IMG/VR virus record: IMGVR_UViG_3300009167_000011
Coordinates: 1 to 44,140 of that record
DNA: 44,140 nt
DNA from: a virus
Strand: one strand, 5' to 3'
Shown here: positions 1 to 44,140 of the stretch, piece after piece
Position numbering within the stretch: the stretch's first letter is position 1
Layout: every line of letters begins with the position of its first letter
Notes under the pieces: model-generated
Told to the model about the DNA's origin: nothing
Databases searched by the model: none
What the model saw: only the letters and a program-made list of their open reading frames with translations
Translations under genes and position numbers: made by a program

Positions 1-1
1 C

Positions 2-250
2 TACACCGGCCCGGACGACCTGAAGATCCGCGAGTTCTGCAAGGCACACGTCGGCCGCGTCTACACGCGCCGCAGCATATCGGCGATGGACAACGACACA
101 CCAGACCTGGCCGACGTGTTTCTCCACGGCGGTGGGTACAACTGCCGCCATGTCTGGCTGCACGTCCCGCAGGGGTCGGCCTTGTCGGAGGTGGCCGACA
201 CGGGCGAGGACACCCGCGGGCGCGTGCTGACGCTGCGGAGGGCCGCATGA
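2..250 (+). CDS. Phage head morphogenesis protein, Mu gpF / SPP1 gp7-like (C-terminal fragment)
   Basis: The frame is open from base 2 to the TGA at 248-250 (82 residues) and has no start in the window, so the 5' part is missing. The segment has the family's usual C-terminal signature: an Arg/Phe-Cys stretch near the start (REFCKAHVGRVY) and a final block with GGYNCRHVWLHV, where Cys and His are the conserved positions. These minor capsid proteins sit at the portal vertex and assist DNA packaging or early head assembly. The stop overlaps the next start as ATGA. The N-terminus of the same kind of protein lies at the other end of the window (44000-44140). Confidence 0.8.
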   Translation, partial: YTGPDDLKIREFCKAHVGRVYTRRSISAMDNDTPDLADVFLHGGGYNCRHVWLHVPQGSALSEVADTGEDTRGRVLTLRRAA

Positions 251-546
251 GCGTGACCGTGCGACGGAGCGGGATGCCGTTGACCGAGGTGCTGGCGCGG
301 TTGGTGACGGTGGAGGACATGCGGGCGCTGGGCGAGTTGGCACGGGTCGCCATCGTGGACCGCACGCGGGCCGGGCGGACGCCGGACGGCGTGTCGTGGG
401 CACCGTATAGCCCGCGCTATGCGGAACAGAAGGCGCAGGAACTCGGCGCGTCGAATGTCAACCTGACCGTCTCGGGCGAGATGTTGAACAACCTGCGCGT
501 GGTCACGGTCACGCCGCGCTCGGTAACGTTGGGGTGGAGTCGCTGA
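247..546 (+). CDS. Virion morphogenesis protein, Mu gpG-like, N-terminal part
   Basis: This 99-residue protein starts at the ATGA overlap with the upstream head gene. Residues about 35-85 carry the pattern of the phage virion morphogenesis (Mu G / HK97 gp10-like) family: PDGVSWAPYSPRYA, then a Lys-rich helix, then NLTVSGEMLNNLRV. Members act in head completion or tail joining. The protein stops just after the segment that normally leads into the C-terminal domain. A segment that looks like that missing domain follows in the next frame (546-755). The family is fairly clear; the exact role is not. Confidence 0.65.
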   Translation: MSVTVRRSGMPLTEVLARLVTVEDMRALGELARVAIVDRTRAGRTPDGVSWAPYSPRYAEQKAQELGASNVNLTVSGEMLNNLRVVTVTPRSVTLGWSR

Positions 547-755
547 TGGCGAAGCGCCGGGCGGCGGCCAGTCAGACGTTCATTCAACGCAGTCGGGCCG
601 TCGCGCCCGAGGCGAAGGCGCTCTATCACGATGAACTCGGCGCCGGGCGCAGTCGCATCAAGCGCCCGTTTTTTCAGTTGACCGCCCGCGAGGAAGCGGC
701 GTTGGCGCAGGAGATGGACCGGCGGCTCGGGCAGCACGTCGCCGGGCTGGGCTAG
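546..755 (+). CDS. Probable C-terminal half of the gpG-like virion morphogenesis protein
   Basis: The 69-residue product starts at an ATG overlapping the previous stop (TGATG); an in-frame ATG at 534 also exists. The section ALYHDELGAGRSRIKRPFFQL followed by an acidic helix resembles the C-terminal end of gpG-like proteins, where an Arg-Pro-Phe-Phe-Gly/Gln-Leu box is common. This suggests that it and the preceding reading frame form one functional protein, either as two coupled subunits, by a -1 shift, or because of a sequence error. No classical slippery heptamer is evident at the junction. Confidence 0.55.
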   Translation: MAKRRAAASQTFIQRSRAVAPEAKALYHDELGAGRSRIKRPFFQLTAREEAALAQEMDRRLGQHVAGLG

Positions 756-764
756 GAGACGACG

Positions 765-1172
765 ATGGCCTTTGCGAGTGACGCGCAGCGGCGGTGGTTT
801 TTCGCGCACTTGGCGACGGGGATGCGGCGCATCGCGGGCAAGATGCGCGAAGCCTATGCGTCGAAAGGGAAAGCGTCAGGAGAGGATAAGTCGATCATGG
901 CGCAGGAGCGTGAGGGCGAACGGTCGTCTCAATCCCAACGATTCTCACGCGCTGTGCAAAACGTGGAGGCGCCCGGAGGCCATCGCATTGTCGTCGAGCG
1001 TGAGGGCGATCGGTTTGTCGGCTCCGTCTGGAGCGATCAAGGGCGGCAACGATTATTCAGCAAGACATACACGAGTGAGCGTGCTGCGCTGCGTGGGGCA
1101 AGCGAGTTTCAGTACGGCAAGAAGGTCGCCAAACTCGTCTTCAGTACTCCGCGGCGTATCTCGAAGGGCTAG
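765..1172 (+). CDS. Small head-region protein with FASDAQRRWFFA motif
   Basis: The protein has 135 residues, with an AGGAG ribosome site at 754-758. The first 15 residues (MAFASDAQRRWFFAH) are a motif seen at the start of many phage proteins of unknown role. The rest is basic N-terminally (GMRRIAGKMREAYASKGK) and then a compact region rich in Val, Arg and Gly (residues about 70-130) that looks like a small beta-domain. It lies between head-completion genes and the scaffold gene, so it is probably a virion or head-assembly component. The function is unknown. Confidence 0.6.
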   Translation: MAFASDAQRRWFFAHLATGMRRIAGKMREAYASKGKASGEDKSIMAQEREGERSSQSQRFSRAVQNVEAPGGHRIVVEREGDRFVGSVWSDQGRQRLFSKTYTSERAALRGASEFQYGKKVAKLVFSTPRRISKG

Positions 1173-1201
1173 AGGCGCGGCCGGTGAGTTGGCCGCGTCC
1201 T
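1173..1201 (+). terminator. GC-rich hairpin after the head-completion genes
   Basis: The arms 1173-1182 and 1191-1201 pair over ten positions with one bulged A, around an eight-base loop. The hairpin starts one base after the TAG of the upstream gene and precedes the scaffold-capsid pair. No U-run follows, so it is either a U-less terminator or attenuator, or an RNA processing or stabilising element. Confidence 0.35.
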
Positions 1202-1258
1202 CGGGCGCTGTAACGGGTCAACACAGTATCGGGCACCACCAGTATCGGGAGGATTGAC

Positions 1259-2032
1259 ATGGGCAGACTCGAACTCGACCTCGACGACAAGGGCGAAATC
1301 GTCGGCGACGTGCCGGAACCGCTGACCGCCCTGTTCAAGCGCACGGAAACGAGCGCCTACGGGCAGGGCTACGGCAAGGGCGTCGAGCAGGCCGCGAAGG
1401 ACGCGAAGAAGCAAATCGAAGACAACGTCCGGGCGGAACTCGCCAAGCGGGACGCCCTCGCCCCGCTCGAGAAGGAAAAATACGGGCGGATGGAGGAGGA
1501 GAACACGTCGCTGAAGACGCGCCTGGCCGAAGCGATGCGGGACGCTGACCGCACGATGAAGCAGCGCGAGGAAGCGCACGCCCGCGAACTCGTGGACCGC
1601 ACGGAGGCGCTGAAGCGCCGCGAGCAGCGGATTCAGGAGTTGACGAAGGCTAGCCTGCGGGCGCTCGCCGTGGCGGCGGGTGCTCGGGAGGAAAGCCTGA
1701 GCGAGCTTGAGGTGATTCTCGGGTCTCAGATCGGCTTCGATGACGACTTCGAGATGTTCGTGCTCGATGAGCAGGGCGAGCCGCGGCTGCTGCACGGCAA
1801 GCCGATGCCCATTCAAGCCTATGTCAAGGACTACCTGGAGACGCATCCGCACCACCGCAAGCCACCCGCCGGACAGGGCGGCGCGGCCCGGGGCGGCGCG
1901 ACGTTCCAGGGTTACAACCGTGGCGACACGGTCTCGCTCGACCAGGCGCGCAAGCGCATCAACGAGGGCGACCGCTCGCCCACCGCGATCGATGAACTGT
2001 TCCAGGCGTCCCGCCGCAAACAGGCGGGCTAA
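1259..2032 (+). CDS. Capsid scaffolding protein
   Basis: The protein has 257 residues and a strong GGGAGGA ribosome site. It sits directly upstream of the major capsid gene, which is the usual scaffold position. Residues about 45-135 are highly charged and predicted to be coiled coil (long runs of Glu, Lys, Arg and Ala with Leu spacing). Residues 140-190 form a more globular acidic section, followed by a Gly-rich stretch (about 205-220) and a basic, helical C-terminus. Charged, helical scaffolds of this size are typical and leave the procapsid after assembly. The assignment rests on position and composition, not on a catalytic motif. Confidence 0.75.
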   Translation: MGRLELDLDDKGEIVGDVPEPLTALFKRTETSAYGQGYGKGVEQAAKDAKKQIEDNVRAELAKRDALAPLEKEKYGRMEEENTSLKTRLAEAMRDADRTMKQREEAHARELVDRTEALKRREQRIQELTKASLRALAVAAGAREESLSELEVILGSQIGFDDDFEMFVLDEQGEPRLLHGKPMPIQAYVKDYLETHPHHRKPPAGQGGAARGGATFQGYNRGDTVSLDQARKRINEGDRSPTAIDELFQASRRKQAG

Positions 2033-2048
2033 CCGAGTGAGGTAAGCG

Positions 2049-3194
2049 ATGGCCTTTTCAGGTCTGTCCAGCAACAAACTGTTCACCGCCAACACCGCGG
2101 GCGAGGATCTGTCGGAGGTCATCCGCACCCTCGCCCCCTACGAGGCGCCGTTCCTCGACTGGCTCGGCGACCCAGACACCTACGCGCTCTCCACGAAGCA
2201 CGAGTACGTGGAGGACTTCCTCCGGCCGCGCTACATCATCAACTCCACGGCGATCAACTCCGACACGGCGGCCACGGCCTTCCGCGTCAACGGGCTGGGC
2301 GAGGGGCTGACGGTCGGCACCATTCTGGAGAACGAGTCGGCGGCGCCCGAGGTGATGCAGGTCACGTCGATTCTCGGCGCCAACTCCATCGTCGTCACCC
2401 GCGGGTACGACGGCGCCGGGCAGGGGTCGCTCGCCGCGGGCGGCTCGCTGTTCGTGCGGTGGCCGGCGGCCGAGGAAGGGCACGAGCACAGCGGCGCCCA
2501 CTCGGCGCGGCTCGGCACGCGGAAGGCCAACACGGTGGGCTACTTCTCGGTCGAGATCGCCACGACGGGCACGCAACTCGCCATCAACACCTACGGCGGG
2601 GACAGCTACGACCAGGCCCGCGCCAAGGTGTTCCGCGAGATCCCCGGGCTGCTCGAGTCCGAGGTCATCCGCGGCGTGCTGAACGCGACCAACTCGCTCG
2701 GCACGACCACGGCCACGCGCACGATGAAGGGGCTGCGCTCGGAGATCACCGCGATCAACTCCACGCTCGGCACCTCGTCGTTCGCCACGAACCCGCACCT
2801 GTATCTCGGGAACCTCTGGGAGCAGGTCTACCAGGCGGGCGCGGCGACGACCTCCGACTGGGGCATCGTGGCCGGGCGCACCGCGTTCAAGTCCATCAGC
2901 AACCTGAACGACACGAAGGTGACGGACACCAACCGCACGGAACTGTTCAAGCGGGTCGTGCGCGAGTACCAGGGGCCGTTCGGGCTGGCGACCGTGTTCC
3001 TGAGCCGGGCGCTGCCGGCGAACGAACTGCTGCTCGTGCCGCGGGAGCGCGTGAAGGTCGTGCCGCTGCAGGGCCGCAACTTCGTCTACAAGGAGATGGG
3101 CGTCAGCGGCGACAACATCAAGGGCATGGTGATCGGCGAGTACACCGTGGAGGTGCATCACGCCTCCGCGATGGCGCGCATGACCTGCCCGTAG
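2049..3194 (+). CDS. Major capsid protein, SU10-like (DUF5309 type)
   Basis: The protein has 381 residues. The N-terminus carries AGEDLSEVIRTLAPYEAPFLDWLG, split here as EDLSEVIRTL and APYEAPFLDWLG, the opening pattern of SU10-type capsid proteins with an HK97 fold. The C-terminus has LLLVPRERVKVVPLQGRNF and YTVEVHHASAMARM, matching the closing beta-strands of that family. The central part has a surface-type region rich in Gly and Ser (about 95-165), including GYDGAGQGSLAAGG. The gene follows the scaffold gene by 16 bases and is followed by a strong hairpin. Mature capsids would be built from several hundred copies. Confidence 0.85.
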   Translation: MAFSGLSSNKLFTANTAGEDLSEVIRTLAPYEAPFLDWLGDPDTYALSTKHEYVEDFLRPRYIINSTAINSDTAATAFRVNGLGEGLTVGTILENESAAPEVMQVTSILGANSIVVTRGYDGAGQGSLAAGGSLFVRWPAAEEGHEHSGAHSARLGTRKANTVGYFSVEIATTGTQLAINTYGGDSYDQARAKVFREIPGLLESEVIRGVLNATNSLGTTTATRTMKGLRSEITAINSTLGTSSFATNPHLYLGNLWEQVYQAGAATTSDWGIVAGRTAFKSISNLNDTKVTDTNRTELFKRVVREYQGPFGLATVFLSRALPANELLLVPRERVKVVPLQGRNFVYKEMGVSGDNIKGMVIGEYTVEVHHASAMARMTCP

Positions 3195-3210
3195 TCAGGT
3201 CAGACGGTGC

Positions 3211-3246
3211 GCCGGGCGAGCGGGAACCCCCCCCTGCTCGTCCGGC
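3211..3246 (+). terminator. Strong hairpin directly after the major capsid gene
   Basis: The arms 3211-3221 and 3236-3246 form an 11-pair stem with one G-U. It is extended by three more G-C pairs past a bulged T, with a C-rich loop. It begins 16 bases after the capsid stop and has no U-run. It may lower transcription into the downstream enzyme genes, which need far fewer copies than capsid protein, or stabilise capsid mRNA. Confidence 0.4.
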
Positions 3247-3266
3247 CGCCGGGTTCGGGGAGTCGT

Positions 3267-3518
3267 ATGCATCCACTGTTCGAGGAGATTCTGCGGACGC
3301 AAGGCGTGGGCGCGGTGCAGGCCCACTGTTTCAACCGCTGGCAGCGGCAACTGCGCGATGAGATCCAGCCGATGCTGGACGAACTGGAGACGCTGCGGGC
3401 GGAAAAACTGACGTGGGAACGTTGGAAGGCGGAGCCGATTCGCCAACTGGATCTGGCCCCGCCCAAGCGCCCCCGCGGGCGCCCCCGCAAGCACCCGCTC
3501 CCGGTGGAGGCCGCATGA
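3267..3518 (+). CDS. Small protein with C-terminal AT-hook-like motif
   Basis: I chose the ATG at 3267, 83 residues, because GGGGAG (3257-3262) lies at good spacing; an in-frame start at 3207 lies before the hairpin and seems less likely. Residues 1-60 are helical, with a Trp/Arg/Gln-rich centre and a charged Leu-heptad region. The C-terminus has PRGRPRKHP, the minor-groove-binding AT-hook core (Arg-Gly-Arg-Pro). Such a motif in a protein encoded between capsid and glycosyltransferase genes may bind packaged DNA, or may simply be a basic tail. The stop overlaps the next start (ATGA). Confidence 0.6.
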   Translation: MHPLFEEILRTQGVGAVQAHCFNRWQRQLRDEIQPMLDELETLRAEKLTWERWKAEPIRQLDLAPPKRPRGRPRKHPLPVEAA

Positions 3519-6500
3519 TCTGGGGCTTCTGGATCGACTCGGTCCCCATCAGCCGGGGCGTGCTGGACGGCACGACCTCGCTGGGCGGGTCCGAGTCGGC
3601 CTGCATCGGCCTGATGCGGGCGTTGGCGCGGCGCGGGCATACCGTCCACGCCTTCACGCCGAAGCTCGAGCCGGACGCGGTGGGCGATGACGGGCAGGGC
3701 GTGGCCTGGCATCTCGGCACGGACTTCCACGGGCACCCGGTGTGGCTGCACACCGACTGGGATGTGTTCGTCGGACTGCGGATGCCCTACAGCGTCGGCG
3801 GGACGCAGATCCCGGCGCGCTGGCGCATCTTGTGGAACCAGGATCTACTGTTCCCGGCGCAGGCTGACGCGACGATGGGCGCGCTGTGGCAGACCGATAC
3901 GGTCGCCTACGTGTCGCAGTTCCATCGGACGGAGTGGGAGGCACTGGTGCCGGGCGTCAAGCCGCTCGGCTGGGTCACGAAGAACGGCTATGACCCGACC
4001 TGCGTGCCCACGGGCGTCGTGAAGCGCCCGAACCGCGTGATCCACATCAGCCGGCCGGAGCGGGCGCTGGTGCGGGTCGTGCGCGACGGGAAGGCGATGC
4101 GGGTGGACCCCGGCCCGCTGCTCCAGATGTGGCCGGCGGTGCGCGGGCAGCGCCCGGACGCTGAGTTGCACCTGTGCCGCTACTCGTCGATGTATGACGC
4201 GGGCGGGTGGGGCGAGATCTGCCGGGCGGCCGACGTGGAAGTGGCGAAGGTGGCCGAGGCGGTGGGCGGCATCGTCTACCTGGGCGAGTTGGGCAAGCCG
4301 GCACTCTACCGCGCCATCGCCGAATCGGCGGTGATGTGGTATCCGGGCGTGGTCGATTTCGCCGAGACGGGCTGCATCGCGGCTGTCGAAGCGCAGGCGT
4401 GCGGCACCCCGTTTGTCGGCTCGTTTAAGGGCGCGCTGCCGGAGACGGCGCCGCATAGCGTGCTCGTCAAGGGCGATGCCTCCAGCCTGGCGTATCAGGC
4501 GCAGAGCATCGGGGCCGTGCTGGCGGCGCTGGACGGCTGCCGCGACCAGACGGACGCCTACCGCGCCGAGGTTGAAGCGGGCCTGCGGCACGTCACGCCG
4601 GCCTACACCTACGATGCGCTCGCGGCCGAGTGGGAAGCCTACGTCCTAGGCCAGTTCGACCGGCGCAGCGCCGACAAGGCCGCTGTGCTCCGCAAGCTGC
4701 TGCTCTGGGATGACCACCTGTGCGCCCGGATCGTGGCGGCCGAGATGGGGCAGGCCGAGGTGGTCGCCTTCTGCGACCGCGTCATCGCTGGCGAGGAACA
4801 GAACGCGGAGGACTACGCCGACCGCGCCGTGTCCGACCCGCTCGTGGAGATCAAGGCGGGCATCACCCGGCTCGAGAGCATCGTGCCGTGGTATGCCGAG
4901 AGCACGCGCCTGCTGGACGTGGCGTGCGGGAATGGCGCGTGCGCGCTCAAGCTGCTGACGACGCACCCGCACCTGACGGTCGTGGGCGTGGACTATGCCC
5001 CGCTGAACATCGCCAGGGCCGAGGAAGCGGCCGAGAAGCTGGGCGTAGCCGACCGCGCCACGTTCGTCTGCCTGCCCATCTACGACTTCGGGACGCACAC
5101 GATGGCGCCGGCCTTTCTGGAGTGGCTGACGACGCAGGCGCCCTTCGATGCCGTCTTCGTGGGCGAGTTCCTCGAGCATGTGGCGAACGCGCCCGGCCTG
5201 ATTGACGGGCTGGAGGCCGCGTGCGCGCCTGAGGCGCTCGTCGGCTACACGACGCCGCGGGGGCCGTTCTCGACCCTGATGCCGCGCCTATCGGTCATCA
5301 AGCGCGGGCACGTCCATGCGTTCGAGCTTGACGACCTCGGGCGGCTGTTCGGGCTGAAGGACGGGCTGCGGATTGACGCCCTGAACGCCGGCACGAACAA
5401 GCGGGGCGAGCCGGTGGGACATTGGCTCGTGACCTACCGGGTGGCGCCCGATCGCCCGTCGCTGGACCGCGACTACGCGCATCGCATCCGGTCCACGCGC
5501 CCGCGCCCGTTCCTCTCGGCGCTCCTGATTACGCAGAACGAAGCCGCGAACCTCGCCGGCTGTCTCGACACCATCTGGGGACTGGCCGATGAGATCGTCA
5601 TCGGCGACACCGGCAGCGTGGACGAGACGGTGGAGATTGCCCGGCGGTATGACGCCCGGGTGCTGGAGTTGCCCTACATCTCGGCGCGTGACGGGTTCGA
5701 CTTCTCCGACGCCCGCAACGCCGTGCTCGACGCCTGCCGGGGCGAGTGGGTGCTCTGGATAGACGCCGACGAGACGCTGGAGGGCGGGAGCGACCTCGGG
5801 AAGTATCTGGAGAGCGGGCCGTTCATCGGCTACGCCATCGCCCAAGTCCATCTCGCGCTTGATGCTCCGGTCCATCAGGACTTGCCGGTGCGGTGCTTCC
5901 GGCGCGTGCCGGAGATTCGCTGGTTCGGCAGCATCCACGAGCAGCCGCAGTTCGGCGAGGCCAACGCCGACATCTTCCCGGCCCTGCAACTGCCGGACGT
6001 GAAGATCGCCCACCGCGGCTACCGGACGCTGCACCTGCGGAACAGCAAGCGCAAGCGGAACCTGCCCCTGCTGGACCTGGACCGCAAACGCTACCCGGAG
6101 CGCCGGCTCGGCCTGGTGCTCTGGCTGCGCGACCTCGTGCAAGAGGCCGAGGAACACATCGAGGCCCACGGCAAGCGCCTGACCGACCGGGCGGCGCGGT
6201 ATCTGACCGAGGCGATCGACGTGTTCGAGACGGAGTTGAACACGCCCGGCGACAAGTTGTATCCGTTCGCCCGCCCGTGGTACGAGCGCGCCGTGATGCT
6301 GACCAAAGAGCCGTGGGAGTTCGCCTATACCCTAGTCGGCCAGCGCGGCGGGCTGAACGGCACGAAGCCGCTGCTCAAGAAGGTGTGGGTGCGGCAGCCC
6401 GGCGACATCGAATCGGTCATCCGGCACGAACTCGCCGAACTCGAGCGGTCCCTCATCACCAAGCCCATCATTGTTGATCCGCCCAGCGCGGAGGCCACAG

Positions 6501-6538
6501 ACGATGAGTTGGCACCCGAACGATCTGGTCACGGATAG
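3515..6538 (+). CDS. Three-domain glycosyltransferase / methyltransferase / glycosyltransferase fusion
   Basis: The protein has 1007 residues, starting at an ATGA overlap with GGAGG at 3506-3510. Residues 1-380 look like a GT-B (GT4-type) glycosyltransferase: a Gly-rich loop TSLGGSESACIGLM (21-34), HISRPERAL (177-185), and the EX7E acid pair at Glu284 and Glu292 in FAETGCIAAVEAQACGTPF. Residues 440-645 are a class I SAM-dependent methyltransferase, with motif I LLDVACGNGACALKL (466-480) and acidic Asp493. Residues 665-850 are a GT-A (GT2) transferase: LITQNEAANLAGCLDTI, DTGSVDET, and the metal-binding DAD at 750-752. Residues 850-1007 are a helical tail. Its place in the capsid operon suggests that it decorates virion proteins or makes the sugar for this. 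The acceptor is unknown. Confidence 0.8.
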   Translation: MIWGFWIDSVPISRGVLDGTTSLGGSESACIGLMRALARRGHTVHAFTPKLEPDAVGDDGQGVAWHLGTDFHGHPVWLHTDWDVFVGLRMPYSVGGTQIPARWRILWNQDLLFPAQADATMGALWQTDTVAYVSQFHRTEWEALVPGVKPLGWVTKNGYDPTCVPTGVVKRPNRVIHISRPERALVRVVRDGKAMRVDPGPLLQMWPAVRGQRPDAELHLCRYSSMYDAGGWGEICRAADVEVAKVAEAVGGIVYLGELGKPALYRAIAESAVMWYPGVVDFAETGCIAAVEAQACGTPFVGSFKGALPETAPHSVLVKGDASSLAYQAQSIGAVLAALDGCRDQTDAYRAEVEAGLRHVTPAYTYDALAAEWEAYVLGQFDRRSADKAAVLRKLLLWDDHLCARIVAAEMGQAEVVAFCDRVIAGEEQNAEDYADRAVSDPLVEIKAGITRLESIVPWYAESTRLLDVACGNGACALKLLTTHPHLTVVGVDYAPLNIARAEEAAEKLGVADRATFVCLPIYDFGTHTMAPAFLEWLTTQAPFDAVFVGEFLEHVANAPGLIDGLEAACAPEALVGYTTPRGPFSTLMPRLSVIKRGHVHAFELDDLGRLFGLKDGLRIDALNAGTNKRGEPVGHWLVTYRVAPDRPSLDRDYAHRIRSTRPRPFLSALLITQNEAANLAGCLDTIWGLADEIVIGDTGSVDETVEIARRYDARVLELPYISARDGFDFSDARNAVLDACRGEWVLWIDADETLEGGSDLGKYLESGPFIGYAIAQVHLALDAPVHQDLPVRCFRRVPEIRWFGSIHEQPQFGEANADIFPALQLPDVKIAHRGYRTLHLRNSKRKRNLPLLDLDRKRYPERRLGLVLWLRDLVQEAEEHIEAHGKRLTDRAARYLTEAIDVFETELNTPGDKLYPFARPWYERAVMLTKEPWEFAYTLVGQRGGLNGTKPLLKKVWVRQPGDIESVIRHELAELERSLITKPIIVDPPSAEATDDELAPERSGHG

Positions 6539-7373
6539 CGACCTGCTCGCCTATGAGCGCACCATCCTGACGCAGTGGGGCGTGGAGGATTGGCGCGACA
6601 AGCGGGAGCGGGCGCTGGAGGATTGGATCTGGCCCCAGGTGCGCGCCGTCGGGTTCGACCCCGACGCCTTCCGCACGCGCTACGCGCCCGATGCCGTGGT
6701 CGGCCACACGGGCAGCGTCTACACGAGCTACGTGTCGGCCGCGACGGACGTGACCGCGGGCGACCTGGTGTTCTCCACCATCCTCGCCACGCCGGGCACG
6801 GACGCCATCTACATCGGGCACAGCAAGCCGTTCCGCGGTCTGTCGCTGCGGCTGGGCGACACGGTGAACGCGAACGCCTCGGTCATGACCATCGCCGCCT
6901 GGACGGACAAGTGGACGACGTTGAGCGCCACGGACGGGACGATCGGGGTGGCCGGGAAGACTTTGAGCGGCGGCGGGTCGGTCATCTGGCGCACCCCTGG
7001 TGCTTGGGTGACAAGGACGGTCAATGACACGACCCGCCGGTATTGGACCCGGCTCACGGTGTCGGCTTCATTGACGGCGGGGACCGCCGCCGCTCAACTC
7101 GGCGTCATTCGGCGGTCCCTGCTGTGCGCGCCGGCCTCCCTGCGGACGCTGGAGTTGATCATGCGGGAGGCGCCCACGTCCGTGGATGGGCCGTGGCGCG
7201 ACAAGGCCGAGTTCTACGCCCGCGAAGCGGCCGATGCCCTCGCCCGGGCGCTCCCGCTCATCGGCGGCGAGTTCGACACCACGGGCGACGACCAGATCGA
7301 CAGCACGGAGGCCGCGGCCACGGCGAGTGAGGTGGTCGGCGCCGAGGGCGGGTTGCGGATGGAGCGGGCCTGA
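6504..7373 (+). CDS. Putative head-tail connector or head decoration protein
   Basis: The protein has 289 residues. I chose the ATG at 6504 because GGAGG lies at 6490-6494; this overlaps the preceding enzyme gene by 35 bases. Residues 1-60 (LVTDSDLLAYERTILTQW and a Trp-rich charged helix) and the last 90 residues are helical and resemble head-tail connector proteins. The central part (about 65-195) is rich in Thr, Gly and Val, like a beta-sandwich inserted between the two helical parts. This makes it larger than the usual 100-200-residue connector. It may be a connector carrying an exposed decoration domain. The stop overlaps the next start (TGATG). Confidence 0.5.
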   Translation: MSWHPNDLVTDSDLLAYERTILTQWGVEDWRDKRERALEDWIWPQVRAVGFDPDAFRTRYAPDAVVGHTGSVYTSYVSAATDVTAGDLVFSTILATPGTDAIYIGHSKPFRGLSLRLGDTVNANASVMTIAAWTDKWTTLSATDGTIGVAGKTLSGGGSVIWRTPGAWVTRTVNDTTRRYWTRLTVSASLTAGTAAAQLGVIRRSLLCAPASLRTLELIMREAPTSVDGPWRDKAEFYAREAADALARALPLIGGEFDTTGDDQIDSTEAAATASEVVGAEGGLRMERA

Positions 7374-7801
7374 TGAGCACCACGATTGCCAGCGTGATCG
7401 ACCGTGTGCGGTCCATCTGCGTGGCCGACCCGTTCTACCTGAAGGAAGCGCCGTCGCCGTTCGACTTCGCCACGGTGCCGGAGGGTGCGATTGACGGCAG
7501 CTTCCGGCTCGAGGTCGTCGGCACCGCCATCCGCTCCAGCTTCCACTGGAGCGAGGAACACGAAGACGCGCTGACCATCAGCATCGCCCGCTGGCATGGG
7601 TCGGACCCGGCGACGGTCTATGCCTCGGCCTTTACCGAATGCCACTCCCTGACCGCGGCCATCCTGCGGGACGCGACGGAGCAAAGTGGCGAGTATGCCG
7701 TGCTGGACCGCGGGCGTGTGTCAGCGCCGCAGTTCACGCCCGGCGCGAACTATTCCGTGTATCGCCTGACGCTGCCAGTCAGCTACATGGCGGACGTGTG
7801 A
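7373..7801 (+). CDS. Putative tail terminator / neck protein
   Basis: The protein has 142 residues, placed just before the tail tube gene, the normal site of the tail terminator (lambda gpU-like). It has an N-terminal helix (IASVIDRVRSICVAD), alternating beta strands, and a C-terminal YSVYRLTLPVSYMADV strand, consistent with the small alpha/beta fold of tail terminators. No diagnostic motif is visible, so the call rests mainly on size, order and predicted fold. Confidence 0.5.
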   Translation: MSTTIASVIDRVRSICVADPFYLKEAPSPFDFATVPEGAIDGSFRLEVVGTAIRSSFHWSEEHEDALTISIARWHGSDPATVYASAFTECHSLTAAILRDATEQSGEYAVLDRGRVSAPQFTPGANYSVYRLTLPVSYMADV

Positions 7802-7811
7802 GGAGACGCCC

Positions 7812-8885
7812 ATGCCTGCAGTCACCGGACGCGAAATCTCGGCAGCGTTTGGCATCATCACCCAGAACTCGTGGTCGGTCGCCACAAGCGTCACCTACGG
7901 GGTCTACTTCCAGAGCGACGGCGGGCTGCGCCCGCAGCCGGTCTACATCGACGACCCGTCCTTCGGGCAGATGTTCACCGGCCCGGCCGACCCCGGCGAC
8001 TTCAGCGCCGTGGACGTGACGCTGCCGGGCCAGCTCTACTACGACCACTTCACGTACCGGCTGGAGGCGCTGGCGATGGGGTCGCCCGCGGCCACCACGG
8101 TCGTGTCGTCGGTCGCAGCCAACTCGCTCGTCGCCTACCAGCACGTCATCGACCTGGCCCCGAACACGAACGGCCGGGCCATCACGTTCTGCATGGACAA
8201 GGTGCAACTGGTCGAGGAGTTGCGCTCGGCCAAGGTCGTCGGGTTCAACCTGAGCGTCGGCGACGGCGGCATCATGAACGAGTCGTTTCACCTGGTCGGC
8301 GACTACGTGCATGAGGCAAGCGCCATCAACACGCGCTCCACGGTGACGACCTCGGCGGTGTTCCCGGCGCTGGCGAACCGGGTGGCGCGCCGGCATGGGA
8401 CGTTCCGCATGAACGCGCAGGGCATCGCCGTGTCCCTGACGGCGGCCGATGCGCTGCCGACCCCGACCGAGATCACCCTGACCTACGACCGCGCCCAGGA
8501 CACGGCCAACGTGTTCGGGCAGCAGGGCATCATCGAGCCGGCCGACAACGCGGCCCCGACCGTGGAACTCGCCATGACCTTCGCCCGCTCGAACAGCACG
8601 GAAATCAACTCGGTGTACCGGGCGGCCATCGCGGGCACGGCGTTCAAGGGTGACCTGACGTTCCTCGGCGGCTACATCAACAGCACGACGCAGCGCACCT
8701 ACCTGTTCCAGTTCCCGTATCTGGAACCCCGCGAGCCGGCCATGCCGGTCAGCGGTGGGGAGAACGTGCGGCCGACGCTGCGCTTCGTGTGCAAGAAGGC
8801 GTCCACGGCGCCGACGGGCATGACGGGCATTACCAACCCGTTCCGCCTGACGCGCATCTCGATCAACTCGCTCGCCGCGTTCTAG
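7812..8885 (+). CDS. Major tail tube protein
   Basis: The protein has 357 residues and a GGAG ribosome site at 7802-7805. It is rich in Thr, Ser, Val and Gly, and is predicted to be almost wholly beta-structured. It has a family-like opening (VTGREISAAFGIITQNSWS) and a C-terminal stretch with YLFQFPYLEPREP and RISINSLAAF. Its place between the terminator and the chaperones, and upstream of the tape measure, is that of the tube protein. The length suggests a two-domain tube protein in which the second domain decorates the tail surface. No sheath gene follows, which supports a non-contractile tail. Confidence 0.75.
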   Translation: MPAVTGREISAAFGIITQNSWSVATSVTYGVYFQSDGGLRPQPVYIDDPSFGQMFTGPADPGDFSAVDVTLPGQLYYDHFTYRLEALAMGSPAATTVVSSVAANSLVAYQHVIDLAPNTNGRAITFCMDKVQLVEELRSAKVVGFNLSVGDGGIMNESFHLVGDYVHEASAINTRSTVTTSAVFPALANRVARRHGTFRMNAQGIAVSLTAADALPTPTEITLTYDRAQDTANVFGQQGIIEPADNAAPTVELAMTFARSNSTEINSVYRAAIAGTAFKGDLTFLGGYINSTTQRTYLFQFPYLEPREPAMPVSGGENVRPTLRFVCKKASTAPTGMTGITNPFRLTRISINSLAAF

Positions 8886-8900
8886 GACACCAGGGGGGTT

Positions 8901-9344
8901 ATGGGCATCACGTTGTTCCGGCCGAACGACCGCGTCGATGTGCGCGACTCGGACCTGTGCCTGTATGACACGGGCCTGCTCGATGGCGACTCGGAGACGG
9001 TCTACACCGTGCGGGTCGTCGCGCCGGATGAGTTCCGGCGCCTGCGCCAGCCCTACGTGCGGTTCGTCGTGAACCGGCAGACGCACCAGCGGGAGGAGCA
9101 GATCACCGACGCGGATGCGGCCAAGCTCGCTGACGACCTCATCGACGCCATTCTCGTGGAGTGGCGCGGGGTGCAGGTGGCCGGCGAGGACGTGCCGTGT
9201 ACGCGGGAATACAAGGTGCTGCTGGACCCGCAGCGCAAGGCGGCGTTGATCAAGGTGGCGAACACCTCGCGCATCGAGAAGACGGCGGCGGAGGACGCCG
9301 AGTCCTTTCGCGGCCCTGCGCTCGTTCGCCGAGTGGTGGAGTGA
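8901..9344 (+). CDS. Tail assembly chaperone, short form (lambda gpG-like)
   Basis: The protein has 147 residues, with a GGGGGG-rich ribosome site just upstream. It begins ITLFRPNDRVDVRDSDL and continues with a small alpha/beta region and a charged helical C-terminus. It lies between the tail tube and tape-measure genes, as gpG does. Near its end, at 9303-9311, there is a TCC TTT CGC sequence where the +1 frame becomes the downstream chaperone frame, which lacks its own ATG. The short form ends at the TGA at 9342-9344. Confidence 0.75.
   Translation: MGITLFRPNDRVDVRDSDLCLYDTGLLDGDSETVYTVRVVAPDEFRRLRQPYVRFVVNRQTHQREEQITDADAAKLADDLIDAILVEWRGVQVAGEDVPCTREYKVLLDPQRKAALIKVANTSRIEKTAAEDAESFRGPALVRRVVE
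9303..9311 (+). promoter_or_regulatory. Candidate +1 programmed frameshift site in the tail chaperone genes
   Basis: In the short chaperone the codons read TCC TTT CGC. A tRNA-Phe on TTT can re-pair on TTC one base forward, after which the frame enters an open stretch that ends at 9648. The site lies 34 bases before the zero-frame stop. The two frames overlap from 9250 to 9344, so another shift point within this interval is possible. Confidence 0.45.
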
Positions 9345-9648
9345 TGAGGCCAAGTCGACCCCGTGCTGCCTGTGGGCCAGCCAGGCCGAGATCGACAGCG
9401 ACCCGGACCTCTACGATTGCGAGGCGTGCCCGGTGCGGCGGCAGTTGGAGGGGCTGGACGCCGAGAACGCCCGGGCGTGGCGGGTGTTTCAACAGGTGGC
9501 GCGACGGCTGGTGATGGACTGGCAACTGGCGCCGCTGGTGCTGGAGTGGGCGATGGCGGACGTGCCGGAGACGGACCGGCTGGACGTGCTGGCGCGGCTG
9601 GCAGTCATCTACGACGCGATGGCGCCGCCGCCGCCGAAGACGGACTGA
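9310..9648 (+). CDS. Tail assembly chaperone, frameshift extension (gpT-like part of gpGT)
   Basis: This frame is open from 9250 but has no ATG; the first near-cognate start is the GTG at 9433. It contains conserved-looking cysteines upstream of that GTG (PCCLWASQAEI and YDCEACPVRRQ). It then has NARAWRVFQQVARRLVMDW, a Trp-containing helix like those in second tail chaperones. The most economical reading is that it is made only as an extension of the preceding gene by a +1 (or -2) shift. With a shift at 9306-9309 the fusion has about 248 residues. It then helps the tape measure assemble. Confidence 0.65.
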   Translation, partial: AALRSFAEWWSDEAKSTPCCLWASQAEIDSDPDLYDCEACPVRRQLEGLDAENARAWRVFQQVARRLVMDWQLAPLVLEWAMADVPETDRLDVLARLAVIYDAMAPPPPKTD

Positions 9649-9649
9649 C

Positions 9650-12616
9650 ATGGCGCATCAACTCACGCTGCAGATCAACGTCGAAGCGGCCGTTGCCGAG
9701 GAACGGCTGCGCGGGTTGGAGCGGCGGATTGATGCGCTGACGCAGGAAGCGTCCGAAGGCAAGATCCCGCTCGAGCATTTCAACCAGAAGCTCAAGCAAC
9801 TGAGCGCCGAGGCGCAGGTCGCCGAGAAGGAAGTCGAACGGCTCCGGCGGCAGAAAGCACAACTCGGCGACCAGAGCACGAAAACCGGCAGCGCCCTCGG
9901 CGGCCTGTCGTCCATCATTACCCGCTTCGCCGGCCCCGCCGCAGTCGGCCTCGCCATCAAACAGACGATCGGCTGGGCCAGCAATCTGAGCGACCTCGCC
10001 AAAAAGACCGGCATCAGCGTCGAGGGCTTGCAACGGTTCGAGCACGCGGCCGTGAAGAACGGCAGCAGCATCGATGCGCTGTCCTCCACCATCGCCATGC
10101 TGGCCGACCGCATCGGCAGCGGAGACAAGTCAGCGGTCAAGGCGGTCCAGAAGCTCGGCCTGAGCTTCGATACGCTCAAGGGGCAGAGTCCCGAGAAGAC
10201 GTTCGTGGATCTGGCGAACGCCTTGAACAAGGTGCCGAACCATTACGAGAAGGTGGCGCTCGCGCAGGACATCTTCGGGCGCGGGGCGCGGGAGTTGATC
10301 CCGCTGCTCGATGACGTGGCGGAGTCGTTCAAGAGCGATATTCCCGTCGCCACCCGAGAAACCATCGAAGCCCTGGACGCGCTGGACGATTGGTGGGCCG
10401 ACCTCAAGCTGACGGTCAAGAGCACCATCGCCAGTATGCTCGGCGGCTTGCTGTCGTTCGGGCAGGCCATCGAGGACTTCCAGAAGCGGCACCCGTGGCT
10501 CGCCAAGCTGATGAAAAGCCCGGGCGTGCTGGCGGCGGAACAGTTCGGGGCCAAAGGCGTCGGCGCGGCCATCATGGGGCCGTCGTTCCAGGAGGCCGGC
10601 GCGGCGCGTGGACCGGGCATCGCCGGGATGCTGCCCTCGCCGCTCGGCGCGCTCGGGATTCCCGAGGACTTCGACAAGGTCGTGGCCGACCTGAAGCGGC
10701 AAGGCGACGAGACGCGGCGCCTCTCGGTGGCGACCGACCGGGCGGCCGACTCGGCGCGCAAGGCGGCCGACGCGGAGGAACGGCTGGCCTGGGTGCGGTA
10801 TGAGCGGTCGCTCCTTCGGAACCCGCCGACGCCGGCCGAGTGGGCGCTGCCGACGCCCGGGTTTACCGTGGCCGGGCCGGTGGCCGGCAACCCGTGGGCC
10901 AACCTGTTCGGCGGCCCGGGCCAGCCGGGCAAGACGAACCCCTGGTTTCAGACCGGGTTCGGCGGCCCGTCGGTCACGCCCGGGTGGACGGGCGCGCTCC
11001 CGGGGCAACCCGTCAGCATCACCGACATCATCGGGAAGAAACAGGGCTGGTTCTCGGGCCTCGGCAAGATGTTCGGCGGCGGCACCGGACTCCTGCAGGG
11101 CATCCTCGGCTCGTTCATGGGCGGCGGGGATGTCAGCAAGTCCATCGGCGGGATGCTCGGCGGCGGCCTCGGTACCTACGTCGGGCAGACGTTCAAGGCC
11201 GTCGGCGGCAAGGTGCTCAGCAGCATCGGCAGCTTCCTCGGGCCACTGGGCGGCATCCTCGGCGGCGCGCTGGGCGGGCTGTTCGGCAAGCTGTTCGGCC
11301 CGTCCGAGGCGAGCAAGACGAAGAAGGCGCGGAACGAATGGCTGGAGCAGGCCGGCGGCCTCGCCGAGGTCCGCAAGATGGCCGAGTATGCCGGCGTCAG
11401 CATCGACAAGCTCCTGAGTACGAAGAAGACGAAGACGCTGGAAGCCGAGATCCAAAAGCTCGAGGCGGCGTTCAAGGCCACGCAGGAGCGCGTGCAGGCG
11501 TTGACCACCGAACTCGCCACGCTCGCGCAGTCCGGCGGGCTGATGAGCAAGAGTCTGCTCACGCGCATCAAGGCCGACCTCAGCAAGCCGGAGGTGCAGC
11601 AGGCGTTCGGCGAGTTCATCACGCAATCCATGGACACGGCGGCGAAGGGCTTGACTGGGTTCCTCGCGGGCGGGGGCGTCGTCACGGCGGCGACGGCGGG
11701 CGCGTTCGGGGGCGCGCTGGCGGGCCTGTTCGCGCAGATGCAGGACATGGGCGCGACCGCGCAGCAGGCGCTCGAGGCGCTGCAGCCGGCCATCGACGCC
11801 CTCCAGGTCAAGCTCCAGGGACTCGGCACCGACGGCGGCGCCGCGTTCGCGGAACTGCTCAGCCTCGCCACGCTGGCGAAAGACGAGTTCGCCGGGCCGC
11901 TCATCGCCGCCATCAATGACCTCGGCATCGGCCTCGCCGGGTTGCACAACGCCGGCCTGCTCACCGAGGAGATGTTCGGCGGCCTCGTGCAGAGCATCAG
12001 CGACACCTACGCGAAGCTGATGGAGCAGGGCAAGGGCGGGCGTGAAGCGCTTATCCTCATCCGCAAGCCGCTCCAGACCATCTGGGAACTGCAGCAGGAC
12101 TTCGGCTACGCGGTCGATGCCGGCACGCAGGCGTTGCTTGACCAGGCCGTTGAGGCGGGGTTGGTCGGCGATAAGTTCCGCGATGCCCAGAAACAGATGA
12201 TCGACGCGCTGAATAAACTCATCAGCCGCTTCGACGTGTTCTTGAAACAGTTGGGTGTGGAGTTGCCGGCTGAGGCGAAGAAGGGCGCGAAGGGCGCGAA
12301 CGACGCCATCGACAGCATCCATACGCCCGGGCACGGTGGCGGCGGGGATGGCAACGAAGACGGGAAGGGCGGCGGCCCCAGTTACCAGCACGGCAGCGGC
12401 GGCCTGCGGGACTTCGGCGCGGGCACCTACGCCATCCTCCACGGCCGCGAGGCCGTCCTGACCGAGACGCAGTGGCGCCGGGCCACCGCCGGTGGCGTGA
12501 CCGTGCAGGTCGATGCCCGCGGTGCCCTGCTCGGCGATGCGACCAGCCAGGCGCAGTTGGCCCGGCTCATCAGCGATGCCGTGCTCCAGCGCACGACGTT
12601 GCTGGCGAGAACGTAA
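9650..12616 (+). CDS. Tape measure protein
   Basis: The protein has 988 residues, the longest in the tail module, lying directly after the chaperones. Residues 1-75 are a charged coiled coil. Residues about 105-235 carry the phage tail minor region pattern (SDLAKKTGISVEGLQRF, then ALAQDIFGRGARELIPLLDD). The middle has Gly-rich hydrophobic segments (about 470-555) that may insert into membranes during DNA entry, followed by long helices. The C-terminus ends in GGVTVQVDARGALLGDATSQAQL, split as GGVTVQVDARG and ALLGDATSQ, typical of tape measures. By the usual 0.15 nm per residue, the tail would be about 150 nm long. Confidence 0.9.
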   Translation: MAHQLTLQINVEAAVAEERLRGLERRIDALTQEASEGKIPLEHFNQKLKQLSAEAQVAEKEVERLRRQKAQLGDQSTKTGSALGGLSSIITRFAGPAAVGLAIKQTIGWASNLSDLAKKTGISVEGLQRFEHAAVKNGSSIDALSSTIAMLADRIGSGDKSAVKAVQKLGLSFDTLKGQSPEKTFVDLANALNKVPNHYEKVALAQDIFGRGARELIPLLDDVAESFKSDIPVATRETIEALDALDDWWADLKLTVKSTIASMLGGLLSFGQAIEDFQKRHPWLAKLMKSPGVLAAEQFGAKGVGAAIMGPSFQEAGAARGPGIAGMLPSPLGALGIPEDFDKVVADLKRQGDETRRLSVATDRAADSARKAADAEERLAWVRYERSLLRNPPTPAEWALPTPGFTVAGPVAGNPWANLFGGPGQPGKTNPWFQTGFGGPSVTPGWTGALPGQPVSITDIIGKKQGWFSGLGKMFGGGTGLLQGILGSFMGGGDVSKSIGGMLGGGLGTYVGQTFKAVGGKVLSSIGSFLGPLGGILGGALGGLFGKLFGPSEASKTKKARNEWLEQAGGLAEVRKMAEYAGVSIDKLLSTKKTKTLEAEIQKLEAAFKATQERVQALTTELATLAQSGGLMSKSLLTRIKADLSKPEVQQAFGEFITQSMDTAAKGLTGFLAGGGVVTAATAGAFGGALAGLFAQMQDMGATAQQALEALQPAIDALQVKLQGLGTDGGAAFAELLSLATLAKDEFAGPLIAAINDLGIGLAGLHNAGLLTEEMFGGLVQSISDTYAKLMEQGKGGREALILIRKPLQTIWELQQDFGYAVDAGTQALLDQAVEAGLVGDKFRDAQKQMIDALNKLISRFDVFLKQLGVELPAEAKKGAKGANDAIDSIHTPGHGGGGDGNEDGKGGGPSYQHGSGGLRDFGAGTYAILHGREAVLTETQWRRATAGGVTVQVDARGALLGDATSQAQLARLISDAVLQRTTLLART

Positions 12617-14380
12617 GTGGTCACGCTGCAGATTCCTACCGGCACCCTCCAACTCGTCGGCGGCTACTTCGCGCAGAGCCGCCAAGGACCGGAGACCGGC
12701 ACGTTAGTGCTGGCTGGCGGGACGCCCATCCGCGAAGTCGTGAGCGCGGGCGGCGTCGTGCGGGCGCCCGCGAGCGGCACGCTGCTGTTTGTCGGCTCCG
12801 AGCAGGACGTGTTGATCATCGTCCTGCCGGGCCTTGACACGCTCATCTTCGCCGGCGGGGTGCCCACCGTTGCCACGGCGGGCGCGGGGGCGGTCCTGCG
12901 CCTGCCCGAGTGCGGCCTAGTGCGCGTGGTGGGTGTCGTGCCCACCGTCGCCATCCCCGGCCCGGTGGTGCTGCCGGTGCTGGTGGGCGCGCTCCGGTTC
13001 GTCGGCGGGCAACCGACCTCCACGGGCGGCGCGAGCGGCGTGGGCGGCAACCCGCTGGAGGCGCGGGCCAATATCGCTCGGGCGGGCGTGACCTACGCCG
13101 GCTGGGCCGAACCCGTCGCGGCCTTCACGCTGGGCGGCACCGACCGTTCCACGGACATCCCGGCTGAGACGTTCCAGATCGAGGCGCAACTTGAGAGCAC
13201 GTCCACGGCGACCTTCCGGGTCGTGAATGGCGCGGCGCCCACGGTCGGTCAGGCGGTGGAACTGCTGACCTGCACGCCCGATGAGTACCTGTTCCGGGGG
13301 CGGGTGCTGCGCGTGACGATGGCGCGCATCAGCGTCGCGGCCAGTGCTGTCTATGACGTGGAGGCAGCGGACGATACGTGGCTCATGGACCGCTACAAGC
13401 GCGTCTGGGCCGTGTGGCGCTCGTGCGGCATCAACACGATCGTGGCCGACCTGCTGGACCGCTTCACGGATGGCGGGTTCGCCATCGGGTCCGTGCCGGC
13501 GAGCCTCGGGGACGTGGATGAGTTCATCTGCCGGGGCGAGTTGGTGTCGCGGGCGTTGACGCGGCTGGCGAAGATGTGCGGCGGCTACTGGCGCATCAAC
13601 CCACGGGCGCGCACGGTGGACATCTTCACGCCGGGCGCGGACAACGACGGCAACGCGCCGACCTGGGAGAACGACAGCGACCTCAAGCAGTTGACGCTGA
13701 TGACGGACGCGAGCCAACTGCGGACGCGCACGGAGGTCATCGGCGGCGGCGCGGCCACGACCGCCGTCACGGGTGGCGGGCAGGCGGGCAGTAGCGTCTC
13801 GTGCGCGGTCGATGAGGTGGGCTGGTACACCGTGGCGAACGGGCGCCTGCGGGCCGACTACCAGAAGCACACGGTCGCGGGCGGCGACCTCGCTTTTGCG
13901 AACGACCGGAGCGTGGGGAGCGGCCCGGGCACCGTCATCATCACGCCCCCGGCCGATGACATCCCCGTGGGAACCGTGCTGGCCGCGGTCGGGCAGCAGG
14001 AAAGCTCCGGTGCGCCGAGTGCGGCCGAGACGGCGTGGGCGGCCACGCTCGGCGGCGGTCTAAGTGGGTTTGTCCAGCACGTCATCGAAGACGGGCACCT
14101 CTCCGCGCAGGAAGCGCAGGACCGCGCCGAGGCCGACGTGACGATGTTCGAGTATCCGACGCAGACCATCGGCTACACCACGACCGACCGCTGGGCGCGG
14201 CTCGGGCAATACATCTGCGCGTCCATCACGTCGCCCGTGGCGGTGCAGGGCACGTTCGTCTGCCAGCACATGACGCTGGCGCGCCGGCGCGTCGATGGCA
14301 CGAACGTGGAGTGGTACAAGCGCGTCTCGGCCGGGCCGTATCGGCGCGAGTTGTCGGACCTGTTGAGGCGAGGTGCGTAA
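12617..14380 (+). CDS. Tail tip / baseplate hub protein with N-terminal 22-residue-type repeats
   Basis: The protein has 587 residues, starting with GTG immediately after the tape-measure TAA. Residues 1-140 contain about six degenerate copies of the repeat that dominates the fibre proteins at 20014 and 25426 (for example GTLVLAGGTPI, DTLIFAGGVPTVA, GALRFVGGQPT). Residues about 150-500 look like a tail-associated hub: EYLFRGRVLRVTMAR, then ELVSRALTRLAKMCGGYW and ARTVDIFTPG, the pattern of gp27-like or Tal-type proteins that cap the tube. Finding the repeat on both hub and fibres is unusual and may indicate that the repeats dock to one another. Confidence 0.65.
   Translation: MVTLQIPTGTLQLVGGYFAQSRQGPETGTLVLAGGTPIREVVSAGGVVRAPASGTLLFVGSEQDVLIIVLPGLDTLIFAGGVPTVATAGAGAVLRLPECGLVRVVGVVPTVAIPGPVVLPVLVGALRFVGGQPTSTGGASGVGGNPLEARANIARAGVTYAGWAEPVAAFTLGGTDRSTDIPAETFQIEAQLESTSTATFRVVNGAAPTVGQAVELLTCTPDEYLFRGRVLRVTMARISVAASAVYDVEAADDTWLMDRYKRVWAVWRSCGINTIVADLLDRFTDGGFAIGSVPASLGDVDEFICRGELVSRALTRLAKMCGGYWRINPRARTVDIFTPGADNDGNAPTWENDSDLKQLTLMTDASQLRTRTEVIGGGAATTAVTGGGQAGSSVSCAVDEVGWYTVANGRLRADYQKHTVAGGDLAFANDRSVGSGPGTVIITPPADDIPVGTVLAAVGQQESSGAPSAAETAWAATLGGGLSGFVQHVIEDGHLSAQEAQDRAEADVTMFEYPTQTIGYTTTDRWARLGQYICASITSPVAVQGTFVCQHMTLARRRVDGTNVEWYKRVSAGPYRRELSDLLRRGA
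12638..13030 (+). repeat. Degenerate 22-residue repeats in the hub protein
   Basis: About six units of the form G-T/A-L-x-F/V-x-G-G-x-P-T lie here, spaced less regularly than in the two fibre genes. The shared core GxLxFxGxxP ties this region to 20656-21115 and 26116-27765. Confidence 0.6.
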
Positions 14381-15337
14381 ATGGCGGCCAGCACAATCAC
14401 CCGCACCGGCGTGACGCTCGTGAACGACACGGGGACGCCCTCGGCGCCGGTGGGCGACGGCACCCTGCTCAACAATGCGTGGGTGCAGACGTTCCTGGAC
14501 CGGATCGACGCGCTGTTCACGGGGGCGCTGACGATTGGGGGCGTGTTCACGGCGGAGGCGTTCGGGACGCACACGTTCTCGGCGAGCGGGACGGGGTTCA
14601 ACGCGGTGGTGGTGCGGAACCCGACGGCGGGGACGGCGAACGGGGGCGCGCTGTATCTGGGGAACGACAGCAGCGCCTCGCGGGGCCAGGTGCGGATGCA
14701 CAGCACGACGTTCGCTGGCACAGGGGTGCATTTCTCGGATGGACTATCCATTACGACCGCTGGAGTCAACGGTATCTGTCTGAGTTGTTCCAACACCGCT
14801 GACTCTGCGGTGATCCGTCTCAGCCCGAACGGGGACGTCAGCCACGACCTCTTGATGGTTGGTGGGGCAACGGATGCGGTGTCCGTGATGGCGAACGCCA
14901 ATACGGAATCCGCTATTCTCCAACTCGGAAAGTCGCGGATCGGCAATGGTTACGCCTACATAGATTTCATTGGCGATACGACCTACATCAACTACGGTCT
15001 GCGAATCATCCGCGGGAATGGTGGCGAGGATTCGGCCAGCGCCATCTATCACCGCGGGGTCGGGTCGCTGCAACTCATCACGGAAGATGCGGGCGCGATC
15101 GAGTTCCACACCACGAACACGAAGCGCGGCGAGTTCCGGCCCGGCGGGCATTTCGTCCTGCCGGAACTCACGACCAATCCCGGCACGTCCGACCTCACGG
15201 CCGATGCCGCCGTCGCCATCTACACCAAGGCCGACAAGTTGGTCTTCGCGTACAACAACTCGGGCACGATGACCTATATTTCGCTGGATCTGGACGGGTC
15301 GGACACGACCTGGACACATAGCACGAGCGCGCCCTAA
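14381..15337 (+). CDS. Putative tail fibre protein
   Basis: The protein has 318 residues; its ATG directly follows the previous TAA. The first 45 residues include LLNNAWVQTFLDRIDALF, a helix like those that attach fibres to a baseplate. The rest is Gly, Ser, Thr and Asn-rich beta structure. Residues about 190-250 contain YIDFIGDTTYINYGLRIIR, then GEDSASAIYHRGVGSLQL and FHTTNTKRGEFRPGG, a pattern common in fibre proteins of environmental phages. The final 60 residues look like a small compact tip. A role in host attachment is inferred. Confidence 0.65.
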   Translation: MAASTITRTGVTLVNDTGTPSAPVGDGTLLNNAWVQTFLDRIDALFTGALTIGGVFTAEAFGTHTFSASGTGFNAVVVRNPTAGTANGGALYLGNDSSASRGQVRMHSTTFAGTGVHFSDGLSITTAGVNGICLSCSNTADSAVIRLSPNGDVSHDLLMVGGATDAVSVMANANTESAILQLGKSRIGNGYAYIDFIGDTTYINYGLRIIRGNGGEDSASAIYHRGVGSLQLITEDAGAIEFHTTNTKRGEFRPGGHFVLPELTTNPGTSDLTADAAVAIYTKADKLVFAYNNSGTMTYISLDLDGSDTTWTHSTSAP

Positions 15338-15339
15338 CC

Positions 15340-15531
15340 ATGCCTGACCCGACCCCGACTCTGCCGCCGCTCTCCGTCTCGGACCTCTTCGCCCTCATCG
15401 GCGAGCAGCAGGCCCGCATCGTGCAACTCGCCCGCGCCCTCGAGCAGGCGCAGGCCACCGCCAGCAAGCCGCCGCTCCCGTTCGTGGTCGCCCGCGGCGA
15501 CGTGCCGGAGAAGTCCGAGGCCGGCGGATGA
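15340..15531 (+). CDS. Small coiled-coil protein of unknown function
   Basis: The protein has 63 residues. A Pro-rich start (MPDPTPTLPPLS) is followed by a helix (SDLFALIGEQQARIVQLARALEQ) and a flexible end. It lies three bases after the fibre gene and overlaps the next gene by ATGA. It could be a fibre-associated chaperone or a structural adaptor; nothing in it is diagnostic. Confidence 0.55.
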   Translation: MPDPTPTLPPLSVSDLFALIGEQQARIVQLARALEQAQATASKPPLPFVVARGDVPEKSEAGG

Positions 15532-16424
15532 CGCTCGCCCTGGTCGTGTGGATCGCGGTGAGCACGCCCGTGCTCGACACGCCAGGGTATGACTACCATC
15601 CGGCCGGCATCGACGCGGCCATCTTCACCTGCTCGCCGGCGCACGGCGGCGATGCCATCTACCGCAACGGCGTGCCCGTGCTGGTGCGCTCGGCGAACCC
15701 GGCCGCGGCGGACTCCCGCCATGCGTGCGCGCCCGCGGTCGTGGCCTCGCAGTATCCGGCGCTCGTGGCGTGGGTGCGGCGCCTCAGCGGCACCCGCGTC
15801 ACGAAGGCATGGCTGCTCTATTACGAGTGCGAGCCGCTGGCGACCGACGGACACCCGTCCATCTGCGTGGCCGTCTCGCATAACCAGGTGCGCTGGTGGC
15901 GGTGGGATGGCCGCGGGTTCGCCGGCCCAGCGCAGCCGATCATCGTCAGCGAGCCGACCTCGGACTGGTATGGCGCCGGGCACCCGTCCGCGATGGTGCT
16001 GCCGGACGGGCGCATCCGGCTCACCTACTACGACTGGGACGGCACGACCAGCTACCACGTCGCGGACTCCTGGGACGGGCTGCACGTCTGGACGGTCGCC
16101 GACTGGGCGCTGCCGGTGCCGCCGCCGGGGCCGGGCGTGCGCGTGCAGCGGTTCCCCGATGGCCGCTACCTCGTGCTGGGCGTCATCGACAACGCGAACG
16201 GCTACACCGTGGGCGACGGGGTGACGTGGCAGCCGTGGACGGTGCTCGGGCAGTCGGTGCCGGCGCATTGGGCGGCGCCGGCGCGGGCGGCGGTGGTGGC
16301 GAACGAGCGCGGGGAGATTCCGTTCGGCGTGCCGGTGCGCCTGCTCTCCGCGGAATACCTGCCGGGACCGTGGTGGTGGCTGCAGGGCGCGGCCATCTAT
16401 GCGATGACCGGAAAATGGCAGTGA
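15528..16424 (+). CDS. Beta-propeller, glycoside-hydrolase-like protein
   Basis: The protein has 298 residues. The first 15 residues are hydrophobic (MTLALVVWIAVSTPV) and could be a signal or anchor, although no clear cleavage box is visible. The remainder shows repeated Trp/Asp/Gly strands such as HPSAMVLPDGRIRLTYYDWD and VQRFPDGRYLVLGVID, which resemble the blades of GH43- or sialidase-like propellers. The position after the fibre gene fits a sugar-binding or sugar-cleaving adsorption protein. Catalytic residues cannot be assigned by eye, so enzymatic activity is uncertain. Confidence 0.5.
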   Translation: MTLALVVWIAVSTPVLDTPGYDYHPAGIDAAIFTCSPAHGGDAIYRNGVPVLVRSANPAAADSRHACAPAVVASQYPALVAWVRRLSGTRVTKAWLLYYECEPLATDGHPSICVAVSHNQVRWWRWDGRGFAGPAQPIIVSEPTSDWYGAGHPSAMVLPDGRIRLTYYDWDGTTSYHVADSWDGLHVWTVADWALPVPPPGPGVRVQRFPDGRYLVLGVIDNANGYTVGDGVTWQPWTVLGQSVPAHWAAPARAAVVANERGEIPFGVPVRLLSAEYLPGPWWWLQGAAIYAMTGKWQ

Positions 16425-16723
16425 GTGCCCAGTATGACTTCGCGCTGCTCATCGTCGGCGTGGTCGCCACGTTCGTCGGTGGCGTCGTCTGGGCGGTGAG
16501 ACTGGAGGGCCGCGTGAACTTGCTTGGAGACGCTTTATCGCGGCACCTGGACGATAGCAAGGAGAGCTTTCGGGAGTTGATCGTGAAGATGGATCGGTTG
16601 ACTGACAAGCTCGACAAGCTCGTGCTGAACTGCGTGGCGCAGCAACACCTGCGGCCGAAATCCTACGGCGCCGCGCCGGCGCTCCATCGTCGGGCCGACG
16701 ATGACGATGAGAACGCGGAGTGA
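16415..16723 (+). CDS. One-pass membrane protein with coiled coil, holin/XhlA-like (copy 1)
   Basis: The protein has 102 residues; the ATG at 16415 overlaps the previous gene by ten bases. Residues about 8-28 are a membrane segment (FALLIVGVVATFVGGVVWAV), followed by a heptad-rich helix (VNLLGDALSRHLDD through KMDRLTDKLDKL) and an acidic end. It heads a run of small genes leading to the endolysin. The tail (LNCVAQQH, then ALHRRADDDDENAE) is matched in the next gene, so the two are paralogues. A holin or holin-partner function is inferred from position and topology. Confidence 0.55.
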   Translation: MAVSAQYDFALLIVGVVATFVGGVVWAVRLEGRVNLLGDALSRHLDDSKESFRELIVKMDRLTDKLDKLVLNCVAQQHLRPKSYGAAPALHRRADDDDENAE

Positions 16724-16730
16724 GAGGGCC

Positions 16731-16976
16731 GTGAGTTGGACGATGGAGGCGGTGGTCGTGGCGGCCGGGTCCATCGTGGGAGTGATCGTGTGGCTCCTGC
16801 GCCTGGATAGCCGCGTGACCCGCCACGACGAATCCCTGCACCACCTCGTGCCAATGGTGAAGAACATCGAACACAAGGTGGACCGGATTGCCATGAACTG
16901 CATCGTGGCCGGCCATGCGGATCGTCCCGCGTTCCTGCATCGGTACGCCGGCGATGAGAACGACTCGGAGGACTGA
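16731..16976 (+). CDS. One-pass membrane protein with coiled coil, holin/XhlA-like (copy 2)
   Basis: I chose the GTG at 16731, with GAGAGG a few bases upstream, giving 81 residues; the ATG at 16743 is an alternative, and in-frame ATGs at 16701 would overlap the upstream gene. The layout repeats that of copy 1: a membrane segment (AVVVAAGSIVGVIVWLL), LRLDSRV against VRLEGRV, a helix, MNCIVAGH against LNCVAQQH, and FLHRYAGDENDSED against ALHRRADDDDENAE. The stop overlaps the next start (TGATG). Confidence 0.55.
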   Translation: MSWTMEAVVVAAGSIVGVIVWLLRLDSRVTRHDESLHHLVPMVKNIEHKVDRIAMNCIVAGHADRPAFLHRYAGDENDSED

Positions 16977-17386
16977 TGCGGCTGCTGCAGGCGGCGGGCG
17001 TGGGCGTGCTGGCGGTCAGCCTGACGGGGTGCGCCTCGGCCGGGGCGCGCTACCGGGCCGCCGCGGCGACCGAGACGTTCTCCAGCGCGCTTGTGCAGGC
17101 GCAGTTGGTCGTGATGGAAGCGTATGCCCAACGGCAGATTCCGCAGGAGCAGTACCTCCGCTGGCAGGCGGCGTTCCTGTCGCTGGCGCGGGTGGGGCGG
17201 CAGTTGACGGCGGCGCTGCGGTCGAACCAGGAGCCGGCCGCGCTGGATAGCGTGCTGACGCAGGTCACGATGCTGATGGGCGGGGAGTTGACGGGGTTGC
17301 CGGACGGGGTGCGAACGCCGATGCGGGTGGCGCTGGAGGCGGTGCGCGTCTCGGCGCTGCTGATGGCGATGGCGGGGAAGGGCTGA
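16976..17386 (+). CDS. Predicted lipoprotein in the lysis cassette
   Basis: The protein has 136 residues. It begins with a short charged n-region and a hydrophobic stretch ending in the lipobox LTGC, so lipidation would occur at Cys19. The mature part is helical, rich in Ala, Leu and Gln, with no membrane segment until a hydrophobic C-terminal helix. Phage lipoproteins next to endolysins are often outer-membrane spanin subunits, although those are usually shorter and Pro-rich. A superinfection-exclusion role is an alternative. The lipobox is clear; the function is not. Confidence 0.6.
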   Translation: MRLLQAAGVGVLAVSLTGCASAGARYRAAAATETFSSALVQAQLVVMEAYAQRQIPQEQYLRWQAAFLSLARVGRQLTAALRSNQEPAALDSVLTQVTMLMGGELTGLPDGVRTPMRVALEAVRVSALLMAMAGKG

Positions 17387-17387
17387 C

Positions 17388-17531
17388 ATGGGGCTAATAC
17401 GGGACGGCATGGAAGGCAAGGACGGCGTGCTGCGGTCGGAAGTGACGTTGCACGTCAGCCAATCGGTCGAAAGTGCGGTCGTCGCGCTGCTCACGGCGCT
17501 GACGCGTCTGGTGCTGCGCTTCGTGAAGTAG
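17388..17531 (+). CDS. Small protein, 47 residues
   Basis: This short frame runs from an ATG one base after the lipoprotein stop to the TAG at 17529-17531, filling an otherwise empty gap between closely packed genes. The N-terminal half is charged. The C-terminal half (SAVVALLTALTRLVLRFV) is a hydrophobic or amphipathic helix that could sit in a membrane. It may be an antiholin or small lysis regulator. Support is positional only. Confidence 0.4.
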   Translation: MGLIRDGMEGKDGVLRSEVTLHVSQSVESAVVALLTALTRLVLRFVK

Positions 17532-17537
17532 GGCGAC

Positions 17538-17759
17538 ATGGACCCGGTCACGCTGCAACTGCTACTCAAGGCCGGCGCCCCGGTGGTGCTCGCGGTGATC
17601 CAACTGCTGCGGAACCGGAACAACGACGCCGACGCCGCGGAGCTCGAGGCGGCGCTGGCGCGGGCCGACGCGAACTTCGACCTCGTGATCGCCCGGGCCA
17701 CGGGCACGGACACGTCGCCGTTGCCAGAACCCGGCAGCGTCGATGAAGGGAGGCGCTAG
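17538..17759 (+). CDS. Small protein with N-terminal hydrophobic helix
   Basis: The protein has 73 residues. Residues 3-24 (PVTLQLLLKAGAPVVLAVIQLL) are hydrophobic and may insert in the membrane. An acidic Ala-rich helix and a flexible end follow. The stop TAG directly abuts the ATG of the next gene, so the two are probably translated together. It is likely part of the lysis module; the exact role is unknown. Confidence 0.5.
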   Translation: MDPVTLQLLLKAGAPVVLAVIQLLRNRNNDADAAELEAALARADANFDLVIARATGTDTSPLPEPGSVDEGRR

Positions 17760-18029
17760 ATGTGGGCCTCGATCTGGTTCTACCTCAGCGGCTCGGCGCT
17801 CGTGCGCTGGCTCGCAAGGCGCCTCATCCTTCTGGCCCTGGATGAAGCCCGCAAGCGCGTCATCGCCATCAACGCCGACGCCAACGCGGCCGAAGTCGAA
17901 GCGCAGGCGCTCGAGGCGCAAGCCCGCGAAGCCATGCAGCGGGCGGTGACACTGAAGCGCGAGGCCGAAACGTGGGCGCGGGAACACCCCATCACGGCGC
18001 TCATCGTTGAGAAGGACCGCGAGGGGTGA
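17760..18029 (+). CDS. Small helical protein, inner-membrane spanin-like candidate
   Basis: The protein has 89 residues. A hydrophobic and basic N-terminus (MWASIWFYLSGSALVRWLARR) is followed by one long Ala/Glu/Arg helix (about 28-80). This is the general shape of an i-spanin, although the membrane segment is short and interrupted. The GTGA overlap with the next frame suggests coupling. Confidence 0.4.
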   Translation: MWASIWFYLSGSALVRWLARRLILLALDEARKRVIAINADANAAEVEAQALEAQAREAMQRAVTLKREAETWAREHPITALIVEKDREG

Positions 18030-18403
18030 GCGAGCCATGCCCGTTTTGCGGCGAGCAACGGCTGGTCGAAGACGACGGCACCTACGCGGTCTGTATGGTC
18101 TGCGCGAGGAGTTGGAAACCCCATGACCCCCGACGAGCGGAGCGCGAGCGTGCTGGCCCAGGTCGAACCCGCCGTCGCCGAGAAGGTGGACCGCGTGCTG
18201 CGGGCGATGGCGGCGCTGGGGCACCCGATGGCGGCCTACTCGGGCCTGCGGACAACAGAGCAGCAGCAGGCGCTCTGGGCGAAGGGTCGGAGCCAGCCGG
18301 GGCCGGTGGTGACCTACCTGGACGGGATTGCCCGCCGGAGCCGGCACCAGAGCGGCTTGGCCGTCGATTGCGCGTTTGTGGTGTCTGGCGGGACGCCGAA
18401 TAA
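18026..18403 (+). CDS. Zinc-ribbon reading frame overlapping the endolysin gene
   Basis: Starting at the GTG at 18026, the first 32 residues form a convincing two-CxxC zinc ribbon (EPCPFCGEQRLVEDDG, then CMVCARSW). After about residue 35 the frame overlaps the endolysin gene and becomes a low-complexity Arg/Gly run to 18403. The ribbon is probably real. The long tail may be an artefact: a one-base change in the AAACCCC run near 18117 would place a TGA at 18124 and create the usual ATGA overlap. Treat the 3' end as uncertain. Confidence 0.4.
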   Translation: MSEPCPFCGEQRLVEDDGTYAVCMVCARSWKPHDPRRAERERAGPGRTRRRREGGPRAAGDGGAGAPDGGLLGPADNRAAAGALGEGSEPAGAGGDLPGRDCPPEPAPERLGRRLRVCGVWRDAE

Positions 18404-18527
18404 CTGGGGCTTGAGTTGGGACGGGCCGTGGGAGTGCTTCGGGGCGTGCGCGGCGGCGGTCGGCCTCGTCTGGGGTGGATCGTGGAAGCGGCTCGCGGAT
18501 AAGCCGCACCTCGAACTGACGGAGTAA
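18123..18527 (+). CDS. Endolysin, peptidase M15 (VanY / L-alanyl-D-glutamate peptidase-like)
   Basis: The protein has 134 residues, the size of single-domain M15 endolysins. It has YSGLRTTEQQQALWAKGRS, then the zinc-binding stretch SRHQSGLAVDCAFV (His and Asp ligands), and a second part with WECFGACAAAVGLVWGG and the final His in DKPHLEL. The enzyme would cut peptide stems of peptidoglycan. There is no signal peptide, so release would depend on a holin, for which the one-pass proteins at 16415-16976 are candidates. Confidence 0.85.
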   Translation: MTPDERSASVLAQVEPAVAEKVDRVLRAMAALGHPMAAYSGLRTTEQQQALWAKGRSQPGPVVTYLDGIARRSRHQSGLAVDCAFVVSGGTPNNWGLSWDGPWECFGACAAAVGLVWGGSWKRLADKPHLELTE

Positions 18528-18531
18528 CGCG

Positions 18532-19020
18532 ATGGCCTACAACCCGACGATCAACCATGTCGCCATCGTGCAAGCCGTGCGGGCGAGCTTCGCCGATGCG
18601 CGCCTCTCGGCCGACCAGTGCGCGCTGCTCTGTCACGAGGTGGCGCGGCGCTGCATCGCGGCGGGGGAGTCCGATGCGGGCGTGATGTTCAAAACCTCCG
18701 GCAACTATGGCGAGGTCGCCGGGGCGCGCTACTCGGTGGACATCATCCTGTATCACGACAGCGCCGTGTATGTGGACTGCCTGCGCGATGCGGGCGACCG
18801 CAACACCGGCCCTGGTTTGGCGCAGCCCGCGTGGCAGGGGCCGAACCCCGGCAGCGTGGCGAACTGGGCGCCGCCTGTGGGGCAGGCGCCCCCGCCGGAC
18901 CCGCCCAACCCGCCGGACCCGCCGAGCAATCTGGAGGAGCGGGTGGCGGCGCTGGAGGTCGCCATGCTGCGCGTGGAAGCCCGATTTCAGGCGATCAGCC
19001 GTGCGGCGGCGGGTCAGTGA
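18532..19020 (+). CDS. Unknown protein with Pro-rich linker and C-terminal coiled coil
   Basis: The protein has 162 residues. Residues 1-100 form a small globular part with GVMFKTSGNYGEVAG and YSVDIILYHDSAVYVDCL, a strand pattern seen near lysis genes of other phages. Residues 115-130 are a Pro-Asp-Pro linker, and residues 132-155 a coiled coil (LEERVAALEVAMLRVEARF). The layout suggests an oligomer with an exposed head domain. It follows the endolysin by four bases. Confidence 0.55.
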   Translation: MAYNPTINHVAIVQAVRASFADARLSADQCALLCHEVARRCIAAGESDAGVMFKTSGNYGEVAGARYSVDIILYHDSAVYVDCLRDAGDRNTGPGLAQPAWQGPNPGSVANWAPPVGQAPPPDPPNPPDPPSNLEERVAALEVAMLRVEARFQAISRAAAGQ

Positions 19021-19071
19021 GGAAGTGACGCCGGAGGCGTGGTGGATGGCGATGAGTTACGGAGATTACTG

Positions 19072-19716
19072 ATGGATGCCCTGATGCTCCCGATTCCCGG
19101 CACCTGGTCGTGGAAGGGCGACGAGTGCGATGCGCGGACGCACTGGTGGCATCCGTCGTCGCCCTGGTGTCAGTTCATGGCCGACCGAGGCATCGGGCAT
19201 CTCTGCCCGTCCGAGCCGTTCCTGTGGAGCACGAACGTGAACGGCGCGGCGTTCTGGCGGCACTCGCACATCGACTGGCAGGCAGGCGGGGCGGCCCTGA
19301 CCTACTACCTCGCCAACCCGAACACGTTCGGGCCGCACGAGACGCCGGAGCACGACCGCAACCTCGTCGCCCACTCGCACGGCTTGCAGGTCGTGCTCTA
19401 CGCCTGCGCCTATCGCGGGCTGCAGGTCAACCGCCTCGTCAGCGTGGCGTCCCCGGTGCGGAAGGACATGGCGGCCCTCGCCCGGGCGGCGCGGCCCCGC
19501 ATCCGCAAGTGGGCGCACGTCTATAGCGACTGGTCCGACAAGGTGCAGTGGTTCGGCGAGTGGTTCGACGGGCAGTTCGGCGTCGCCAGGGCGCACCCGA
19601 TGGCGGATTGGAATTACAACATTCCGAAGGTCGGGCACAGCGGGGCGTTCAAGCCGGGCACGATGGAGAAGGTGTGGGTGGACATGGGCCTGGCGGACTG
19701 GCTGAAGGTGGCGTAG
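19072..19716 (+). CDS. Alpha/beta-hydrolase (serine esterase/lipase-like)
   Basis: I chose the ATG at 19072, with ACGGAG upstream, giving 214 residues; an in-frame start at 19039 is possible. The nucleophile elbow is NLVAHSHGLQVVLYA (Ser102 in AHSHG). Asp156 in SDWSDKVQ and His189 in KVGHSGAF are at plausible distances for the rest of the triad. The N-terminus is rich in Trp, His and Cys. Encoded between the endolysin and fibre genes, it may cleave envelope or capsule esters at entry or at lysis, in the way LysB esterases do. The substrate is unknown. Confidence 0.6.
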   Translation: MDALMLPIPGTWSWKGDECDARTHWWHPSSPWCQFMADRGIGHLCPSEPFLWSTNVNGAAFWRHSHIDWQAGGAALTYYLANPNTFGPHETPEHDRNLVAHSHGLQVVLYACAYRGLQVNRLVSVASPVRKDMAALARAARPRIRKWAHVYSDWSDKVQWFGEWFDGQFGVARAHPMADWNYNIPKVGHSGAFKPGTMEKVWVDMGLADWLKVA

Positions 19717-20013
19717 ATGGCGACGGTGACGCACCGGATCGGCGCGTTCAATAACGAGCAGGTCGTCTATCAGTACGACTATAACGACGGCACGCTGTTC
19801 GTCACCGCGTTCCGCTGCATCAACGGCAGCGACCTGCCGGCCTGGGGCAGCGCCACGGACCTCGCCCGCAATCGGACCTACGAACAGACGTTCCCGGCGA
19901 ACGCGACGACGGAGCAGAGTATCCCGACCGGCGCGGCGCAACGGCTGGATCTCGTTATCAGTCCCAGCGGTCGCTTCGACAACCTGAGTGTGGCGATGCG
20001 GTGGCCTGCGTAG
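19717..20013 (+). CDS. Small beta-rich virion protein candidate
   Basis: The protein has 98 residues; its ATG follows the previous TAG directly. Tyr, Asn, Thr and Asp-rich strands (NNEQVVYQYDYNDGTLFVT) and a C-terminal LDLVISPSGRFDNLSVAMRW suggest a small beta-sandwich. The gene abuts the repeat-bearing fibre gene, so it may be a fibre-associated or decoration protein. No family is recognised. Confidence 0.5.
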   Translation: MATVTHRIGAFNNEQVVYQYDYNDGTLFVTAFRCINGSDLPAWGSATDLARNRTYEQTFPANATTEQSIPTGAAQRLDLVISPSGRFDNLSVAMRWPA

Positions 20014-21336
20014 ATGGCTGACATCACCTTCCGCGCTGCCGGGTCGCTCGCCTACGCGAGCCGCACGACCATCACCATCCCGAAGCCAGCGGGCGTGGCG
20101 GTCGATGACATTCTCATCGCCTCGATCAACTCGGAAACCGCCATCACGTCCGTCCCGACCGGCTGGGCATTGGTGGACACGGCCGAAAACGGCGGCGTGC
20201 TCACCTGTTCGGTGTACTACAAGCGGGCGGTCACGGCAGACACGACCGCCACCGACTATTCGTGGGGGCAGTCAGGCGGGGGCTACGCGGGCGGCGGCAT
20301 CTGCGCGTATTACAACTGCATCACCAGCGGCGACCCCGTCGAAGCAGAACTCGGCAAGGACGGCGGCGCCGCGAATACCACGGTGCAGTGGGACAGCATC
20401 ACGACCACGAGCGCGGGCGCGATGCTGGTGGGATGCTGCGCCACCTTCAATGACATCGCGTTCACCGCCTCCACGGCGACCTCACCGCTCACGAACCGCG
20501 AACGGGTCGATGTGGGCGGCACGGCCATGTACGATGGCCTGCAAGCCTCGGCCGGCGCGAGCGGCAACAAGACGGTCACGGTCGGATCAACGGCCTGGGC
20601 CTCCGTCTTTATCGCGTTGACCCCGGCGCCCTCTGGGGCGGTGACTCGTTCGCCCGGGTCCGGCGCGGTGGTGGTCGCAGGCGGCACCCCGCTCCGCATC
20701 GCGGCCAGCCTGCGGTATCCCGATGCCGGGGCGCTCCAGGTGGTGGGGGCGACCCCACTTCGGGTGGCCGCGAGTCTGCGGTATCCCGATGCCGGCCTCG
20801 TGCAAGTCACCGGCGCCGCGCCCACCCTCCAGCGCACGTATGTGGCGCTGCCGGGGGCCGGCGCGGTCCAGGTCACGGGCGCCGCGCCATCGCTCTTCCG
20901 CACGTATCTGGCGCTGCCCGATGCCGGCACGCTGGTCTTCGCCGGGGCCGAACCAGCCGCGGCCATCACGGTCCTGCTCGGGCCGGACGCCGGCGCCCTG
21001 GTCGTGGCCGGCGCCGCGCCGACCCTGCTGCACGAGCGGTTCGTCAATCCGACCGCCGGCCTGCTCCAGTTCGCCAGCGTCGAACCCACGCTGGAGATCG
21101 TGCAGACGCTCCAGTTCGCCTATGCCGCGACCGACGTGGACGATGGCGGCTGGCTCCCGTCCACCCCCGCGGCCGACCTGTTCGACATGATCAACGAGGT
21201 CACGCCGTCCGATACGGACTACATCTATTCGTCGGCCTCGCCGTCCAACGATACCTGTATCCTGTCGTTCACCGGGTTGTCCACGCCCACCGCGGGCACG
21301 ACCACCCTACGCTTGCGGAGTCGCCGTGCTGCCTGA
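20014..21336 (+). CDS. Fibre-like protein with beta-sandwich head, seven 22-residue repeats and a cut-off C-terminal domain
   Basis: The protein has 440 residues. Residues 1-210 form a beta-rich domain ending in VFIALTPAP; the same type of domain opens the protein at 25426. Residues 215-365 are seven 22-residue repeats of the form DAGALVVAGAAPTLxxxxxxxP. Residues 370-440 carry the first half of a domain (DVDDGGWLP, then INEVTPSDTDYIYSSAS). It ends abruptly at TTLRLRSRRAA, where the next gene begins 11 bases before this stop. What looks like the second half of that domain occurs alone in the protein at 25426. A receptor-binding role is inferred. Confidence 0.6.
   Translation: MADITFRAAGSLAYASRTTITIPKPAGVAVDDILIASINSETAITSVPTGWALVDTAENGGVLTCSVYYKRAVTADTTATDYSWGQSGGGYAGGGICAYYNCITSGDPVEAELGKDGGAANTTVQWDSITTTSAGAMLVGCCATFNDIAFTASTATSPLTNRERVDVGGTAMYDGLQASAGASGNKTVTVGSTAWASVFIALTPAPSGAVTRSPGSGAVVVAGGTPLRIAASLRYPDAGALQVVGATPLRVAASLRYPDAGLVQVTGAAPTLQRTYVALPGAGAVQVTGAAPSLFRTYLALPDAGTLVFAGAEPAAAITVLLGPDAGALVVAGAAPTLLHERFVNPTAGLLQFASVEPTLEIVQTLQFAYAATDVDDGGWLPSTPAADLFDMINEVTPSDTDYIYSSASPSNDTCILSFTGLSTPTAGTTTLRLRSRRAA
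20656..21115 (+). repeat. Seven tandem 66-bp units coding 22-residue repeats
   Basis: The spacing is exactly 22 residues for the first six units (GSGAVVVAGGTPLR, DAGALQVVGATPLR, DAGLVQVTGAAPTL, GAGAVQVTGAAPSL, DAGTLVFAGAEPAA, DAGALVVAGAAPTL), with a seventh weaker unit. The core is constant, while the eight residues before the closing Pro vary by unit. Confidence 0.85.
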
Positions 21337-21943
21337 GACTGTCGTCACCGCTGCCGAACGCGCCACCTATGCCGAGGTCTGGGACGCCCTGTGGGACCGC
21401 TACGGGGCGACCGAGGCTTCGCCCGGGGTAAAGTATCTGCCGCTGTTCCTCGATGCCATCGGTGCCGAGGCGAGCGACCGCGAGCAGCCCAGCCGCGGCA
21501 CGGTGCTCGATGCCGGCTGCGGGTCGGGCGTCTCGGCCATCGCGCTCGCGGAGGCTGGGTTCGAGCCGATCCTGTGCGACCTGACCGACGAGGGGCTGCG
21601 GCCCGAGGCCAAGGCGTTCCCGTTCGCCCAGGCGTGTCTCTGGAAACCGCTGCGCCCGGCCATTCGTCGCGGCCTGGTCGATTACGTCTACTGCTGCGAC
21701 GTGCTGGAGCACCTGCCCACGCAGTTCGTCGGGCTGGCGATCGAGCAGATGTTGCGCGTGGCCGACCGCGGGCTGTTTATCTCGGTGTCGCTCGTGCCGG
21801 ACAAGGCGGGCGTGTGGCTCGGCAAGACCCTGCACCAGACGGTGCAGGGCTATCAATGGTGGAAAGACACCTGCGCGGAGTTGGGCACGGTGGTCGATGC
21901 GCGAGATCTGATTTCGGATGCGACGTTCCTGGTGCGGCGATGA
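21326..21943 (+). CDS. Class I SAM-dependent methyltransferase
   Basis: The protein has 205 residues, with a GTG start at 21326 and GGAG at 21317-21320. Motif I is VLDAGCGSGVSAIAL (60-74), an acidic residue follows in PILCDLTDEG, and the post-motif region has VDYVYCCDVLEHLP, typical of small-molecule or sugar methyltransferases. Its start overlaps the cut end of the repeat protein, and it overlaps the MptE/Maf-like gene by ATGA. It may act with that gene on a glycan or sugar of the virion. The substrate is unknown. Confidence 0.75.
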   Translation: MLPETVVTAAERATYAEVWDALWDRYGATEASPGVKYLPLFLDAIGAEASDREQPSRGTVLDAGCGSGVSAIALAEAGFEPILCDLTDEGLRPEAKAFPFAQACLWKPLRPAIRRGLVDYVYCCDVLEHLPTQFVGLAIEQMLRVADRGLFISVSLVPDKAGVWLGKTLHQTVQGYQWWKDTCAELGTVVDARDLISDATFLVRR

Positions 21944-22839
21944 GTGACACCCTGACGACGGCCTCGGCGCCGGAGACGAAGCTCGACATCCTCAAGGTGA
22001 TCGAGGGCATCGAACTCTCGGGCAAGGTCAACACCGACGAGGACGTGCTGGCGGCCCAGGTCAGGTCGGCCGTCCGGCGCGGGCACGTCCAAGTGCGCGG
22101 GCAGCCCACCAAGGGCGACCGCGTGTGCCTGGTCGGCTCCGGGCCGTCCTTGACCGACACGCTGCCCGAACTCATCGAGCTGCTGCGCGAGGGCGCGAAG
22201 TTGGTCACCGTCAACGGCTCGTACGCCTGGGCGCTCGCGCACAACCTGCTGCCCTCGGCGCACTTCGTGATGGATGCGCGGGCCAGCAACGCCCGGTTCG
22301 TGGACCCGCCCATCCCGCGCTGTCACTACCTCATCGCCTCCACCTGCCATCCCGACCTCTGGGACCGCGTGGCGGGGCGCCCGAATGTGTGGATGTGGCA
22401 TCCGGTCAACAAGACCGAAGCCGCCGGCCAGTTCCTCGATCGCTACTTCCTCGGGCAGTGGCAGCCGGTGGGCGGCGGCACGACGATCATCACGCGGGCA
22501 CTCTACGTGCTCCGCATCCTCGGCTACCTACGCTTCGACCTGTTCGGGGTCGATAGCTGCTGGCTACATGACGAACATCATGCGTTCCCGCAACCTGAGA
22601 ACGCTGGCGATAAACAGTATCGGGTCACGGTCGCGCCGACCGGCCACCCAGGTCTGGCCCGGACCTTCCGGTGTTCGGGGTGGCATCTGGCGCAGTTGCA
22701 GGACATCCTGAGGATCCTGCGAGTCAATGGTGACATGGCCCTGATGGCGTTCCACGGTGACGGACTCATCGCGCACGCCCTCAAGGTCCATGCAGATCTC
22801 GCCGACGCGGAGATTCGCGAAACGACGGGAGGTGTGTGA
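21940..22839 (+). CDS. DUF115 (MptE / Maf-like) protein
   Basis: The protein has 299 residues. The nucleotide-binding-like core RVCLVGSGPSLTDTLPEL (Gly66-Ser70 loop) is the hallmark of the DUF115 family. This family includes the archaeal pterin pyrophosphokinase MptE and the Maf proteins needed for flagellin glycosylation. Later strands (KLVTVNGSYAWAL, YLRFDLFGVDSCW) fit the fold. Together with the adjacent methyltransferase and the glycosyltransferase fusion at 3515, a role in sugar transfer to virion proteins is plausible, but the pterin-type reaction cannot be excluded. Confidence 0.65.
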   Translation: MSDTLTTASAPETKLDILKVIEGIELSGKVNTDEDVLAAQVRSAVRRGHVQVRGQPTKGDRVCLVGSGPSLTDTLPELIELLREGAKLVTVNGSYAWALAHNLLPSAHFVMDARASNARFVDPPIPRCHYLIASTCHPDLWDRVAGRPNVWMWHPVNKTEAAGQFLDRYFLGQWQPVGGGTTIITRALYVLRILGYLRFDLFGVDSCWLHDEHHAFPQPENAGDKQYRVTVAPTGHPGLARTFRCSGWHLAQLQDILRILRVNGDMALMAFHGDGLIAHALKVHADLADAEIRETTGGV

Positions 22840-23285
22840 TGGCTGCGGGTGCATGGAAAGTCACGAACAAGGCGAAGAAGAAGCTGCTCAACGGGACGAT
22901 GACCATCACGGCGCCGATGCGGATCGGCCTGGTCAAGACCCTGGGCGCGACCCCCGAACTGGTGTCGGCCTACCACTCGTTCACCGAGGTGGCATCGCAG
23001 ACGGGCTACACCCCGCTCGGCAAGTCGCTCTCGGCCGAGGCGTGGACCGGCGCGGACGCCGCGAACGACACCACGATGAAGTTCGACGCGAGCAACGTGG
23101 TGTGGACGGCGACGCTCTCGGCCATCACGTCCATCAAGGGCGCGGTCGTCTACGTGTCGGCGGCGGCCTCCGCGAACCGCCACGTGCTGTGCTACAGCAC
23201 GCTCACCGGCACGCAGTTCTCGCTCGCGGTGGGCAACACGTTGACCATTCAGATGGCCGCGACGGGCTTGCTGGAACTGTACTAG
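22839..23285 (+). CDS. Phage structural protein, small beta-domain family
   Basis: The protein has 148 residues, starting at the ATG at 22839, with GGGAGG at 22828-22832 and a TGATG overlap. It follows a pattern common in phage structural proteins: a start with WKVTNKAKKKLLNGTM, a middle TGYTPLGKSLSAEAW, and an end with KGAVVYVSAAAS, LCYSTLTGTQFSLAVGNTLTIQ. It is probably a component of the tail fibre or baseplate. Confidence 0.6.
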   Translation: MAAGAWKVTNKAKKKLLNGTMTITAPMRIGLVKTLGATPELVSAYHSFTEVASQTGYTPLGKSLSAEAWTGADAANDTTMKFDASNVVWTATLSAITSIKGAVVYVSAAASANRHVLCYSTLTGTQFSLAVGNTLTIQMAATGLLELY

Positions 23286-23304
23286 AGCGGCGTAACAGTA
23301 ACGA

Positions 23305-23335
23305 CGGGCCGGGGCATCAATATCGCTCCGGCCCG
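23305..23335 (+). terminator. Perfect GC-rich hairpin between fibre-region genes
   Basis: Arms 23305-23315 and 23325-23335 form 11 pairs (one G-U) around an AT-rich nine-base loop. It lies in the 64-base gap between 23285 and 23350. No U-run follows, so it is a U-less terminator or mRNA stabiliser rather than a canonical terminator. Confidence 0.4.
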
Positions 23336-23349
23336 CGTGAGGTGCAGGC

Positions 23350-24390
23350 ATGGCGCGTGGGTCCATCATCCTCCGCAGCGGGGAGGTGCCGGCCGAGCCG
23401 CCGGGGTTCGTCATCTCCAGCGTCTCGGGCACCGTGGAGCATGGCGAGGTCGTCACCATCGCGGGCGCGGGTTTCGGCACGAAGTCGCCGGCCGCGCCCT
23501 ACAAGTGGGACAATTTCGAGAGCTATGCCGTTGGCGCGGACCCAGCCACCGGCGGCTGGTACAACATCGCCACGGGGTCGCTCTCCACGAAACAGCCGGC
23601 GAAGATCAACACCGACCAGGTGCGCGGCGGGTCGTTCTGCACCAAGGCGCTCAAGCAGCAGTTCTACCGGGAAGCGGGCGGCAGCGTCTACGGGCAGTAC
23701 TTCGGCCTCACCGGCTTTCCGGAGCAGCAGACCTGGTATCTGAGCTACTACTACCGCCAGCACGACGGCACGACCGGCGACCCCAGCCGCAACCATAAGC
23801 TCGTCGGGTTCCGGGCGGGCACGCCGGAAAGCCCAGTGGCCCCGCAACTGCGGCACGACCAGTACCACAGCGCGACCGGCGGGCACCTGGACCTCGACGA
23901 GTCGTGGGAGTCGTGGACGAACGCCTACTACTACACGCAGGACACCTGGCAGCGGTTCGAGTATCTGGTGGACCTCGGGACGCCGAACGTGGCGAACGGG
24001 TGCGCGCAGTGGTTCGTGGATAACGCCATCCGGCAGCCGCCCTCCTCGGGCGATGCCTCGGTGTTGGCGCGCACGTCCAGCGGCTACGTGTTTGACTTCT
24101 TCCTCATCAACAACTACATCGCGCAGGAGAACGCGGCGCTCGAGCCGGTCAACTGTCCGTGGGATTGCTGGATCGATGACGTGTATATCGACTTCACGCG
24201 GGCGCGGGTGGAGATCGGCAACGCCTCCACCTGGGCGGCCTGCACGCATCGGGAGCCGCAAATCCCGACGAGCTGGTCGAGCACGAGCATCACGGTCGTG
24301 ATCAATGCCGGCACGTTCAGTTCGTTCACCGGCTGCTACCTCTACGTGGTGGAGCCGGGCGGCGAAGTCACCGGCGGCTACGCACTCTAA
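23350..24390 (+). CDS. Tail-associated carbohydrate-binding-like protein
   Basis: The protein has 346 residues. Residues about 20-45 (ISSVSGTVEHGEVVTIAGAGFG) are an IPT/TIG-type Ig-like strand pair. Residues 50-285 resemble a concanavalin/LamG-type sandwich: KWDNFESYAVG, TWYLSYYYRQHDG, WQRFEYLVDLG, and WDCWIDDVYIDF, rich in Trp and Tyr as in sugar-binding jelly rolls. Residues 290-346 form a further Ig-like strand set. An adsorption or polysaccharide-binding role is inferred from the fold and the fibre-gene context. Enzyme activity is not evident. Confidence 0.5.
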   Translation: MARGSIILRSGEVPAEPPGFVISSVSGTVEHGEVVTIAGAGFGTKSPAAPYKWDNFESYAVGADPATGGWYNIATGSLSTKQPAKINTDQVRGGSFCTKALKQQFYREAGGSVYGQYFGLTGFPEQQTWYLSYYYRQHDGTTGDPSRNHKLVGFRAGTPESPVAPQLRHDQYHSATGGHLDLDESWESWTNAYYYTQDTWQRFEYLVDLGTPNVANGCAQWFVDNAIRQPPSSGDASVLARTSSGYVFDFFLINNYIAQENAALEPVNCPWDCWIDDVYIDFTRARVEIGNASTWAACTHREPQIPTSWSSTSITVVINAGTFSSFTGCYLYVVEPGGEVTGGYAL

Positions 24391-24398
24391 GGACGGCG

Positions 24399-25421
24399 AT
24401 GGCGACCTACTACGTGGACCCCGACGCGGACCCCGGCGGCGACGGCACGACCGCCGGCCTGACGGGCGCGACCTGTGCGTATCAATCGCTGCAGGCGTTC
24501 GTCACGGCGCGGGCGGGGACACTCAGCGAGCCGATTACTTGCATCTGCGGGAGCGCCGACGCGGCGCACACGGCCGACACCACGGCCTGCGTCGTGAACG
24601 GGTTCACCACGACGCAGACGAACTACCTGGAGATCCGCACGGAGACGAGCGGCCGGCACGCCGGTGTCTGGAGCGACAGCGTCTACCGGCTGAGCGTGAC
24701 GGATGCCAGCGCCTTGACCATCAATGACGACTGGGTGCGCGTCACGGGCCTGCAGATCAAGACCACCACGACGACGGGCGACGGACGCAACGGCATCAGC
24801 ATCGCCTCGGTGGGCGTCTCGAGCTTCCGGCTGTCGAACAACCTGATTCAATGCGTGCGGACGGGCGGAACCAACGTGCGCGGCATCAACATCGCCGACG
24901 CCACCGCCACGGTCTACATCTGGAACACCATCGTCTACGGCAGCGGCGGCGCGAGCGTGGGGATTCGGCAATACAACCAATCCGCGACCTACTCGTATAA
25001 CAACACCATTTACGGGTTCACCAACGGCATGGAGGCGCCGACGACCGGGTCGGTCACGGTCGTCAACTGCCTGCTGGCGAACAACACGAACGCGTCGAAC
25101 GGGGCCGGCGCGTATGCGGCGGGCACCGGGTACAACGCGACCGACCTGAGCACGCTGAACTACACGGTCACGGGCGGGAGCGTCGGGGACCGCGTGAGCC
25201 AGGTGTTCTCGTTCGTGTCGGCGGCCGGGGGAAACTTCCACCTCACGGCGAGCGACACGGGCGCCCGGGGCTACGGCATGACCGACCCCGGCAGCGGCCT
25301 GTTCAGCGATGACATCGACGGGGTGGCGCGCACGGTGTCGTGGGACATCGGGGCTGACGAGGTGGCGGTGACGGCGGACACCGGGGCGCGGATCATCATC
25401 GCGCCAACGGGCTTCGCGTAG
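24399..25421 (+). CDS. Right-handed beta-helix protein, tailspike-like
   Basis: The protein has 340 residues. It begins with ATYYVDPDADPGGDG, the usual entry to pectate-lyase-type beta-helices. Repeating rungs follow (VTGLQIKTTTTTG, FRLSNNLIQCVRTGG, VYIWNTIVYGSGG, YSYNNTIYGFTNG, VTVVNCLLANNTN) with Asn ladders. The end (SVSWDIGADEV-like: RTVSWDIGADEVAV) matches the closing motif of many such proteins. It probably binds or cleaves cell-surface polysaccharide. Confidence 0.7.
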   Translation: MATYYVDPDADPGGDGTTAGLTGATCAYQSLQAFVTARAGTLSEPITCICGSADAAHTADTTACVVNGFTTTQTNYLEIRTETSGRHAGVWSDSVYRLSVTDASALTINDDWVRVTGLQIKTTTTTGDGRNGISIASVGVSSFRLSNNLIQCVRTGGTNVRGINIADATATVYIWNTIVYGSGGASVGIRQYNQSATYSYNNTIYGFTNGMEAPTTGSVTVVNCLLANNTNASNGAGAYAAGTGYNATDLSTLNYTVTGGSVGDRVSQVFSFVSAAGGNFHLTASDTGARGYGMTDPGSGLFSDDIDGVARTVSWDIGADEVAVTADTGARIIIAPTGFA

Positions 25422-25425
25422 GACG

Positions 25426-27888
25426 ATGGCATACACCTTCCAGGTCGGCGCGCTCTCGTCGGTCGTCTCGTCGGGGGACGTGACCTGCAGCTATCCGACC
25501 GACCGGCAGACCGGCGACATCTTCGTTGCCTTCCTCGCCATTCGCAGCAACGTCGGGTTCACGCAGGCGACCTGGACGAAGGTCCACGAGAGCCTCACCG
25601 GCGACACGGATGCGACCGCCGGCGTGGCCTCCGGGCAGGTGTGGTGGTGGCGCTACGACGGCACGGGCACCAGCGTCACGTTCTCGCGCACCCTGGGCGA
25701 CCGGGCGCAGGGCTGCATCATCGGCGTGCGCGGGGCGGTCGCCACCGGCGATCCGATTGACGCGCAGGCCATCACGACCGTCACGGTTACGGCGGGCGGC
25801 TCGTGCGCGTTCAGCAACGTCACCGCGTCGGCCGGGGGCGATGCCCGCGCCCTGCTGACGTTTGCCAGTTACGGCGACAACAGCACGGGCGGCGACTTCA
25901 CGTCCACGACGCCCAGCGGCGGCACCTGGACCGAGGTCGCCTTCGCTAACGACAACACCGGGGCGGATGGCGGGGCCAGCGCCTACTACCACAGTGCCGG
26001 CCTCGCCGCGGGCGCGACCTCGAGCACGCTGGCGGCCACGGCCAGCGCGGCGGGCACGCACGTCGTCTCCACCATCGCCCTCAAGCCGGGCGTCACCCCG
26101 GTCACCCGTGATCCGCTGGTCGGCCTGGTGCGGGCGGTGGGCGCGGCGCCGGCGCTCGCCCTGGGCGTGCAACTTGGCCTGGGCGCGCTGCAGGTCATTG
26201 GCGGGGCGCCGACCTTGGACGTGGGCAAGTTGCTCACGCCGGGCGCGGGCACGGTCCAGATCGTCGGAGCTTCACCCACCGCGCAGCACGACTACTACCG
26301 GGCGCCGGACGCCGGCCTCGTGCGGGTCACGGGCGGGGCCGTGGACGCCCTGCACGCCCATCTGCGCGCCCCGGATGCTGGCGCTGTGCAGTTCGTGGGC
26401 GCGGCGCCCACGCTCGACATCGGCAGCGAGGCGTCCTTTACGGTCGAACTGCGTGAAGGCACGGACGTACGGGCGACCCGTGTCGTCAGCCACACGACGA
26501 GCTTCGCCGACTACGCCTACGACCTGACGGCGCCTGAAGTCGCGGCCATCGTGGATTGGTCCGCGCTGCGGGTGGCGTTCATCGCCGACGGCGCCCAGGT
26601 GGAGGTGTCGTGGGTGCGGCTGGACGTGCCGGCCGGCACCGGGGCGGTCACGAAGCTCCCGGGCGCCGGCGCGCTCGTCTTCGCGGGCGCCAGCCCGACC
26701 CTCGGGCGCTCCTATCTGGCGTTGCCGGATGCGGGGGCGGTTCAGATCGCGGGCGCCACTCCGACGGCGCTGCACGCCAGTATCCGGGCACCCGCATCCG
26801 GGGCGCTGCAGTTCATCGGCGGACAGCCCACGCTCACGGGCGAAGCGGGCCTCACGCCGGCCGCCGGCCTGCTGCAGTTCATCGGGGCCGCACCCACCGC
26901 GCTCCATGCCCGGTATGTCGGCCCGGGCGCCGGGGCGCTCGTCTTCGCCGGCGCTGAACCCAGCCTCACGGCTTCGCTCATCAAGGCGCCGGACGTCGGG
27001 GCGCTGGTGTTCACCGGGGCAGCCCCGACGGCGCAGCATGACCGCTTCGCCCGCCCGGGGTCCGGCGCGCTGGTCTTTGCCGGCGGGCAGCCGTTACTCG
27101 GCGGCGAAGCCGTCATCGCGCCCGATGCCGGGGCGTTGGTGTTCGTCGGCGGCCAGCCGACCGCGCTCCACGCCTACGCCCGGGCGCCTGACGCGGGCGC
27201 GGTGGTGTTTGCCGGGGCGGCCCCGACGCTCCAGCGCACCTACCTCGCGCTGCCCGGCGCGGGCCTAGTGCGGGTGCTTGGCGCCAGCCCGACCGTCCTC
27301 GGCGAAGGCGCGCTCGAGCCGGAAACCGGCAGCCTAACTTTCGTCGGTGCTGCCCCGACTGTGCGGGTCGCCCACTACGCGACCCCGGACGCCGGCCTGA
27401 CCCGGATCACCGGCGCCGCGCCGCTCCGCATCGTCAACCGGCTCCGCGAGCCGGGCGTGGGCCTGGTGCGGGTGGCCGGCGCCAGCCCGACCCTCGGGCG
27501 CACCTACGTGGCCCTGCCGGCCTCGGGCGCGCTGGTGTTCGCCGGCGGGCAGCCCACGCTGGTCGGGGAGGGCGCGATTGCCCCATCCGGTGGCCTGCTG
27601 CGGGTCACGGGTGCGGCGCCCACCGTCGGCTATGGCATCGGCGTCCCCAGCGGCGCCCTGCAGTTCGCCGGCACCATCTCGACCTTCGGGCGCACCTACG
27701 TCGCGTGGCCGGGCGCTGGGGTGGTGGTGCTGGCGGGCGGGCTGCCGGTGGCCGTGGTCGTCCCGCCCATCACCCACGTCGCCGAACCGGAAGATACCTG
27801 GTCGGTCCCGGGCACCCCGACCTGGCTGGTGCCGGGCGGCAAAACCTGGACGATTGACCCCACGCCCGTCTGGAGGGTAGAGACGTGA
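25426..27888 (+). CDS. Long fibre-like protein with 22 copies of a 22-residue repeat
   Basis: The protein has 820 residues. Residues 1-225 are a beta-sandwich head like that of the protein at 20014. Residues 230-333 hold five repeats. Residues 334-410 hold the second half of a domain (SFTVELREGTDVRATRVVS, DLTAPEVAAIVDWSALRVAF, VEVSWVRLDVP). Residues 412-780 hold 17 further repeats. The C-terminus (WSVPGTPTWLVPGGKTW) has Trp-Pro repeats. The long run of beta-hairpin-like units suggests a trimeric fibre shaft or beta-solenoid with a small tip. A receptor-binding function is inferred. The next gene overlaps by four bases. Confidence 0.65.
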   Translation: MAYTFQVGALSSVVSSGDVTCSYPTDRQTGDIFVAFLAIRSNVGFTQATWTKVHESLTGDTDATAGVASGQVWWWRYDGTGTSVTFSRTLGDRAQGCIIGVRGAVATGDPIDAQAITTVTVTAGGSCAFSNVTASAGGDARALLTFASYGDNSTGGDFTSTTPSGGTWTEVAFANDNTGADGGASAYYHSAGLAAGATSSTLAATASAAGTHVVSTIALKPGVTPVTRDPLVGLVRAVGAAPALALGVQLGLGALQVIGGAPTLDVGKLLTPGAGTVQIVGASPTAQHDYYRAPDAGLVRVTGGAVDALHAHLRAPDAGAVQFVGAAPTLDIGSEASFTVELREGTDVRATRVVSHTTSFADYAYDLTAPEVAAIVDWSALRVAFIADGAQVEVSWVRLDVPAGTGAVTKLPGAGALVFAGASPTLGRSYLALPDAGAVQIAGATPTALHASIRAPASGALQFIGGQPTLTGEAGLTPAAGLLQFIGAAPTALHARYVGPGAGALVFAGAEPSLTASLIKAPDVGALVFTGAAPTAQHDRFARPGSGALVFAGGQPLLGGEAVIAPDAGALVFVGGQPTALHAYARAPDAGAVVFAGAAPTLQRTYLALPGAGLVRVLGASPTVLGEGALEPETGSLTFVGAAPTVRVAHYATPDAGLTRITGAAPLRIVNRLREPGVGLVRVAGASPTLGRTYVALPASGALVFAGGQPTLVGEGAIAPSGGLLRVTGAAPTVGYGIGVPSGALQFAGTISTFGRTYVAWPGAGVVVLAGGLPVAVVVPPITHVAEPEDTWSVPGTPTWLVPGGKTWTIDPTPVWRVET
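26116..27765 (+). repeat. Twenty-two tandem 66-bp units coding 22-residue repeats, split by one domain
   Basis: Units 1-5 lie at 26116-26424 and units 6-22 at 26662-27765; the half-domain lies between them. From unit 6 to unit 19 the period is exactly 22 residues. Units fall into subtypes by their variable half: R-T-Y-x-A-L-P (units 6, 14, 18, 21), LHA or QHD (3, 4, 7, 9, 11, 13), and G-E (8, 12, 15, 19). Codons differ between units of one subtype, so the array is old and kept at the protein level. Confidence 0.85.
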
Positions 27889-28160
27889 GCCTCGCCACGG
27901 TGCTGAAAGATCCCGCGGAAACCCTGCTGGCGACGATGGACTGGTCGGGGAAACTCGCCGCCGGGGTCACGATTTCGACCGCCGCGTGGGTGCTGCCGCC
28001 CGGGCTGTCGGAGGTGTCCTCGGCCATCATCGGCCAGACGACGACGATCCTGGTCAGCGGGGGGACGCCCGGGGAAGACTACCTCTGCCGCTGCACCATC
28101 ACGACCAGCGACAGCCAGACGATCCCGCGGTCGGGGCCGCTCAAGGTGCGCGACCTGTAG
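27885..28160 (+). CDS. Small beta-domain protein at the end of the tail operon
   Basis: The protein has 91 residues, with a GTG start in a four-base overlap with the long repeat protein. The layout LKDPAETLLATMDWSGKLA, ISTAAWVLPPGLSEVSS, TTILVSGGTPGEDYLC, RCTITTSDSQTIPRSGPL is that of a small phage Ig-like domain often found near fibre and decoration genes. It may be a capsid or fibre decoration protein. It is the last gene of the late region. Confidence 0.55.
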   Translation: MSLATVLKDPAETLLATMDWSGKLAAGVTISTAAWVLPPGLSEVSSAIIGQTTTILVSGGTPGEDYLCRCTITTSDSQTIPRSGPLKVRDL

Positions 28161-28452
28161 GCGCCCCGTGGCGCGACGACCGTTCCGAGGGCCGCAAGGT
28201 GGCGGGGCGGGCAAGGACGCGCCACAGGGCATCCTGACGCCTTTTAGGGGGTATCCTGACCGCCCCGTAGATCGGGCGGGGCGGGTGGTGCGGGGCGACC
28301 GGGCCGGCCCGGGCCTCCGGGTGCGCCTCGTCTGGCCGTCCAGGGCGCCCGTCCTGCCGTTCCCGCCACCGCCGACCCGTGTAAAACCTGCCTCTTGAAC
28401 TTTATGCTTGGCGCTGCGTATAATAGAGTAGACGAAGGGAGAGGGGGGACAA
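28161..28452. other. 292-base non-coding boundary between late and early regions
   Basis: No credible gene lies here. A small hairpin (GCGCC/GGCGC, 28161-28174) follows the last late gene at once. An eight-base direct repeat ATCCTGAC occurs at 28231-28238 and 28253-28260, 22 bases apart (two helical turns), as expected for a paired protein-binding site. A second stem pairs 28260-28266 with 28278-28284. A clear promoter follows at 28395-28424. This is a good candidate for a late-transcript end plus an early control region. Confidence 0.5.
28395..28424 (+). promoter_or_regulatory. Sigma70-type promoter for the early gene block
   Basis: The -35 box TTGAAC (28395-28400; four of six consensus bases) and a perfect -10 box TATAAT (28419-28424) are separated by 18 bases. 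A purine-rich GGGAGAGGGGGG leader precedes the ATG at 28453. The AT-rich stretch stands out in GC-rich surroundings. Confidence 0.75.
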
Positions 28453-28701
28453 ATGACCAAGGCAGATCGCTGGTGGCGGTTCACCAAGTTCAACACCGAT
28501 TCGCAGTTCGGCTTTGGCACCAAGGCCGAGGCCCAGACCTACATCGAGTGGCTGAATGAAGCCACGCCGGAATCGGCGACGGTCTGGAGCTTCGAATCAG
28601 TGCCGGCCAGCGAGGCCCAGGGCATCGATGCCAACCCGGACCAGCATGGCGGGTTCAACCTCTACGACGAATTGATCACCCTGGAAGGGAACAGACAATG
28701 A
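28453..28701 (+). CDS. First early protein, unknown
   Basis: The protein has 82 residues, led by a very strong ribosome site and the promoter at 28395. It begins with DRWWRFTKFNTDSQFGFGTKAEAQTYIEWLN, quoted as DRWWRFTKFNTD and GTKAEAQTYIEWLN, and is acidic overall. Small acidic proteins expressed first are often host-takeover or anti-defence factors, but nothing in the sequence shows this. It overlaps the next gene by ATGA. Confidence 0.6.
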   Translation: MTKADRWWRFTKFNTDSQFGFGTKAEAQTYIEWLNEATPESATVWSFESVPASEAQGIDANPDQHGGFNLYDELITLEGNRQ

Positions 28702-29066
28702 CGATCAACACGTTCTGGGTGGTGACGGACGCGACCGCGGACAGCACGCTCGCGGACATCTGCTGGAAAGCTGATGACCCGGTCCAACTCGCCAACATCA
28801 TCGTCGGGGCCGGCGGCTCGCCGGTGGTCGCCCGCGAGCGGTGGACGTTCTACACCGACGCGGACGAGGCGAACGCCGACGCCTGCGACCGACTCGTCAC
28901 GCGGGCGACCGGGCGGCAGGATCTCTTGAACGACTACCCGTATACCCTCGCGGAGTCTCGGCGCGACGAGGCGAACGCGGTGCTGATTTCAGCGCGAGCA
29001 CGGACCTACCCGGTGACGCGCAACGGTCGCACGGTGCGCGTCACGGTGCCCGAATCGGAGGCTTGA
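28698..29066 (+). CDS. Second early protein, unknown
   Basis: The protein has 122 residues and is acidic in its first 80 residues, with repeated Asp/Ala helices (YTDADEANADACDRLV) and a more basic C-terminus (ARARTYPVTRNGRTVRV). It is translationally coupled to the gene before it. The next promoter's -35 box begins inside its stop region (29063). The function is unknown. Confidence 0.6.
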   Translation: MTINTFWVVTDATADSTLADICWKADDPVQLANIIVGAGGSPVVARERWTFYTDADEANADACDRLVTRATGRQDLLNDYPYTLAESRRDEANAVLISARARTYPVTRNGRTVRVTVPESEA

Positions 29067-29091
29067 CACCTTCGCGGCGCTACGCTAGAGT
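29063..29091 (+). promoter_or_regulatory. Sigma70-type promoter directly before a small basic gene
   Basis: A perfect -35 TTGACA (29063-29068), a 17-base spacer, and -10 TAGAGT (29086-29091). Transcription would begin near 29097-29099, almost at the ATG at 29101, predicting a leaderless or nearly leaderless mRNA. Confidence 0.65.
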
Positions 29092-29100
29092 CTGCGTATC

Positions 29101-29265
29101 ATGGTGACGACGAGAGACGCGGCGGTGGCGCTCGGGCGCCTCGGCGGGCTGGCCCGCCGGGCGGCGCTGACGCCCAAGCAACGCAGCGACAGCGCCCGCA
29201 AGGCGGCGCTCAGCCGATGGATTCGCTACCGGGATCGGAAGCTCGCGCAGCGGCGGGCCTCCTGA
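29101..29265 (+). CDS. Small basic Ala/Arg-rich helical protein
   Basis: The protein has 54 residues. The pattern LGRLGGLARRAALTPKQRSDSARKAALSRW matches a widespread small module (quoted here in parts: LGRLGGLARRAALTPKQR and SARKAALSRW) found in bacteria and phages, of unknown role but likely DNA-binding because it is a strongly basic helical hairpin. There is no ribosome site, consistent with leaderless translation from the promoter at 29063. Confidence 0.6.
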   Translation: MVTTRDAAVALGRLGGLARRAALTPKQRSDSARKAALSRWIRYRDRKLAQRRAS

Positions 29266-29301
29266 CCAAGGTTGGGGCGGGGACTCGCAGGGATCACAGA
29301 A

Positions 29302-29319
29302 ACCAGCCGGGCGGCTGGT
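29302..29319 (+). terminator. Short perfect hairpin after the small basic gene
   Basis: ACCAGCC (29302-29308) and GGCTGGT (29313-29319) pair perfectly around a four-base loop, within the 134-base gap 29266-29399. A second small stem (TCTGCG/CGCAGA, 29353-29367) follows. There is no U-run. Together they could form a short structured leader for the gene at 29400. Confidence 0.35.
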
Positions 29320-29399
29320 AGGCGTTCGACAGCAACGAATCGTCAAAGGGACTCTGCGGGACGCAGACCCGCCCCAGCAATCTCCGAAAGGGAACCGCG

Positions 29400-29654
29400 A
29401 TGAGCAGCAGCACCACCCCGAAGCGAACGCCTCAGGCGCTCAGCGCGAGCGCCCAGCACGCGGAGCGGCACGAGGAAGCCCAAGCCGAGATCGCCCAGTG
29501 GACGGCCAAGGCCGGTGACCTGACGACGGAGGTCGCCCGCCTGCGCGCCCTCGTTCGCCGGATGGAGTGGGTGGGACCGAATGGGACGTGCTTGATCTGC
29601 CGCGTGCCCATCGGTGAGCCGCACTCGCCTGAGTGCGACTTCGCCAACGTGTAA
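29400..29654 (+). CDS. Coiled-coil protein with C-terminal zinc-binding motif (copy A)
   Basis: The protein has 84 residues, with a GAAAGGGA ribosome site. Residues 10-55 form a charged helix, then LVRRMEWVGPNGTCLICRVP and HSPECDF supply Cys, Cys, His and Cys in zinc-knuckle spacing. The same plan (helix, Leu-Arg-x-x-Glu-Trp, CxxC, His, Cys) is found at 31546. It is likely a small nucleic-acid-binding or adaptor protein; the function is unknown. Confidence 0.55.
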   Translation: MSSSTTPKRTPQALSASAQHAERHEEAQAEIAQWTAKAGDLTTEVARLRALVRRMEWVGPNGTCLICRVPIGEPHSPECDFANV

Positions 29655-29664
29655 ACGCAAAAAC

Positions 29665-29697
29665 GGCCCGCGCTCCCGGGGCAAGGGAACGCGGGCC
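29665..29697. terminator. Hairpin flanked by A-runs
   Basis: GGCCCGCG (29665-29672) pairs with CGCGGGCC (29690-29697), and TCCC with GGGA inside. On the + strand an A-run precedes it and no U-run follows. Read on the - strand the hairpin is followed by GTTTTTG, the form of an intrinsic terminator. It could block antisense transcription into the early genes, or simply protect mRNA ends. Confidence 0.45.
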
Positions 29698-29716
29698 ACG
29701 AAAAGGAGAGTACCCC

Positions 29717-29935
29717 GTGAGTCTACCACACGCGCCCTTCGACATGGCCCGGAGCATGGTGCAGCGTGCCGAACGCGACCTGCCGCGCTACCACACCTGC
29801 CGCATCTCCGGCTGCTACGAGTCGGCCTGGGCGGGCACCTCGCTCTGCCTGCTGCACTACGCCGAGGCCATCGCGGAACTGCAGGCGTGGGGCTACAGCC
29901 GCCGCCTGAAGGGGGCCGACGATGCGAACTTCTGA
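29717..29935 (+). CDS. Small Cys/His protein
   Basis: The GTG at 29717 with AAAAGGAG upstream gives 72 residues. CRISGCYESAWAGTSLCLLH places three Cys and one His in a possible zinc site, followed by a helix (YAEAIAELQAWGYSRRL). It overlaps the ERF gene by 14 bases, so it may assist it. The function is unknown. Confidence 0.55.
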   Translation: MSLPHAPFDMARSMVQRAERDLPRYHTCRISGCYESAWAGTSLCLLHYAEAIAELQAWGYSRRLKGADDANF

Positions 29936-30701
29936 GCAGGTCAACGAACTCGCCACCGCGCTCGCCAAGGCGCAGGGCGAGTTCAAGCCGATCCCCAAGA
30001 ACCGCACCATCACCATCCCGAATCGCGGGCCGTATGCCTACGCGGAGTTGCCCGCGATCTTGGAGGTGGTGCGGCCGACCCTCAGCAAGCACGGCCTCGC
30101 CATCATTCAGGCCATCGACCACGCCGAAGCCCTCGTGCTCCTGACGCGCCTGACGCACAGCAGCGGACAGTGGGTGGAGAGCGTTCACCCCTTGCGCCAC
30201 TACGAAAAGCCGCAGGAGTTCGGCAGCGCGTTGACCTACGCCCGGCGCTATGCGCTGACGGCGCTGCTCGGCGTGGCCGCCGAAGACGACGACGACGCGA
30301 GCGCGGCTCAGGACGCGAAGCCCGCCCCCGCGCCTGCGGCGCCACCGCCCGCGAAGAAAGCCGCGCCGGCACCCGAGGTGCCTCGCGTCACCCCCGCAGC
30401 CACCGTCCAGCGGTTTGAAGCCGCCGTCATCGACTGCCAGCGCACCAGCGGCAAGTCGCAGAAAAGCGGCAAGGACTACACCCGCTGGGTCGCCAAGCTC
30501 AGCGTCTCCGACGACCGCTTCGTGACGTTCGACCACGGGCGCGGGGCGCGGCTCGATGACGCGCTGAACGTGGGCCTGCGCGCCATCGTCTTCGCCGTGC
30601 CCGCGCAGAAGGCCGGCTGGTGGGACATCGAGGACGTGCAACTCGTGGAAGACGCCGTGGAGGCGGTGACGGCCGACGACGACGGCCGAATTCCGTTTTA
30701 G
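29922..30701 (+). CDS. erf: ERF-type single-strand annealing protein with OB-like domain and SSB-like tip
   Basis: The protein has 259 residues. Residues 1-125 carry the ERF pattern: YAYAELPAILEVVRPTLSKHG, and GSALTYARRYALTALLGVAA followed by an Asp run. Residues 126-155 are a Pro/Ala linker. Residues 160-245 form a beta-rich part (FEAAVIDCQRTSGKSQKSG, WVAKLSVSDDRFVTFD) that looks like an OB fold. The end TADDDGRIPF closely resembles the SSB C-terminal tip (acidic, then Ile-Pro-Phe) that recruits repair proteins. It should anneal complementary strands for recombination-dependent replication or genome circularisation. Confidence 0.8.
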   Translation: MRTSEQVNELATALAKAQGEFKPIPKNRTITIPNRGPYAYAELPAILEVVRPTLSKHGLAIIQAIDHAEALVLLTRLTHSSGQWVESVHPLRHYEKPQEFGSALTYARRYALTALLGVAAEDDDDASAAQDAKPAPAPAAPPPAKKAAPAPEVPRVTPAATVQRFEAAVIDCQRTSGKSQKSGKDYTRWVAKLSVSDDRFVTFDHGRGARLDDALNVGLRAIVFAVPAQKAGWWDIEDVQLVEDAVEAVTADDDGRIPF

Positions 30702-30703
30702 CT

Positions 30704-31150
30704 ATGACAACCAAGCGTTGTTTCAAGTGCGGCGTCGAGAAGCCAATTCAAGCGTTCTATCGCCATCCGCGGATGGCAGATGGTCACTTGGGAAAGTGCA
30801 AAGACTGCACGAAGGCAGACGTCGTTCAGAACCGCGTTCGACGCCTTCGCTATTACCGAGAATACGACGCGCAGCGCACCAGCAAACCACATCGTCGGCA
30901 GTTGTCTCAGCGAGTGGGATCTCGTGAACGAAAACTCTGGCCCGAACGCAATTCTGCGCGTCAGAAACTTCAAAGGGCCGTCCTTAGTGGTCGTATTCAC
31001 CGGCCGACGGCGTGCCAACTCTGCGGTAACGAGCATCGTTACATCCACGGGCATCACGAGGATTACACCGAACCCTTTGTTGTGACTTGGGTTTGTCCGC
31101 CTTGCCATTGTCAATTGAATCGTGCGCGCATCGCTCGGGAGAGGTTCTGA
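30704..31150 (+). CDS. HNH endonuclease with N-terminal zinc finger
   Basis: The protein has 148 residues. The N-terminus has CFKCGVEKPIQAFYRHP and GHLGKCKDC, a four-Cys finger. A basic helix region follows, then the HNH core CQLCGNEHRYIHGHHEDYTE and VCPPCHCQLN. GC content is visibly lower than in the flanking genes, a sign of recent arrival as a free-standing homing endonuclease. It sits two bases after the recombinase stop without disrupting it. Confidence 0.75.
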   Translation: MTTKRCFKCGVEKPIQAFYRHPRMADGHLGKCKDCTKADVVQNRVRRLRYYREYDAQRTSKPHRRQLSQRVGSRERKLWPERNSARQKLQRAVLSGRIHRPTACQLCGNEHRYIHGHHEDYTEPFVVTWVCPPCHCQLNRARIARERF

Positions 31151-31152
31151 CC

Positions 31153-31464
31153 ATGCTGCACGGGTCACACCTCCCGCCGTCGCTGCTCGTGCGCTGGTGC
31201 GCCAGCCAGTACGAGCCGTGGTCCGACGAGGCCGCCCAGGTCGCCGGCGTGGCCTGGGACATCGAGGGCGCCGCGCAGCATGAATACGACGTGCGGCGCC
31301 ACACCCCGAACGCCCGCGTGCGCGTGACGCCCATCCATGACCTGACCGAGGTGGTCTACGACACCGGCTACGCCTTTGACGAGGAGCGTCTGGAAGCGGC
31401 GATGCCGCCGGACCCGCCGGAGCCGCGCCGCAAGTACTGGTGGAGGCACCATGCGGACGTTTGA
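31153..31464 (+). CDS. Unknown acidic protein
   Basis: The protein has 103 residues, with an ATG two bases after the HNH stop. Its residues LLVRWCASQYEPWSDEAAQV, then IHDLTEVVYDTGYAFDEERL and a Pro-rich basic end (PPEPRRKYWWRHH) show no recognised motif. It overlaps the next small frame by 14 bases. Confidence 0.5.
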   Translation: MLHGSHLPPSLLVRWCASQYEPWSDEAAQVAGVAWDIEGAAQHEYDVRRHTPNARVRVTPIHDLTEVVYDTGYAFDEERLEAAMPPDPPEPRRKYWWRHHADV

Positions 31465-31549
31465 CGTGGTCGAGTTGGTGGCCGTCCTCACGAGCGCGCA
31501 GATGACCGGGATGGCCTGCGGCTGTCTGCTGCTGTGGGTGCTGCGATGA
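31451..31549 (+). CDS. Hydrophobic microprotein, 32 residues
   Basis: The frame from ATG 31451 to TGA 31547-31549 links the flanking genes by overlaps. The second half (TGMACGCLLLWVL) is hydrophobic and could be a single membrane helix. Support is only its exact fit in the overlap chain. Confidence 0.35.
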   Translation: MRTFDVVELVAVLTSAQMTGMACGCLLLWVLR

Positions 31550-31884
31550 GCGACACGAGTGAGAGCGTTGCACATGGGCGAATGCTGGCCGAGATCGTTC
31601 GCCTGACCCGCGAGCGTGACGAGGCGCGGGCGTTGCTCGCGGATCTGCAAGCCGCTGTTGCTACCTTCGTGCCGTCCGATGATTACGTCGGAGCGGTCCA
31701 GTATCTTGCCAGCCAGCGCGACGAGGCCCGCGCCCTGCTGCGCCAGGTGGAGTGGGGCGGGCGGCCGTATGCGCCCAAGTCCCACTGCCCGTCCTGCCAC
31801 GCGCTCTACCTGGACGGCGCGCCCGACGACCATGACGACGCCTGTGCGCTCAAGGCGGCACTCACCGAAGGGAGACTCCCATGA
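31546..31884 (+). CDS. Coiled-coil protein with C-terminal zinc-binding motif (copy B)
   Basis: The protein has 112 residues. Two coiled-coil segments (VRLTRERDEARALLADLQAA and YLASQRDEARALLRQVEW) are followed by HCPSCHALYLDG and DDHDDACALKAAL. The layout matches copy A at 29400, with Leu-Leu-Arg-Gln-Val-Glu-Trp just before the CxxC. The two are probably paralogues or alternative adaptors. The function is unknown. Confidence 0.55.
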   Translation: MSDTSESVAHGRMLAEIVRLTRERDEARALLADLQAAVATFVPSDDYVGAVQYLASQRDEARALLRQVEWGGRPYAPKSHCPSCHALYLDGAPDDHDDACALKAALTEGRLP

Positions 31885-32057
31885 TTGAACTCCTCGTCGT
31901 GCTGGTGATCATCGGCCTCTGCCTGTACCTCATCGAGTCGTATGTCCCGCTGTCGCCGCCCATCAAGACGGTGATCCGCGTCGTCGTCGTGCTGCTGTTG
32001 GTGCTCTACCTCCTGCGCGCCTTCGGCATCGTGGACGTGCCGCTGCGGTTGCGCTGA
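31881..32057 (+). CDS. Two-helix membrane microprotein, Thivi_2564-like
   Basis: The protein has 58 residues. Two hydrophobic helices (LLVVLVIIGLCLYLI and VIRVVVVLLLVLYLL) are joined by SYVPLSPPIKT, with a short tail. This is the plan of a small phage and bacterial membrane family typified by Thivi_2564. Overlaps on both sides (ATGA and TGATG) place it firmly in the gene chain. The role is unknown. Confidence 0.55.
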   Translation: MIELLVVLVIIGLCLYLIESYVPLSPPIKTVIRVVVVLLLVLYLLRAFGIVDVPLRLR

Positions 32058-32314
32058 TGCGACACGACCAGACGTTGACGCGGGCCGCCGCGGAGTTGCT
32101 GATGCAGCAACCCGGGCGCTGGGTGAACTGGCGTGAGATCGCCCAGGTCGCGGGCGGGTGCGCGTGGCGCACGCGTCTGTCCGATGCGCGCAAGCAGTTC
32201 AACATCACGATCGAGAACCGCGTGCGCTACGTGCGGGACAACGGCCGGCAATACAAAATCAGCGAATACCGCTACGTGCCGCCCGTGGGGCAGCAGCGGT
32301 TCTGGGTGGCGTGA
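32057..32314 (+). CDS. Winged-helix DNA-binding protein
   Basis: The protein has 85 residues. The module WVNWREIAQVAGGCAWRTRL, then a second helix (SDARKQF) and a wing (VRYVRDNGRQYKISEYRY), form a small winged helix as found in many phage proteins. It lies just before the cytosine methyltransferase and could regulate this block or help target the nuclease or methylase. Confidence 0.6.
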   Translation: MRHDQTLTRAAAELLMQQPGRWVNWREIAQVAGGCAWRTRLSDARKQFNITIENRVRYVRDNGRQYKISEYRYVPPVGQQRFWVA

Positions 32315-33349
32315 ATGTGGCTGCACGTCCCATCCGCGTGCTCTCCATCGCCGCCGGCATCGGCGGACTCGACCTCGCCCTCAGAGGCGCACTGCCAGGC
32401 GCTCGCGTCGTCTGCTATGTGGAGATCGACGTGGCGGCAGCCGCGGTTCTGGCGGCGCATATGGCAGGCGGCGCCCTTGACCCGGCCCCTGTCTGGTCTG
32501 ACGCACGCACCTTCGACGCTAGACGCTGGCGTGGAGTCGTGGATTGCGTCGCTGCGGGCTACCCCTGCCAGCCCTTTTCCGTCGCCGGCGCCCGACGTGG
32601 GGCCGACGATCCCCGGCATCTCTGGCCCGTCATCCTCGGACACGTTCGAGCAATTGAGCCTCGATGGGTGGTGCTGGAGAACGTCGCCGGCCATCTGCAG
32701 TTGGGGTTCGAGCAGGTCGGGCACGACCTACGAAGTCTGGGCTACACGGTTGCGGCAGGTCTATTTACAGCGGCGGAAGTCGGCGCGCCGCACCGACGGG
32801 AACGGCTGTTCATCGTGGCAGACCGCGGACTGGAAAGGCGAGAGCGCCCAGTCGTGGCGCACGCGGACGGACGGCGACACGACGCCCCGGCTGGCCGACC
32901 AGGTCTCCCTGTTTGGCCGCCCGGTCCCGCCGACCACGCCGGCTGGGCCGCCGTCCTCGCCCGCTGGCCCGACCTCGCGCCGGCTGTGGCCCACCCCGGA
33001 CGCCAACGTGATGAATGACGGCGAGGACGCGGCCACGTTCGAGTTGCGGCGGGCACAGAACCTCGCCAAGCACATCAACGGCAACGGCATGGGCGAGCCG
33101 CTGGCCTACACGGCAGCGATGTGGTCAGGAGTTGAGCATGCCGGGGCGGTCGTCCGTCGTCGCTTGAATCCTCGTTTTTGCGCCTGGCTGATGGGGTTTG
33201 ACCCGGACTGGTGCGCGGGCCTCTCGCGCGTGGATGCGCTGCGCTGTTACGGCAACGCCGTCGTGCCCGCGCAAGGCGCCTACGCGATCGTGGTGCTGCT
33301 GGGCGAGTTGGCACGGCACGCGGCAACGGCAACCGACGAGGTGGCGTGA
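32315..33349 (+). CDS. Second reading frame over and beyond the cytosine methyltransferase; carries its C-terminal motifs
   Basis: This frame opens at an ATG two bases before the methyltransferase GTG and spans 344 residues. Its last 115 residues are coding without competition: NPRFCAWLMGFDPDW and LRCYGNAVVPAQGAYAIVVL look like the final motifs of a cytosine methyltransferase. From about residue 160 it also reads like a known phage protein type (SSWQTADWKGES, LWPTPDANVMNDGE, NGNGMGEPLAYTAAMW), with almost all codons ending in G or C. It may be a separate protein, or reach the ribosome by a shift from the methyltransferase frame. Its first 60-70 residues are probably not meaningful. Confidence 0.55.
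   Translation: MWLHVPSACSPSPPASADSTSPSEAHCQALASSAMWRSTWRQPRFWRRIWQAAPLTRPLSGLTHAPSTLDAGVESWIASLRATPASPFPSPAPDVGPTIPGISGPSSSDTFEQLSLDGWCWRTSPAICSWGSSRSGTTYEVWATRLRQVYLQRRKSARRTDGNGCSSWQTADWKGESAQSWRTRTDGDTTPRLADQVSLFGRPVPPTTPAGPPSSPAGPTSRRLWPTPDANVMNDGEDAATFELRRAQNLAKHINGNGMGEPLAYTAAMWSGVEHAGAVVRRRLNPRFCAWLMGFDPDWCAGLSRVDALRCYGNAVVPAQGAYAIVVLLGELARHAATATDEVA
32317..33018 (+). CDS. DNA (cytosine-5) methyltransferase, catalytic part
   Basis: The GTG at 32317 gives 233 residues. The SAM-binding motif I is VLSIAAGIGGLDLAL (8-22). The catalytic Cys84 lies in GYPCQPFSVAG, and Glu121 lies in LENVAGHL. LRSLGYTVAAGLFTAAEVGA with PHRRERLFIVAD follows. The last part (LPVWPPGPADHAGWAAVLARW and PDLAPA) is typical, but the final GN-V motif is missing; an equivalent lies in the other frame (33249-33300). 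Codons with A or T at the third position become frequent after about 32750, as if the other frame constrained it. It likely protects phage DNA from host nucleases. Confidence 0.75.
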   Translation: MAARPIRVLSIAAGIGGLDLALRGALPGARVVCYVEIDVAAAAVLAAHMAGGALDPAPVWSDARTFDARRWRGVVDCVAAGYPCQPFSVAGARRGADDPRHLWPVILGHVRAIEPRWVVLENVAGHLQLGFEQVGHDLRSLGYTVAAGLFTAAEVGAPHRRERLFIVADRGLERRERPVVAHADGRRHDAPAGRPGLPVWPPGPADHAGWAAVLARWPDLAPAVAHPGRQRDE

Positions 33350-33441
33350 TGTGGGACTTTCTGGCGGGCGTGGGCGTGGGGGCGGCGGTCGTGATGACCT
33401 GGGCGGCGTGGCAGGTGACGCGCCTCAGCCAACGGCGGTAG
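33349..33441 (+). CDS. Membrane microprotein, 30 residues
   Basis: Its ATG overlaps the preceding stop (TGATG). The sequence is a single hydrophobic helix (FLAGVGVGAAVVMTWAAW) with a basic end. Such peptides are common in phage early regions. Its function is unknown and its support is positional. Confidence 0.4.
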   Translation: MWDFLAGVGVGAAVVMTWAAWQVTRLSQRR

Positions 33442-33443
33442 GC

Positions 33444-33701
33444 GTGACCAGCATGGGCCAACGCGGGCGCTGGGAGTACTTCGAGGTCATGCCCGAGGCG
33501 ATTGCCGAGTGGGCCGAGGCGCTGGACGGCGCGAAGACCGCGCTGGCCGACCGGCGCGAACTCATGCAGCGCATCGGCGCGCTCGAGTACGACCTGAACC
33601 AGTGGCGCGCCTACGGCGCGATCGCGTGGGTGCGCGGCTTTGCCACGGGGGCGGTGTGCATGGGCGCGCTCGCGCTCGTGGCGTGGTGGGTGACGCGATG
33701 A
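33444..33701 (+). CDS. Small protein with C-terminal membrane helix
   Basis: The GTG at 33444 (or ATG at 33453) gives 85 or 82 residues. An acidic helix region (VMPEAIAEWAEALDGAKTAL, then LMQRIGALEYDLNQW) is followed by a membrane segment (GFATGAVCMGALALVAWWV). It overlaps the next gene by ATGA. The function is unknown. Confidence 0.5.
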   Translation: MTSMGQRGRWEYFEVMPEAIAEWAEALDGAKTALADRRELMQRIGALEYDLNQWRAYGAIAWVRGFATGAVCMGALALVAWWVTR

Positions 33702-33877
33702 CCGACCGGGAACGCGCCGGGGTGCCGCACCTGTGGTTCCCGGCGGACGCGATGACGCAGGTCGATGTCTGGCGGGCGCTCTTGCTGGGGAGCCTGAACG
33801 ACCCGCCGACCCGTGGGGCGGCACGGATGCGCGCCTGGGCCGCCGCCCTCGCCCGGGCGCTCCGGTGGCGCCGGTGA
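33698..33877 (+). CDS. Small basic protein
   Basis: The protein has 59 residues, beginning in an ATGA overlap. VPHLWFPADAMTQVDVWRAL is followed by an Ala/Arg helix. No family is recognised. A possible tiny downstream frame (GTG 33874 to TAA 33931-33933, 19 residues) overlaps its stop but is too short to support. Confidence 0.45.
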   Translation: MTDRERAGVPHLWFPADAMTQVDVWRALLLGSLNDPPTRGAARMRAWAAALARALRWRR

Positions 33878-34031
33878 GGACGCCGCAGCCGCCGCGTACG
33901 CCGCTTGCGCGGGATGCCGCAGATGCGGTATAAGGACGTGCAGCACGCCGACCTCCCGGCCGGCGCTATCACGGCGGGCCGGGTGGCGCCGGCTGCAACC
34001 ACCCGGGCTTCCTCTTGATAGGGGGAGGGAG
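33878..34031. other. Non-coding gap with a hairpin
   Basis: Apart from a doubtful 19-residue frame, nothing here looks coding. CCCGGCC (33955-33961) pairs with GGCCGGG (33977-33983) around a 15-base loop. A purine-rich GGGGGAGGGAG (34021-34031) precedes an ATG at 34032. No clear promoter is visible. Confidence 0.4.
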
Positions 34032-34079
34032 ATGACCCAATCCGACAGCACGAGGCACGACCGCCAGGAGGGGGGACGT

Positions 34080-34343
34080 ATGTCCAGACGCAAGAGCGCT
34101 ATCGAAACCATCACGTTCGCGTTCACGACGCTGCCGCTGGCCGAAGCGCAGGCGGCGCTGGCGGTGGCGCGCACCATCGTGGCCGCCCGCACGGCGCCCG
34201 CGCCGCGGGCCGCGAAGGCGGACCGCACGCCCAAGATGATCACCGTCCCGTCGTCAACGGGCCGGACGGTGAAGGTGCCCAAGCTCGCCGGCACCGCCGT
34301 CACAGGCGACGAGCACCTGCGCGGCGAGAAGGACGTCCAGTAG
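34080..34343 (+). CDS. Small basic Ala/Arg/Thr-rich protein
   Basis: The ATG at 34080, with AGGAGGGGGG just upstream, gives 87 residues; an in-frame ATG at 34032, also with a purine-rich leader, would add 16. Residues SRRKSAIETITFAFTTLPLA and a helix of Ala/Arg/Val are followed by a basic, low-complexity end with KADRTPKMITVPSSTGRTVK. It is possibly nucleic-acid-binding. The function is unknown. Confidence 0.5.
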   Translation: MSRRKSAIETITFAFTTLPLAEAQAALAVARTIVAARTAPAPRAAKADRTPKMITVPSSTGRTVKVPKLAGTAVTGDEHLRGEKDVQ

Positions 34344-34349
34344 ACAGAC

Positions 34350-35099
34350 ATGGCGAGTTGCGGTGCGGCCCAGTTCGGACCCGAGACGCCATCGAAGCAT
34401 CGAGATCTTGGCGGGATTTTCAAGCTCTACGTGCCCATCCTGCGGTCGATGGTTCGCAACCGCCGTTTACAGACGTTCGTCTACGTTGACCTCCACGCCG
34501 GTCCCGGTTTGTACGATTACGGCGCGATCGGCTCTCCGCTTCTGGCAGTTCATGCCTTCCACGACGAGCCGTATTGCGCCGCGCTGCATTGTTTCGAGCA
34601 GGACGCGGACACCTATGACCGCTTGACGGAGAACTCCTGTTCTTACGCGAAGCTCATCGCGCATCAGGAATCGAACGAAAACGCGCCTAAGCTCAAGATT
34701 CCAAGCCATAGTCACGGCCTCGTGTTTTCTGATCCGAATCCGAACCGAGAGAACATCCCAGTCGAGATTCTCAAGACGTTCGCTAACCAATGGCCGAGGA
34801 TTGACCTGCTCTGTTACGTCTCAGCAGCGACTATCAAGCGCATCAGGACCGCACATAACGGAGAAGGGCTACTCGAGTCACTGGCTGGCATCAACAAGAG
34901 CGAGATGATTGTCCGCAAGCCTGAAGGCAAGCATCAGTGGACGTTCATCCTGCTCACAAACTGGGTAGGGTTTCCCGAATGGCGCAAGGCAGGATGGGTG
35001 AGGGCCAGGAGCGAGGCTGGACTGCGGATTCTCGAGGAACTCGACCAGACCAGGCGGGAACGGCGCGAGACGCACAACCCGCGTCTGTTCGACCTGTAG
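34350..35099 (+). CDS. tcmP: Three-Cys-motif partner protein TcmP
   Basis: The protein has 249 residues. Family-like signatures include SKHRDLGGIFKLYVPIL, FVYVDLHAGPGLY, IGSPLLAVHAF, HGLVFSDPNPN, and LLTNWVGFPEWRKAGW. The first resembles a Rossmann-type Asp-x-His-Ala-Gly-Pro-Gly loop, so nucleotide or SAM binding is likely. TcmP proteins are known to occur beside the three-Cys-motif (phage Gp37/Gp68) protein, which indeed follows at 35317. GC content is lower than in nearby genes and codon use is more relaxed, suggesting a transferred cassette. The pair's biochemical role is not established. Confidence 0.75.
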   Translation: MASCGAAQFGPETPSKHRDLGGIFKLYVPILRSMVRNRRLQTFVYVDLHAGPGLYDYGAIGSPLLAVHAFHDEPYCAALHCFEQDADTYDRLTENSCSYAKLIAHQESNENAPKLKIPSHSHGLVFSDPNPNRENIPVEILKTFANQWPRIDLLCYVSAATIKRIRTAHNGEGLLESLAGINKSEMIVRKPEGKHQWTFILLTNWVGFPEWRKAGWVRARSEAGLRILEELDQTRRERRETHNPRLFDL

Positions 35100-35320
35100 C
35101 GTATCAATCCTATGCGGAATATCTCAGACACCCGAAGTTCCGCGCCATCCGAGCGGCCGTGATGAAGCGCGCCCAGGGCAAGTGCCAACGTTGCCTGATG
35201 AACCCGGCGACTGAGGTGCATCACCTGCGCTATCCGAAATGGGGCACGTTCGACGTGCCGGCGAACCTGATGGCCGTCTGCCACGGCTGCCACTGCGACA
35301 TCGAAGGGAAGGCTTCATGA
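34994..35320 (+). CDS. HNH-type endonuclease between tcmP and the three-Cys gene
   Basis: The C-terminal 75 residues are a clear HNH unit: YAEYLRHPKFRAIRAAVMKR, GKCQRCLMNPATEVHHLRYP, NLMAVCHGCHCDIEG, with paired CxxC and His-His. The start is unclear: there is no ATG or GTG after the tcmP stop upstream of the domain, so translation must begin inside tcmP (ATG 34994, 34979 or 34937) or by a shift from it. The conserved part begins exactly at the tcmP stop. It overlaps the next gene by ATGA. Confidence 0.6.
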   Translation: MGEGQERGWTADSRGTRPDQAGTARDAQPASVRPVAYQSYAEYLRHPKFRAIRAAVMKRAQGKCQRCLMNPATEVHHLRYPKWGTFDVPANLMAVCHGCHCDIEGKAS

Positions 35321-36636
35321 GCGAGTTGCTTGAGATCGAAGGACCGATAGACGGCTTGACCGAGTTGGTGGAGCGCGAGGACCGCATCGAACGGGCGCAG
35401 CGTAACGCCTACTACGAGATCGGCCTGGACCTGAAAGCGATTCGAGACAAGCGGCTGTACCGGGTGCCGCGGCCATCACGGATCAACGGGCGCTACTCGT
35501 TTGAGACGTTCGAAGATTATTCTGAAAGCCGTTGGGAATGGGCGCCACAACATTCCGGGCGCCTTATCCGAGCCGCAGAACTAGCCCTGAAAATGGAACC
35601 AATTGGTTCCATTTTGCCGGCCCGCGAGTCGCACATCCGCCCGCTCTTAGAGCGGTTACAAACCGACGATGAACGACTCGTCGTGTGGCAGCAAGTTCTG
35701 GCCGGTGGCGTAGACCGCGTGACTGCCAAGTTAGTCGAGGAGCACGTCACGCGCTACGTTGCTGCCCGCGATAAGGAGTTCTGCACGCTAGATGAATGGG
35801 GAACGTGGCAGGACGACGAACGTGCGGCGGCGCTCACCTTCAATGGTAATCACAAGTTCAACGCCCAGGAAGGGAACGAGGAACGGAGCACACAGAACAT
35901 CGAGTGGGCGCAGTGGTCATGGAATCCCGTCACCGGATGCCGGCACAACTGTCCCTACTGCTACGCCCGCGACATCGCCACCCGGTTCTACCCGATGCAA
36001 TTCGAGCCGGCCTTCTGGTACAAACGCCTGACTGCGCCGAAGAACACGCCCTCCCCCAAGCAGGCCGAGCACGACATCAGCTTCCGCAACGTCTTCACCT
36101 GCTCGATGGCTGACCTGTTCGGCCGCTGGGTGCCACAGGAATGGATCGAGGCGGTACTGGCGCAGGCTGAAGCGAATCCGCAGTGGAACTTCCTGTTTCT
36201 CACGAAGTTCGCCTCTCGATTAGTCGGCTTCAAGTTTCCTAAGAACGCCTGGATTGGCACGACCGTCGATTGCCAAGCGCGGGTGAAGGCAGCCGAAGAT
36301 GCGTTCGCCAAAGTAGACGCGCCGGTTAAGTGGCTATCGATTGAACCGATGATCGAGCCGTTGCACTTCAAGAACCTTGAGATATTCAACTGGCTCGTGA
36401 TTGGTGGAGCAAGCAAGAGCACGCAGACCCCGGAATGGCGCGTGCCGGTGTGGTGGTGGGCGCCGTTGTATCAGCAGGCGATCGAATCAGGCTTGTCTGT
36501 CTACCTGAAGTCGAACCTCTACGAGCGCGGGCGTGGGTATCCGGGTGCGCCGTGGAAACAGCTAACGAAAGCGCCTGATGCTTTCGCCTATCTCAAAGCC
36601 AAATCGAAGGACGACATCGTGCTTGGAGAACGATGA
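35317..36636 (+). CDS. Phage Gp37/Gp68-family (DUF5131) three-Cys protein fused to a ParB-like N-terminal domain
   Basis: The protein has 439 residues. Residues 1-165 are helical, with RNAYYEIGLDLKAIRDKRLY, then SESRWEWAPQHSGRLIRAAE, and ILPARESHIRPLLERL, a pattern of ParB/KorB-like DNA-binding domains. Residues 195-439 are the DUF5131 part: WSWNPVTGCRHNCPYCYAR, with Cys208, Cys212 and Cys215 in CxxxCxxC spacing as in radical SAM enzymes, FRNVFTCSMADLFG, and WLSIEPMIEPL. An iron-sulfur, SAM-dependent reaction is likely. With a DNA-binding front end, the substrate may be a nucleic acid. The function is unproven. GC is low for this genome. Confidence 0.75.
   Translation: MSELLEIEGPIDGLTELVEREDRIERAQRNAYYEIGLDLKAIRDKRLYRVPRPSRINGRYSFETFEDYSESRWEWAPQHSGRLIRAAELALKMEPIGSILPARESHIRPLLERLQTDDERLVVWQQVLAGGVDRVTAKLVEEHVTRYVAARDKEFCTLDEWGTWQDDERAAALTFNGNHKFNAQEGNEERSTQNIEWAQWSWNPVTGCRHNCPYCYARDIATRFYPMQFEPAFWYKRLTAPKNTPSPKQAEHDISFRNVFTCSMADLFGRWVPQEWIEAVLAQAEANPQWNFLFLTKFASRLVGFKFPKNAWIGTTVDCQARVKAAEDAFAKVDAPVKWLSIEPMIEPLHFKNLEIFNWLVIGGASKSTQTPEWRVPVWWWAPLYQQAIESGLSVYLKSNLYERGRGYPGAPWKQLTKAPDAFAYLKAKSKDDIVLGER
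35590..35615. repeat. 26-bp perfect palindrome inside the three-Cys gene
   Basis: Every base from 35590 to 35615 pairs with its mirror image around the central AATT (35601-35604). It is AT-rich at both ends, and codes residues about 92-100 (KMEPIGSIL) of the ParB-like domain, in the middle of GC-rich DNA. It could be a dimeric protein-binding site for the ParB-like domain or another regulator. Confidence 0.6.
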
Positions 36637-36833
36637 TGGTCAATACAGAAGCACAGTTCTGGGCAACAGCAGAAAAGTATTTCTGGAATGGCTGGGAGGA
36701 AGAGTTCGAGAGCAAACAGGATTTCATTGATTGGATAGAGGATCATCGCCTGGAAATCGAAACAGCAATTGAAGATGCTGAACGTGAGTATGACGAGGTT
36801 TTACGAAGACGACTTGAGAACGTTTCGGCTTAG
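36633..36833 (+). CDS. Small acidic protein at the end of the tcm island
   Basis: The protein has 66 residues, starting in an ATGATG overlap. It is acidic and aromatic (FWATAEKYFWNGWEEEFESK, then a Glu/Asp helix). Codon use is AT-richer than in the genes downstream, so it belongs with the preceding cassette. The function is unknown; small acidic proteins can be DNA mimics or antitoxin-like partners, but nothing here proves it. Confidence 0.55.
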   Translation: MMVNTEAQFWATAEKYFWNGWEEEFESKQDFIDWIEDHRLEIETAIEDAEREYDEVLRRRLENVSA

Positions 36834-36848
36834 AACATTTGATCGCCA

Positions 36849-37427
36849 ATGGCCCGCCCGTCGCTGTTCCAGCATCGCAAGTTCCGCACCCTGGCCCGAC
36901 GCCTCGGCTCCCGGGCGCTCGCCGCCGGCACCCTCGAGCTCCTCTGGGCCGTCGCCAATGACGCCGGGGACGCCCTCGTGGGCACCGCCGAAGATGTCGA
37001 AGACGTGGCCGACTGGCGCGGCGAACCCGGCGCCCTGGTCGCCATCCTCTTGGCCTGCCGCTTCTTAGACGAGACGCCGGCCGGCTATACGGTCCACGAC
37101 CACGCGCACCATTGCCCGTCCTACGTGCGCCGCCGACGCGACCGGGAGAACGCCCGGCGTAACGGTGACGCGCCAGTGACGAGCCAGCAGCGCGCCAGTG
37201 ACGCGCCGTTGACATCAACCCCCAACTCCCATCTCCCAAGTACAAGTACCCCCCCTACCCCCCCAAGGGGACGAAAGACCGGAAAGACCGCCGACCGGGA
37301 CGCCATCCTCCACGCGGCCACCAAAGCCGTCCGCGAACCCTGGCAGTGTGCGCACGACCCGCCGTGTGGCACCCGGCACGAATGCGACACGCGCCACAGG
37401 CTCGCCGAGGCGAGGGCCAGCCCATGA
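36849..37427 (+). CDS. Replication-initiator-like phage protein
   Basis: The protein has 192 residues. The N-terminal 95 residues (RPSLFQHRKFRTLARRLGSR, LELLWAVANDAGDALVG, GALVAILLACRFLDET, YTVHDHAHHCPSYVRRR) are the winged-helix front domain of phage replication proteins. Residues 105-145 are a Thr/Pro/Ser linker. The last 45 residues (PWQCAHDPPCGTRHECDTRH) include a Cys/His group that may bind zinc. No helicase or primase motif follows, so host enzymes must be recruited. It is the only replication-type gene I can see. Confidence 0.6.
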   Translation: MARPSLFQHRKFRTLARRLGSRALAAGTLELLWAVANDAGDALVGTAEDVEDVADWRGEPGALVAILLACRFLDETPAGYTVHDHAHHCPSYVRRRRDRENARRNGDAPVTSQQRASDAPLTSTPNSHLPSTSTPPTPPRGRKTGKTADRDAILHAATKAVREPWQCAHDPPCGTRHECDTRHRLAEARASP

Positions 37428-37636
37428 CGAACTACGACGTCGTGTGGTGCGGGGCGCGTGGGCACTATCTGCTGGCCGACCGTCCGTCTGGCCGGTGGGT
37501 GTTCGCGGACTTCGGCGAGGGCGCCGTGGGACGCTATAGCACCAAGGCCGAACGGGCGCGGCACCTGCGGGACCGCCGGCGGGCCGAACGGCCGGACGCG
37601 GACCGGGCGGTGTTCGGACGGCCGCGGCAGCCATGA
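37424..37636 (+). CDS. Small basic protein
   Basis: The protein has 70 residues, with the ATG at 37424 in an ATGA overlap. The first half is aromatic (NYDVVWCGARGHYLLADRPS), the second basic and helical (AERARHLRDRRRAERPDAD). It lies between the initiator-like gene and the Hjc-like nuclease gene, so it may bind DNA. No family is recognised. Confidence 0.5.
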   Translation: MTNYDVVWCGARGHYLLADRPSGRWVFADFGEGAVGRYSTKAERARHLRDRRRAERPDADRAVFGRPRQP

Positions 37637-37929
37637 GCGGGAACTACTCGCGCCGCAAGGGCTATCGGTTCGAGGCGCGGGCGCGGCGGCTGCTGGAGGC
37701 CACCGGGCACACGGTCATCCGCGCCGGCGGCTCGCTGGGCGTCTTCGACCTGCTCGCGTGGGTGCCGGGCGGGACGCTCCGGGCGGTCCAGGTGAAGGGC
37801 GGGCAGAAGCCGTGGGTGAGCGAGGGCGAGCGCGAGGCGATGGCGCTCGCGCCGTTGCCGGCGGGGGCCACGCGGGAACTGTGGCGCTGGCGCGACTACC
37901 AGCCGCGCCCGGAGATCGAGCTGCTGTGA
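37633..37929 (+). CDS. Hjc-like Holliday-junction resolvase / VRR-type nuclease
   Basis: The protein has 98 residues. GYRFEARARRLLEATGHTVI contains the conserved Glu of the first helix, GGSLGVFDLLAW the Asp, and RAVQVKGG the Gln-x-Lys strand: together the PD-(D/E)xK core. This is the order in archaeal Hjc and related phage resolvases. It would resolve or trim branched DNA before packaging and complements the ERF recombinase. Confidence 0.75.
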   Translation: MSGNYSRRKGYRFEARARRLLEATGHTVIRAGGSLGVFDLLAWVPGGTLRAVQVKGGQKPWVSEGEREAMALAPLPAGATRELWRWRDYQPRPEIELL

Positions 37930-37938
37930 AGGGCCGTC

Positions 37939-39360
37939 ATGCGCGTGCTGGCTGATGCGCGGTCGCTCCCGCTGGCGTCCGGCAGCGTGCAGTGTGTCGT
38001 CACGTCGCCGCCGTACTGGGGGTTGCGCGATTACGGCACGGCTACGTGGGAGGGCGGCGACCCGGCGTGCGACCACAAGAAGGTGTCGGCAGATGTGGCA
38101 CGCCGCGCTATCGCAACGTCAACGCTCGGGGGGGGGCAGGCGACGAACTCGCACCAGCAGGAGGGGTGGATCGGCGGGGTGTGTGGTCGCTGCGGTGCCC
38201 ACCGCAGCGACGCGCAGATTGGCTTAGAGTCCACACCGGACGCCTACGTTGACACCCTCGTCGCCGTCTTCCGCGAGGTGCGGCGCGTGCTGCGTGAGGA
38301 CGGGACGTGCTGGCTCAATCTGGGGTCAAGTTACTTCGGAAATCCCCTCGCCTACGCTGATGGTAACGGTCCCAGCCTGTCTCGCCGTGGTCCGCGTGTT
38401 CCTGCATATGGCACTGATGGCACAGGACTTCAAGATTCGACGGGCGCTGATTTCGCTTATTCCGGTCTTTGTGATGGATGCCTAGCCGACTTTCTGAGCC
38501 ATCGTGACCGCATCGTTGGCAGCGGCCGACAGCCGCTACAAGGCGAGCCGCTTTGGTGGCAGACAGGCCGTGATAGCGGGCTGACGGATTCCGCCGCAGC
38601 ATCTCCTGGCGTTTGGCCTCGCGGCGCTCAGGCGTCCACCACGCTTGAATCTTGGCGGCGACATCGGGGTGCGTGCTCGCGCTGCGATAGTCGTGCTTCC
38701 GCCCTTTCTGGGCTTCGCTCATCTTCTGGCGATGCTCCGGCGTTCTCTGGTATGTCATGGCTGAATTATACCAGAAGGTTGAAAGCCAAGGACATGGTAC
38801 CGACGCCGTGGATGGTCGCAATGGCCCTGCAGGCCGACGGCTGGTATCTGCGGCAAGACATCATCTGGGCGAAGCCGAACCCGATGCCGGAGAGCGTGAC
38901 CGACCGCTGCACAAAGGCGCACGAGTATCTGTTCCTGCTGACGAAGCGGGAGCGGTATTACTGGGACGCTAACGCGGTAAAGGAGGCTGGAGTAGAACAG
39001 CCGCGAGCGAAAGAGGGCGGTGCTGGCGAGTCTGCTGTTCAACGCAAGTCTCGCGGCTTCGATAACTGTATGGGCACAACCGGAACCCGCAATCGCCGCT
39101 CCGTCTGGACCGTCGCTACGCAACCTTATGCCGGGGCGCACTTCGCCGTCATGCCGGAGGCGCTCGTGGAGCCGTGCATCCTCGCCGGCTCACGCCACGG
39201 CGATCTCGTGCTCGATCCGTTCTGCGGCTCAGGGACGGTCATGCGCGTGGCCTATCGCTACGGGCGGCGCGGCGTCGGCTGCGACATCAATGGCGCTTAT
39301 CTCGATCTGGCGGGCGAGCGCACGCAGGTCACGCTCGGCCTGCCGCTGGAACTAGCGTGA
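37939..39360 (+). CDS. DNA adenine-N6/cytosine-N4 methyltransferase with an in-frame insertion
   Basis: The protein has 473 residues. The catalytic motif TSPPYWGL is at 22-29, and the SAM motif DPFCGSGTV at 426-434, the order of beta-class enzymes. [13 protein letters not shown] (122-134) normally leads into the [11 protein letters not shown] segment, here at 281-291. Instead about 146 residues of low-complexity sequence (135-280) lie between; these are the reverse complement of an HNH gene (38315-38758). The rest ([35 protein letters not shown]) is normal. The enzyme may be inactive, tolerate the loop, or be restored by splicing. Confidence 0.8.
38315..38758 (-). CDS. HNH homing endonuclease, antisense inside the DNA methyltransferase gene
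   Basis: This is the only gene on the - strand, 147 residues. The N-terminus ([20 protein letters not shown]) is a NUMOD3-like DNA-binding repeat. The C-terminal half has the HNH core [20 protein letters not shown], then [15 protein letters not shown] -10-like TATAAT lies six bases before its ATG on the - strand, so it can be expressed by itself, possibly leaderless. GC content is lower than in the host gene. Its stop lies in the codons for the host enzyme's conserved LNLGSS motif. Confidence 0.85.
   Translation of the reverse strand: MTYQRTPEHRQKMSEAQKGRKHDYRSASTHPDVAAKIQAWWTPERREAKRQEMLRRNPSARYHGLSATKAARLVAAVGRCQRCGHDGSESRLGIHHKDRNKRNQRPSNLEVLCHQCHMQEHADHGETGWDRYHQRRRGDFRSNLTPD
38765..38770 (-). 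promoter_or_regulatory. Minus-strand -10 box for the antisense HNH gene
   Basis: Read on the - strand this is a perfect TATAAT, ending six bases before the HNH ATG (38758). No good -35 box is visible at 16-18 bases. The position predicts a leaderless transcript. Confidence 0.45.
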
Positions 39361-39385
39361 GCGGGAACGTGAGGGGAGGGCCGTT

Positions 39386-39523
39386 ATGCCGTTGAAGCGC
39401 GGGTCGTCGGCGAAGGTGGTGTCGGCGAATATCCGGCGCCTGGTTCACGAGGGCAAGCCGCAGAAGCAAGCGATCGCGATCGCCATGTCGAAGGCCGGAC
39501 GCAGCCGGAAGACGCGCCGATGA
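39386..39523 (+). CDS. Small basic protein, DUF6496-like
   Basis: The protein has 45 residues, with GAGGGGAGGG upstream. The sequence [18 protein letters not shown], then [19 protein letters not shown], is a widespread small phage and bacterial module, recognised by the Lys-Arg-Gly-Ser-Ser start and the [10 protein letters not shown] box. The function is unknown. The stop overlaps the radical SAM gene start. Confidence 0.65.
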
Positions 39524-40218
39524 TGCAGCCCGCGCCCGTCCGTGCGCTCAAGGTGATCGAGGTGACGAGCCGGTGCAGCCTCTCGTGCGTGTATTGCCTC
39601 TGGCCCACCATGCCGCGCCCGAAGCTCGACATGACCCCGGAGACGTGGCAGCGCGTCCTCGTCTGGCTCGCCTACTGCCGCGACCACGGCCGCCAGGGCG
39701 AGGTGTCCTTCTCCGGCGTGGGTGAACCCACCCTACACCCGCAGTTCCCGGCCATGCTACGGGACGCCCGCGAACTGCTTGGCGGCCAGGCCCGCATCCT
39801 GTTCACGACGAACGGCAAGAACTGCACCGAGGCGCTGGTGCGCGCCGTCCTGCCCGCCCGCCCACAGGTCTGCGTGACCAACCATTTCGCGCACCTCGCC
39901 GGCCCGGCTGCCGCGCTCTACCGGCGCTTCGGCCTGCTGCGCGCCATCAGCCATGACCCGGTGGACGCTGCGCAGGATTGGGCCGGGCAGGTGCAGTGGC
40001 CCACCCGCTACGCCGACCCCGCGAGCCGCGGGGAGTGTCTGGTGCTGCGCGAGCGCGCCGCCCAGGTCAACGCCGACGGCACCTTCGCGGTCTGCTGCAT
40101 GGACGGCAGCCACGAGACGGCCGCCGGCACCGTGTTCGATGACCCGGAGACCACCGCGTTCCGCATGACGCCGTGGCGCCTGTGCGCGTCCTGCTGGCAA
40201 CGCCCGCCCGACGTATGA
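39520..40218 (+). CDS. Radical SAM enzyme
   Basis: The protein has 232 residues. The cluster motif is RCSLSCVYC, with Cys19, Cys23 and Cys26 in CxxxCxxC spacing, followed by [15 protein letters not shown] (the Gly-Glu SAM-binding strand). The C-terminal region has [11 protein letters not shown] and WRLCASCW, Cys pairs like those of the SPASM/twitch domain that holds an extra cluster. Radical SAM-SPASM enzymes often modify peptides. The neighbours are tiny Cys-containing and basic proteins (39386, 40215), which could be substrates or partners, but that is speculation. Confidence 0.75.
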
Positions 40219-40331
40219 CGACCACGGTGGCCTGCTCGCGCTGCGGCGCGATGTTCGTGCGCTACGGCGCCCCGGCGGCCATCTGGCCGTTCGTCTGCGG
40301 CTGGTGCCGTATCCTCGGGCGGGCTGTATGA
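40215..40331 (+). CDS. Zinc-ribbon microprotein
   Basis: The protein has 38 residues. ACSRCGAMF and VCGWCRIL give two CxxC pairs 22 residues apart, a minimal zinc ribbon. It overlaps both neighbours (ATGA each side), so its place in the operon is firm although it is short. It may be an adaptor for transcription or for the radical SAM enzyme. Confidence 0.5.
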   Translation: MTTTVACSRCGAMFVRYGAPAAIWPFVCGWCRILGRAV

Positions 40332-40528
40332 GCAAGCGCCCTGCCGCACCCCCGATCGTGTTCGAGGCCGCGCTGGTCCCACCCGGCCGCAAGGCGCTCA
40401 CGCTGGACGCTGACGGCGAGGCCACGTTGACCCTCGTCATCCCCGCCAGCGATGCTATGCGGCTGGTGTCGCACTTCCCGCGCCTCATGGATTGCGCCTT
40501 TCAGGTGACGATTGCTGTAAACTACTGA
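40328..40528 (+). CDS. Small beta-rich protein
   Basis: The protein has 66 residues, starting at the ATG at 40328 in an overlap. FEAALVPPGRKALTLDADGE and ATLTLVIPASDAMRL form a small strand-turn-strand fold. No motif is recognised. It precedes the terminase genes by 13 bases. Confidence 0.5.
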   Translation: MSKRPAAPPIVFEAALVPPGRKALTLDADGEATLTLVIPASDAMRLVSHFPRLMDCAFQVTIAVNY

Positions 40529-40541
40529 ACGAATCAGGCCG

Positions 40542-40829
40542 ATGCCGAAGTTCAAGGCCGGCGCAAGTGGCAATCCCCACGGTCGCCCCAAAGGCGCACT
40601 CAACAAGGCGACCCGCGACATTCGCGCCTTTGCCCGCGCCATGCTCGAAGACCCCGCCTACATCGAGAGCTTGCGGAAGCGCATGGCCCGCGGCACCGCC
40701 GGCCAGGTCGAGAACCTGATTTACCACTACGCCTACGGCAAGCCCCGCGAAACACTCGAGCTGACCACGGGCGCCGCGCCCCTCCGCATCCTGACCGATG
40801 CCGCCGGCGACGAGCGCGACCGCGGATGA
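40542..40829 (+). CDS. Terminase small subunit-like protein (DUF5681 type)
   Basis: The protein has 95 residues. The N-terminus FKAGASGNPHGRPKGALNKA is the sign of the DUF5681 family, which commonly precedes large terminase genes; the body is helical. It overlaps the large subunit by 32 bases. It probably recognises the packaging site, which may lie nearby (see the hairpins at 42276-42378). Confidence 0.7.
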   Translation: MPKFKAGASGNPHGRPKGALNKATRDIRAFARAMLEDPAYIESLRKRMARGTAGQVENLIYHYAYGKPRETLELTTGAAPLRILTDAAGDERDRG

Positions 40830-42081
40830 AGTTCTGCTCCGGCTGCACGTCACGCAGTCGCGCCCGTGGCACTCCCGGCGCCGCTTCAAGGTGGTGGTCG
40901 CCGGCCGACGCTGGGGCAAGTCCTGGTATGGCCGCGCCCGGCTCGCGTCACAGGCGGGCAAGCGCGGGCGGTTCTGGTATGTCGCGCCGACCTACCGCAT
41001 GGCCCGCGACATCTTCTGGAATGACCTCAAGTCCGTGATTCACCCGACCTGGTGGGCGAAGCCGCCGAATGAAACGCTGATGGAAATCGACACCATCTGG
41101 GGGTGCCAACTCGCCCTGAAGGGGGCCGATGACCCCGATATGCTGCGCGGGCGTGGCATCGCCGGCGTGGTGCTGGACGAATACGCCGATATGCGGGCCG
41201 AGACGTGGACCGAGGTGCTGCGGCCGTCGCTCGTGGACTCGGGCGGCTGGGCCGAGTTCATCGGCACGCCCAAGAGCTTCAATCACTTCTACGACCTGTT
41301 CCTGATGGGCACCTCCGGCCAGCACGACGATTGGCGCGCCTGGCAGTTCCGCACGATCGACAACCCGTACATCCCGCGGGAGGAAATCGAGGCGGCGAAA
41401 ACCATCATGGACCCGCGCACGTATCGGCAGGAGTTCGAGGCGTCGTTCGAGGCGCTCTCCGGCCGGGTCTACTACGCCTTCAGCCGCACGACGCACGTCG
41501 GCGCCGTGCAGCTCGATACCGGGGCGCCCGTGGCCGTCTCCTGCGACTTCAACGTGGACCCGTGCTGCGCGGTGATCGCGCAGAAGCTCGGCGATGACCT
41601 GCGCGTGTGGCGCGAGGTGAAGGTGCGGCACGCGGGCGGGGAGGCCACCCGGGCGATGGCGACCCGCGCCCGCGACCTGCTGCGGGAGGCTGGCTGGCGC
41701 GGCGTCGTGGAGCTTTACGGCGACCCGGCGGGGCGGGCGGCAAAGACGACAGGGCCAGCGGACCATGCCGTGCTGCGTGAGGTGTTCCCGGGCGCGTCGT
41801 GGTGTATTCCGGGCCACCCGCCGCATGTGCGCGACCGCATCGCGGCCGTGAACGGGCGCATGGAAACGCTGGACGGCCAGCACCACGCCCGCATCGATCC
41901 GACCTGCGTGGGGCTGATTGCGGACCTCGAGCAGGTGACGTTTGACGACACGGGGCAACTCGACAAGCGCACGAACCCGGAACTGACGCACCTGACGGAC
42001 GCGCTGGGGTATTTCGTGGAGCGGCGGTGGCGCAGCGCGGGCCTGGTCGGGTTCGGGATGGCGCGGGTGGGGCTGGACTGA
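40798..42081 (+). CDS. terL: Terminase large subunit
   Basis: The protein has 427 residues. The Walker A motif AGRRWGKS is at 35-42, and Walker B VVLDEY at 124-129 (Asp127, Glu128). A coupling motif is visible in EFIGTPKSFNHFY. The nuclease domain has SCDFNVDPCCAVI with Asp250, ELYGDPAGRAAK, and ELTHLTDALGYFV. The ATPase drives DNA into the procapsid and the nuclease cuts it. The length is normal for the family. The stop overlaps the HTH gene (TGATG). Confidence 0.92.
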   Translation: MPPATSATADEVLLRLHVTQSRPWHSRRRFKVVVAGRRWGKSWYGRARLASQAGKRGRFWYVAPTYRMARDIFWNDLKSVIHPTWWAKPPNETLMEIDTIWGCQLALKGADDPDMLRGRGIAGVVLDEYADMRAETWTEVLRPSLVDSGGWAEFIGTPKSFNHFYDLFLMGTSGQHDDWRAWQFRTIDNPYIPREEIEAAKTIMDPRTYRQEFEASFEALSGRVYYAFSRTTHVGAVQLDTGAPVAVSCDFNVDPCCAVIAQKLGDDLRVWREVKVRHAGGEATRAMATRARDLLREAGWRGVVELYGDPAGRAAKTTGPADHAVLREVFPGASWCIPGHPPHVRDRIAAVNGRMETLDGQHHARIDPTCVGLIADLEQVTFDDTGQLDKRTNPELTHLTDALGYFVERRWRSAGLVGFGMARVGLD

Positions 42082-42275
42082 TGGACGCGACCAGCCCGCC
42101 CGGCGTGGTCTACTACACGGTGCGCGAGACGGCGACCCTGTGTCGGGTCCACCCCGTCACCGTGCGAAAATGGGTCACCTCGGGCCTCATCCACATCGTC
42201 CGGGTCGGCCCCGCCGGGCGCATCCGCATCCCCGCTGAGGAAATGGGCAAGATTATCCAGCCCGAGAAACCGTAA
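42081..42275 (+). CDS. Excisionase-like (MerR/HTH_17) DNA-binding protein
   Basis: The protein has 64 residues. YYTVRETATLCRVHPVTVRK is followed by GLIHIVRVGPAGRIRIPAEE, the helix-turn-helix-wing module of the helix_turn_helix_17/excisionase group. With no integrase in sight, it is more likely a regulator or packaging accessory than a true excisionase. It is coupled to the terminase and lies just before a structured intergenic region. Confidence 0.7.
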   Translation: MDATSPPGVVYYTVRETATLCRVHPVTVRKWVTSGLIHIVRVGPAGRIRIPAEEMGKIIQPEKP

Positions 42276-42378
42276 CAAACGATAGCGTTTGAAAAACCCG
42301 GCCGGATTTTTCCGGGTTCGCTGTCTACACTGCACACGACGCACTAGCCGCACGTCTGGCCGGCGTCGTGTGTAGCTG
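42276..42378 (+). promoter_or_regulatory. Structured intergenic region with three hairpins before the portal gene
   Basis: The gap contains CAAACG/CGTTTG (42276-42291, four-base loop), AACCCGG/CCGGGTT (42295-42318), and a long stem in which 42325-42330 and 42336-42342 pair with 42363-42375, with a five-base bulge. The last stem ends three bases before the portal ATG, leaving no room for a ribosome site. The region could be a terminator plus 5' leader, a protein-binding or processing site, or the packaging recognition site. No promoter boxes are obvious. Confidence 0.55.
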
Positions 42379-43932
42379 ATGGCCACCACCGCAGCCCCGA
42401 CGACCACCCACCCGCTCTACCAGACCTATCGGGACACCTGGACGAAGCTCGGCGAAGTCGTGGAAGGCAACGGCGGCTTCCTCGATGGCACCGCCCTGGT
42501 CGCCCATCCCCGCGAGTGGGTGGATCACAAGGCGACCACCCCGAAAACCCCGACCAAGAAGCTCAAGGCGCGCCGCACGCTGGCCCGCTACGAGAACGTG
42601 GCGCGGGTGCTGCTGGACGCCTACACGGGCGTGATGTTCCGTGAGGCGCCCCGGCGGCAGGTCGGGCCGGAGGGCGCGCAGACCCCGCACCCGCTGGCCG
42701 TCTGGTGGGATGACGTGGACGGGGCGGGCACGTCGATGGACGCCTGCATGGCGCAGGCGTGGCGGGCGGCCGCCGCCTACGGCCATGTCGCCGTGCTGTT
42801 CGACCGCCCGAAAAGCGACGGGCCGACCGCGGCCGACGCGAACGCGCCGTTCCTGCGCCTCTACACCCCGCTCGACATGATCGACTGGCTGACCGACGAC
42901 CAGGGCCAGTTGGTCGCCGTGGCGTTGCTCGAGGTGGCCCCGCGGCCTGACTTCCAGACGCTCACGACCCTGCCTCGGGTGCGCGAGGTGCGCGCTGACG
43001 GCTGGGAACTGCGCGAGTCGGGTGTGGTCATCGACCGCGGCGCGTGGGACTTCGGCGGGCGCGTGCCGGTGGAGATTCTGTACGGCCAGCGCCGGGTGCT
43101 CACGCCCGTGATCGGCCAGTCCATCCTCGGCGACCCGAAGCTGTTCAGCGATGTCTACAACCTGACGAGCGAGATCCGCGAACTGCTGCGCCTGCAGACG
43201 TTCAGCCTGCTCAACATCCCGCTCGGGACCGGGGCCGACGCCATCACCGTGGAACAGGCCCGCACGATGCTCGGGGAGGTGGTCGGGACCGAGAACGCCG
43301 CGTTCTCCGGCCTGCCCATCAGCTACGTCAGCCCCGACAGCGCCCAGGTCACGGTCTACATGGAGGAACGGCGCGACCTGCTGCGGACCATCTACCGCCT
43401 GGCCGGCGTGCCGTGGGAGGGCGACAGCCGGGACGTGGAAAGCGGGGACGCGCAGCGCATCAAGCGCGACGAGTTCTACGCCCGGTGCGCGGCCTACGCC
43501 TCCGAGTGCGAGCGCGTGGACTACACCATCGCGGAGTTCTGGTTCCGCTCGGAGCATGGCGACGGGTGGGAGCGGGCGTATGACGACGCGCAGGTGACCA
43601 TCAATTACCCGACGACGTTCGCGCCGGAGCCGATGGCCGAGTTGCTGGCCTCCGCGCAGGCGGCGCTGGCGCTGCAGATGCCCAAGCCGTTCATTGACCG
43701 GCTGAAGGGCGCGCTGGTGCCGAAGGTGCTGCCGTCGCTCACGCCCGAGGAACAGCAGGCGATTACGGCGGCCATCGAGGCGCAGCCCGACCCGGAGATT
43801 GAGCGGCGGGAGATGCGGGCGGCGGCCGTGGCGCAGTTCGGCGGGCGCGGCGACCAAAGCGACCAACGCGACGAGGACGCTGAGGCCCAGGAGAACGAGG
43901 TTATCGCCGCGAAGAACGCGGCGAAGGAGTAG
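42379..43932 (+). CDS. Portal protein
   Basis: The protein has 517 residues, right after the terminase block as usual. Features of the portal family include KARRTLARYENVARVLLDAY near the start, an acidic and Trp-rich wing (HPLAVWWDDVDG), VPVEILYGQRRVLTPVIGQS, DVYNLTSEIRELLRLQTFSL and LRTIYRLAGVPWEG. The C-terminal 60 residues are Glu/Gln-rich and helical, probably in the crown. Twelve copies would form the ring through which DNA enters. No Shine-Dalgarno sequence precedes its ATG; a hairpin abuts it. Confidence 0.85.
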   Translation: MATTAAPTTTHPLYQTYRDTWTKLGEVVEGNGGFLDGTALVAHPREWVDHKATTPKTPTKKLKARRTLARYENVARVLLDAYTGVMFREAPRRQVGPEGAQTPHPLAVWWDDVDGAGTSMDACMAQAWRAAAAYGHVAVLFDRPKSDGPTAADANAPFLRLYTPLDMIDWLTDDQGQLVAVALLEVAPRPDFQTLTTLPRVREVRADGWELRESGVVIDRGAWDFGGRVPVEILYGQRRVLTPVIGQSILGDPKLFSDVYNLTSEIRELLRLQTFSLLNIPLGTGADAITVEQARTMLGEVVGTENAAFSGLPISYVSPDSAQVTVYMEERRDLLRTIYRLAGVPWEGDSRDVESGDAQRIKRDEFYARCAAYASECERVDYTIAEFWFRSEHGDGWERAYDDAQVTINYPTTFAPEPMAELLASAQAALALQMPKPFIDRLKGALVPKVLPSLTPEEQQAITAAIEAQPDPEIERREMRAAAVAQFGGRGDQSDQRDEDAEAQENEVIAAKNAAKE

Positions 43933-43936
43933 GGCG

Positions 43937-43999
43937 ATGCCGAAGCCAGCGATCCGGCGACCGAAGCGGACCCGCACGGGCGGGGGACGGCCCCGGTAG
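43937..43999 (+). CDS. Basic micropeptide between portal and head-morphogenesis genes
   Basis: The frame codes 20 residues, almost all Lys, Arg, Pro and Gly (PKPAIRRPKRTRTGGGRPR). It fits exactly between the portal stop and the next ATG, which follows its TAG at once, with AGGAG at 43926-43930. Such tight fit argues for translation. It might bind DNA or only couple translation of its neighbours. Confidence 0.4.
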   Translation: MPKPAIRRPKRTRTGGGRPR

Positions 44000-44140
44000 A
44001 TGCCGACTGAGGCGCAACGGGCGCAGGCGCTCCGGCTGGAGGCCGCCGCCGTGCGGCGGGCCGCCGTGCTGGAGCGGCTGAACGCCGCGTTCGCCCGGGA
44101 GCTCGGCCGCGTGCTGCGCGACCTCGAGCGCAACCTGCTC
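44000..44140 (+). CDS. Phage head morphogenesis protein, N-terminal fragment
   Basis: The protein is open to the end of the window, 47 residues. RRAAVLERLNAAFARELGRV and LRDLERNLL match the helical start of gpF/gp7-like head proteins, and the gene follows the portal gene as expected. The C-terminus of the same kind of protein opens the window (2-250). The two pieces are in different frames if the ends are joined directly, so bases are missing between them. Confidence 0.7.
   Translation, partial: MPTEAQRAQALRLEAAAVRRAAVLERLNAAFARELGRVLRDLERNLL

Follow-up and report, generated by a model that had tools for sequence, protein, structure and literature searches.

Three proteins encoded in the tail gene block of a tailed phage carried arrays of a 22-residue repeat, and sequence comparison indicated that the repeat is widespread in phages and not confined to this one. 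The phage is represented by a virus record of 44,140 bases (the whole stretch of DNA that was analyzed, hereafter the window). With moderate confidence, we interpreted the arrays as a beta shaft of tail appendages that is modular, varies in length and is most likely solenoid-like in form; it is reused in the probable hub and the fibers, with the phrog_644 protein (g644) as its probable partner. The repeat is already partly catalogued as minor tail protein and is unnamed in curated libraries; the parts worth following are the recurrence of the hub-plus-fiber pattern in a second phage and the phrog_644 partner.

Genome context

The position of the tape measure gene places the gene that begins at 12617 at the tail tip (Table 1). 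Its product had no Pfam, PHROG or PDB match, hence no match to a baseplate or tail hub family, and its identification as a probable hub was made from gene position only. Between the capsid and tail genes, the window also encoded a 1041-residue protein (3413-6538) with glycosyltransferase group 1, methyltransferase and glycosyltransferase family 2 domains. A DUF5131 protein (35239-36636; Pfam E 3.5e-38) was found outside the tail gene block.

Table 1. Features of the window and the basis on which each was placed
Feature	Position	Strand	Basis
Tailed phage	whole 44,140-base virus record		genes for SU10-type major capsid protein, tape measure, endolysin and large terminase
Tape measure protein	9650..12616	+	PHROG tape measure families, E 1e-17 and weaker
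Probable tail hub/tip protein, 587 aa	12617..14380	+	position: first gene after tape measure
Six degenerate units, residues 8-135, spacing about 20-26	12638..13021	+	held-out profile, autocorrelation
Endolysin	18123-18527
N-terminal domain of fiber-like protein B, resembles that of C	20014..20655	+	BLASTP, alignment
Seven repeat units, residues 215-362 of B	20656..21099	+	HMM domains; period 22, z 15.5
149-aa partner protein, g644, probable tail component	22836..23285	+	phrog_644 E 4e-13
N-terminal domain of fiber-like protein C	25426..26118	+	BLASTP vs B, alignment
First array of C, five units, residues 232-330	26119..26415	+	HMM domains
Inserted non-repeat domain of C, residues 331-412	26416..26661	+	gap between repeat domains
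Second array of C, 17 units, residues 413-782	26662..27771	+	HMM domains; AF2 model of eight units
Trp-rich C-terminal tail of C	27772..27885	+	sequence
Large terminase	40798-42081

The repeat unit and its arrays

The original prediction counted about 6, 7 and 22 units, about 35 in all, in the proteins at 12617-14380, 20014-21336 and 25426-27888, and our counts were 6, 7 and 22, a total of 35. The unit followed the consensus [DGA]-A-G-A-L-x-F-x-G-A-x-P-T-L-x7-P. Among 420 six-frame ORFs, a single-unit HMM made from both fiber genes retrieved the fiber ORFs at E 1e-131 and 1e-47 and ranked the 12617 ORF third at E 6e-4, with all remaining ORFs above 0.1. In fiber-like proteins B and C, self-similarity was greatest at lags of 22 and 44 residues (z 15.5 and 27). 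It was positive at those lags only, negative and far lower at lag 12, and without the six-residue periodicity of a hexapeptide beta-helix. Shuffles and autocorrelation ruled out chance or composition as the source of the fiber arrays. The exact 22-residue period that had been claimed held in the fiber arrays, where 14 of the 17 units in the second array of C were exactly 22 residues long, but it failed at the array ends of C, with units of about 19-20 residues, and across the 82-residue insert.

The predicted subtypes (RTY, LHA/QHD and GE) were seen and were common to both fiber genes. Across 175 distinct units, the conserved positions were L5/L7 and I20, with turns at G3, G9, P12 and P22; the core was conserved, and the variable half (residues 13-21) had high entropy. 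Columns 1-22 were rich in G, P, L, I, T and A, and no conserved N or Q was present in them. Synonymous codons differed at 49.6% of identical residues between units, against the 51.1% expected from random sampling of this phage's codons, and the highest DNA identity between any two units was 76%. This randomized codon use bore out the claim that the repeat is maintained at the protein level, and because protein sequence was kept while synonymous codons were randomized, the units are old and constrained. The same randomized synonymous sites ruled out that units of the window had recently been duplicated as DNA or homogenized by gene conversion.

The array of the probable hub is real, yet it is degenerate and lacks a 22-residue period. 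Self-similarity of the hub N-terminus peaked at lags 46 and 26 (z 5.3), as compared with z 0.7 for the hub core. A held-out profile, built from other phages only and without any window sequence, was aligned to the N-terminus with a spacing of 18-28, and its score was reached by 1 of 2000 shuffles; for two other stretches of the same protein, used as controls, the figures were 195 and 111 of 1000. With this result and the HMM ranking, the predicted relationship between the arrays of the three proteins was upheld. The predicted repeats were thus present in the hub, but their spacing was irregular, at about 20-26, and an exact 22-residue period was not significant (z 2.3).

The N-terminal domains of B and C were similar, with a BLASTP match between the two proteins at E 1.5e-18 across residues 5-314. 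Neither the insert of C nor the C-terminal end of B (21100-21333) had a match among phage records; we take these two segments to read like the halves of one phage jelly-roll-type domain, the end of B as the first and the insert of C as the second. Trp-rich ends, with W about every 10 residues, were seen in C and in the L010, L012, L021 and L008 array proteins. The Trp-rich tail is similar in style across array proteins of unrelated phages and may be a separate terminal module.

Recurrence of the hub-plus-fiber pattern

The occurrence of the repeat on a hub as well as on fibers was found again in a second phage, G012, with the hub identities probable in both. A 1209-residue protein of G012 opened with about 145 residues of repeat (circular-profile z 28.5), followed by a part that weakly matched a baseplate hub family (phrog_177, E 0.014), and it was encoded downstream of a tail assembly gene (phrog_9600, E 6e-32). 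G012 also encoded a 762-residue fiber-like protein with at least 15 units. Homology between the two hub cores was not supported, as the best BLASTP E was 0.08; since the cores are unlike by BLAST, the association either had two separate origins or dates far back.

Distribution of the repeat

No family in Pfam or NCBIfam reached its cut-off for the repeat. The absence of a named family was therefore borne out for these libraries, with divergent forms of the repeat lying in many mycobacteriophage proteins of phrog_553, labeled "minor tail protein". Single repeat rows matched DUF3572, ComEC_N-term and other Pfam, PHROG or NCBIfam entries, but each entry was hit by no more than a few of the 18 members, and these matches were discarded as repeat noise. 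Searches of PDB sequences with the array, the N-terminal domain, the hub and g644 gave no match. A literature search of titles and abstracts, which covered few subscription journals, returned no description of such a repeat.

A DNA pattern of two tandem units selected 32 IMG/VR records, 31 of which were true members by HMM or profile; six matches of the pattern in genome contigs were chance, falling in non-coding frames or in repeats of another type. A search of IMG/VR for close relatives of the window's three proteins found none. Among annotated phages, tblastn matched minor tail proteins of mycobacteriophages as well as a Manatee Spring podovirus. KashFlow gp32 had 287 tblastn relatives, all in mycobacteriophages, part of which matched through the globular domain only. 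In bacteria, none of 392 sampled genomes (296 from the phylum of G033, 96 from that of G034) held arrays at E<=1e-12.

Arrays in the relatives ranged from about 5 to 30 units and stood alone or beside other domains, whose names were assigned by reading the sequences: an N-terminal domain resembling the one in the window proteins (L008, L066), a putative LamG-like domain (L026, L067), or Trp-rich ends (L010, L012, L021). Most records had one array protein. The close relatives L027 and L034 had 19 and 23 units, respectively, before an identical C-terminal block, which indicated that array length changes by whole units. In L068 (G008, 8537-10510), the long array was divided between two frames and contained a stop.

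The phrog_644 neighbor

Homologues of g644 were found in 27 of the 31 array records, and the four records without one were 7-29 kb long and may be fragments. The distance from g644 to the array was at most about 3 kb, often 9-64 bases, in all but two records: G015, where it was about 9 kb, and G028, where one lay at each end of the record. Because tail genes tend to cluster in any case, the apparent association is inflated, and a reverse test outweighs co-occurrence. For the reverse test, eight annotated phage regions were picked solely for their g644 homology. In the actinophages Pat3, Forza, Orchid, Vasanti, REQ3 and ReT1v-2, a protein with a period of 22 or 24 (z 3.2 to 21.8 across the six phages) lay adjacent or next but one to g644, and the other minor tail proteins tested in those six regions had no such period. 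CRP-901 had a period-20/40 protein two genes from g644, and HTVC023P had no clear periodic protein near it. The arrays of Forza, Vasanti and REQ3 were too divergent in sequence for a homology call, and the unit HMM reached none of them.

The g644 protein is probably a partner in building the same appendage as the repeat proteins. Its predicted model (pLDDT 75, from an alignment without annotated phage record rows) had as its best structural match chain Ra of the tail tip of mycobacteriophage Bxb1 (9d93_Ra; TM 0.35/0.47, probability 0.82, E 0.17), a likeness that we read as a hint only. Phrog_644 occurred in >200 mycobacteriophage genomes, and two copies were present in L010, L015, L018, L021 and L027.

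Predicted fold

The fold of the array comes from prediction only. AF2 modeled eight units as a monomer with 16 regular strands, two per unit (pLDDT 79, pTM 0.73), from an alignment of 18 sequences whose rows were set in register by hand. The model was all-beta, in agreement with the regular beta fold that had been suggested. Foldseek against the PDB gave no match at E <0.001; the weak matches were beta-solenoids (GlmU, CsgA, tapirin at TM 0.40, and SRRP), and TM to the top PDB hits was about 0.1-0.4. In the viral library, Foldseek matched three uncultured Caudovirales proteins at probability 0.95-1.00, the best being A0A6J5RXD4 (TM 0.61, probability 1.00). The modeling lends weak support to a beta-solenoid; a single monomer model is also compatible with a trimeric shaft, and a plain meander is a further candidate form.

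Function of the arrays

An unlikely but serious alternative to a solenoid-like rod is a homotrimer in which the arrays make up a triple beta-spiral or an interdigitated beta shaft, like those of adenovirus, reovirus and many phage fibers. Phage fibers are usually trimers, units of two short strands with Gly/Pro turns would suit such a shaft, and the second strand has hydrophobic residues on both faces (14/15, 19/20), a pattern that packing against other chains would predict. However, the Pfam shaft repeat families gave no match, the period was 22 and not about 15, and AF2 folded the monomer at the pTM given above. It is less probable, and in our judgment improbable, that the arrays serve as a receptor- or glycan-binding surface on which the variable half is displayed and diversified. 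The high entropy of that half against the conserved core, the recurrence of mosaic subtypes and the LamG-like domains adjoining arrays would fit such a surface, but any shaft has variable surface loops, no catalytic or lectin signature was found in the arrays, and little variation was seen within L027/L034.

More doubtful again is a widespread, unnamed two-gene module of tail appendages in which a phrog_644 adaptor would serve a rod of 22- or 24-residue two-strand repeats, with the hub and fiber repeats stacking edge to edge, so that fiber attachment and length would both hinge on a single interchangeable beta unit. The least credible of these readings is that fiber and hub dock via their shared repeats through exposed beta edges, as curli subunits stack. 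The repeat is N-terminal in both the window hub and the hub-like protein of G012, each accompanied by separate array proteins, the two hubs have no detectable core similarity, and Foldseek weakly matched the array to CsgA (8enq). Plain reuse of a spacer module accounts for the same facts, however, and a single array protein per record, the usual state, argues against docking.

We return to the modular beta shaft, for which we infer the shaft function, the virion location and the partner role of g644. Each 22-residue unit would form two short strands (about residues 2-8 and 13-20) with Gly/Pro turns between them, and the stacked units would build a regular beta shaft whose form is most likely that of a solenoid-like rod. 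Such a shaft could hold binding or attachment domains at a distance from the tail tip, and its reach could be tuned by the gain or loss of whole units. One unit type would be used in multiple proteins of a tail, the probable hub among them, and the phrog_644 protein would be a probable co-builder of the repeat-containing appendage.

Bacterial host choice is decided by phage tail fibers, and many fiber shafts have no recognized family. A repeat that occurs in many mycobacteriophage tail proteins and many environmental phages, with a constant small partner gene, offers a handle for naming fibers and for finding fiber genes in unannotated phages, and the arrays offer a route to testing how fiber length evolves. 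Phrog_644, a family catalogued without a function, gains a likely context.

Comparison with known systems

The adenovirus fiber shaft, a triple beta-spiral, likewise belongs to a viral fiber and consists of extended beta repeats that turn at Gly/Pro, but the window repeat has another period and no Pfam match to it. The left-handed beta-helix proteins GlmU and LpxD were the top weak Foldseek hits (TM about 0.1-0.2); their fold is a hexapeptide repeat with 18-residue turns, whereas the window repeat is 22-periodic. The curli repeat of CsgA and CsgB is a 22-23-residue strand-turn-strand unit (PMC10192328). The window repeat resembles it in its period of 22, in the two strands per unit of the AF2 model and in the weak match to 8enq, but it lacks the inward N-x-psi-x-psi-x-Q ladder of both curli strands, has no Pfam match and lies in phage tail genes, whereas curli is a secreted amyloid.

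The nearest counterparts are the mycobacteriophage proteins of phrog_553, namely Bipolar gp20, KashFlow gp32, prophiGD02-2 gp102 and Pat3 gp27, the last grouped with them without a PHROG scan of its own. P0002-P0004 matched phrog_553 at 1e-22 to 1e-87, and the window proteins gave no match to its profile at E<=0.1 nor at E<=5. The mycobacteriophage units are fewer and less regular, with a Gly-Gly-x-Pro core, and the domain order is reversed, with the repeats first and the domain of the window N-terminal kind after them. The repeat is nevertheless of the same type (PTAAELVITGGQPLSG...), and the globular domain is of the same kind as in the window proteins. These loci also carry a g644 homologue directly downstream or near, as the window does at its own g644 gene, and g644 is likewise nearby in L004, L005, L006 and L071.

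Follow-up and report, generated by a model that had tools for sequence, protein, structure and literature searches.

Overlapping reading frames predicted to encode the two domains of a C5-cytosine DNA methyltransferase in a phage and its relatives

Introduction

How is a gene to be read when the motifs of one cytosine methyltransferase lie in two overlapping frames of the same strand? This question is raised by a locus in the window, which is the whole stretch of DNA analyzed here, an IMG/VR virus record of 44,140 bases. A sequence-only reading of the window had divided the motifs between the two frames and had offered two explanations, a long dual-coded overlap or a methyltransferase completed by frameshifting.

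C5-methyltransferases made of two polypeptides are already known, namely M.AquI and M.EcoHK31I, and the locus in the window would represent a family-wide phage variant of them. In M.EcoHK31I the gene for the small subunit is located inside the gene for the large subunit, in another frame. The large domain of C5-methyltransferases contains motifs I-VIII and X and the small domain contains the recognition region and motif IX (PMC3404938). The same source states that M.EcoHK31I (YGGCCR) needs both of its polypeptides, the larger one having motifs I-VIII and X and being said to hold the predicted recognition domain, and the smaller one having motif IX. For M.AquI (CYCGRG) it assigns motifs I-VIII to the alpha polypeptide and the distal variable region with motifs IX-X to the beta polypeptide (PMC3404938).

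Results and discussion

Two open frames in the window

Both frames are open between the starts and stops listed in Table 1, and the start pair immediately follows the TGA of the upstream ORF (32312-32314). The division of motifs described in the sequence-only reading was recovered. Frame 1 contains motifs I-VIII of C5-cytosine DNA methyltransferases, including the PCQ catalytic motif (PF00145, 1.1e-30; profile positions 2-162), and ends without motif X. The recognition region, identified by a profile match, and motifs IX-X are found in frame 2, the last motifs being placed there because PF00145 positions 273-313 match this frame at 33149-33271 (1.9e-6). Third-base GC is likewise higher in frame 2 (0.80, 0.91 and 0.83 over 32317-32811, 32812-33018 and 33019-33346) and relaxed in frame 1 (0.71, 0.70 and 0.52 over the same intervals). 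However, frame 2 had been thought recognizable only from about 32790, and it is already family-like from residue 80 (32552). PHROG 1008 matches it over most of its length; this match to phrog_1008 (“DNA methyltransferase”, 4.6e-23) spans positions 42-326 of the 329 in the profile. The first residues, MWLHVPS, also fit the start motif of the relatives.

Judged by the window itself, the absence of frame-2 stops over motifs I-VIII (0 versus 1.75 expected, P = 0.08) is no more than suggestive. The strength of the two-frame case comes from the relatives.

Table 1. Features of the two-frame methyltransferase locus in the window.
Feature	Positions	Strand	Basis
Overlapping start codons ATGTG: frame-2 ATG 32315 and frame-1 GTG 32317	32315..32319	+	Sequence
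Frame 1: catalytic polypeptide (predicted), 233 aa, motifs I-VIII	32317..33018	+	PF00145 1.1e-30, phrog_363 1.2e-51
Cytosine methyltransferase motifs I-VIII, large-domain core, frame 1	32335..32826	+	PF00145 positions 2-162, 3e-32
Frame-1 linker, open in relatives, PPGPxD...W..VL...PDLAPA-like stretch	32827..33018	+	Sequence; low-confidence modelling in relative L014
TGA ending frame 1	33016..33018	+	Frame 2 uses AAT for Asn; L009 has AAC and frame 1 open
Frame 2: recognition polypeptide (predicted), 344 aa, PHROG 1008 relative	32315..33349	+	phrog_1008 4.6e-23, residues 80-337
Frame-2 N-terminal motif MWLHVPS; family pattern W-[LI]-[YHF]-x-P	32315..32335	+	Start motif of relatives
Frame-2 target-recognition region, WQT/WPTP-type units	32810..33154	+	Frame-2 profile versus LPTP recognition region of single-frame actinophage methyltransferases
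Motif IX region LNPRFCAWLMGFDPDW, frame 2	33164..33211	+	Profile match; near-invariant N285, P286, F288, M293, G294, P296
Motif X region SRVDALRCYGNAVVPAQGAYAIVVLL, frame 2 here, frame 1 in most relatives	33224..33301	+	PF00145 273-313; same placement in L160

Several other genes of the window were also recorded. These include a second DNA methyltransferase of the N6/N4 type (37939-39360; PF01555, 1.1e-43), a large protein with glycosyltransferase and methyltransferase domains (3500-6538; PF00535, PF13489), a Radical SAM protein (39520-40218; PF04055, 5.1e-8) and an 820-aa protein without a Pfam match that has many PDAGALVFAGAxPT-like repeats (25426-27888). At 34350-36636 a 249-aa ORF without a Pfam match is followed by a DUF5131 protein (PF07505, 2.8e-38), a pair that presumably resembles the three-Cys-motif partner arrangement.

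Avoidance of stop codons in the relatives

Relatives were collected by a scan with the frame-1 protein, and the best 80 of 583 confirmed viral loci were kept. With three loci found by frame 2, four phage records and the window, 88 loci were examined, from which 33 non-redundant representatives were defined as loci less than 75% identical. Among the best 80 of 583, which were selected by frame 1, 63 have no +1-frame stop across the frame-1 gene; overall this is the case in 67 of 88.

Shuffles of the whole gene are weak in GC-rich loci, so a regional, pooled and controlled stop test was made. The single-locus P values were not used, as they fell below 0.05 nearly as frequently for the +2 frame (28 of 88 loci) as for the +1 frame (36 of 88). 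The expected number of stops was calculated from synonymous shuffles that preserve the frame-1 protein and its codon usage. Over motifs I-VIII, frame 2 of the 33 representatives contains 5 stops versus 59.8 expected, and no stop occurs in 29 of them. In contrast, 13 single-frame relatives (mostly actinophage), which served as the control, contain 59 +1-frame stops versus 58.9 expected over the same motifs. The five frame-2 stops are located in L008 (two), L015, L016 and L066; those in the last three loci and one of the two in L008 were shown to lie, or possibly lie, just before the frame-2 start. The openness of the middle region was not used as evidence, because 7 of the 33 loci were dropped from that test, the chosen stretch holding a frame-2 stop, and because the openness of frame 1 there is partly by construction, the loci being bounded by the frame-1 stop. 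As judged from the sequences of the relatives, both frames are real and the two-frame layout of the window is not a lone sequencing error.

Start codons and the N-terminal motif of frame 2

Both starts are in phase within the sequence xTGTGG in 31 of the 88 loci, and in most of the remaining loci the frame-1 start is four bases ahead of the frame-2 ATG. Just after the frame-2 start, the anchor W of the family pattern is present in 32 of the 33 representatives and the exact pattern in 26. Within this motif the third bases of frame 2 are the most variable; for example, the entropies at the proline codon are 0.34, 0 and 1.95. The automated motif scan missed L059, in which the upstream sequence encodes TWLYLPP, and deviants from the motif are L010, L022, L023, L034, L037 and L043. 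A separate observation concerns L025 (2439-2450), in which a frame-2 TAG occurs at codon 4, inside an otherwise conserved start motif.

Which frame is selected along the gene

The codon-position substitution analysis proposed in the sequence-only reading was run on the related loci, and the selected frame was found to change along the gene. For 29 disjoint pairs, per-site differences at positions 1, 2 and 3 of frame 1 were 0.078, 0.047 and 0.200 in codons 1-165, 0.235, 0.082 and 0.094 in the middle (codon 165 to 40 before the end) and 0.083, 0.044 and 0.151 in the last 40 codons. Loci L003, L004, L005 and L059 were left out of these counts. Position 1 of frame 1 is position 3 of frame 2, and therefore the middle evolves as a frame-2 gene. 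A substitution profile in 5% bins (26 disjoint pairs) showed the same switch of frame. In single-frame enzymes position 3 is the fastest throughout, with position-3/position-1 ratios of 2.69, 2.43 and 2.81 by region (10 pairs), and an excess at position 3 is seen in the genes that flank the two-frame loci. Compared with the single-frame control, the middle is different (chi-square P about 2e-60, with sites pooled and their dependence ignored) and the first half is not (P = 0.76). By pair, position 1 exceeds position 3 in the middle in 22 of 26, and position 3 exceeds position 1 in the first half in all 26. The four contrary pairs, which lack the switch, are L025/L032, L082/L090, L015/L016 and L047/L070; three of these are among the shortest or most diverged.

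Selection thus acts on frame 1 along motifs I-VIII, passes to frame 2 for the recognition region and motif IX, and returns to frame 1 at motif X. Because the selected frame changes in this manner, the boundary between the frames divides the large structural domain of the enzyme from the small one. In most relatives the partition corresponds to the large and small domain division of C5-methyltransferases (PMC3404938). The earlier proposal of a dual-coded overlap is upheld in that relatives keep both frames open over almost the whole gene, unlike the single-frame relatives. The claim that both frames look real in 32790-33018 needs to be qualified, since constraint is unequal: motifs I-VIII are selected chiefly in frame 1, and the recognition region and motif IX chiefly in frame 2. 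Over 32812-33018 the conserved message is therefore probably that of frame 2, and frame 1 is probably a tolerated linker.

Over motifs I-VIII, the substitution comparison detected no amino-acid constraint on frame 2 beyond that of the single-frame control. This part of frame 2 is thus kept open, with no detectable constraint on the residues it encodes. A leave-one-out profile test over the same motifs, which omitted 5 of the 33 representatives (L059, L066, L008, L069 and L003), placed 28 of 28 loci above 100 of 100 synonymous shuffles. It was withdrawn because it does not distinguish coding from shared codon use, with a nearly equal mean z in the single-frame control (6.05 against 6.3).

Identity of the two parts

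When compared with single-frame enzymes, the frame-2 profile matches only the LPTP recognition region and motif IX, for example in Jarcob gp70 (2.2e-12) and FVLQ01 (9.7e-11), with E-values for a seven-protein set. In the same comparison frame 1 matches motifs I-VIII and X. The two parts are present as separate neighbouring annotated genes in Gordonia phage Upyo (54 and 53) and as separate annotated genes in Mycobacterium phage Jarcob (69 and 70). Single-frame LPTP-type phage methyltransferases (phrog_116; Mycobacterium phage Fancypants gp73) have the same order of motifs I-VIII, LPTP units, IX and X, but they differ in having one frame and one chain, and their +1 stops are not depleted. Homologues with only one open frame, which the sequence-only reading would have counted against a two-frame gene, do exist, and they were found only in this more distant single-frame class.

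In the AlphaFold model of the L014 frame-1 protein, the catalytic core and the motif X helix are confident. Confidence is below 50 at residues 186-227 and 251-270, and the model has no confidently folded recognition domain. The structures nearest to it are M.HaeIII (4.8e-12), DNMT1 and M.HhaI. The frame-2 model is poor (mean pLDDT of 56), the motif IX-X region being among its better parts. Frame 2 is identified as the putative recognition part by sequence homology, and its model was too uncertain for a fold search. A PDB sequence search with the frame-2 profile returned no methyltransferase; its best match, the MS2 coat protein over about 30 positions, was taken as chance.

The window's own variant and its likeness to known enzymes

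Most relatives carry motif X in frame 1, the window in frame 2. Because motif X lies there with the recognition region and motif IX, the window's distribution (I-VIII in one frame and recognition region, IX and X in the other) is M.AquI-like, and the other loci are nearer to M.EcoHK31I. The division of M.AquI into motifs I-VIII (alpha) and IX-X (beta) is the one found in frames 1 and 2 of the window (PMC3404938); the likeness concerns motif distribution, and frame 2 of the window overlaps the whole frame-1 gene. The M.EcoHK31I type, in which the large chain has motifs I-VIII and X and the small one IX, was not found in the window, where X is in frame 2. Most relatives, with X in frame 1, fit M.EcoHK31I on that point. 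M.EcoHK31I differs in that here the recognition region is with motif IX in frame 2, together with motif X in the window. In addition, the starts nearly coincide here and the arrangement is that of a phage-borne family.

The exact 24-base stretch across the window's frame-1 stop was found in no other viral contig, and this stop may be the result of recent damage. L160 (1822-3076) matched the window's C-terminal query best. It begins with the same ATGTGG as the window, keeps both frames open along motifs I-VIII and carries motifs IX and X in a single frame. Downstream of motif VIII, the two frames of L160 are shifted together with respect to the window, possibly through an indel or a contig error. 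The window's unit PDANVMNDGE...NGNGMG was also seen in the frame-2 proteins of L161 (1988-3457) and L009, where frame 1 is open through it.

Distribution and annotation

Relatives of the two-frame arrangement are found in phages of several bacterial groups. In coliphage and Salmonella phage loci (L005 and L131-L136), nested frame-2 runs of 195-296 codons were present in 7 of 7 examined, each with P <= 0.001 (1000 shuffles); L131 and L132 belong to the BASEL phages Bas72 and Bas70. In three loci from Paenibacillus (GC 0.48-0.53) the nested runs are 272, 372 and 351 codons long, and 0 of 500 shuffles reach each of these. Matches to phrog_1008 occur in 14 of 289 genomes in the class of the Alphaproteobacteria MAG behind L127. 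A plasmid search gave 4 records, and a bacterial genome scan with one frame-2 protein gave only 4 loci.

Annotation of these loci is uneven. In Escherichia phage K1ind1, whose frame 2 starts inside frame 1 and whose motif X is in frame 1, both nested frames (ORF28/ORF29) are annotated as DNA methyltransferase. Only the frame-2 ORF is annotated as a methyltransferase in Acidovorax phage Alfacinha3 (L006, 1937-3103) and Escherichia phage NTEC3 (L135, 1090-1752), and the frame-1 ORF bearing the catalytic motifs is unannotated in both; in Bas72 only frame 1 is annotated. No statement of a two-frame enzyme was found for PHROG 1008 or K1ind1. Nor was a description of this arrangement found in the open-licence literature on overlapping or overprinted phage methyltransferases, Mte8, K1ind1, EcoHK31I or YGGCCR, an absence that carries little weight.

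Two further observations were made among these loci. In L131-L136, which come from coliphages and a Salmonella phage that are closely related, the WPTP units of the frame-2 protein vary in number and sequence, as if modules had been exchanged. Other methyltransferase loci (L167, 2099-2593; L168, 703-1257) have a nested +1 ORF with a motif-IX-like end, NPxxxxW(L/M)MGFP, and frame overlap may reach further methyltransferase families.

Proposed mechanism and alternative explanations

Given the two open frames, the change of selected frame, the homology of each part and the paired starts, we consider it quite probable that two polypeptides with overlapping starts at one ribosome site assemble into one C5-cytosine methyltransferase. 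Frame 1 would supply the large catalytic domain, with motifs I-VIII and in most relatives also X, and frame 2 the small recognition domain, which comprises the target-recognition region and motif IX and, in the window, motif X as well. At a single site, ribosomes would begin at one or the other of the overlapping start codons, so that the catalytic and recognition polypeptides would be made together and then assemble. Both frames would accordingly have to be translated and the assembled enzyme would methylate DNA, and its purpose may be protection of phage DNA from host restriction.

Alternatively, programmed ribosomal frameshifting could yield a single chain: after translating motifs I-VIII in frame 1, ribosomes would shift by +1 into frame 2 to continue through the recognition region and motif IX and, in relatives, would return to frame 1 for motif X. 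The joined segments would give the motif order of single-frame enzymes, and the window would need only one shift. We nevertheless regard this as unlikely. It leaves unexplained why frame 2 avoids stops and conserves a start over motifs I-VIII and why frame 1 stays open to its own motif X, and most relatives would need two opposite shifts. A conserved shift site at the frame change was not found, the scanned patterns, from a short list, being absent from codons 150-215 in 30 of 33 loci. Frameshifting thus becomes the lesser of the two options raised in the sequence-only reading, as frame 2 has its own start and N-terminal motif and is stop-free upstream.

For the window itself, a sequencing error or a recent frameshift might have broken a single-frame methyltransferase, since motifs I-VIII and the recognition region with IX and X are each intact and one frame apart, and single-frame enzymes of the same layout exist. 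This is very improbable when frame 2 is open up to the shared start with the family's N-terminal motif, the two-frame layout is repeated in dozens of loci and L160 shares both the start pair and the placement of motif X. We give just as little credence to the explanation that frame 1 encodes the whole enzyme by itself and frame 2 an unrelated overprinted protein, such as a regulator or an anti-restriction factor. Most relatives' frame-1 proteins do have motifs I-VIII and X, and several are annotated as complete enzymes. However, the frame-1 stretch between motifs VIII and X evolves as the relaxed frame and is modelled at low confidence in L014, and in that stretch it is frame 2 that shows homology to single-frame enzymes, namely to their recognition region and motif IX.

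The two-polypeptide enzyme may extend to a phage-wide class of obligate heterodimers, with two starts at one ribosome site and two frames from start to end. In this class WPTP units would be exchangeable in frame 2, with frame 1 carried along as an open linker, and specificity would change. The chances of this broader proposal seem about even.

Significance

If the two-polypeptide reading is true, many phage genes annotated as “DNA cytosine methyltransferase” would be half an enzyme, with the recognition half unannotated or filed as hypothetical in the other frame, or the reverse, as in Alfacinha3 and NTEC3. Cloning one frame would then yield an inactive protein, and predictions of specificity would be wrong. 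The loci would also provide a large natural data set on the upkeep of a long, full-length overlap in which selection on any given stretch falls mainly on one frame, and on how recognition modules are swapped inside it. If the heterodimer class is real, these would rank with the longest conserved overlaps between same-strand genes that are known from DNA phages and bacteria.
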